Shown here in pieces: positions 1 through 35,166 of a stretch of DNA of 35,166 bases. Position numbers and translations under genes: made by a program. The notes beneath the pieces are model-generated. The model worked only from the letters and a program-made list of their open reading frames with translations. It made no database searches and had not been told where the DNA came from. The stretch comes from Desulfuromonadales bacterium (GTDB taxonomy: Bacteria > Desulfobacterota > Desulfuromonadia > Desulfuromonadales > JAHYIW01): contig JARGFI010000027.1 in assembly GCA_029210745.1 (NCBI GenBank), positions 1 through 35,166 of the forward strand, written 5' to 3'. Numbering within the stretch: position 1 is the first letter of the stretch; every line of letters starts with the position of its first letter.

Positions 1-177
1 GTCCGAATAAGGTGACGATATCGCAAATGGTGCCAAATAATCAGGAAAGGTAAGTCCGAATAATGTGGGAATCAACAACGGCGAGTTGGCTAACAACATC
101 GCAAGGACAGTTGCAATCATCAGGAGGATACCGGTCGACGATTCTTTCGCAAGGAACTTTTTCAAAAAAAACAACAT
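1..177 (-). CDS. Na+/H+ antiporter NhaA-like, N-terminal part, runs off the window
   Basis: Read on the minus strand from the ATG at 177, the frame is open to the window edge. It encodes a short charged segment (FLKKFLAKESSTG) followed by a hydrophobic helix ending in LLANSPL. This pattern matches the start of NhaA-type sodium/proton antiporters, which exchange Na+ for H+ across the inner membrane. Only about 59 residues are visible, so none of the catalytic aspartates can be checked. The residues after the first helix (about 35-59) match the family less well. The frame stays open upstream to about position 265, and a GTG there could be the true start. The gene is divergent from the transposase remnant at 409. 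The call rests on one motif and is moderately sure. Confidence 0.55.
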   Translation of the reverse strand, partial: MLFFLKKFLAKESSTGILLMIATVLAMLLANSPLLIPTLFGLTFPDYLAPFAISSPYSD

Positions 178-408
178 GCTGAAGATTCTTTCTTCCGAAG
201 CTGGTCGAGCAGCTCCGGGAATGGTTATTGAGTTGCCGCAGTTTCGCACCGGGAATAGACATCAAAGAGTACAAGATAGTTGACGCGAGACACCGGGGAC
301 AATAATAGCGGGAATAGGAGCTAACGAAAATTAAATTTTATCATTTTTCCAGGGAAAAAAGGGAACATTCTATATTGACATTTACCCATTATCGGTTCTA
401 CTCCCAAC

Positions 409-567
409 ATGCCAAGACGCGCACGTATAGACATTCCGGGGCTGTTACAACACGTAATCGTTCGTGGTATTGAACGATCAGACATCTTTCTGGGTGACGA
501 AGATCAAAATTATTTTTTTCATCGTCTTGATCAGCTGTTGCAGGAGACAGCCATCACCAGAATTTGA
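409..567 (+). pseudogene. REP-associated tyrosine transposase (RAYT, Y1/IS200-like), 5' remnant
   Basis: The frame opens with ATG at 409 and reads MPRRARIDIPGLLQHVIVRG, then a segment ending at a TGA at 565-567, 52 residues in all. This opening is typical of REP-associated Y1 transposases, which begin with a basic/PG-rich stretch and an HVIVRG/HVxxRGxxR motif. Full-length members are about 200-330 residues and carry an HxH motif and a catalytic tyrosine, both missing here. The remnant ends exactly where the promoter of the following Phd/VapC pair begins, so the TA module probably replaced or invaded the rest of the gene. REP-like palindromes occur elsewhere in the window (27303-27388 and the right edge). 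Confidence 0.7.
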
Positions 568-592
568 CTTCTCAAGCGCTGAAGTTTATACT
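564..592 (+). promoter_or_regulatory. sigma70-type promoter of the Phd/VapC pair
   Basis: TTGACT at 564-569 and TATACT at 587-592 are separated by exactly 17 bases; each box matches consensus at 5 of 6 positions. The -35 box overlaps the stop codon of the transposase remnant. The expected start point is near 599, giving a leader of about 27 nt before the antitoxin ATG at 626. Confidence 0.65.
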
Positions 593-605
593 CTGAAATA
601 TAAAC
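584..605 (+). promoter_or_regulatory. palindromic operator over the TA promoter -10 box
   Basis: GTTTATA at 584-590 and TATAAAC at 599-605 form a perfect 7-bp inverted repeat with an 8-base spacer. It covers the -10 box and the predicted start point. Phd/VapB antitoxins usually repress their own operon by binding such palindromes, so this is the likely autoregulatory site. Confidence 0.6.
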
Positions 606-625
606 AATCGGATCGGGGGTACATC

Positions 626-862
626 ATGAAAGCGACAGCTAAAGATTTAAGATTTCACTCCAAAGAATTAATAGAAACCGTAAACAGAGGAGAGGAGGTC
701 GTCATCACTTTCCGGGGGAAACCTTGCGCCAGGCTGGTTCCTTTTGAGGAGAAAAATACAAAAATTTCACAACATAAATTGTTTGGCATGTGGAAAGACC
801 ATGACCACTCTCAAAACGTCGATGAATATGTCAGAAATTTAAGAAAAGGACGTTTTTCATGA
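626..862 (+). CDS. Phd/YefM-family antitoxin
   Basis: This small protein (78 residues) begins MKATAKDLRFHSKELIETV and continues with GEEVVITFRGKPCARLVP. That is the usual Phd/YefM N-terminal DNA-binding fold: a strand, a helix with an R/H..L pattern, and a VVIT..GKP..L strand pair. The C-terminal half is charged and probably binds the toxin. The ATG at 626 is chosen over an upstream in-frame ATG at 464 because it starts the conserved domain and follows a GGGGG ribosome binding site by 7 nt; the longer reading would translate through the promoter and the transposase remnant. It overlaps the toxin gene by 4 bases (ATGA), typical of translational coupling. It should neutralise the downstream PIN toxin and repress the operon. 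Confidence 0.85.
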   Translation: MKATAKDLRFHSKELIETVNRGEEVVITFRGKPCARLVPFEEKNTKISQHKLFGMWKDHDHSQNVDEYVRNLRKGRFS

Positions 863-1239
863 TAATGGTCGATACTGACGTACTTGTCTGGTATCTGCGT
901 GGCAATGAAAAGGCATTTAAGACCATAGAAAATCTGGAAAGTTTTTCTCTTTCCGTTATCACTTACATGGAACTTGTCCAGGGAATGAGAAATAAAAACG
1001 AACTGAACAGTCTGCGCCAGGCTCTTCACGCATGGAACGCGTCAATCCTGTATATAACGGAAGAAATTTCGGCCAAAGCCATGTTTGCCGTTGAGCAACA
1101 TTTCTTGAGTTACTCTATGCAACTTGCCGATGCCCTGATTGGTTCAACTGCTGTCGCCTACGGCCTTCCGCTGCTCACTGGCAACGACAAACATTACAAA
1201 ATGATGAAAGACGTCCAAATCAAAAAATTTCGCCCCTGA
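859..1239 (+). CDS. VapC-type PIN-domain ribonuclease toxin
   Basis: This 126-residue protein has the full PIN layout: MIMVDTDVLVWYLRG at the N-terminus, an acidic residue in the middle helix, and LADALIGSTA and LLTGNDKHY near the end. The four metal-binding acids are visible as Asp5, Glu38, Asp91 and Asp110. PIN toxins of this family are Mg2+-dependent endoribonucleases that cut tRNA or rRNA and arrest translation. Its start overlaps the antitoxin stop by 4 bases. The upstream partner is of Phd type rather than the AbrB-like VapB, a common mixed pairing. All catalytic residues are intact, so the toxin is probably active. Confidence 0.88.
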   Translation: MIMVDTDVLVWYLRGNEKAFKTIENLESFSLSVITYMELVQGMRNKNELNSLRQALHAWNASILYITEEISAKAMFAVEQHFLSYSMQLADALIGSTAVAYGLPLLTGNDKHYKMMKDVQIKKFRP

Positions 1240-1267
1240 GTGCCCGCCTCAGTCGTGGGTGATCAAG

Positions 1268-1942
1268 TCAGAAATCCCAGCGTTGCACAACAGCTATGCG
1301 ATCCACTACCGTCAGCGCACCGAGATATCCTCGTGCCGGGGTAAATAATCTGCTCCGCGCTTTGCTGTCTGTTGCGGATAAAGGTGCGGAAAATCCGCAT
1401 CCCTGATATTTCAATCCCGCTTCCTTGCGGGTCCAGAGCCGAAAGAAGAAGCGGCGCTGACGCGGGGCGGGACAACGCTGCATGGCACTTTCCTCTGCTG
1501 CTGAAAAATAACGCGCCACGACCTGCTCAAAATCCAGCCGCGGGTCAATCTGTTCGATATCAACGCCGACCTCGGAGCCCGCAGCAACCAGCAGGACCCC
1601 CCACTCACCGGCATGAGCGAGATTGAAGGAAAGTCCTTTGCACGCGGTCAGGTGTGGTTTGCCCTGCGCGGTGCTGGAAAACTCGATAACAGTGGGAGGA
1701 CAGTCGAGGTAGCGCGCCAGAATCTGGCGCAGGCGGCCCCGGCCGACGATAAAGTGAGCGCCTTTTGCCGGGTCGCGCAGCCGCGTGGCGCGATGTTGTT
1801 CTTCGGCGCTGAGCAGATGCGTCAAGGTGCCAATCTCCGCCGCAGAAAGGTCGAGACGAAAACGCCAGAGGTGGGCGGTTTGTCTGTCGAGATCAAGCCG
1901 GGTTGGCGACGGCTGCCAGCAGGTGAGTTGGACAGAAGACAT
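1268..1942 (-). CDS. Sfp-type 4'-phosphopantetheinyl transferase (PfaE role)
   Basis: The enzyme (224 residues) should transfer phosphopantetheine from CoA to the serine of acyl carrier domains. The Sfp/AcpS-superfamily motifs are present: EVGVDIEQ (Mg2+-binding acids), FSAAEESAM, and FFRLWTRKEAGLKYQGCG with the WxxKEA signature. The start at 1942 is preferred over a longer frame because an AGGAG lies 6 nt upstream and MSSVQL gives normal family length. It lies 13 nt after oleD as the last gene of the lipid train, so its natural targets are very likely the three carrier domains of the PfaA protein. PUFA synthases need a dedicated transferase, usually called PfaE, because the housekeeping AcpS does not serve them well. 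It converges with the VapC gene, only 28 nt away. Confidence 0.88.
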   Translation of the reverse strand: MSSVQLTCWQPSPTRLDLDRQTAHLWRFRLDLSAAEIGTLTHLLSAEEQHRATRLRDPAKGAHFIVGRGRLRQILARYLDCPPTVIEFSSTAQGKPHLTACKGLSFNLAHAGEWGVLLVAAGSEVGVDIEQIDPRLDFEQVVARYFSAAEESAMQRCPAPRQRRFFFRLWTRKEAGLKYQGCGFSAPLSATDSKARSRLFTPARGYLGALTVVDRIAVVQRWDF

Positions 1943-1955
1943 GCCGGTCTCCTGC

Positions 1956-2945
1956 TCAGGTTTTTGCCAGCCACTGGCGCAGCCGTTCAATCCCTTCGGC
2001 AAACGACACCTGTGATTGATAACCAAAATCCCGCCGTGCCGCGCCAAGATCGAACCAGTGTGCGGTCGAGAGTTCGCGGGCAACAAAACGGGTCATCGGC
2101 GGTTCGCCCGGCAAATGCAACAGCGGATAAATCTTTTCCAGTACGGCACCGATGCAGTAGGCCACTGCCGGGGAGGTGCTGCGGGTGACTGGTGGCAGTC
2201 CACCAGCGTCAAGGATGTGATTGACGACGTCCCACAGTGGCAGCGGTTCCCCCTGGGAGAGAAAATAAGCTTTGCCCGATACCACCGATCCGATGTCGAG
2301 TCGATTGGCCGCTTGCAGGTGAGCAAGGGCGGCGTTGTCGATATAGATCGTATCGACCAGGCAGGGGCGGGTGCCGATCCGGCGCAAGCATCCCGTCGCG
2401 CCGCGCGCGAGAATCCGGGGGACGAGATGATTGTCTTCCGGTCCCCAGATCAGGTGGGGGCGCAGGGCGACCGTCGCCAGTGTCGCGTCGGCGGCGCGCA
2501 ACACCAGCTGTTCCGCTTCCGCCTTGGTTTGCGGGTAAAAGGCCTCAAAATGTTGCGGGTAAGGGGCCGATTCATCGATCCCTTCCATGTCGGTGCCGTT
2601 AAAAACCACACTCGGGGAGCTGGTGTAGACCAGACGCCGAACCCCCTCCGCGCGGCAAGCGGCGATGACATGTGCGGTACCGAGCACATTCGTCGCGTAA
2701 AACTCCTGATACGGACCCCATATTCCCGCCTTGGCAGCGACGTGAAAGACCAGCTCGCATCCTTGCACCGCATTTCTGACCGCCTCACCATCGTTCAGCG
2801 TTCCCTGCCGATGCTCTACCCCCAGCGCTGTCAGCGCCGGGTGGGCGTTGCGCGAGAACGAACGGACTGCGTCCCCGCGCTCGATCAGCAGTTTGCAGAT
2901 CGCCTTGCCGAGGAATCCCCCGCCGCCGGTGACCAGCACTCTCAT
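1956..2945 (-). CDS. oleD: OleD, 2-alkyl-3-oxoalkanoate reductase (NAD(P)H-dependent, SDR)
   Basis: This 329-residue extended short-chain dehydrogenase opens with VTGGGGFLGKAI (GxxGxxG dinucleotide-binding motif). The catalytic pair is visible as Tyr137 and Lys141 in YPQTK, with an upstream serine in VYTSSPSVV. It resembles the 3-beta-HSD/NSDHL-like branch to which OleD belongs. In the olefin pathway OleD reduces the beta-keto acid made by OleA to a 2-alkyl-3-hydroxy acid, the substrate of OleC. Its ATG overlaps the oleC stop by 4 bases (ATGA). Sequence alone would say only NAD-dependent epimerase/dehydratase; the neighbours oleA, oleB and oleC make the assignment firm. Confidence 0.9.
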   Translation of the reverse strand: MRVLVTGGGGFLGKAICKLLIERGDAVRSFSRNAHPALTALGVEHRQGTLNDGEAVRNAVQGCELVFHVAAKAGIWGPYQEFYATNVLGTAHVIAACRAEGVRRLVYTSSPSVVFNGTDMEGIDESAPYPQHFEAFYPQTKAEAEQLVLRAADATLATVALRPHLIWGPEDNHLVPRILARGATGCLRRIGTRPCLVDTIYIDNAALAHLQAANRLDIGSVVSGKAYFLSQGEPLPLWDVVNHILDAGGLPPVTRSTSPAVAYCIGAVLEKIYPLLHLPGEPPMTRFVARELSTAHWFDLGAARRDFGYQSQVSFAEGIERLRQWLAKT

Positions 2946-4600
2946 GACAAACGCTCCGCCGCCCAGAGGGCCAGTTTTTCACGGAAAATTTTGGCGTTGT
3001 GACGAATATCGACCGGAAAGGCCGGGTGGATTAACAAGTCGTCAATCGGACGGGTGATTGGATGTTCGCTACCGATGACGCGGAGTTCTGCAAGGATGCG
3101 GATCTGAGCTGAACGCTGCGTTCCCGGTGCCAGCTCGATGCAGAGCACCGGTTGCTGCCGACCAGGCGTGCCGATGCCGACCAGCGCGGTGCGAAAAACC
3201 TGCGGGTGGGTGTTGAAAATTGCTTCGCAGGGGATGGTGAACAGGGTCCCTGCGGCGGTCACCACCCGGTGTGCCTTGCGCCCGCAGAACCAGATGCGCC
3301 CCTGCTCATCGCGATAACCGAGATCGCCCATACGATGGAAAAAACTGTCCTCTTCCGGGATCGGGATTTTTGCCAGCGCGGTCGATTGCGGGCGATTGAA
3401 ATAACTTTGCGTTACCTGCGGCCCGCGCACCACAATCTCGCCGATCTCATCGGTGCCCAGCTTGAGCGTGTCATCCCAGCAGGGCAGAAGTTCATCGGTG
3501 ATCGGGATTATTTCCGCGATAATCGACGCTACCGGCGGCCCGACACAAACGCCGCGCCCTTGCGTGGTTGCCAGACGGGTACTGGCGAGAATTTCGGTGC
3601 TGCCGATTGAGCAGACCGGCAGCGCTTCGGTGGCGCCGTAAGGGGTGTAGACTTCGACGCCAGGGGTAAGCAGGGTCGTGAAGCGTTCCAGCACCTCAGC
3701 CGCGACCGGCGCTCCGGCGGAGATGACCCGTTTGAGGCTCGGCAACGTGACGTTATGGGTGACACCGTAATGACTGAGGCGGTTGATCAGTGCCGGGGAA
3801 CCGAACATGGTCGTAATCTGAAAGGTTTCAATCGCGGCAAAAATTTTGACCGGATCGACAGCGGCGGGGCGGGTAAAATCCATCTCCGGGATAACCGATG
3901 TCATCCCCAGCGCCGGGGCAAAGAGCGCGAAAAGGGGGAAGGTCGGCAGATCGATCTCCCCCGGACGAATAGCGTAGAGCTCGCGTAACGCCTCGACCTG
4001 GGCGGTGAAGTTGCCGTGACTGTAAAGGGCACCTTTCGGCACGCCGGTGCTGCCGCTGGTGAAGAGAATCGCAGCGGTTTCGTCGCGGGTGGTGTGCGCG
4101 GCGGGGTATGACTGATCGGCCGGAATCGTCGCCAATGCTTGCTCCAGAGTTGTCCCTCCCCAACCGAGTCGGCGGCCAACCGTAAGCAGGATTTTGATCG
4201 TGGGCTTGCTCCAACCGAAGAGCAGCCGGGCAAGGTGCGCTTTGGGAACACCGATAAAGGCCTGTGGCGCGGCCTCGGCGAGGCAGGTTTTAAGGTTCTT
4301 GAGCCCCATCCCCGGATCGACCAGAACCGGCACCGCGCCGATCTTGAAGAGTGCGAAGGTCAGCGCGAAGAAGTCGAAACCGGGAGGGACCATCAGGACC
4401 GTACGTACGCCGCGTTTGATGCCGAGCGCGTCGAGCGCCGCCGCCATGCAATTCGTGGCCTGATCCAGTTGGGCGAAGGAGTAGTGATCGTAAGGTTGAC
4501 CGAAACCTTTACGCGGGATGTGAATCGCTGGCGTTTCCGGCTGGAGTTGCGCCATCTTGGGCAGATGCGCGGCAACATTGGTGGAGACGGTTTGATTCAC
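2942..4600 (-). CDS. oleC: OleC, beta-lactone synthetase (AMP-dependent, ANL superfamily)
   Basis: A 552-residue adenylate-forming enzyme. It shows the phosphate-binding motif ILFTSGSTGVPKG (from about residue 178), VYTPYGATEALPV, the hinge region GDLGYRDEQGRIWFCGRKAHRVV and a C-terminal lysine in HNAKIFREK. OleC activates the 2-alkyl-3-hydroxy acid with ATP and closes it to a beta-lactone. I chose the GTG at 4600, which overlaps the oleB stop in a GTGA arrangement. The frame is open further upstream to 4738, but that extension lies inside oleB and is low-complexity Arg/Ser/Cys sequence. Without context it could be taken for a fatty-acyl-CoA ligase; the clustered oleA, oleB and oleD support OleC. 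Confidence 0.9.
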   Translation of the reverse strand: MNQTVSTNVAAHLPKMAQLQPETPAIHIPRKGFGQPYDHYSFAQLDQATNCMAAALDALGIKRGVRTVLMVPPGFDFFALTFALFKIGAVPVLVDPGMGLKNLKTCLAEAAPQAFIGVPKAHLARLLFGWSKPTIKILLTVGRRLGWGGTTLEQALATIPADQSYPAAHTTRDETAAILFTSGSTGVPKGALYSHGNFTAQVEALRELYAIRPGEIDLPTFPLFALFAPALGMTSVIPEMDFTRPAAVDPVKIFAAIETFQITTMFGSPALINRLSHYGVTHNVTLPSLKRVISAGAPVAAEVLERFTTLLTPGVEVYTPYGATEALPVCSIGSTEILASTRLATTQGRGVCVGPPVASIIAEIIPITDELLPCWDDTLKLGTDEIGEIVVRGPQVTQSYFNRPQSTALAKIPIPEEDSFFHRMGDLGYRDEQGRIWFCGRKAHRVVTAAGTLFTIPCEAIFNTHPQVFRTALVGIGTPGRQQPVLCIELAPGTQRSAQIRILAELRVIGSEHPITRPIDDLLIHPAFPVDIRHNAKIFREKLALWAAERLS

Positions 4601-5490
4601 GGGGTCTTTCCGTTGATCGGGTGCGCGGCCAGAAACTGTGTGATCAGCGGAATGACCTCGTCTTTGGCATCTTCCAGAATATAGTGACCGCAATCGGCAA
4701 AAGCATGAACTTCGGCATGCGGGAAACGGCGTTGCCATTCGTTGAGAAAATGGACGTCGAAGACGAAATCTTTCAGCCCCCAGCAGATCATCATCGGCAG
4801 GGTGGCAAAGCGTTCCAGTCCGCTCTCAATCTCGCTGATCAGTGCGTAGCCGGGATCTTCCGGTTTGAGCGGGATATCCTGGACAAAGCGCAGGGTGGCG
4901 ATACGGTTGGCAGGGGTGTCGTAAGGGGCGCAGTAGGCACCGCGAATTGCGGGGGACAGCGGGTGACGCTTGCAGCCGACCCGGGCCGCCAGCAAGGCAA
5001 ACATATTCAGCTGCTGCACCAGGAAGGCACCGAAGGCGGTATTGCGGCAGATTTTCAGTGCCAGGGGGAAAGCCTTCCTGGCGGGGAGATGAAAAGCAGC
5101 AGTATTGAGAATCACCAGCCGCGCGATCCGTTCCGGGTGACGGCTGGCGTAGGCCATCCCGATCATGCCGCCCCAGTCGTGAACCACCAGCGTGATGCGT
5201 GAACGCACCTCCAGCTGGTCAAGCAACGACTCAAGATCATCGACCCGTTGCTTGAGGGTATAGCTGTAAGCGTCGTCCCCCGGTTTGTCTGAAAGGCCGC
5301 AGCCGATATGGTCGGGAACGATAACGCGGTAGTGCTCGCGTAACGATTTGGCCAGATCGCGGTAGTAGAATGACCAGCTCGGGTTGCCGTGCACCATCAC
5401 GACCGGATTGCCGTTGCCCTCGTCAAGGTAGTGATATTGCAGGCCGTTCAGATCAAGAAAATTATTTTTAAAGGGATAAAGATCGGTCAT
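4597..5490 (-). CDS. oleB: OleB, beta-lactone decarboxylase (alpha/beta hydrolase, haloalkane-dehalogenase-like)
   Basis: This alpha/beta hydrolase (297 residues from the ATG at 5490) carries the oxyanion motif VHGNPSWSFYYRDL, the nucleophile motif VVHDWGGMIG (Asp105) and a late histidine in FADCGHYILED. These are the marks of the haloalkane dehalogenase family. OleB enzymes of this family act on beta-lactones rather than halides, releasing CO2 to give the cis-olefin. A GTG four codons upstream (5502) is an alternative start; neither has a strong ribosome binding site. OleB and OleC are separate genes here, not the OleBC fusion of some actinobacteria. A 63-75 nt gap containing a hairpin separates it from oleA. 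Confidence 0.9.
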   Translation of the reverse strand: MTDLYPFKNNFLDLNGLQYHYLDEGNGNPVVMVHGNPSWSFYYRDLAKSLREHYRVIVPDHIGCGLSDKPGDDAYSYTLKQRVDDLESLLDQLEVRSRITLVVHDWGGMIGMAYASRHPERIARLVILNTAAFHLPARKAFPLALKICRNTAFGAFLVQQLNMFALLAARVGCKRHPLSPAIRGAYCAPYDTPANRIATLRFVQDIPLKPEDPGYALISEIESGLERFATLPMMICWGLKDFVFDVHFLNEWQRRFPHAEVHAFADCGHYILEDAKDEVIPLITQFLAAHPINGKTP

Positions 5491-5530
5491 CAGTAGAGGC
5501 ACTCGTGCAAAAGGTCAATGACGCTGAGGC

Positions 5531-5566
5531 AATAACGCCGCCGGACGGAACTTTTGCGGTGTTATT
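5531..5566 (-). other. intergenic stem-loop between oleA and oleB
   Basis: The 11-base arms at 5531-5541 and 5556-5566 are complementary with one mismatch around a 14-base loop. The arm begins at the last base of the oleA stop codon. No U-run follows, so it is not a classical terminator; it may be a processing or mRNA stability element that sets OleA levels apart from OleBCD. Confidence 0.4.
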
Positions 5567-6609
5567 TACCATTGAATACCGAGCATCAGGCAGTTGAGGC
5601 CACTGCCGATGCCAAGAAAACCGACCATGTCGCCGGGGAGGAGGAAATCACGTTCTTTGGCGATGGCGGCGGTGACCGGCAGTGACACCGTTCCCATATT
5701 GCCGAGAAACTCATAGGTGGAGAAATCTTTCTCCGCAGCCACACCGATCGTTTGCAGGATCAGCTTCTGGTGAGCTTCACCAACCTGATGACAAATGACC
5801 TTGTCGAAGCGCTCGGTGGTCAGATCAAGTTCCTTGACGAACGCGTCCCAGGTGCGTTTGCCGAGTTCCACGCCGTGTTTCATGACCGCGACAGCATCGG
5901 TCTGCATATAGGGGACATGATGTTCCGGGGCGTCCGATCTGATTCCCCAGCGACAGAGTTTGTGATGCTGGGGCTCGGCCAGATTGATCCCGCCGAGCAG
6001 CCGCGGACGCCGCGCCGGGGTGAACGAACCGTCGGTCAAAAGGACGGCTGCGGCACCCGATCCGCCGGTCAATGTGGCCAGTGACGTGGTAAAACTTTCC
6101 ATCGTCGGTTGGTCCAGCATCTGCTGGATCATCGTCTCATTGATCTCGCGGGAACTTTCACAGGCGACCACCAGACCGGCGCGGATCTGCCCGAGTTCGA
6201 TGCGGTTGGCAATATCGAGGACGCCGTTGAGTACCCCGAGGCAGGCGTTGGAGGTGTCATAAATCGCCGCCTCGCCATGCACCCCGAGCGCCGCCGCCAC
6301 CTGACAGGCGGTTGCCGGTTCGTAATGTTCGCGACACACCCCGGCGTAGACCACCGCCCCGATATCGGTCGGTGAAATGTTGCGTTCGCGCAATGCTTTC
6401 TGCGCGGCGGCAATGGCTCCTTCCGAGACCGGCGTGTGCGGTTTCCACCAACGGCGTTCACGGATCCCGGTCAACGCTTCGAGTTGCCCCGGTGCGATAT
6501 GCAGGGCATCGTACATTGGTCGCAGGCGCTGTTCCAGCTCTGTCGAGGTGACCACGATCGGTGCCAGTTCGTAGCCGACCGATTCAATATAAACGCGTGA
6601 GTATCTCAT
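5566..6609 (-). CDS. oleA: OleA, head-to-head acyl condensing thiolase
   Basis: A 347-residue thiolase-fold enzyme that joins two activated fatty acyl chains by non-decarboxylative Claisen condensation, giving a 2-alkyl-3-keto acid. The nucleophile is Cys123 in DTSNACLGVLNG. The glutamate in REHYEPATA lies exactly 26 residues before it, as in characterised OleA, where it is the general base. CHQVGEAHQ and EFLGNMGTVSLP supply the histidine and asparagine, and the C-terminus ends with LGIGSGLNC. I chose the ATG at 6609 (MRYSRVYIESVGYELAP) because known OleA proteins begin there; the frame is open to 6699 but would then overlap the pfaC-like gene and add an atypical 30-residue extension. A sigma70-like promoter lies just upstream. 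Its position directly behind the PUFA synthase suggests polyunsaturated acyl substrates. Confidence 0.93.
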   Translation of the reverse strand: MRYSRVYIESVGYELAPIVVTSTELEQRLRPMYDALHIAPGQLEALTGIRERRWWKPHTPVSEGAIAAAQKALRERNISPTDIGAVVYAGVCREHYEPATACQVAAALGVHGEAAIYDTSNACLGVLNGVLDIANRIELGQIRAGLVVACESSREINETMIQQMLDQPTMESFTTSLATLTGGSGAAAVLLTDGSFTPARRPRLLGGINLAEPQHHKLCRWGIRSDAPEHHVPYMQTDAVAVMKHGVELGKRTWDAFVKELDLTTERFDKVICHQVGEAHQKLILQTIGVAAEKDFSTYEFLGNMGTVSLPVTAAIAKERDFLLPGDMVGFLGIGSGLNCLMLGIQW

Positions 6610-6657
6610 CCGTACCACCATCTCAAGATCATAATTTTTCGCTACGCAAACCGGGCT

Positions 6658-6686
6658 ATAATACCTGCTGTACAGTCGACAATCAA
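6658..6686 (-). promoter_or_regulatory. candidate internal promoter in front of oleA
   Basis: On the minus strand TTGATT (6686-6681) and TATTAT (6663-6658) are exactly 17 bases apart, matching consensus at 4 and 5 of 6 positions. The -35 box overlaps the stop codon of the pfaC-like gene. Transcription would start near 6651, about 42 nt before oleA, and could let oleABCD plus the transferase be made independently of the large synthase genes. Confidence 0.5.
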
Positions 6687-9600
6687 GCAGGGTTTTCAAA
6701 CGACGGCTGTATACGAAGCTTGAAATCGTTCATCTGATAGATGATTTTACCGTCGACTGACAGGTAGCCGTTCGCGGTGAGCTGCTGTCGCGCATCATCG
6801 ACCGCCGTCACCACCGCCTCGACCAGGACCAGATTGTTCTGCGGAACAATCTGGCCACGATAGTTCCAGCGATGTTTTTCCCCGCAGACCGGGGCGGTGA
6901 AGATGCTTGCAGCGGTGACGTTCCAGCGTTTTGCGGCCACCACCTTGAGCAGCTGCAAAAACGATTCGAGCCCCAGCGAACCGGGGCAGACCGGATCCTG
7001 ATAAAAATGGGCCTTGAAAAACCATTCATTCGCATCGACCCGCTTGCTGCCGCGAATAAAACCGAGTCCGTGCGGCCCGCCGTCAGCAATGAACTGTTCA
7101 ACGCGATCGATCATTCGCAGTTGCGTTTCCGGGAAGGGGGCCGCGCGCGGATAGTCAAATTGTTCGGCACGGTCTGCTTCCGCTGCCGCGGGTGCATACG
7201 GTTGGGCATCACGCACCCCGACCTGCTGGGCCAGGGATTCCGCCGAGAAGAAACCGAACACCGTATCACCGGTGTAGATCGGTCCGTGCTGATCGCTGAT
7301 TGTGAAATCGTAATTCTGGATAATCATCCCGCCGCTGCTGGCGATACGCGTTATCTTCACCTGAGTCGTCAGCGTCCCGGTCTGGGGCGTGACCGGACGC
7401 TGCTGGATGGCGTTGCCGTCGAGATTGCGAAACTTGAGATCGGTCTGACTGGTCAGCGCCGAACCGAGATAAGCCGCCAGCCAGCCGCACGGTTGCAGGC
7501 CGGTTTCGAGCAGAATGCTGAACGGCATTTCCGGTTGCCGTCCGGCGTTGAAATACCAGGCGTTGTGCGGTACATCGTACTCTGCGGTACAGGTCGCTCC
7601 GGCGACCAGTTTAAACGCTTCGCCGCTGACGGCGGTGATGCGATCGAGAAACTGGAAGGGCGGACCCGGCAGGCGGGCAATCTTGCGCTGCTGATCGAAG
7701 ATGCGGTACGGTTCGCCGAACGCCTCCGACGGCTTGCCGATGGCGTAGGCAAGAATTTTATCGTAATCGTAAAGTACCTGTTTGGCAGATGTTTCCGGAG
7801 TTTCGGGGGTATTCTGTACCCACAAACGTTCAACCTTTTCACGGGTCAGCCCTGCCAGTCGCAGTGACATGTTCGGAATCTCGACAATCGGCTTGCCGTC
7901 GGCAAACATCAATGCATCGCCAATCGCAAACGGTTCCGGAGCGTAGCCGAGTTCCTTGATACTCACCTGATACGTCACGGTCCGCGTGGTTTCAACCACC
8001 TGTCCGCGACATTTCAGTCCGCTGTTGACGCCGGGAAGCGGTTCGCACCAGGTGCTGCCCGCTGCGCCGACCCACCCCATACGCAGCAGATAAATCCGCA
8101 AGGTGTGCATGCAGCACTCATACATCAGGGTGCCGGGCATGACATGGTCGTCGCAGAAATGACTGGTGAGGAACCAGTCGTCGGGGTGGATATCCATTTC
8201 AGCACGGATCAGGCCGAGGCCGTAGCGACCGCCTTGCGGATCGAGCTCAATAACCCGATCAACCAGCTTGAGATAACCGCCCGGCAAGGTGTAGGGCCTG
8301 GTCAACGGTAACGTGCTGAAGAGGGCACCGAAGGCCGTTGCGAGGTCACCGGCGTAAATGGCGGCAACCTGGTCTTCGTTGTAGGCCTCCGCTGCCAGTG
8401 GTACCAGTTCGCGCCAGTCCGCGGGCCGGGTGCCGGGTTGCGGCAACCGATCGAGTTTGGTATGGACAATCCCCTGCCCGGCGGCCAGCTCCTGCGCGGT
8501 GAAGAAACCGGCAACCCCGTTACGCATCGACAGCAGCGGTTCGCCGTTGACCGTGCCTTCAAAATTGAAACGGAACAGATAGGTCTGATCCTGACGGAAA
8601 AATTCATCGATCCTGATATCATAACGGATCACGTCGCCCGGAACCGGCAGGGTGCGATGGAAAGTGACCACCGCATCGAGCAACCGGTAGACCGCCTGCC
8701 CCTTGCTGATAAAGTCGATCCCCAGGTAGCCGGAAAGAAAAAGGTCCGCCTGCCCCGCCTCGACGGCGATACAGGTTGGCATACGGCCACCGTCAAGATA
8801 CCAGCGGTCGGCGGTGACATCATGTTCGGTGATCACCCGACCACGCGTCATCGAACGGGGTTTCCCCTCGACCGCCATGATGCGGTCGACCAGCATCAGC
8901 GGTTCGTCCGGCAGGCGGACGCGTGTCGGATAGTTGTCAACCTCGGCGAACTCCGGACCGAGCACCGCGGCGCAGGAGCCGATCGCTAATTCCATACATT
9001 GGGCGCGGTTAAAGAGTGGCGGTTGTGCAGCGGGGAGCGGAACCGGTGTGTTGCGTGGTGCCAGCGGGGTGAAAACCGGCGCTTGCGGCGTGATCCCGGG
9101 CGCGGTGAAATCAAGCGACTCCAGCTGCGGCAGCGTTGCGCCGTTGGCTGCCAGCTGCTGGAACAGTGACAGCTGCCGATGAATATTCGCGGTCAGTGTC
9201 TGTTCCATGGTGGCGGCGAAGTTCAGGTAGGCACCATGGGTTTGTGCGTTGAGGGCACCCGATGCTGCCAGCTGTGCCACCAGTGGCGTGGCGCTTGGGG
9301 CTGACGCCGGGTCCGGCACATCAATGGTGGCCGACAAATTTTCAGGCGTTGCAAAGTGCTCCGTCGCCGTTGCCAGGGGGAGGGGCGGTTGCGGCGGCGG
9401 CGCGGGGGTAAAGGGGGCGCCGCCGATGGTCGTCTCGATGTACGGTCCGGCGGGCGGGGCGATACTTTTGACCGACTCGGGGTAAAGTGCCGCCAGATTC
9501 ACCGGCACGCGTTCCGCCAGACAGTTGGCTAACAGGCGCAGTATCAACGACGTCGGCGGCGGGCCGGGATAACAGGCAGCGCGGGCCAGGTGCGGCTGCC

Positions 9601-12600
9601 CTTCGAGAATACTGCTGATCATGCGGCTACCGGAATTGCCGGGACCCATTTCGAGAAAAATGCGCACGCCGTCGGCGTAAGCGCGCTTGATCACGCGGGT
9701 GTAATCAACCGTCGTCAGTGCCTGTTCAAGGATCACATCGGCGGCATTATCGGTGGTGGGCGGATAACGTTCACCCCGTGCGCAGCTGTAAAAATCGATC
9801 CCCGGTGGTGCGCTAACCGGAAAGAGATGCAGCTCGCGGTACCCTTTTGCCACCGGTGCGACGACTTCACAATGAACCGTGGTGACCCCCCGCAACGGAA
9901 AAAAGTGGCCGTTGACCTCGCGTGCCAGCGCTTCAACCTGACGGCGATCACCACCAATAACGCACTCCCTATGCGTATTGACGATCAACAGATAAGCGCG
10001 GTTTTTGTTGATCAGTGCCTGCCGCACCCGGTCGGCGGGAACATCGACAATACCGAGCACCCAGTCGACGGACTCATCGCGATGCAGGTTCCAGACTTTG
10101 CGGGCCGCTGTGCAGCGACCGGCCAGCTCCTCGGTAAAGAGCGGGGATTCTGCAAGTCGCCGCGCCATGCCGTCACGATCTTCCCAGGCCTGGAGGGAGA
10201 AGAGCCCCGCTGATTCGCCGAGGCTGTAGCCGCTCACCGCCTGCGGCTCAATACCGAAACTGCGTACCAGATCGCTGATTGCGGTGCCGACGGCAACCTG
10301 ACCGATCACCAGGGCGTTATGGTTGTCGTGTACCGCTTCGGCGAGCACCGCCTTCCAGAAGTGCTCGGGCAAAAACTGACGGGCCAGAAACTCGCTGGCA
10401 CTGTCCTGGCGGCGATAGATTGCCGGCCAGCGGGCGGAGAGTTCGCACCCCATTCCGGCAAAATGATTGCCGGAGCCGGGGAAGACAAAGGCTACCTTCC
10501 CCTCGGGTGCCAGCGGTCGGGGGGTGTAAAAAAGCCGATCACGGGTCGCGGCAAGAGCGGGGGGCGCGCTTCCACCCAGCGCCCCGCCCGGGTTGTCGCG
10601 CAGTGCCAGCGCCGCCTGCTCAAGGTGTTCAAATAACTCCGTGCGGTCAGTGACCACCAGTGCCACACATAACGGGTGGTGGTGAGCGAGCCCGACTTCG
10701 TGATACCACTGTGCTGCCAGCTGGTCGATAGTCCCCTCGGGAGCCAGTGCCGCGAACTGCTGAAGGCGACTGATCAGGGCCAGCAGCCCGGCAACATCAT
10801 CTGCTGCCAGCGCGAAAAGACCTTCATCAAGGGCACCGAGCGGACGCGCGACAGGGAGCGATCGCACCCTGCTGGAGGTGTCATCGATCCCTTCGAGGAT
10901 CACCTGTGAGCAGCTGCCGTCACTGCCGAGGCCACTGACCAGCGCCCGCCGTGGTCCCTCGGCCCGATTGCGCAGCCAGAAGCGGGCGGATTCGGGAGCA
11001 ACAAAGTTGCGTTTCCCCCGTACCCAGTTGTAGCGCAATGTCTGTACGTTGCGCAGCGGCGGAAGGATTTTCTGGTCGAGACACAGCGCTGCTTTTATGA
11101 GTGACACCAACCCTGCCGCCGCCCCGGCGTGGCCGACATCCCCCTTGGCGCTGCCGATATAGCAGGGATTCGCGTTCTGCGTCGTCCCGAAAAAAGCGCC
11201 GAGAGCGTTGGCTTCGAGTTCGTCATGGCGCGCCAGGCCGCTGCCGTCGGTTTCGAGGTAACTCACACTTTCCGGGCGGATGCCCGCCTCGTTAACGGCG
11301 CGTTCAATGGCGCGGGTATAGGCTTGTTGCTCCGGGCTGGTTGATTCCGCCCCCCCGCCAATAGCGCTGCCGACCCCCCCGATGACGGCGTAGATCCGGT
11401 CACCGTCTTGGCGGGCATCGTCAAGGCGCTTGAGGATGACAGCTGCCGCTCCCTCTCCGACCACCGTGCCGTCAGCGTCTTTATCGAAGGGGCGTACCGT
11501 TCCGCTGCGCGAAAAGGGCCAGGCGGCATGTTGGCCAAGCACGGCACGCAGATCACCGGCCATATCGACGGCTCCGACAATGGCCCGGTTGATAGAACCT
11601 TCCTGAAGTGCCCGAACGCCGACCTCAAGCGCTCGTAATCCGGAATTTTCTTCATTCGAAATGGTGAAGCTGGGACCACCGACTTTGAATTCCTTGGCGA
11701 CCCGGCTGGCCACAACGCTGCCCAGAGCGCCCATCACCCGGTTGGCGCTCAAGGGGGGGGCGGCTGACTCCCGCAGGGCGTCAACCCATGCCGCCATCTC
11801 GGCAGCAGACAGATCAAGCTGTAATTCGTTTGCCCACTGTTGCGCCAGTTTCTGGATCGACCAGCGGAAGCTGAAATTGGTGGCGTTCAGATCGAGTCCG
11901 GTGCCGATGAAGACGCCGGTGAAGAGCAGTTCCTCGTTCTTTATGCCGGCATCTTGCAGGGCTTCGTCCGCGACTTTGAGCATCAACAGCTGGCGCGGCA
12001 GCATGTCTTCAATCTCTTTGGGCGGGATGCGGAAGGTCCCCGCCTTGACCTGTACTTTGCTGGTAAAAAAACCTTTGAAATCGGCCTTTTTCAAGCCTGC
12101 GTCGGCAAACCAGCCACTTTGATCGGCCCCCCACCAGCGGGCTGGCGAGGTTGGTTCGACCACGGCGCTGCTACCGAGCAGGCGACTGCGCAAGGTGGCG
12201 AGGGAATCCCACGCACCAACATGCGCACCGAGGCCGACAATGGCGATCGGTTGCTGTTTTTTTTGCGATGATGGCAGGTAGGCGACGGAACTTTTTTCCG
12301 GTCGATGTGGAATCCATTCTTCGATCAGCAGATGGGCGTTGATGCCGCCGAAGCCAAAGGCACTGACCGCTGCCCGGCGGGGTTGCCCTTTCTTGCGCGC
12401 TTTCCAGTCCTGGGTTTGTGACAGAATCTTAAACGGACTTGTATCCAGATCGATTCCTTTGGCCGGATGGGTAAAATTGGCGGTCGGTGGCAGGGTGCGT
12501 TCCTTGATCGCCAACAGGGCCTTCATCAATGCGGCGGAACCGGCGGCGGTGAGCAGATGTCCAATATTCGATTTGACCGAGCCGATGACACACTGCCCCG

Positions 12601-13660
12601 CTTTCCAGCCGGAATCTCCCCAGAGGCTTTTCAGGCTGGCAAATTCAACGACATCGCCGACCGGGGTTCCGGTCGCATGACACTCGATCAGATCAACATC
12701 GGCGGGGGACCAGCCAGCCTGCTTGTAGGCGGCGCGCATCGCCCGCAACTGCCCTTCGGAAGCCGGGGCGAGCAGGGTGCCGCCGAGATCGTTGGAGAGA
12801 CCGATGCCGCGAATGACGGCGTAGATGTGGTCACCGTCGCGTACCGCGTCGGCGGTCCGCTTGAGTAAAAACATGCCGCTCCCTTCCCCGACCACCAGAC
12901 CGTCACCGTTACGATCGAAAGGGGAACAGGTGCCGGAGGGGGAGAGCGCGTGCAGCTGGGAAAAACCCATTTGCGTATACAGGGAGTCCGGCCGCGACAG
13001 CCCGCCGGTGAGCATGGCATCGGCGCGCCCTGACAGCAGTTCGTCCATCGCCAGTTTGACGGCGTAGAGCGATGAGGCGCAGGCCGCGTCGAGGGTATAG
13101 CAGGTGCCGCCGAGATTGAGCGCCTTGGCGAGGATGCCGGCAGGGAGGCCGGCAACGTAACGATTCAGCGGGTTAACGCCTGGCAGTCGGGGGTGAGCGC
13201 CGATGCCCGGCAGCTGTTCTGCAAAGGTGCCGCCCAGATAGTCGCGCGCCAGGGTCGAGGAATATTCACTCGGCAGGGCGAGGTTGCCGATGATAACACC
13301 GACCCGCTGACGGTCGAGGTGATCGGTGCGGGAATCACTGAACGCCTGGTGACCGGTGCGCAGCAACAAATGGAAGAGTGGATCAAGCCCGGACAGAAAA
13401 TCGGCGTCGATCGTGAGACCGGCGCTTGCGATCGGCCCGTCCTCGTCGTCAATAAAGCACCCTTTTTTAGAGTAGATCTTGTCCGGTGCACCGACCGTCG
13501 GAGCAAAGATTTCATCGGCGTCGAGCAGCCAGCGCCCTTGCGGCGGTTGGCGCGAGGTACTGATATTGGCGGTGATTGTCTCCCAGAAACGACCCAGGGT
13601 CGGCGCCATGGGAAAAATGCCGCCGACCCCGACAATTGCAACAGATTTTCCGTGCTTCAT
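6683..13660 (-). CDS. PfaC-like PUFA synthase subunit with built-in acyltransferase: KS-CLF-AT-DH-DH
   Basis: This 2325-residue megasynthase subunit begins with a ketosynthase (about 1-450; Cys194, His328, His368). Next is a second KS fold lacking the cysteine (about 465-890; the aligned position is Glu671 in ISNEENSG), a chain-length-factor-type partner. An acyltransferase follows (about 1055-1340; Ser1146 in GYSLGES), then a Pro/Ala-rich linker (about 1420-1560). It ends with four FabA-like hot-dog units forming two dehydratases (about 1580-1960 and 1980-2310). The second and fourth units carry His1834 and His2218 in HFxxDxVxPG; the first and third lack it. Classical Shewanella-type PfaC is KS-CLF-DH-DH, with the AT in a separate PfaB. 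The fused AT explains why no pfaB is present and resembles the third subunit of myxobacterial PUFA synthases. ATG 13660 lies 2 nt after the pfaA stop, with GGAG upstream. Confidence 0.9.
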   Translation of the reverse strand: MKHGKSVAIVGVGGIFPMAPTLGRFWETITANISTSRQPPQGRWLLDADEIFAPTVGAPDKIYSKKGCFIDDEDGPIASAGLTIDADFLSGLDPLFHLLLRTGHQAFSDSRTDHLDRQRVGVIIGNLALPSEYSSTLARDYLGGTFAEQLPGIGAHPRLPGVNPLNRYVAGLPAGILAKALNLGGTCYTLDAACASSLYAVKLAMDELLSGRADAMLTGGLSRPDSLYTQMGFSQLHALSPSGTCSPFDRNGDGLVVGEGSGMFLLKRTADAVRDGDHIYAVIRGIGLSNDLGGTLLAPASEGQLRAMRAAYKQAGWSPADVDLIECHATGTPVGDVVEFASLKSLWGDSGWKAGQCVIGSVKSNIGHLLTAAGSAALMKALLAIKERTLPPTANFTHPAKGIDLDTSPFKILSQTQDWKARKKGQPRRAAVSAFGFGGINAHLLIEEWIPHRPEKSSVAYLPSSQKKQQPIAIVGLGAHVGAWDSLATLRSRLLGSSAVVEPTSPARWWGADQSGWFADAGLKKADFKGFFTSKVQVKAGTFRIPPKEIEDMLPRQLLMLKVADEALQDAGIKNEELLFTGVFIGTGLDLNATNFSFRWSIQKLAQQWANELQLDLSAAEMAAWVDALRESAAPPLSANRVMGALGSVVASRVAKEFKVGGPSFTISNEENSGLRALEVGVRALQEGSINRAIVGAVDMAGDLRAVLGQHAAWPFSRSGTVRPFDKDADGTVVGEGAAAVILKRLDDARQDGDRIYAVIGGVGSAIGGGAESTSPEQQAYTRAIERAVNEAGIRPESVSYLETDGSGLARHDELEANALGAFFGTTQNANPCYIGSAKGDVGHAGAAAGLVSLIKAALCLDQKILPPLRNVQTLRYNWVRGKRNFVAPESARFWLRNRAEGPRRALVSGLGSDGSCSQVILEGIDDTSSRVRSLPVARPLGALDEGLFALAADDVAGLLALISRLQQFAALAPEGTIDQLAAQWYHEVGLAHHHPLCVALVVTDRTELFEHLEQAALALRDNPGGALGGSAPPALAATRDRLFYTPRPLAPEGKVAFVFPGSGNHFAGMGCELSARWPAIYRRQDSASEFLARQFLPEHFWKAVLAEAVHDNHNALVIGQVAVGTAISDLVRSFGIEPQAVSGYSLGESAGLFSLQAWEDRDGMARRLAESPLFTEELAGRCTAARKVWNLHRDESVDWVLGIVDVPADRVRQALINKNRAYLLIVNTHRECVIGGDRRQVEALAREVNGHFFPLRGVTTVHCEVVAPVAKGYRELHLFPVSAPPGIDFYSCARGERYPPTTDNAADVILEQALTTVDYTRVIKRAYADGVRIFLEMGPGNSGSRMISSILEGQPHLARAACYPGPPPTSLILRLLANCLAERVPVNLAALYPESVKSIAPPAGPYIETTIGGAPFTPAPPPQPPLPLATATEHFATPENLSATIDVPDPASAPSATPLVAQLAASGALNAQTHGAYLNFAATMEQTLTANIHRQLSLFQQLAANGATLPQLESLDFTAPGITPQAPVFTPLAPRNTPVPLPAAQPPLFNRAQCMELAIGSCAAVLGPEFAEVDNYPTRVRLPDEPLMLVDRIMAVEGKPRSMTRGRVITEHDVTADRWYLDGGRMPTCIAVEAGQADLFLSGYLGIDFISKGQAVYRLLDAVVTFHRTLPVPGDVIRYDIRIDEFFRQDQTYLFRFNFEGTVNGEPLLSMRNGVAGFFTAQELAAGQGIVHTKLDRLPQPGTRPADWRELVPLAAEAYNEDQVAAIYAGDLATAFGALFSTLPLTRPYTLPGGYLKLVDRVIELDPQGGRYGLGLIRAEMDIHPDDWFLTSHFCDDHVMPGTLMYECCMHTLRIYLLRMGWVGAAGSTWCEPLPGVNSGLKCRGQVVETTRTVTYQVSIKELGYAPEPFAIGDALMFADGKPIVEIPNMSLRLAGLTREKVERLWVQNTPETPETSAKQVLYDYDKILAYAIGKPSEAFGEPYRIFDQQRKIARLPGPPFQFLDRITAVSGEAFKLVAGATCTAEYDVPHNAWYFNAGRQPEMPFSILLETGLQPCGWLAAYLGSALTSQTDLKFRNLDGNAIQQRPVTPQTGTLTTQVKITRIASSGGMIIQNYDFTISDQHGPIYTGDTVFGFFSAESLAQQVGVRDAQPYAPAAAEADRAEQFDYPRAAPFPETQLRMIDRVEQFIADGGPHGLGFIRGSKRVDANEWFFKAHFYQDPVCPGSLGLESFLQLLKVVAAKRWNVTAASIFTAPVCGEKHRWNYRGQIVPQNNLVLVEAVVTAVDDARQQLTANGYLSVDGKIIYQMNDFKLRIQPSFENPA

Positions 13661-13662
13661 GC

Positions 13663-16600
13663 TCAGGCGGCTCCCCGCAATTTGTTCCGCTGGAAGCTTG
13701 CATTCAACGACGCATCGATCACACATTCATATTCTTCGATACGCGCGATCAAGGTACTGTCGGCGGGATCGACAAAGTCAATTTGCGCCCCCGCCTTGTC
13801 GGCACTCTGATGGGTGACCGTGATCCGGACTTCAACCCCGGTGGTCGGAAATTTATCCTGGTATTGGCGATAACGTCCGGCAAAGACCGGCAGGGAGGCC
13901 GCCTGGTAACGTTCGAAGCTCCAGAGGATCATCAACTGAAAGCTGCTGTCAAGCGCGAGAGGATCAGCCAGCCAGGTGTTGCGCAACGGCTGATTGATCC
14001 ATTCGGACGGCAGGGGCGCCGGGCGAACCAGAGAAGCAATGCCCTCAGCGGAACAGCCGATAACTTCACGAATACTGTGAAAAGCCGGACCATGAAAAAG
14101 GCGATCCATGTGGTAGATTTCGCTTACCGGGCGGGTATAAACGGCCAGTTCCTCGTGACGCTCGGCAGCGACTTTGGCTTCCGGGAGTTTGGCTGCCAGC
14201 ACCATGCGGGCGCGGGAGTGGATAAAGTGCTGACCGGCCGCCGTAACCCCGGAGAGTTCGACCGGCACGACATGCACGCCGCCGCTCTTGAACGCCTTGC
14301 CGGTGGTGACCTGAAGGGTATGGCTCTGTCCGTCTTCGAGCGTCACTCCTTTGAGGATGCGCAGATCGTTGAAGCCGTGAAAACGCAATCCCGGATTATT
14401 GTGAATGGCACCGTGGGCCATCCATTCGATAATCATTGCCATCGGCAAAACCGCTTTTCCGTCGATCACATGGGACGCCAGGAACGGAAAGTTCGCGATG
14501 GAGATTTCCAGATCGAAAGCCTTGGAGACATAAATATTTTCGTGGGTTGACACCTTGTTTGTGTCACTGGCTGCCTGGCGACCGCCGAGGATGACCAGCT
14601 CAACCGGGCCACCGGGCGGGGTGGAAATTTCCTCGACCAGATAGTGTGCTCCGGCCTGCAAGTCGATCACCGCGATCCCCTCTTCGGCAAAGATCTTTTT
14701 CAGTGCGGGGGTCACCATCCCACCATCCCACGGGCCCCAGTTCAACGACAGTACGCGGCAGTCAGTGTGCCGGGCGGCCTGTTGCTGAGCCATCTTGTTA
14801 AGCACCTCGTTGGCGACGGCGTAGTCAACCTGACCGGTCCGCCCGAAACGACCGGTGGATGACGAGAACATCACCATAAAGCGCAGCTCATCCCCGGTCA
14901 ATGCCGCCAGCAGATTTTCAAGTCCCGCCACCTTGGTCGCGACCACCTGGCTGAACTGTTCGCTGGTCTTGTCCTTGATCAGCCGGTCCGCCAGCACACC
15001 GGCCCCATGGATCAGCCCTTTGATCGGGCCGTATTCTTCGCGGATAGCGTTGATCACCAGGGCGACGGCAGCAGCGTCACGCAGATCGACGCAACGATAG
15101 ATCGGCTGACCGCCCGCTTCCTTGATGCGGCGCAAGGTATTGCGGATTTCGCGCTGGTCGAGAACCTGCTGATATTGCTGGCCGACTTCTTTGGGCTTAA
15201 GTGGTCCGTGACTGTTGGCGATAAGCGCTTTTTTAATGTCGCCTTCGCTGTTCAGACCGTCGAGCCAGACCGGTTCATCGTGCGCTGCGGCGCTGCGTCC
15301 CAACAGGAGCAAGGTGGCGTGGCTTGCAGCGGCTAAAGCCACCGCGACTTCGGCGGTTACCCCGCGTGCGCCGCCACTGATGACGACGACATCACCGTAG
15401 CTGACCGGTGAATCGTGTGTTTCTCCGGCGAGTGACTCTTCGGTCAGACTGAGGGTGATCCGTCCATCAGGGGTGAAGCCGACTTCCTGCGGACCCTCGA
15501 CCAGCAGTTCGGCGAGCAGTGCGTGCGCCGTTTGCTCGACATCTTCCAGATCGGTCGCCAGGTCGAAAGCTCTGCAACTGACTGTCGGCCACTCGTGTCC
15601 GGCGGTTTTGGCAAGTCCGGCCAGTCCCCCCGAGACGGGGTCACTGATCGGCCCGCCACCGGGCAGGGCAAAGTGGCCGTTCAGCCGTGAAACCGTGGCC
15701 AGAATCGCTCCCCCCTGGTCGGCGCAAAGCTTGAGTCCCGGCTCCGCCAGTTGCAGCAGTTGAAATGCCTGCTGCAGAAACGCTGCACTGGCACCGGACT
15801 GTGGAGTCAGGATAATCAGCCCGGACAGTTGCTCCGCCGGAGGGAGGCTGGAGAGCTGATCGATGCTGATTTTTTGTGCGTTCAACTGCCGGGCGCTCAG
15901 TTGCTGACAGATCGCGGTGGTTAGCGCACTACCATCATCACTGACCCAGACGACGCTTTTCTGCGGCAGTTTTATCGCCTCGCGATTCCCGGTGGCGCGC
16001 AACGGAACAGCTTTAAGGATCTTACGCTCAATACCACTCTCCACTGAGGGGAGCTCAAAAGGCGCTTCCGGTTTCGGTGCCGGTTCGGCAGCCCCGGAAA
16101 CGCTGGCCAGAAAATCGACGATCTGGGCGACCGTCTGCAAGGTGCCGAGGTGTTCGGGCTTGATAGCGGGTGCTCCCGGCAACTGATCCTGTAAGGCAGA
16201 AAGGATTTCGACGCGTTTGATCGAATCGATCCCCAGATCGGTATCGAGCGCCATCTCCAGTTCCAGCATCTCCAGCGGATAACCGGTTTTTTCGGCAATA
16301 ACGTTAAGTAGTGCGGCGGCAACAACCTCCCGGTTGAGCGGGCCGGTCGCGCTCGCGACCGGTTGCGGCGCCGAGCTTCTCCCGCTTGCTTCGCTCAAGT
16401 GGGCGACAATCTGACCGAGGGTTTGCAGCACGCCGAGGTTTTCGGGTTTGACTGCCGGAGCATCGGGCAGTTGTTCCTGCAAGGCGGACAAGATTTCTAC
16501 CCGCTTGATTGAATCGATCCCCAGATCGGTGTCGAGCGCCATCTCCAGCTCCAGCATCTCCAGCGGATAACCGGTCTTTTCGGCAATGACGCTGAGCAGG

Positions 16601-19600
16601 ACGGTTGCGACCCGGTTACTGTCGAGCACCTGCGGGATGGTCTGCGGCGTTGCCGCAGTGTCCACTGTTCCAGCCCCCAGATGGGCGACGATCTGACCAA
16701 GCGTCTGCAAGACACCGAGATCTTCCGGTTTGACCGACGGAGCATCAGGGAGTTTTTCCTGAAGGGCGGAAAGGATTTCCACCCGTTTGATCGAATCGAT
16801 CCCGAGGTCGGTATCGAGGGTCATCTCCAGGTCGAGCATCTCCTCCGGATAGCCGGTTTTCTCTGCAATCACCGCGAGCAGCGTGGCGGCAATCTCCGTG
16901 CAATCAAGCGCAACCGGGGGATGTTGGGCGACGGAAGAAACGGCAGTGGTGTCAGCGGTGGCCGCTGCCGCAAGCGTAGCTGCGGGGGGTGCCTGGTGCG
17001 GTGGCGTTGTTGGCACGCTCGGCGCGGTCGAGCTGAGCGGAGGCTGTTGCCCGTGCAACAACTGACTCTGTTGCTCAACCAGTTGGAGAAAGGAGCGCGC
17101 CGCCGATTCCTGCCCGGACAAAAACTGCTGATGGAGGCGCGCGGTCTGCTCTTGCAGCGTTTGCAATGCCTGGAAGCTCTGTTGGGTCAGTTGCAGGGCG
17201 GTATGCAGCGAAGCGTTATCGGCAATGGTTGCTGACTGGTCGGGTGCCGCAATGGTAGCTTTAACCCGGGGGGCCGTGTCTGCCCCGGACGCCGGCGCGG
17301 GCGCACCGGTGTTGGTTGCCGATTGTGGCAGCGCCGGTCGTTTGGGCGGTGCCTTGAAATAGTTGGCACCAGTCAACGGGACGGTTATGCCACGTTTCTG
17401 TTCCGGGCGCGATTGGCGCAGGGTGGCATAGCCCTCATCCCAGCGGTTCAGATCGACCGGGTGACCGAGTATCGCCAGTTGTGCCAGCGCGCGACCCAGA
17501 TCGCAGATTCCCGAACGCTTGCCGTTGGAGGCATCGAGAGCGAAAGCCTGATGGGGGCGTTCAGCGAGGATGGCCCTGACCATCGCGGTCAGGCGGGCAC
17601 CGGGGCCGACCTCCAGGAAGATGCGCGTACCGGCGGCGTACATGGCCTCGATCTCGGCGACGAAATCGACCGGGCAGGCCAACTGCCGAGCCAGCAGCTG
17701 CCGTACTTCGTCGGGATTTTGCGCGTAGGGCGCGCCGGTGGTGTTGGCATAAACCGGGGTGGCCGGTCGACTGAATGTAATCGCGTTCAAGCGCGTGCCG
17801 AACGGTTCTGCGGCGGCGGCCACCAGTTCACTGTGGAAGGCAGCCGCAACCGCGAGGCGCTTGTAGCTGATGCCCTGGGCGTCAAGGAGTGCTGCCGCTT
17901 GCTCGATATCTTTTGTCGTGCCGGAAAGAACGCCCTGTTCAGGGGTGTTGCGGTTGGCCACAACCAGCGACAATCCGGAGTCGGCAAGGAACTGTTCAAG
18001 CTGTGCAAGGGGAGCGGAAACCGCCAGCATTGAACCGCGATCGCCTTCACCGCTGGCCATTAATGCACCGCGCAGATGGGACAGATCGTGCAAGGTGGCG
18101 CTGTCAAAATAACCGCCGCAGCAGAGTGCCGTCAGTTCGCCGTAGCTGTGTCCGGCATAAGCGTCGGGCACCACGCCGAAAGTGGTCAGCACATTGCGTG
18201 CAGCGAGGCTGACCGCACCGAGGGCAGGTTGCGCAACCTGCGTTGCCTGAAGTTTTGCATGATTCCGCTCAGCGCCAGCCTGATCAAAGCTGGTGCGCGG
18301 ATAGACCAGCTCTGTCAGTCGACCGTGCTTTCCGTCGCTGCTGGTCGTGAAGGCCCGCTCGGCAGCGGTGAATGTGTCAAGAAATTCGGGAAATTGCAGC
18401 GCCATATCTTTCAGCATTCCCGGATATTGCGCTCCTTGACCAGGGAAGAGTATCGCCAGCTGGTCGCCGATTTCGCTCCGGGCAAAAAAGCTGCCGTCCG
18501 GCGTGTGCCACGCGTCGTGCCCGCAATTGGTGCGCAACATGGTCAGGGCTCCCTGAATCTGCGCGGCGGGTTGTGCCTGGTCCTGTTCCAGAACCAGAAT
18601 CAGACGACAGGTCTGACGTGAATCGAATTGACGGCGACTGTGGGCCGCCGCCAGGCGCAGGTCGCTCCATGCCCCGCTGGCCGGAAACGCTTCCAGCGCC
18701 TTTTCCAGGGTGGCCTCATCGGGACCACTGAAGGCGACGAGCTGGACGTCGCCCTGCCAGTCAGCCGCAGTCTTGAGGGCGTGATGCTCTTCGAGCAGGC
18801 AGTGGAAGTTACTACCGCCAAAACCGAGCGCACTGACTCCGGCGCGGCGCGGATAATCGCCCAGCGGAATCCACGGACGCGCTGCGGTGTTGATGTAGAA
18901 TGGCGAATGTGCGGCGCTGATGATGTCCTGGGGGCGGGTCACCTTGATCGTTGGTGGCAGCGTTTTGTGGTAGAGCGCCAGGGCTGCCTTGATCAGTCCG
19001 GCGGAACCGGCTGCGGCCTTGGTGTGACCGATCTGTGATTTGATCGAACCGATCGCACACCAGGGGAAATCCGCCGTGCCGAAAACCTCTTTCAAGGCGG
19101 AGACTTCGACGGCATCACCGACCTTGGTGCCGGTGCCGTGGGCTTCGATCAGTTCGATGGTGCGCGGGTCGACACCGCTCTGCTCATAGGCGCGCCGGAG
19201 GGCTTTCTGTTGCCCTTCAGCACTTGGCTCATAGATGGCAACCCCGCGCCCGTCACTGGATGAACCGATCCCCTTGATGAGGGCGTAGATTTTGTCGCCG
19301 TCACGTTCGGCATCGGCCAGTCGCTTGATAACGACGATTCCCAACCCTTCCCCCAGGGTGGTGCCATCGGCCTCGGCGGCGAAGGGGCGAGCATGCCCGG
19401 AGGGGGAGAGCGCCGGGGTCTTGCTGAAACAGGTGTACATGAAGATGTCATTGAAGGTGTCGATCCCGCCGGTGATCACCATGTCCGTCTTGCCCGCAGC
19501 GAGTTCGAGAGCGGCAAGGTTAAGTGCGCCCAGAGAACTGCCGCACGCCGCATCAACGACACAGTTGGTGCCGCCGAAGTCAAAATGTTTGCTGATCCGT

Positions 19601-20193
19601 CCGGCGACCACATTGCCCAGCAGTCCGGGGAAGGAATTTTCCTGCCAGGGGACATATGAATCACTGATGCGTTGCATGACATCGGCCGCGATGGCATCGG
19701 CAATTCCGGCATCTTTAAGCGCTTCACGCCAGCGTGGATGACCGAGACGCGCACCGAGCGGCACGACCAGCTCCAGGGTGCCGGTGACGCCGAGAATCAC
19801 ACTGACACGTTCGCGATCGAAGTCTTTGTCGCGGGTGTAGCCGGCATCCTGCAACGCCTGATCGACGGCGACCAGACCGAGCAGCTGCGAGGTGTCGATC
19901 GCTTCCAGCGCGTTTGGCAGCACACCGTATTCCAGCGGATTGAAGTCGACCGGGGAGAGGAACCCGCCGCATCTGGCGTAGACCTTGTCCGGGGCTTTGG
20001 GGTTCGGATCGAAATAATCGTCCGAACGCCAGTGGGTTGCGGGAACCTCGGTGATGGCATCGGCACCGTTTTTGATATTGGTCCAGAATGTCCCCTGGTC
20101 TCCTGCCTGGGGAAAGATGCTCCCGATCCCGACAATGGCCAGCGGCGCTGTTGCTGCCGACTGAATGTTTTGTTCTCCGCTGTTATCCTTCAA
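13663..20193 (-). CDS. pfaA: PfaA-type PUFA synthase subunit: KS-MAT-ACPx3-KR-DH
   Basis: A 2176-residue iterative polyketide/fatty acid synthase subunit. The ketosynthase comes first (Cys217 in DAACGSS, His352 in EAHGTGT, His390 in IGHTKAA), then a malonyl transferase (GQGAQYPGM near 585, Ser683 in GHSYGE). A Gln/Ala/Pro-rich, helix-prone linker (about 960-1080) precedes three carrier domains with LGIDSIKRVEIL at Ser1134, Ser1228 and Ser1324. A ketoreductase follows (SGGARGV near 1602, Ser about 1778, Tyr1791), and a C-terminal hot-dog dehydratase-like domain (His1908 in SHVIDGKAVLPM). The start is TTG at 20193, overlapping the pfaD stop (TTGA), with AAGGAG 8 nt upstream and no in-frame ATG before the KS fold. 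Three carriers is fewer than in many EPA/DHA producers. It works with PfaD and the PfaC-like protein to build polyunsaturated chains. Confidence 0.93.
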   Translation of the reverse strand: MKDNSGEQNIQSAATAPLAIVGIGSIFPQAGDQGTFWTNIKNGADAITEVPATHWRSDDYFDPNPKAPDKVYARCGGFLSPVDFNPLEYGVLPNALEAIDTSQLLGLVAVDQALQDAGYTRDKDFDRERVSVILGVTGTLELVVPLGARLGHPRWREALKDAGIADAIAADVMQRISDSYVPWQENSFPGLLGNVVAGRISKHFDFGGTNCVVDAACGSSLGALNLAALELAAGKTDMVITGGIDTFNDIFMYTCFSKTPALSPSGHARPFAAEADGTTLGEGLGIVVIKRLADAERDGDKIYALIKGIGSSSDGRGVAIYEPSAEGQQKALRRAYEQSGVDPRTIELIEAHGTGTKVGDAVEVSALKEVFGTADFPWCAIGSIKSQIGHTKAAAGSAGLIKAALALYHKTLPPTIKVTRPQDIISAAHSPFYINTAARPWIPLGDYPRRAGVSALGFGGSNFHCLLEEHHALKTAADWQGDVQLVAFSGPDEATLEKALEAFPASGAWSDLRLAAAHSRRQFDSRQTCRLILVLEQDQAQPAAQIQGALTMLRTNCGHDAWHTPDGSFFARSEIGDQLAILFPGQGAQYPGMLKDMALQFPEFLDTFTAAERAFTTSSDGKHGRLTELVYPRTSFDQAGAERNHAKLQATQVAQPALGAVSLAARNVLTTFGVVPDAYAGHSYGELTALCCGGYFDSATLHDLSHLRGALMASGEGDRGSMLAVSAPLAQLEQFLADSGLSLVVANRNTPEQGVLSGTTKDIEQAAALLDAQGISYKRLAVAAAFHSELVAAAAEPFGTRLNAITFSRPATPVYANTTGAPYAQNPDEVRQLLARQLACPVDFVAEIEAMYAAGTRIFLEVGPGARLTAMVRAILAERPHQAFALDASNGKRSGICDLGRALAQLAILGHPVDLNRWDEGYATLRQSRPEQKRGITVPLTGANYFKAPPKRPALPQSATNTGAPAPASGADTAPRVKATIAAPDQSATIADNASLHTALQLTQQSFQALQTLQEQTARLHQQFLSGQESAARSFLQLVEQQSQLLHGQQPPLSSTAPSVPTTPPHQAPPAATLAAAATADTTAVSSVAQHPPVALDCTEIAATLLAVIAEKTGYPEEMLDLEMTLDTDLGIDSIKRVEILSALQEKLPDAPSVKPEDLGVLQTLGQIVAHLGAGTVDTAATPQTIPQVLDSNRVATVLLSVIAEKTGYPLEMLELEMALDTDLGIDSIKRVEILSALQEQLPDAPAVKPENLGVLQTLGQIVAHLSEASGRSSAPQPVASATGPLNREVVAAALLNVIAEKTGYPLEMLELEMALDTDLGIDSIKRVEILSALQDQLPGAPAIKPEHLGTLQTVAQIVDFLASVSGAAEPAPKPEAPFELPSVESGIERKILKAVPLRATGNREAIKLPQKSVVWVSDDGSALTTAICQQLSARQLNAQKISIDQLSSLPPAEQLSGLIILTPQSGASAAFLQQAFQLLQLAEPGLKLCADQGGAILATVSRLNGHFALPGGGPISDPVSGGLAGLAKTAGHEWPTVSCRAFDLATDLEDVEQTAHALLAELLVEGPQEVGFTPDGRITLSLTEESLAGETHDSPVSYGDVVVISGGARGVTAEVAVALAAASHATLLLLGRSAAAHDEPVWLDGLNSEGDIKKALIANSHGPLKPKEVGQQYQQVLDQREIRNTLRRIKEAGGQPIYRCVDLRDAAAVALVINAIREEYGPIKGLIHGAGVLADRLIKDKTSEQFSQVVATKVAGLENLLAALTGDELRFMVMFSSSTGRFGRTGQVDYAVANEVLNKMAQQQAARHTDCRVLSLNWGPWDGGMVTPALKKIFAEEGIAVIDLQAGAHYLVEEISTPPGGPVELVILGGRQAASDTNKVSTHENIYVSKAFDLEISIANFPFLASHVIDGKAVLPMAMIIEWMAHGAIHNNPGLRFHGFNDLRILKGVTLEDGQSHTLQVTTGKAFKSGGVHVVPVELSGVTAAGQHFIHSRARMVLAAKLPEAKVAAERHEELAVYTRPVSEIYHMDRLFHGPAFHSIREVIGCSAEGIASLVRPAPLPSEWINQPLRNTWLADPLALDSSFQLMILWSFERYQAASLPVFAGRYRQYQDKFPTTGVEVRITVTHQSADKAGAQIDFVDPADSTLIARIEEYECVIDASLNASFQRNKLRGAA
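16130..16880 (-). repeat. three tandem acyl-carrier-domain repeats inside pfaA
   Basis: Three copies of a unit of about 280-290 bp encode carrier domains with attachment serines at codons starting 16794, 16512 and 16224 (spacing 94 and 96 residues). The second and third copies are the most alike, including LELEMALDTDLGIDSIKRV, and are also very similar as DNA. This suggests recent internal duplication or gene conversion. Confidence 0.85.
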
Positions 20194-21806
20194 CTGAGAA
20201 ACTCCTTGATGTGGTCGATTTCAAGGGGAGCTACGCGTGTTGCCTCAGCGTCGAGACGAACCCCTTGAAGTTTAAGTTGATTGGCGCGGATCAAAACCGC
20301 CGCCCCAAAAAGAATATTCCATGCCACCGTAGCGACCCGGCGCTGCGCGGGAGGATCGAGTAACGACCCCTTGACCCATTCGTTGAAAGCGCCCATCGCC
20401 GGACCGCACCAGATCTGGTAATCGAGTTTCCGCGTCGTTTCGCCGCGATTGGCCCACACCGGTGATTGCCCCAAATACCAGCGAAAGACCAGCGCCAGTT
20501 TGTATTTCGGATCGCGCTCGGCCTTGGCCAGCTGGCGGGGGTCGCGATGGTCAAAGAAACTGCGGGTTTCTTCCCAGACCTGATCGAGATCCTTGCGAAA
20601 GATCGTTTTTTCCAGCTTCAGCCGTTCTTCAGCGGGCAGCTCCTCAATACTGTTATAGCTGCGGTAAAGTTCATACAACTTGGCAGCGCGCATCGAAAAC
20701 ATCGTGCCGCGTTTGATGACCTGTACCTTGACCCCCATTTCAAACATATCCCCGGACGGGGCCATGGTGACATCGGCCTGACGGGTTTCGGCCAGCATCT
20801 GGCGCACTTCGTCGCACGTTCCTGACTCGATGCAGGCCTGATTCACCGTGCCGGTGACCAGATAGTCTGCTCCCAGCGCAAATGCGGCGGCAGCGGCAGC
20901 GGGCGTGGCGATACCGCCGCCCAGCCCAAGGCGCAACGGTTGCGGATAATTATAGCTCTTTTGACAGCCGTTTTTTTGTGCCTGAATGGTCGGGAACAAT
21001 GCCAGTGCCGGACGGTTGTCGGTATGCCCGCCGGAGTCGGCTTCGACAGTCACATCCTGCGCCATCGGAATCTGTGTTGCCCACTGTGCCTGTTCGGCTG
21101 TCAACTGACGTGTTGCGACCAGCTCATGCAAAAAACGCTCCGGTGGCGGGGCAAAGAACCTGGCGGCGACCTCTTCGCGAGAAATTTTAGCAATGATCCG
21201 GTTCGGGGTGATGATGCAACCGCTGGCATCGCGGTAAATGCCGTGCGTACGGTAGCGAACCAGGGGCAAGGTCAGATCGAGAAACGCCGAGGCTTCGATC
21301 AGTGTCACCCCGCGCCGCAAATAAAGGTCAGTCAGCGCATTTTCCAGTTCCGGTTCATTGGGACTGTGGATCAGGTTGAATCCGTAGCCCCCCAATGTGA
21401 CCCGGCTTTGCAGTTGATTGATGGCTTCTTCAACCGCCTCCGGCAACAGCCCGGCGGCGCCGAAGAAACCGAGCATCCCCGCCTCGGCCAACGCCTCGAC
21501 CATTGCGACCGAACTGATCCCTTTGGCCATCGACCCGCCTACGTAGGCATAGCGCAGGCGGTGATCGCGGCAAAAATCGCGGTTACCAAGATGCTCAAGC
21601 GGGCAGGGGAGGACCATGCCGGTAAAGGGGTGATCGGCAGCGTGCGCATCGACTGTGCCGGAGACAACCTCAATGTCACAATCGTGTGCCAGCAGGTAGA
21701 GGGGTCGGTTGATATGGCGCAACGCCTGGGGTAGAGCCTCTCCCCCCGGTTCGGGAAGGAAGAATCCCAGCGTCGAATGGTGCTTTGGCACGTTAATATT
21801 CAACAA
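20190..21806 (-). CDS. pfaD: PfaD, trans-acting enoyl reductase of the PUFA synthase
   Basis: A 538-residue flavin-dependent TIM-barrel protein of the PfaD/2-nitropropane dioxygenase-like group. Visible landmarks are YAYVGGSMAKGISS, GMLGFFGAAGL, GYGFNLIHSPNEP, EADSGGHTDNRPA, LGLGGGIATPAAAAAAFALGADYLVTGTVNQA and KRGTMFSMRAAKLYELY, which cover flavin binding and the family-specific C-terminal part. PfaD supplies the enoyl reduction that PfaA and PfaC lack and so helps decide which double bonds remain. No ATG is available: the frame starts with two adjacent TTG codons (21806 and 21803) behind an AGGAG. The second TTG overlaps the ispH stop as TTGA with 8-nt spacing, the same arrangement as at pfaA. 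The order pfaD-pfaA-pfaC resembles myxobacterial pfa1-pfa2-pfa3 rather than pfaABCD of Shewanella. Confidence 0.92.
   Translation of the reverse strand: MLNINVPKHHSTLGFFLPEPGGEALPQALRHINRPLYLLAHDCDIEVVSGTVDAHAADHPFTGMVLPCPLEHLGNRDFCRDHRLRYAYVGGSMAKGISSVAMVEALAEAGMLGFFGAAGLLPEAVEEAINQLQSRVTLGGYGFNLIHSPNEPELENALTDLYLRRGVTLIEASAFLDLTLPLVRYRTHGIYRDASGCIITPNRIIAKISREEVAARFFAPPPERFLHELVATRQLTAEQAQWATQIPMAQDVTVEADSGGHTDNRPALALFPTIQAQKNGCQKSYNYPQPLRLGLGGGIATPAAAAAAFALGADYLVTGTVNQACIESGTCDEVRQMLAETRQADVTMAPSGDMFEMGVKVQVIKRGTMFSMRAAKLYELYRSYNSIEELPAEERLKLEKTIFRKDLDQVWEETRSFFDHRDPRQLAKAERDPKYKLALVFRWYLGQSPVWANRGETTRKLDYQIWCGPAMGAFNEWVKGSLLDPPAQRRVATVAWNILFGAAVLIRANQLKLQGVRLDAEATRVAPLEIDHIKEFLS
20202..20207 (-). 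promoter_or_regulatory. strong ribosome binding site fixing the TTG start of pfaA
   Basis: AAGGAG on the minus strand lies 8 nt before TTG at 20193, inside the end of pfaD. It is the only plausible initiation site, since no ATG or GTG is available before the ketosynthase fold. Confidence 0.8.
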
Positions 21807-22666
21807 TTATGCTCCTGTAGAGAGGTTAACACCCGCTCGATTTCATTGACAATTTCTTTTGGCGTCGAGGCGCCGGCGGTCAAGCCGATACGTGCATAGT
21901 GGCGCAGCTTGTCAAGTGGCAGTTCGGCGGCGCTTTCGATATGCAGGGCTTCCGTCCCGTGAGCCCTGACCACCTGCACCAGACGCCGGGTGTTGCTGCT
22001 TTCGTAGCCCCCCGCGACAATCACAAAATCGACCTTGTCCGCCAGCAGAATCGCCTCTTCCTGACGCTGGCGCGTTGCGTCGCAGATGGTGTGCAAAATC
22101 GTCACGTCCAGTTCCTTGCGTTGTTGCAGGCAGTCGATGATCGATTGCAGAATGTCTTTGTCCTGGGTGGTCTGGGCGGCCAGACAATATTGTTTGGCCG
22201 GGTCAAGATTCAGTTGCTCACACCCCTGACAGGAATCGAAGACCAGTGCTTCACCGGCGGCATAGCTCAGCAGGCACTGTACTTCGGGGTGCGTTGCCTC
22301 ACCGTAAAGGAGCAAGGCGCGCCCGTTTGCCGTGTGTTTTTTTATCTGCATGCAGGCGGCGGTCACTTTTGGACAGGTCGCATCGACAATCCGGATGCCC
22401 CGCTGCTCCAGTGTCTCGCGAATCTCCCTGGCGATGCCGTGAGCGCGAATCACCACCGTCGATCCGGCCGGAATCTCATCCGGCGAATTGACGGTGATGA
22501 CCCCTTTTGCGGCATATTCCCTGACCACCTGGGGATTGTGAATGATCGACCCGAGGATGAAGATCGTGTTGCGTTGTTCAGCCTGCTGAATAAGTGCGTT
22601 CAGCTTGCAGAGCGCCAGATCGACGCCCATGCAAAAACCGGCTCGTTGTGCTTTGAGAATTTCCAT
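21800..22666 (-). CDS. ispH: IspH (LytB), 4-hydroxy-3-methylbut-2-enyl diphosphate reductase
   Basis: A 288-residue iron-sulfur enzyme catalysing the last step of the MEP isoprenoid pathway, reduction of HMBPP to IPP and DMAPP. The three cluster-binding cysteines are visible in RAGFCMGV (Cys12), VDATCPKV and HTICDATRQRQEE. Conserved histidine stretches RAHG and GEATHPEV, and the late substrate-binding TAGASTPKEIV, are present. The ATG at 22666 gives the usual N-terminus; a TTG one codon upstream is possible. It is intact and of normal length. It is the first gene of the pfa-ole train: its stop overlaps the pfaD start, so translation of the PUFA synthase appears coupled to it. IspH beside a PUFA synthase is unexpected and has no obvious biochemical reason. 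Confidence 0.93.
   Translation of the reverse strand: MEILKAQRAGFCMGVDLALCKLNALIQQAEQRNTIFILGSIIHNPQVVREYAAKGVITVNSPDEIPAGSTVVIRAHGIAREIRETLEQRGIRIVDATCPKVTAACMQIKKHTANGRALLLYGEATHPEVQCLLSYAAGEALVFDSCQGCEQLNLDPAKQYCLAAQTTQDKDILQSIIDCLQQRKELDVTILHTICDATRQRQEEAILLADKVDFVIVAGGYESSNTRRLVQVVRAHGTEALHIESAAELPLDKLRHYARIGLTAGASTPKEIVNEIERVLTSLQEHNC
21812..21816 (-). promoter_or_regulatory. ribosome binding site for the TTG start of pfaD
   Basis: AGGAG on the minus strand lies 5 nt before TTG 21806 and 8 nt before TTG 21803, within the last codons of ispH. It supports a TTG start coupled to termination of ispH. Confidence 0.65.
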
Positions 22667-22710
22667 CAATCATCCCCAGGGTTTTTACCCGTCGGTAGCC
22701 GTTTTATCCG

Positions 22711-23100
22711 TCAGCCGCGAACAGCCAACCCCATCACCACCAGCGCAATCAGCGGCAACGGGATATCGCCGTGAAATTCCCAGCCACTACTGTGGCTTTT
22801 GCCGTGGGGTGAGCAACCATTGCTGGAGACAACCCACGCCTCATCGAGTGACTTGCCGAACGGCTTGATGATATTGCCCTCAACCTTGAACCCGGCAAAC
22901 ATCGTCTTGCCGTAAGGCTTCAGCACGTTGCCATCCCATTGATAGCCGCGCGTAATCGAACCATCACACGGACGCACAAACTTGCCGTCGAATTCCCATC
23001 CCAGTTCTTTCGATTTGCCGATCGGCTTGAGGATACGACCGTTCCATTCAAAGCCGGTCATAATCGATTGCCCGTAGCGTTTGATTGTAGCAAGGCCCAT
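22711..23100 (-). CDS. small repeat protein, beta-flower-like, with hydrophobic C-terminus
   Basis: A 129-residue protein built from about six units of 17-20 residues with the pattern aromatic-GKS, 3-5 residues, G-aromatic-x-hydrophobic-x-G-x-hydrophobic-hydrophobic-KP. Clear units are IGKSKELGWEFDGKFVRP, DGSITRGYQWDGNVLKP, YGKTMFAGFKVEGNIIKP and HGKSHSSGWEFHGDIPLP. Each should form a beta hairpin, as in the so-called four-fold beta-flower proteins; this match is from memory of the pattern. The last 15 or so residues (PLIALVVMGLAVRG) are hydrophobic and could anchor it in a membrane. The ATG at 23100 starts the repeat; a TTG at 23181 would add a non-repeat extension. It is 44 nt upstream of ispH on the same strand and might be co-transcribed. 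Function unknown. Confidence 0.6.
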   Translation of the reverse strand: MGLATIKRYGQSIMTGFEWNGRILKPIGKSKELGWEFDGKFVRPCDGSITRGYQWDGNVLKPYGKTMFAGFKVEGNIIKPFGKSLDEAWVVSSNGCSPHGKSHSSGWEFHGDIPLPLIALVVMGLAVRG

Positions 23101-23332
23101 AGCAAACCAGCTGTCCAGAAAGGTTAACGTGCGGCACCGGATAAGACCAGCAAAGATAACGAAAAATTGAGGTGAATGCAAGTTTTATGCTGTCGGGTGG
23201 CACAATCTGGCTTGTGTTCAGGGAACCGGTTTTACTGCGCCATCACTAATCTTTTGATTTTTTTACGCGCATCCCTTAGACTGCCCAAATCTATCCTTGC
23301 AATGTGACACTTCATTGATCAGGAGGAACTCT

Positions 23333-23502
23333 ATGTCTCCCCGCGAAAAAATGCGAAAAAATTCTTGCTTCCGCCCGGCAACACACCGAAAATGGCAACC
23401 TTGCCGAAGCCATCGCTGATTATCACACGCCAATTCGGCAGATAGTCTGTGTAGTAGGAATTGACCTGATTTATGAGGGGATTACGACAGATATGTTGTG
23501 AG
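23333..23502 (+). pseudogene. frameshifted gene start with TPR-like segment
   Basis: An ATG at 23333 follows a very good ribosome binding site (AGGAGG, 6 nt upstream) but the frame stops after 28 codons. Dropping one A from the A6 run at 23356-23361 restores a frame reading KILASARQHTENGNLAEAIADY, a TPR-like pattern, which then stops near 23500. I read this as the broken start of a gene that once continued into the AAA fragment that follows. Confidence 0.45.
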
Positions 23503-23742
23503 GATGGTTTTGTCGCCAAAAGTCCTCCAGGAACCGGTAAGTCCGCCTACGTCCGCTATCTGGCAGAAAGACTCGGCATGCCGGTACTGTTCAAGCGCGC
23601 TTCGGACTTGATCTCAAAATGGGTGGGGGAAAGTGAGCAAAACATTGCCCTGGCCTTTGAAGAAGCGATAGCGGCCAGTTGCCTTTGGGGTCTTTGCACT
23701 ATTGTTGGTTCTCTTTCAGATCGTGTGGGTGCCTCATCTTGA
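23473..23742 (+). pseudogene. AAA+ ATPase remnant (Walker A only)
   Basis: In this frame the sequence reads PPGTGKSAYVRYLAERLGMP, then KRASDLISKWVGESEQNIALAFEEA. This is a classic AAA+ nucleotide-binding loop and the following helix of an ATPase. The match ends before the Walker B aspartates, sensor residues and lid, and the frame changes to unrelated sequence ending at 23742. No credible start exists. It is a decayed fragment, probably left by deletion, beside an equally decayed SEC-C remnant and in front of an intact GmrSD-like nuclease. Confidence 0.65.
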
Positions 23743-24024
23743 AAAAGTCATAGGAATAGCGATAGATGCGCCGAAATTTACGAAAAGAAATTCTCAAGAT
23801 CTTATTCTGCTCCCTTGCAAGGACTGGCCGGACGATATTAGCCGGCAGTACGAGGAGAACAATAAACTATTCGGCTTTTTAGAACATGAATCCCTCCGAT
23901 ACCAAAAGATGAAGATAACGGAGTTCCCTGCCCTGAGTCTGAAGGCAAGAAACGAAAAGTCGATAAAAATGAGAAATGCCCATGCGGGTCTGGGTTGAAA
24001 TTTAAGAAGTGCTGTGGACGTTAA
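23681..24024 (+). pseudogene. SEC-C zinc-motif protein remnant, frameshifted
   Basis: Up to about 23890 the readable frame contains a hydrophobic stretch and PHLEKVIGIAIDAPKF. In another frame, bounded by a TGA at 23887-23889 and a TAA at 24022-24024, the end reads KVDKNEKCPCGSGLKFKKCC. That is a textbook SEC-C metal-binding motif (CxCxSGxKxKxCC). The motif frame has no start codon, so a frameshift must separate the two halves. SEC-C tails occur on SecA and on many proteins of unknown function; the original host protein is not recognisable. The nuclease gene begins 30 nt later. Confidence 0.6.
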
Positions 24025-24054
24025 TTGGAGATAATTGAATGTTTGGGGGAAGGA

Positions 24055-25851
24055 ATGAAAACTCAAAAATACTCTGTCAACCAACACCTCATAGAGACAA
24101 TCCTAGCTTGGGTAAATTCGGGCGAAATTGCCATCCCTGAAATCCAGCGACCTTTTGTCTGGGACGCTACCAAAGTTCGTGACCTTATGGATTCACTTTA
24201 TCAGGGCTACCCAATTGGATATCTCATAGCGTGGCGCAACCCCAATGTCAAACTGAAGGACGGCACGACCTCGGAGGGTAAAAAGGTGTTGATCGATGGT
24301 CAGCAACGCGTGACTGCACTCACGGCCGCCGTGTTGGGCCAATACATTATCGACCAGGATTACCGGCGCCGCAAAATCCGGATTGCCTTCCACCCGGACG
24401 AGGAGAGGTTTGAGGTCACCAACCCGGCCATTGAGAAGGACAAACGCTGGATCGCGGACATCGCCCCTCTGCTTAATGACGAGGTGAGCTTGTTTGATTG
24501 CGTCAATGAGTATTGTGAAAAGAACCCGGAGATAGAAACCAAGAAGATCCAGACGACCGTCACCAACCTGTCGCAAATCACCAAAAAACAGATTGGCCTG
24601 ATTGAGCTGGCATCCGACCTGGACATCGAAACGGTCACGGAGGTGTTCATCCGCATCAACTCGAAAGGGGTGGTACTCAGTCAAGCTGACTTCGCCATGT
24701 CGAAAATAGCCAGCAACGAAACCTATGGCGGTTCGACACTTCGAAAAGCCATCGACTACTTCTGCCACCTGGCCGTTGCGCCGGAGTTTTATCCGACAAT
24801 CGTCGATGTCGACAAAGATTTCACCAGTACGGATTACTTCCAGAAGATGTCCTGGCTGAAGAATGAGAATGAAGACCTTTACGATCCTGACTACACCGAC
24901 TTGTTGCGGGTTGCCTTTGTTCCGCAGTTCAACCGTGGCAAGTTCTCCGACCTGGTCAGCCTGTTGTCGGGCCGTAATTTCGAAACCAAGCAGTTTGAGG
25001 ATGAAATCGCTAAAGAGTCGTTCGCGAAACTCAAGGCCGGCATTTTCGATGCGATCAACGAAACCCATTTCAAGCGTTTTCTGATGATTATACGGTCCGC
25101 CGGGTTCCTTGACTCCGGCATGATTCGGTCGCAGAACGCCTTGAACTTTGCGTACATCGTATATTTGAAGTTACGCAACCAAGGGGTGCCGCCGCATGAT
25201 ATCGAAAAGTACGTGCGGCGCTGGTATGTCATGTCTGTTCTCACCGGTCGATACTCTTCCTCGCCTGAGTCGAGTATGGATTTTGATATCCGCCAGATAG
25301 CCAGCAGGTCTTTCGATGAATTTTTACAGTCCGTTGAAGACGCGGAACTTTCCGAGGCCTTCTGGGATGCCGGTCTTGTGCAGAGCTTGAATAGCTCAGT
25401 GAGCAGCAGTCCGTATTTGAACGTGTTCTGGGCGGCTCAAATCAAAGCCAATGACAAGGGGTTCCTCTCAAAAGACATCACCGTAAACGATCTGGTAAGC
25501 CATAAAGGGGACATTCACCACATTTTCCCGAGAGACTACCTGAAGAGGAATGGTTTCAAGCGTGGAATGTACAACCAGGTAGCCAACTATGTTTACATGC
25601 AATCAGAAATAAACATTAAGGTTGGCAACAAAGCACCTGTGACGTATTTTGACGAGCTCCACCAGCAGTGTAATGGCAATGGATTGGTGTACGGCGCCAT
25701 TTGCGAAATGGATGCACTCAAGAAGAACCTGGCGATGAATTGCATTCCCGAAAGCATCTTTGGGATGGACTTGGATCAATATGAAGAGTTCTTACGGCAG
25801 CGTCGTGCTTTGATGGCAAGGAAAATGAGAGATTACTACTTCTCATTGTAA
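24055..25851 (+). CDS. GmrSD-like DUF262 / HNH (DUF1524) nuclease, probable type IV restriction-like defence protein
   Basis: A 598-residue protein. The N-terminal DUF262 part carries [26 protein letters not shown] and [13 protein letters not shown] (Asp81, Gln83-Arg85), the ParB-like nucleotide-binding motifs. Near the C-terminus, [16 protein letters not shown] (His488-His489) followed by [22 protein letters not shown] forms an HNH/DUF1524-type nuclease. GmrSD-family proteins use NTP hydrolysis to cut modified (glucosylated or otherwise hypermodified) phage DNA, and related DUF262 proteins occur in other defence systems. The ATG at 24055 is preferred over a TTG at 24025 and is preceded by a purine-rich GGGGGAAGGA. 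All motifs look intact. It is followed 4 nt later by a DUF3553 gene and flanked by gene debris, consistent with a mobile defence island. Confidence 0.85.
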
Positions 25852-25855
25852 GGGA

Positions 25856-26146
25856 ATGATGGCAGGGTTTAAGGTCGGAGATAAAGTTAAACATCCGAAA
25901 ATGCCCGATTGGGGTATTGGAAAAGTTCTGGAAACGATGCCTGACGACAAGGTGAGAGTCTTTTTCATCAATGCCGGTGAGAAGTTGCTCGGGTTGAAAT
26001 ATGTCGCCCTGGAAAAGGTGGAAGGTGAAGATGCTTCCCATTCGATCTTGGACAACCCAAAATTTACAGAGCTTGCCGCCAAAGGGAAAAAGCAAAGAAG
26101 TTTCGGGGATATTTATCTTTCCACACATAGCCGGGCCCCAAGATGA
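25856..26146 (+). CDS. DUF3553-type small protein downstream of the nuclease
   Basis: A 96-residue protein whose first 55 residues (FKVGDKVKHPKMPDWGIGKV, VRVFFINAGEKLLGL) match the DUF3553 pattern. This is a small SH3/Tudor-like beta barrel also seen at the C-terminus of UvrD-type helicases, where it contacts protein or nucleic acid. The rest is charged. Two ATGs in a row (25856, 25859) follow AAGGGA. The gene starts 4 nt after the nuclease stop, so the two are surely co-transcribed and may act together. The last 10 or so residues look atypical, and an open frame continues in another register to 26211, so a late frameshift is possible. Confidence 0.65.
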   Translation: MMAGFKVGDKVKHPKMPDWGIGKVLETMPDDKVRVFFINAGEKLLGLKYVALEKVEGEDASHSILDNPKFTELAAKGKKQRSFGDIYLSTHSRAPR

Positions 26147-26261
26147 AGATAGCTGGGGCGAGAAGTACTTGAAAGCCAAAATGATGGCAAGGCGCAGGTT
26201 ATGGACGCAATAGCAAAATAACAATCAGCGTCCTTGTCTCATAGATTCTATCCCCAATCGG

Positions 26262-26594
26262 TCACTCGAAAATTGTGGACACCCTCGCCAGAACTTCATT
26301 CATGATTGCCTCCGGCACACCCTCCAGCTTATGGGCACTGCGCGAAGCTAAGTCGAGGGCACGAGGCTGGTCACATCTGATTACACCCGTTGTTTTCGTT
26401 CCTGCCCCAATCAGCGATACTGCAAAGCCAGCCGTACGTGCAAAGTTGCCCCCGCTGGTAATTGTCAGTACGACTGGCGTTTTTGTCAGGCGGTTGAAGG
26501 ACGACGGAGACACAACCAAAACGGGTCTTGTCCCCTGCTGTTCATGGCCTGAAGTCGGGTCAAGTGACACAAGGTAAATATCGCCGCGCTCCAT
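26262..26594 (-). CDS. MazF/PemK-type mRNA interferase toxin (ChpB-like)
   Basis: This 110-residue protein starts MERGDIYLVSLDPTSGHEQQGTRPVLVVSP, the standard MazF/PemK opening with the catalytic region RG(D)I..V.LDP..G.E..G.RP. It continues with TGVIRCDQPRALDL, containing the conserved arginine and the CDQ..(T/A)LD element of ChpB-like toxins. These enzymes cut mRNA at short motifs and stop growth. Its ATG shares one base with the antitoxin stop (TAATG), indicating coupled translation. Length and motifs are normal, so it is probably active. Confidence 0.9.
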   Translation of the reverse strand: MERGDIYLVSLDPTSGHEQQGTRPVLVVSPSSFNRLTKTPVVLTITSGGNFARTAGFAVSLIGAGTKTTGVIRCDQPRALDLASRSAHKLEGVPEAIMNEVLARVSTIFE

Positions 26595-26851
26595 TACAGT
26601 AGCTCACTGCCGACAGGCTTGTTTTCGAGCCAATCGCGATCTTCTGCACTGACCTCGGCAGATGCGTCGCATTGCGCCAACAGTTCGTCCAGGCTGTATC
26701 TCGGACGTAAAGTTGGCTCCACCACCAGGCGGCCGTGATCGACGGCCAGACCAACCGTTGCGCCAGCGTGCAAATGCAGAATATCGAGGATGGCCGGTGG
26801 TACCGCCAGCATGATCGAACCGCCTACTTTACGAAGGTTTGTTGTGTGCAT
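26594..26851 (-). CDS. MazE/ChpS-type AbrB-fold antitoxin
   Basis: An 85-residue protein with an N-terminal swapped-hairpin (AbrB/MazE) DNA-binding domain: NLRKVGGSIMLAVPPAILD, then HAGATVGLAVDHGRLVVEP. An acidic C-terminal tail (LAQCDASAEVSAEDRDWLEN) should occupy the toxin active site. It follows an AAAGGAG ribosome binding site and a palindromic operator that it probably binds with its toxin. It precedes the MazF-type gene with a one-base overlap. Confidence 0.88.
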   Translation of the reverse strand: MHTTNLRKVGGSIMLAVPPAILDILHLHAGATVGLAVDHGRLVVEPTLRPRYSLDELLAQCDASAEVSAEDRDWLENKPVGSELL

Positions 26852-26868
26852 AGTTTACGTCTCCTTTG

Positions 26869-26888
26869 AGTTATACTTTAATATAACT
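26869..26888 (-). promoter_or_regulatory. palindromic operator of the MazE/F-type pair
   Basis: AGTTATA at 26869-26875 and TATAACT at 26882-26888 form a perfect 7-bp inverted repeat with a 6-base spacer. It lies over the -10 box of the TA promoter and immediately upstream of the AAAGGAG. It is the likely autoregulatory site for the antitoxin-toxin complex. Confidence 0.55.
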
Positions 26889-27114
26889 TTCTGAAGTCGA
26901 AATTGCAAGGTGCATTAAAAGTGTACAGTCGGGTCCTCCCAACCAGCGAACTGACAAGAATGCCGCCGCGCTCCAGAATTTCAAGCTGACGCTGGAGAGG
27001 AGTCAAACTACAGGCGAAGAATCGCGCCATGTCACGCGCATGCCCCTGATTTCGCGCATAGATGAAAAAAAGGACCCGTTCTTTGTTAATCGAACCGAAA
27101 AGGGATTCAAGCAT
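26878..27114 (-). CDS. winged-helix DNA-binding protein, probably C-terminally truncated
   Basis: A 78-residue protein reading SINKERVLFFIYARNQGHARDMARFF and then TPLQRQLEILERGGILVSSLVGRTRLYTFN. This is a typical ArsR-like winged helix: helix-turn-helix followed by a GGILVSxxxGRTRLYxFN wing. Relatives I know usually continue after FN with PRYPF..ELKALL and about 15 more residues. Here the sequence changes to APCNFDFRKLY and stops, exactly where the promoter and operator of the MazE/F-type pair begin. It could still bind DNA. It is on the same strand as the TA pair, 26 nt upstream. Confidence 0.6.
   Translation of the reverse strand: MLESLFGSINKERVLFFIYARNQGHARDMARFFACSLTPLQRQLEILERGGILVSSLVGRTRLYTFNAPCNFDFRKLY
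26880..26908 (-). promoter_or_regulatory. promoter of the MazE/F-type pair
   Basis: On the minus strand TTGCAA (26908-26903) and TATATT (26885-26880) are 17 bases apart. Both lie within the 3' end of the winged-helix gene, so the TA pair has its own promoter inside its neighbour. Confidence 0.5.
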
Positions 27115-27302
27115 AACGACCTCACAAAGATGTCAAATGATTTCCAATTAAGGTCATGATGTCATTTCCTGTTCAGAGCGCAATCATTTATATTCATTAT
27201 TTTTTGATTCGCGCCTCTAAAGATACGAGCCTCGCCGGTTTATGTCTCAATCTTCAACTGAAAAGTCAATCGACCCCCGATGATTCTTTCGACCCGCAAC
27301 CC

Positions 27303-27328
27303 AGGGCACCCGCGAGGGGTGCCCCTAC
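27303..27328 (-). repeat. REP-like palindrome, copy 1
   Basis: GGGCACCC (27304-27311) pairs perfectly with GGGTGCCC (27317-27324) around a 5-base loop, followed by CTAC. Read on the minus strand it begins GTAGGGGCACCCCT. Confidence 0.55.
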
Positions 27329-27360
27329 GATGAACGACCAACCGGACGCGAATTAGTTTA

Positions 27361-27388
27361 GTAGGGATGCCCCTTGCGGGTATCCGGG
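27361..27388 (+). repeat. REP-like palindrome, copy 2 (inverted to copy 1)
   Basis: It begins GTAGGGATGCCCCTTGCGGG on the plus strand, a diverged version of copy 1 in the opposite orientation. Arms GGATGCCC (27365-27372) and GGGTATCC (27378-27385) pair with one G-T wobble. The two copies form a BIME-like inverted pair about 33 bp apart. Confidence 0.5.
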
Positions 27389-27490
27389 GTTTTGACCGGC
27401 GGCACCGAAACCCGCTTGCGGATATCCGGCAGTTCATGGAGGAGTTCTGGGTATATCTATTTTTTATCCTCACGCACCCTTATGCCATTC

Positions 27491-27943
27491 TCACATCAGC
27501 CTGTGTGTCGCCAGCGTCAATATCGCGACCATCACATATCTGGCCAGCTTTCCAGTGGTCACCAGCACGGCAAACTGCCAAAACTTGACCCGCAACAAAC
27601 CGCCCACCAGACAAAGCGGATCACCAATCACCGGCAACCAGGACAACAACAGGGACCAGCAGCCGTAGCGTTGATAAAATCGTGAGGCGCGGTCCCGCGA
27701 GCAATCATCGATCCGCAATACCCGCGTAATCAGCCACGGCCCACCGTACCAACCGATCACCCAGGTGGTCAACGCTCCGAGGGAATTTCCGGCGGTCGCG
27801 ACCACGACGGTTACCAGCGGGTCGGAGTCGCGCAGCAGCAGTGACACCAACAACCATTCAGACCCGAGCGGGATCAGGGTCGCGGCAAGAAAACCGAGCA
27901 GAAAGAGGGCAAGGAGCCCGTGATGATTCAGAAATAGATCCAT
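27491..27943 (-). CDS. YqaA/DedA-family (VTT-domain) inner-membrane protein
   Basis: A 150-residue membrane protein with three to four hydrophobic helices. Family marks are FLAATLIPLGSEWLLVSLL at the first re-entrant/helix region, ATAGNSLGALTTWVIG (conserved GNxLG), FYQRYGCWSLLLSWLPVIGDPLCLVGGLLRV and the final helix. YqaA-like members belong to the DedA/SNARE-associated (VTT) superfamily, linked to membrane homeostasis and possibly lipid-carrier transport. Length is normal for YqaA. It is the last gene of the moxR-bat train, 45 nt after batD, but has no evident ribosome binding site. Its role with the Bat proteins is unknown. Confidence 0.85.
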   Translation of the reverse strand: MDLFLNHHGLLALFLLGFLAATLIPLGSEWLLVSLLLRDSDPLVTVVVATAGNSLGALTTWVIGWYGGPWLITRVLRIDDCSRDRASRFYQRYGCWSLLLSWLPVIGDPLCLVGGLLRVKFWQFAVLVTTGKLARYVMVAILTLATHRLM

Positions 27944-27988
27944 TGACGCAGGTTGCCGGAGTTGAGCCGTAATGTCAATTGCGGCAAT

Positions 27989-29695
27989 TTATTTCGGGTA
28001 AAGCTCCGCAATCCCGTTGGACTCAATCTTTTTACGTGACGGTTTTGGCTCTGAATTAAACTGAGATAAAGCCTTCATCAGCGCCTCACTTCGCCAGTTG
28101 ATGCTGTTATGGCCGTAAATATGCTCCTGCAATTCGCGGATCCTGTCCTTCAGCGGAGCGGGGCAGGTGTCTGCGATACGCCCGAGACTGGCGTGCGCAG
28201 CGAGCTCGAAATGAGCCCGACCCCAGGCGATCAGCGCATCTCTGACCCGGAGTGGGTCGTTGCTGGCAGCGACACTGAGGAGTTGTCTGAACAGTTTTTC
28301 CTCGCTCTGCAAGTTTTTCCGGGGGGCTTCGACGGGCCATTCCTTTTCAGGATTCCGGCGACGGAAGAGCAGCACCAGCGCAATAATCAATCCGGCAACC
28401 AGCCCTGCACATAACAGCGACCACCAGGGCCAGGGAATAAAACGATCTTCGATCCCGTCAAAGGTTTCGTTGCTGGAACCCGTAGCCGGGATGGCGGTGG
28501 CCGGTGACACGGGCGGCTTCTCAGCCGCAGCGACGGGGGCGGCGACGAGCAGGTCACGACCGGGCAGGTGTGCGCTACGCGATTGTCCGGTCGTTGTGTC
28601 CCACCACACAACTTCCATTGGCGGTAACCCCAGGCGACCGCTGCGGGTCGGCACCAGAGCATATTTTTCGGTGCGCAGAGCGACCATTCCCTGGGGACTG
28701 ACGGTATCGGTCAGGGCCGGTTGATCGGGGTAAATCTTGAGGTTGGCGACATCCGGAAGGGGCAATGACGGGAGTTGTGCGGAGCTCTGGCCGACGGCAC
28801 GCAGGATGATGGTGCGGGTGACCGGTTCGCCGATTTTCAGTTTGAGCGGATCGGTCGACCACTCTTCCTGTAATTCGACCGCCTGCGCTGGCAGCCAGTC
28901 TGTTCCATTGGTTGCCGCTGCGGGATCGACGGTGACCTGTTGTTCCCTGGACCGCTGACGAACCACCGGAGCCGCCGCACCGAAGGGATCGAAACGGTTG
29001 ACGCTGCGCTCGACGATGCGCCCTTCAAAGGTCAGCGGCGCGATGCGCAGCGTGCCGCTCTGCTGAGGGAAAAGGGCGTAGCGGCGTTCGGTGACAACGT
29101 AACGCACGCCGTCGATGAGTTTTTCGTAGTCACGATCATCACCGAGTTTCTGCACCAGACAATCGAGCTCGGGGATTTCCGGTTCGGTCAATGTCGCCGC
29201 AGACAGATTCACCGCACGCAACAGGCGCACGGTCAGCAGCAACTGCTCGCGAACCGTCAGCTGCTGCTTGTCGAGCTCCACCTCTAATTCAACCTGCCGG
29301 TTTGCCCCGCGCTCCTGATCGGTCGCTACGGAAACGACATCGACCGTCAGCCCGCGACTACGGTCGCTGCCGAAGCTGATCGGCGGAATCGTCTTCCGTC
29401 CGGCACGTTTGGGCATCAGGGTCAGAATCCATTCGGTTTTTTTCTGTATATCACCATTGAGGATACTGAGCTGACTGCTGCGGTTCTGGTTGAGTATTTC
29501 AAAATCGCGCCGCAGTGGCGAAAAATCGGGGTCTGCATCGGGGTTCTCGGCGGCACTGAAGGTCAGGGTCAGTGATTCATTCACGGCCACCGGGTTGCGA
29601 TCGAGGCGGGCATCGATCGTTAATGCCCAGAGCGATGCGGCACTGCCGTTGATCACCAGGCAAACCAGCAACAGGCGCTGTAAAAACGCTACCAT
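27989..29695 (-). CDS. batD: BatD-family protein (aerotolerance operon)
   Basis: A 568-residue protein with an N-terminal signal peptide (LQRLLLVCLVINGSAASLWA). A periplasmic part of about 400 residues of beta-rich repeats follows; LDRNPVAVNESLTLTFSA and ILTLMPKRAGRKTIPPISF are typical BatD motifs. A single membrane helix near 430-455 (WWSLLCAGLVAGLIIALVLLF) precedes a cytoplasmic tail of about 110 residues. BatD proteins come with BatA and BatB in operons first linked to oxygen tolerance in Bacteroides; the molecular role is not settled. The start overlaps the batB/batC gene by 7 bases. Confidence 0.88.
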   Translation of the reverse strand: MVAFLQRLLLVCLVINGSAASLWALTIDARLDRNPVAVNESLTLTFSAAENPDADPDFSPLRRDFEILNQNRSSQLSILNGDIQKKTEWILTLMPKRAGRKTIPPISFGSDRSRGLTVDVVSVATDQERGANRQVELEVELDKQQLTVREQLLLTVRLLRAVNLSAATLTEPEIPELDCLVQKLGDDRDYEKLIDGVRYVVTERRYALFPQQSGTLRIAPLTFEGRIVERSVNRFDPFGAAAPVVRQRSREQQVTVDPAAATNGTDWLPAQAVELQEEWSTDPLKLKIGEPVTRTIILRAVGQSSAQLPSLPLPDVANLKIYPDQPALTDTVSPQGMVALRTEKYALVPTRSGRLGLPPMEVVWWDTTTGQSRSAHLPGRDLLVAAPVAAAEKPPVSPATAIPATGSSNETFDGIEDRFIPWPWWSLLCAGLVAGLIIALVLLFRRRNPEKEWPVEAPRKNLQSEEKLFRQLLSVAASNDPLRVRDALIAWGRAHFELAAHASLGRIADTCPAPLKDRIRELQEHIYGHNSINWRSEALMKALSQFNSEPKPSRKKIESNGIAELYPK

Positions 29696-31509
29696 GATTG
29701 TGTCTCCGGTCGGGTTTCGCGTTGTTGATATTGATATAGAAATTTGCGTCGCAACAGTCCGCCGGGGTCATCGGGGATGCGGCGCAACCACTGTTCCATC
29801 ATCTGTCGTTGCTCGGCTTCAAGGGGACTTTCTTCCACCGGTGGGGCGGGTTGCACGGCGTTGTCAGCGGTGGCGTCGGCGGATTCTTCTGGTGCCTCCG
29901 GTGGTTGCTGCTCCGCTGCCGTTTCCTGTGCTGTGTCGGAACGGTTCTGCTCGGTTCTATCGTTGTGTTTGCTGTCCGGGGGTGACGGGGTACTCTGGTC
30001 AGCGTTCTGTGCCTCATTTTTATCGCTGTTCTGATTCTGGTCGCCCTGCTGTTGTCCTTCCCCCGCTTGATCCTGAGACGGGTCTCCCTGATCCTGTTGT
30101 TGTTGCTCATTTTTTTGTTGTTCTTTTTGTTGCTGCAACAGGTGCAGATTATGTCGTGCATCGGCGTGCTCGGGGTCGCGGCGCAGCGCTTCTTCGTAGG
30201 CGGTCATGGCTGCATCGATTTGTCCGGCCCGGGCCAGGGCGTTCCCCCGGTTGTAATGATCATCAGCCCCGGTCAGATTTTCCAGCACTTTTGCGGCTGC
30301 GGCGAAATCTTCAGCGCGGTAGTGTGCGGCCGCCTGCCAGCGCGGATCGCTGAAATTTTCAGCGGCAGCTTTATAGTTTTCGGCGGCAAATTGCTGCGTC
30401 GCGCGCTGCTCGCGGTTATGCCACACTTCATTCCAGCTCAAGGCGTGGGCCGGGGTCGCGGTCAGCAGGCAGAAACCGCCGGTTAACAGTGGCAGGCATA
30501 GTGGCAGTAGCCACAGATAGCTGCGCAGCAACCATCCGCCCAGCGGCAAAAGAGGCAGCAACAACCAGACGCCGTCTTCGACCCAGGCATCGGCAGTCAG
30601 GTGCTGCGCCGAGGGAGCTCTCTGTTCGTTGGCGGCTGCGCGGTGCTCAGATTCTTTCAGCAGATGATTAATATCCTGATCGTCTGCCGTTAAGGTGGCG
30701 TAACGACCGCCATGATCGGACGCCAGCCTTTTCAATGCGGCGGTGTCAAGACGACTGAGGACGATATCGCCCTCCTCGTCCTTGAAAAATCCGCCGCCTG
30801 GAAGGGGGATCGGAGCACCGCTTTCGGTGCCGACCGCCAGAACATGCAGGCGCAAGGACGGCGCGAGATCGAGGGGGTCATTCAGCGTCACCGCGTCGCT
30901 GATCAGCAGCAGCTCGCCGCGCGGCTGACCCGCCTGGCGAAAAAGTTCCAGTGCCTTGGTCACGGCCCGGTCGGTACGTGTTCCCTGGGTTGGCATCAGT
31001 GCGCTATCGAGGGCACTGAGTTGGGCAATAATTGTCCTCGTGTCGTCGGTGAGGGGGGTAACCACAAACGGTTCCGCCGCAAAGACGACCAGGGCGGTTT
31101 GCCCTTCGCGACGCTGACGACAAATATCGATGATTTTGAGTTTGGCGCGGGTCAGGCGACTTGGCGCAATATCGGCGGCATCCATCGAACGTGACAGATC
31201 GAGGAGGATAACCAGAGCCGTAGTGGAGTGAAAGACCGGACGCGGTCGTTCGCGAAAGACCGGCCCGGCCAGCGCGACAACGAGCAGGACGATTGCCAGC
31301 GGGATGAAACGCCCGGACCAGTGCTCTGTCGGGCGTCCTGCGCTGAGCAGGTAGGGGATCAATGACCGATCGCAGACCTTCAGCCAGGCGCTGTTCCCCG
31401 CGCCGGGGCGACGGAAAAAATAGAGGTACAGCAACGGCGGCAGGGCCAGCAACCAGAGGGGGCGCAAAAAATGAAAGTTGCTTAAAAACTCGTTCAGCAA
31501 AGGGGTCAT
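29689..31509 (-). CDS. BatB-BatC fusion: von Willebrand A domain plus TPR
   Basis: A 606-residue protein. Two membrane helices flank the N-terminus (LRPLWLLALPPLLYLYFF and FIPLAIVLLVVALAGPVF). A VWA domain with the metal-site motif DLSRSM (Asp104) follows to about residue 290, then two more helices (about 315-355). A TPR segment (about 380-475, YNRGNALARAGQIDAAMTAYEEAL) leads into a very Gln/Asn/Asp/Glu-rich, probably disordered region (about 480-560). Separate batB and batC genes are known elsewhere; here both are one protein, a form common in proteobacteria. The ATG overlaps the batA stop (ATGA). With BatA and MoxR it likely forms a membrane-bound MoxR-VWA chaperone-like complex. Confidence 0.88.
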   Translation of the reverse strand: MTPLLNEFLSNFHFLRPLWLLALPPLLYLYFFRRPGAGNSAWLKVCDRSLIPYLLSAGRPTEHWSGRFIPLAIVLLVVALAGPVFRERPRPVFHSTTALVILLDLSRSMDAADIAPSRLTRAKLKIIDICRQRREGQTALVVFAAEPFVVTPLTDDTRTIIAQLSALDSALMPTQGTRTDRAVTKALELFRQAGQPRGELLLISDAVTLNDPLDLAPSLRLHVLAVGTESGAPIPLPGGGFFKDEEGDIVLSRLDTAALKRLASDHGGRYATLTADDQDINHLLKESEHRAAANEQRAPSAQHLTADAWVEDGVWLLLPLLPLGGWLLRSYLWLLPLCLPLLTGGFCLLTATPAHALSWNEVWHNREQRATQQFAAENYKAAAENFSDPRWQAAAHYRAEDFAAAAKVLENLTGADDHYNRGNALARAGQIDAAMTAYEEALRRDPEHADARHNLHLLQQQKEQQKNEQQQQDQGDPSQDQAGEGQQQGDQNQNSDKNEAQNADQSTPSPPDSKHNDRTEQNRSDTAQETAAEQQPPEAPEESADATADNAVQPAPPVEESPLEAEQRQMMEQWLRRIPDDPGGLLRRKFLYQYQQRETRPETQSW

Positions 31510-32486
31510 CCGCGCCTCCGGGGGAAGCGTGCCACAAGCAGCACGGCAGCAAGCGCGGTGGCCAGCGGGTAGACAAAGAGGGCGGTCAGGGGGCGGTAGA
31601 CGCGCGCATCCTGTGCCACCGGTTCGAGGCGATCAATGATGCGGTAGATCTCTTCGAGCTGGGCGGTGTCGCGGGCACGAAAGTAACGCCCCCCGGTTTG
31701 CTCGGCAATCGCGGTCAGGGTGGCTTCGTCGAGATCGGCAGAAGGGTTAACGCGGCGACTGCCGAAGAATGAGCGCACGATCATCTCATCCGCGCCGATG
31801 CCGACGGTATATATTTTCAACCCTTCAGCGGCGGCCAGTTCCGCAGCTTTGAGTGGTGCGATCTCCCCTGCGGTATTGACGCCGTCGGTAAGGAGAATGA
31901 GAATTTTATCGCGCACGTTTTGCCCCTGGAAACGTTTGACTGCCAACCCGATGGCGTCACCGATGGCGGTTTCCTTCCCGGCCAGTCCGACCGCAGACTC
32001 ATTCAGCAGGGTGCGCACCGTCGTGCGGTCGAAGGTCAGCGGGGTTTGCAGATAGGCTTGACGTCCGAAGAGGATGAGCCCGATGCGGTCACCGACGCGG
32101 CGCTCAATAAACTCTCCGGCAACCAGTTTGGTCGCTGTCAGTCGATCGATCATGGTATCGCGATACTGAAAATCCTCGGTGGCCATACTCCCCGACAGGT
32201 CGGCCGCCAGCAGCAGATCGCGTCCCTTGAGCGGCAGTTCGATCGGCTCGCCGATCCAGTGCGGGTTAGCGGCTGCACCGACCAGCAGGAACCAGGCGAG
32301 CAGCGCAACCAGTCGTCGCCAGCGTGGGGGCAGGCTGGTGCTGCCGGTCGCAAACGGGGTGAACTCCGGGGCGTGCGGGATGCGCAGCGCCGCCTCAGCC
32401 CCGCCGTGCGGTCGTCCAAAAAAGAAGCGCAACAGCACCGGCAACGGTAGAACAAGGAAAACGTAGGGCCAGAAAAATTCGATCAT
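31506..32486 (-). CDS. batA: BatA-like VWA-domain membrane protein
   Basis: A 326-residue protein with helices at the N-terminus (FFWPYVFLVLPLPVLLRFFF), near residue 65 (LVALLAWFLLVGAAA) and at the C-terminus (YPLATALAAVLLVARF). Between them is a VWA domain with an intact MIDAS: DLSGSM (Asp96), the threonine in QTPLTFDRTT and LLTDGVNTAGE. The ATG at 32486 (with GAAAGG upstream) overlaps the stop of the DUF4381 gene by 4 bases. BatA is the usual VWA partner of MoxR ATPases. Confidence 0.9.
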   Translation of the reverse strand: MIEFFWPYVFLVLPLPVLLRFFFGRPHGGAEAALRIPHAPEFTPFATGSTSLPPRWRRLVALLAWFLLVGAAANPHWIGEPIELPLKGRDLLLAADLSGSMATEDFQYRDTMIDRLTATKLVAGEFIERRVGDRIGLILFGRQAYLQTPLTFDRTTVRTLLNESAVGLAGKETAIGDAIGLAVKRFQGQNVRDKILILLTDGVNTAGEIAPLKAAELAAAEGLKIYTVGIGADEMIVRSFFGSRRVNPSADLDEATLTAIAEQTGGRYFRARDTAQLEEIYRIIDRLEPVAQDARVYRPLTALFVYPLATALAAVLLVARFPRRRG

Positions 32487-32989
32487 CTGCAAACCTTTCT
32501 GGCCGGCAGTTTACACAGCCAGTCGCGACACAATGCCAACAGGTCAGCAGCTTCGCAATCAGCGCCGTTCGCCGGTCGGTACGGCCCGGTCGCCAGAACC
32601 TGCCCCGCTCCCGAAGAGAAGCCGTCAAGCTCGGTCATTTGGTCGAGAAAACGCAGCCAGTGCGCGCCGGTCAGGGCGGCGCAATCGGTGTGCGGGAAAC
32701 GGCTGATCGCCACCCGGCGCAGCAAGGTGGAGAGCTTGCGCAGTAATTGCTCGCGGTTCCGGGTACGGGAAAAAGTGTTTTCGATCCGAGTCAGTTCCGC
32801 CAGTGCAGCGATTCGCCAGCGGCGCTGCCGACGCATTTTCCAGAGCAGGTAAATGAGCCCGGCAATGACAATCAGCAGCGCACCGAGCAGCCACCAGCCA
32901 GGTGCGGGGGGCCACCAGGGAAGAGCAGGGGGCGCGGGGAGGTGGATATCGCGCAGCGGCAGTTCGGCAGCGGGTCCAGCGGCGATCAT
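32483..32989 (-). CDS. DUF4381 membrane protein of the moxR-bat operon
   Basis: A 168-residue protein reading LPLRDIHLPAPPALPWWPPAPGWWLLGALLIVIAGLIYLL, the standard DUF4381 opening: a short periplasmic Pro/Trp-rich stretch followed by one membrane helix. A cytoplasmic helical part follows, with LLRKLSTLLRRVAISRF and GAHWLRFLDQM, also conserved. The ATG at 32989 overlaps the stop of the DUF58 gene (ATGA); the open frame further upstream lies inside that gene. Such proteins always sit between DUF58 and batA; function unknown. Confidence 0.88.
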   Translation of the reverse strand: MIAAGPAAELPLRDIHLPAPPALPWWPPAPGWWLLGALLIVIAGLIYLLWKMRRQRRWRIAALAELTRIENTFSRTRNREQLLRKLSTLLRRVAISRFPHTDCAALTGAHWLRFLDQMTELDGFSSGAGQVLATGPYRPANGADCEAADLLALCRDWLCKLPARKVCR

Positions 32990-33945
32990 CGCTGCCCCCG
33001 GCGCAGCAGTCGGTGCAGTGACTCCGCCGGTGCAACGGCGGTGGAGAGTGGCAGATAGAGTGCATCGTGACTGCGGCAAAAATGTTCAAGGGTGTGCTGG
33101 CGCTCGTCAAAGCGCGCGCGAAAGGCCGCGCGGGTGGTGGAACGGGTGCTGTCGAGACAGAAGACCGAGTCACGATCACGCAGCAGATAGTGCCCCGGTG
33201 GTGGCAGTTCCTGTTCGATCGGGTCGAAAATGTGTGCCAGGATCAGTTCCGAATGTACTGCCAGCCGACGCAGCAGCTGGAGATCATCTTCGCTGAGGGT
33301 GCGAAAATCACTGAGGATAAAGAGGCGCCCCCCCGGTTTGACCAGGTGGGTTAACGGCGCAAAGTGGTCGCGCACCGTACCGTTTGCCGGTACTTTTTCC
33401 GTACCAGCCCAGGCCGGGTGCCGACAGATTTCGCCGATCAGCCCGGTGACGGCCACCTTGCCACGCGCCGGACGCAGGATGCGGCTTGCTTCGGGGGTGA
33501 AGATCACTCCGCCAAGGCGGTCGCCACTATGGAGCGCGTGCCAGGCGAGCAGGGCGGTGGTTTCGGCGGCCAGCACCGCCTTGTAGGCACGGCGGGTGGC
33601 GAAGAACATCGAGTTGCTCAGATCAAGCCAGAAGAGGACCGGGCATTCACGTTCTTCACGAAACAGTTTGGTGTGGGGATGGCCGCTGCGGGCGGTAACG
33701 CGCCAGTCGATGGTGCGCACATCGTCCCCCGGCTGATAAGGGCGTACTTCGTCGAACTCCATCCCCCGCCCCTTGAAAGCGGAGAGATACTGGCCGCTCT
33801 GCCGTGCGCGAATGGGCCCGCTGCGCAGCGGCAGTCCTTCCCCCGCCGCCCGCAGGGCGATCAACTGGCTGACGGTGACCTTGGTTGGGTCGGTCAGGGA
33901 TGCCCGGTCGCCGCCAGGGCGGCGCATGCCGAAGGGGCGCATCAC
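32986..33945 (-). CDS. DUF58 (VWA-like) protein, MoxR partner
   Basis: A 319-residue protein with the DUF58 signature GRGMEFDEVRPYQPGDDVRTIDWRVTAR, then LFREERECPVLFWLDLSNSM, a degenerate VWA metal site, and GGRLFILSDFRTLSEDDL later. DUF58 proteins accompany MoxR ATPases and are thought to be their substrate-recognition partners. The start is GTG 33945, overlapping the moxR stop as GTGA; ATG 33942 is one codon inside. No signal or membrane helices, so it is cytosolic. Confidence 0.9.
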   Translation of the reverse strand: MMRPFGMRRPGGDRASLTDPTKVTVSQLIALRAAGEGLPLRSGPIRARQSGQYLSAFKGRGMEFDEVRPYQPGDDVRTIDWRVTARSGHPHTKLFREERECPVLFWLDLSNSMFFATRRAYKAVLAAETTALLAWHALHSGDRLGGVIFTPEASRILRPARGKVAVTGLIGEICRHPAWAGTEKVPANGTVRDHFAPLTHLVKPGGRLFILSDFRTLSEDDLQLLRRLAVHSELILAHIFDPIEQELPPPGHYLLRDRDSVFCLDSTRSTTRAAFRARFDERQHTLEHFCRSHDALYLPLSTAVAPAESLHRLLRRGQR

Positions 33946-34910
33946 GGCACCGGCACCCGCGCCAGCAGTTCGCTGATCAATCGTTCGATATCCCAGCCAT
34001 CGGCTTCTGCCGCGTAGGTGACCATGATGCGGTGGCGCAAAATATCATGGGCAATCTCCTGAACATCTTCCGGCGACACATAATCGCGCCCCGCCAGCCA
34101 GGCGCGCGCACGCGAACAGCGATCCAGAGCAATCGTCGCCCGGGGACTGGCACCATACTGCAACAACGCGGCAAGATCGTCGCCGTAGAGCTGCGGATTG
34201 CGCGTCGCCATCACCAACTGCACAATGTACTCTTCCAGCGGCTCGGCCATGAAGATATCAAGGACTTCGTCACGTGCGGCAAAGAGTGTCGTGGCGGGAA
34301 CTTTCTTTGGCAGCTCACGCCTGGCGAAAAAATCCGCATGTGCTTCGCGCCGCGTCAGTTGCAGAATCTCACGTTCAGCGCTGATGTCCGGGTAATCGAT
34401 GCGCACCTGCATCAGGAAACGATCAAGTTGAGCCTCGGGGAGGGGGTAGGTGCCTTCGTGTTCAATCGAGTTCTGCGTCGCCATAACGAGAAAAAGTTGC
34501 GGCAGCGGATAAGTCTGCTTGCCGACCGTAATCTGGCGTTCGGCCATCGCTTCGAGGAGCGCCGATTGCACCTTCGCCGGAGCGCGGTTGATCTCGTCAG
34601 CGAGGATCAGATTATGAAAGAGCGGGCCGCGCTGAAATGTGAAATCGCCAGTCTGCGGGCGGAAGATCTCGGTGCCGGTGAGATCGGCGGGAAGCAGGTC
34701 GGGGGTGAACTGGATACGATGAAAATCCCCATCCAGCCCATCGCACAGCACTTTTATCGCCCGCGTCTTGGCCAGCCCCGGAGCGCCTTCAACCAGCAGA
34801 TGACCGTCGGCCAGCAGGGCGATCAATAAACGCTCAATCAACTTGTCCTGACCGATAATCTGCGTTGAGATGTAGTCTTTGAGGTGGCGGATAATTTCTT
34901 GAGTGGACAT
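33942..34910 (-). CDS. MoxR-type AAA+ ATPase
   Basis: A 322-residue AAA_3/MoxR ATPase: IIGQDKLIERLLIALLADGHLLVEGAPGLAKTR (Walker A, Lys48), NLILADEINRAPAKVQSALLEAMAE (Walker B and following helix), VMATQNSIEHEGTYPLPEAQLDRF (sensor 1 and arginine-finger region) and SPRATIALDRCSRARAWLAGRDYVSPEDV (C-terminal lid). MoxR proteins act as chaperones that mature or remodel metal-containing or membrane complexes, together with VWA proteins. It is the first gene of the operon. The ATG at 34910 has AGGAA 7 nt upstream and a sigma70-like promoter about 40 nt further up. Confidence 0.93.
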   Translation of the reverse strand: MSTQEIIRHLKDYISTQIIGQDKLIERLLIALLADGHLLVEGAPGLAKTRAIKVLCDGLDGDFHRIQFTPDLLPADLTGTEIFRPQTGDFTFQRGPLFHNLILADEINRAPAKVQSALLEAMAERQITVGKQTYPLPQLFLVMATQNSIEHEGTYPLPEAQLDRFLMQVRIDYPDISAEREILQLTRREAHADFFARRELPKKVPATTLFAARDEVLDIFMAEPLEEYIVQLVMATRNPQLYGDDLAALLQYGASPRATIALDRCSRARAWLAGRDYVSPEDVQEIAHDILRHRIMVTYAAEADGWDIERLISELLARVPVP

Positions 34911-34950
34911 GATAATTCCTCGCGGTTAGCAGATTAATGTCAGCGACAGG

Positions 34951-34979
34951 TTTATAGCAGGGTTTGAACATTTCCTCAA
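34951..34979 (-). promoter_or_regulatory. candidate promoter of the moxR-bat operon
   Basis: On the minus strand TTGAGG (34979-34974) and TATAAA (34956-34951) are 17 bases apart, giving a leader of about 34 nt before moxR. It is the better of two candidates in this gap. Confidence 0.5.
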
Positions 34980-35008
34980 GGAGAGCTGTTCATAAGTGTC
35001 CGGGGATC

Positions 35009-35036
35009 AATATAATTCGCGCTCTTGCGATTTCAA
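35009..35036 (-). promoter_or_regulatory. second promoter candidate upstream of moxR
   Basis: TTGAAA (35036-35031) and TATATT (35014-35009) on the minus strand are spaced by 16 bases. It could serve as a distal promoter for the same operon. Confidence 0.35.
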
Positions 35037-35118
35037 GGGGCAGGGGCGTTGCGGGGGTAAATGCTGGTGATATTGAAGTAAAGAATATGGTAACTATTCA
35101 GCTACCCGTCCAAGGGTC

Positions 35119-35150
35119 GTCATCCCCGAGTGATCCTGTCGGGGATCCAG
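35119..35150 (+). repeat. palindromic repeat at the right edge
   Basis: ATCCCCGA (35122-35129) and TCGGGGAT (35139-35146) form a perfect 8-bp inverted repeat with a 9-base loop, in the context GTCATCCCCGAG...TCGGGGATCCAG. This form is typical of dispersed intergenic repeats in many genomes. Only one copy is in the window. No gene is seen between 34911 and the window end. Confidence 0.45.
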
Positions 35151-35166
35151 ACTTTCAACCCTGAAA

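Follow-up and report, generated by a model that had tools for sequence, protein, structure and literature searches.

Enzymes of the GmrSD family have been described both as single proteins and as pairs. BrxU, which is the same enzyme as HEC-05 and works independently (PMC11411939), is able on its own to cleave a range of modified DNAs; it forms an intertwined dimer that passes to monomers upon ATP (PMC8565348). The two-protein GmrSD system TgvAB of Vibrio cholerae is embedded in a type I locus, and its second gene itself encodes a DUF262 protein, nothing like DUF3553 (PMC11411939). An enrichment of type I genes around GmrSD genes has been reported more generally (PMC4619093). DUF3553 itself (PF12073) corresponds to the C-terminal Tudor domain of the helicases PcrA and UvrD (PDB 5dma), a fold that binds RNA polymerase (PMC6511836). 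TUDOR domains also head BREX and BREX-related helicases, for which a reader role has been suggested (PMC12839542). In the literature searched, no mention of DUF3553 together with GmrSD or DUF262 was found.

The window analysed here is a stretch of 35,166 nt from a bacterium of the order Desulfuromonadales. An earlier note proposed that it carries a two-gene defence unit, made of a DUF262-HNH nuclease and a small DUF3553 protein. The reading favoured here, with a probability of roughly 80%, is that a self-sufficient type IV nuclease lies beside the 5' remnant of a longer gene of a family referred to below as DUF3553-X, a remnant most likely without a role in restriction, and that both are located on a segment that is likely foreign (Table 1).

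Table 1. Features of the nuclease-bearing region, in window positions.
Feature	Position	Strand	Basis
Segment missing from G396 (same genus), with AAA and SEC-C debris, nuclease and DUF3553 fragment	23196..26098		DNA comparison
AAA ATPase fragment	23473..23739	+	PF00004, 5.2e-10
Putative SEC-C motif tail (KCPCGSGLKFKKCCGR and stop) of a frame-broken gene	23940..24024	+	Sequence
GmrSD-family (BrxU/HEC-05-like) nuclease gene, intact, 598 aa	24055..25851	+	ORF, Pfam, motifs, alignment, fold
Small ORF: Tudor domain (DUF3553) from a truncated DUF3553-X gene, plus resident tail	25856..26146	+	Pfam, profile, junction
Probably foreign part of the small ORF	25859..26098	+	Profile match 25871-26098
Resident 48-nt tail of the small ORF (last 16 codons)	26099..26146	+	85% identical in G396
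PemK/MazF-type toxin, resident	26262..26594	-	Pfam above cut-off; shared with G396
MazE-type antitoxin, resident	26594..26851	-	Matches below curated cut-offs; shared with G396

The nuclease gene is open and full-length, as had been claimed. The ORF listing gives a frame of 608 codons, within which the ATG used in Table 1 is the start common to the relatives. This single frame holds both the N- and the C-terminal motifs, that is, the S and D parts in one polypeptide, and the intactness of the gene and of its motifs is a direct observation. The N-terminal domain is DUF262 (Pfam GmrSD_N, E=1.2e-31) and bears QR at residues 31-32, DGQQR at 81-85 and FIRIN at 198-202, in keeping with the GmrSD motif list (QR, DGQQR, FxxxN) of PMC11411939. 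It is followed by a helical linker and a putative His-Me/HNH-type C-terminal domain with HHIFP at 488-492 and the pair N507...N520. Every one of the 46 full-length relatives examined has QR and DGQQR; HHIFP is present in 43 and the downstream N...IN motif in 41 of them. An alignment of 32 rows (window plus 31 relatives) and 599 columns shows F[IV]x[IV]N in every row, with F198, I199, R200 and N202 invariant; 157 columns show one residue throughout the 31 relatives, and the nuclease differs at one of these; its peers differ zero to five times. The naming of the C-terminal domain as HNH by the earlier note is weak by Pfam (HNH_4 0.12, below cut-off), but the HHIFP and N...IN motifs and BrxU as the closest structure speak for it.

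Comparison with known enzymes leads to BrxU throughout. The best PADLOC model is HEC-05 (3.5e-31), among PDB sequences BrxU 7p9k (2.1e-9) alone matches at E 0.001, and a Foldseek search with the predicted model (pLDDT 82.6, pTM 0.67) finds BrxU as its best match (E=9.4e-13), with BrxU chains alone below E 0.001. A rigid superposition of the whole model on BrxU is poor (Foldseek TM 0.35, rmsd 17.7). Both are single polypeptides with a DUF262 domain carrying DGQQR and a C-terminal domain of His-Me/HNH type, putative in the nuclease, but identity in the fold alignment is only 16-18%, the nuclease has HHIFP where BrxU has DHIYP, and PF07510 (GmrSD_C) does not match the nuclease in Pfam. Judged by its sequence, the nuclease is thus of a known kind, a GmrSD-family enzyme closest to BrxU/HEC-05 and predicted to be a single-polypeptide type IV enzyme. 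By analogy with its family, the DUF262 domain would bind and hydrolyse nucleotide, and the C-terminal domain would cut DNA with modified bases.

Relatives of the nuclease were collected from one-per-species genomes. Of the 56 loci, 54 match at 50-71% identity, and in the other two the match is restricted to the first ~50 residues (100 and 79%). The relatives span Methanophagales, Ignavibacteria, Burkholderiales and Planctomycetota, and 143 plasmid records match the nuclease at E 1e-5. Broken copies of the gene also occur: L056:5001-5150 is a 5' piece of the same gene, with 50 residues 100% identical and the middle apparently deleted, and L101:1499-1757, in a genome of the same order (G225), is a 5' piece with stops, 92% identical over 76 residues.

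The neighbourhoods of these relatives raise the question of whether the nuclease has strayed from a type I restriction locus, working as a type IV enzyme embedded beside HsdRMS. An HsdM-like ORF lies upstream in at least 13 of the 56 loci (one blastp cluster, confirmed as HsdM by Pfam in L014), HsdS follows the nuclease in L030, L038 and L096 (Pfam), as in TgvAB several relatives are embedded in type I loci, and the general enrichment of type I genes around GmrSD genes noted above agrees with such an origin. However, the nuclease-bearing segment of the window showed no type I gene, and many relatives have no such gene close by. This origin is quite unlikely for the window copy, and it bears on where the nuclease came from rather than on its mode of action.

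The segment carrying the nuclease was delimited by comparison with G396, the one same-genus genome compared, the family holding two genomes. Shared DNA runs up to 23195 and resumes at 26099; a DNA search of G396 with 23196-26146 returns 26099-26146 (85%) as its sole match, and identity beyond is 96%. A gene that we read from its sequence as ispH is 97% identical between the two genomes. In G396 the flanks lie on two contigs. The ends of these contigs overlap by 127 identical bases, so the two genomes share the site, and the window is unlikely to be misassembled. We take the overlap to lie inside a putative RAYT transposase gene, which, with a uvsE-like gene, presumably occupies the site in G396 (names from sequence). 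A direct-repeat family spanning both segment ends was searched for and not found. GC content is 0.54-0.61 upstream (20000-22999) and 0.44-0.53 at about 23000-26250; it is weak evidence for a foreign segment, because resident DNA at 26750-27499 also dips, to 0.46-0.49. The segment of ~2.9 kb is most likely of foreign origin.

The debris that had been described upstream of the nuclease is present within the segment: an AAA ATPase fragment and, further on, the tail ending at 24024, which we take to be a SEC-C motif. A 37-base piece from the start of the AAA debris (window 23454-23490) recurs at 97% identity in the same genome, on a different contig (G000:C49:149-185). The toxin-antitoxin pair said to lie downstream exists, but it is resident DNA, 96% shared with G396, and lies outside the nuclease-bearing segment; MazEF as a part of the nuclease unit is therefore ruled out. 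The surroundings of the segment have features of their own. A polyunsaturated-fatty-acid-synthase-like cluster occupies 5566-21806 on the minus strand. It encodes a PfaA of 2176 aa above cut-off and a PfaA/PKS-like protein of 2347 aa below it, together with a PfaD family protein and a 3-oxoacyl-ACP synthase III (NF006720). A 156-aa ORF with internal GK-type repeats and only a weak DUF2850 match (22711-23181, minus strand) shows conservation in G396 that reaches the left end of the variable segment. On the other side, 27225-27437 is an interspersed repeat, stretches of which are found at seven other places in G396 at 87-93% identity.

The right end of the segment falls inside the small ORF. This ORF has 96 codons and begins 4 nt past the nuclease stop; its likely start is the second in-frame ATG at 25859, which fits the start of the homologues better. 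Here the claim of a small DUF3553 Tudor protein directly behind the nuclease holds for the domain (PF12073, 2.5e-13; PcrA_UvrD_tudor 0.0065, below cut-off) and for the spacing, but not for an intact gene: the ORF covers only positions 4-79 of the 289-position DUF3553-X profile. It was matched in 43 of 297 genomes of a phylum sample, its own included, mostly in UvrD/PcrA-sized frames of ~700-780 codons; the best matches outside its own genome in this sample are the N-termini of ~290-aa proteins. By identity, the closest relatives are proteins of 287-423 aa, which match at 62-70% over the first ~80 residues only. Shared DNA resumes at 26099, inside the ORF, and the tail coincides in frame, last residues and stop with another ORF of G396, which ends in SSGDIYLSTHCRAPG and the stop; the small ORF is therefore a 5' fragment that resident DNA closes off. 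Truncation and chimerism are both directly visible in the comparison, and they rule out an intact DUF3553 sensor gene. The cut is less sharp in pairwise comparison, where the match extends to 26119 for the G184 protein and up to residue 90 or 91 for that of G142. PDB sequence matches of the ORF are weak, an AlphaFold model of the ORF alone is poor (pLDDT 46), and plasmids and phages yielded no match at E 1e-5. A search of the own genome with the full-length DUF3553-X profile gave no second match, and X was not found elsewhere there. In the favoured reading, the right end of the segment would cut the DUF3553-X gene at about the boundary between the Tudor domain and X, and the loss of X would leave a 5' remnant that most likely plays no role in restriction.

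A fragment of this kind might still be expressed and modulate the nuclease, the Tudor domain being complete by Pfam and starting 4-7 nt behind the nuclease gene. The chimeric tail at the segment junction argues against this, as does the fact that the loci examined show no other nuclease of this kind followed by a short DUF3553 gene. Short stand-alone DUF3553 ORFs do exist in G063 and G287 (96 and 103 codons), but they are only 42-45% identical to the small ORF, have different ends and lie far from the GmrSD genes of their genomes. Such a modulating role is highly improbable.

A two-gene unit could be expected to recur, and the note had named the conservation of the neighbourhood as a check. 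Among the 56 loci of nuclease relatives, a search of all ORFs by phmmer and with a profile of full-length relatives gave no DUF3553 neighbour; 51 of these loci are informative, with at least 400 bp beyond the 3' end of the nuclease gene. The result was the same for 21 viral contigs and for nine other genomes of a 395-genome phylum sample. Genes in the flanks were greedy ORF calls, and the flanks of L088, L089, L090 and L168 reach contig ends. The pair is thus absent from the relatives examined and, with a truncated and chimeric second ORF, the proposed DUF262-DUF3553 unit finds no support here as a working pair. Recurrence has another side, however: 2 of 13 intact DUF3553-X genes adjoin other GmrSD genes.

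The DUF3553-X proteins consist of the Tudor domain followed by ~200 conserved residues (X), for which no Pfam family scores above cut-off. Searches covered even samples of 297 and 395 genomes of the own phylum, 277 genomes of the own class and 136 of the own order; the profile searches of the order and the class gave intact members beyond the phylum sample, G416 and G619 among them. The 13 full-length members are those of G416, G619, G610, G645, G184, G047, G141, G142, G051, G168, G320, G297 and an Ilyobacter plasmid; partial or X-only matches (G018, G077, G353, G385, G057, G006, G517, G497, G636, G529), UvrD-type matches and the window copy stand outside this count. Among plasmids, the Ilyobacter copy, with no defence gene annotated nearby, is the one full-length case, beside a few X-only matches. 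No relative was confirmed in viral contigs, and the G416 protein has no match in phages. Nothing in PADLOC-DB 2.0.0 matches the two members tested, the profile finds no PDB sequence at E 0.1, and PHROGs gave no useful match. The G416 protein (L159:5510-6778) has an extra C-terminal extension of ~125 aa that is absent from the other aligned members.

The neighbours of the intact genes bear on a further possibility, namely that what the window keeps is left over from a genuine two-gene unit. A GmrSD enzyme and DUF3553-X would have cooperated in the donor, X contributing to DNA recognition and the Tudor domain linking the complex to RNA polymerase or to some other protein, and the window copy would have lost X. 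In G416, a GmrSD gene (GmrSD_N 3.1e-36, GmrSD_C 5.6e-26) is followed after 2 nt by the DUF3553-X gene, the same order as in the window; HsdS is nearby, and a 700-aa AAA gene lies about 2 kb from DUF3553-X. The product of this AAA gene shares 94% identity over 48 aa with the AAA debris of the window (23524-23667). In G619, DUF3553-X lies 45 nt ahead of a GmrSD_N gene in a BREX locus, followed by BrxA, a weak BrxB and BrxC. Three other members have defence-type neighbours, with no GmrSD gene in the stretch: a WYL regulator and a PbeA-type helicase in G610, HsdM and YhcG/DUF1016 in G645, and HARE-HTH/Mrr in G184. Because 2 of the 13 intact genes adjoin GmrSD and 5 of the 13 are near defence-type genes, the association of GmrSD with DUF3553-X appears, with less certainty than the points above, not to be a pure accident of the window contig. 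The chance of two such adjacencies among 13 is about 1e-5, uncorrected and assuming 3300 genes per genome in random order, and defence genes cluster, so that adjacency overstates partnership.

Other observations weigh against a cooperating donor pair. The GmrSD partners belong to different subfamilies and the gene order differs. For the remaining eight members (G047, G141, G142, G051, G168, G320, G297 and the Ilyobacter plasmid), no defence neighbour was seen, judged by eye from gene starts or the plasmid annotation; a mixed DUF262 profile matched 2 of 14 DUF3553-X stretches, those of G416 and G619. A PF03235 search of 14 genomes, which leaves aside G416, G619, G610 and G645, placed no GmrSD gene close to a match of DUF3553 type or to X; G063 and G287 have the two on one contig, but hundreds of kb apart. 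A further 85 genomes around G184 yielded no new member besides G184 itself, and the window-type nucleases lack a DUF3553 neighbour in all 51 informative loci. Such a donor unit is unlikely, even with the occurrence of X as the N-terminal part of three AAA_5 proteins (L137, L165, L166) counted in its favour.

In these AAA_5 proteins, which have X in common with the intact relatives of the small ORF and give no DUF3553 match, X begins at profile position 79-80, about where the window copy, itself without X, is cut. We take the proteins to be McrB-like. In McrB, the N-terminal position is that of the DNA-reading domain. Because X holds the same position in the AAA_5 proteins, it is a candidate recognition module. 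An 'AAA family ATPase' with a stretch similar to X is also encoded on Leptolyngbya plasmids. For the Tudor domain, the earlier note had considered a DNA-binding adaptor. The RNA-polymerase-binding role of this fold in PcrA/UvrD (PMC6511836) makes protein binding the likelier role by analogy. In PcrA/UvrD the domain is C-terminal on a helicase, whereas the small ORF has no helicase and is the N-terminal part of DUF3553-X, cut short.

For this locus, the outcome is that a spurious two-gene system, which had arisen from a junction ORF, is removed; one same-genus genome and the full-length homologues suffice to tell the fragment from a gene. A more speculative and rather doubtful suggestion concerns the family as a whole. 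DUF3553-X may be an undescribed component of anti-phage islands, in which X would serve as a recognition or adaptor module and the Tudor domain would stand in the place of the motor, coupling a GmrSD nuclease or a BREX or type I system to DNA that is modified or being transcribed; the window copy would be a broken one. The intact DUF3553-X family, found in some genomes next to GmrSD, BREX and type I genes, is the part worth testing.
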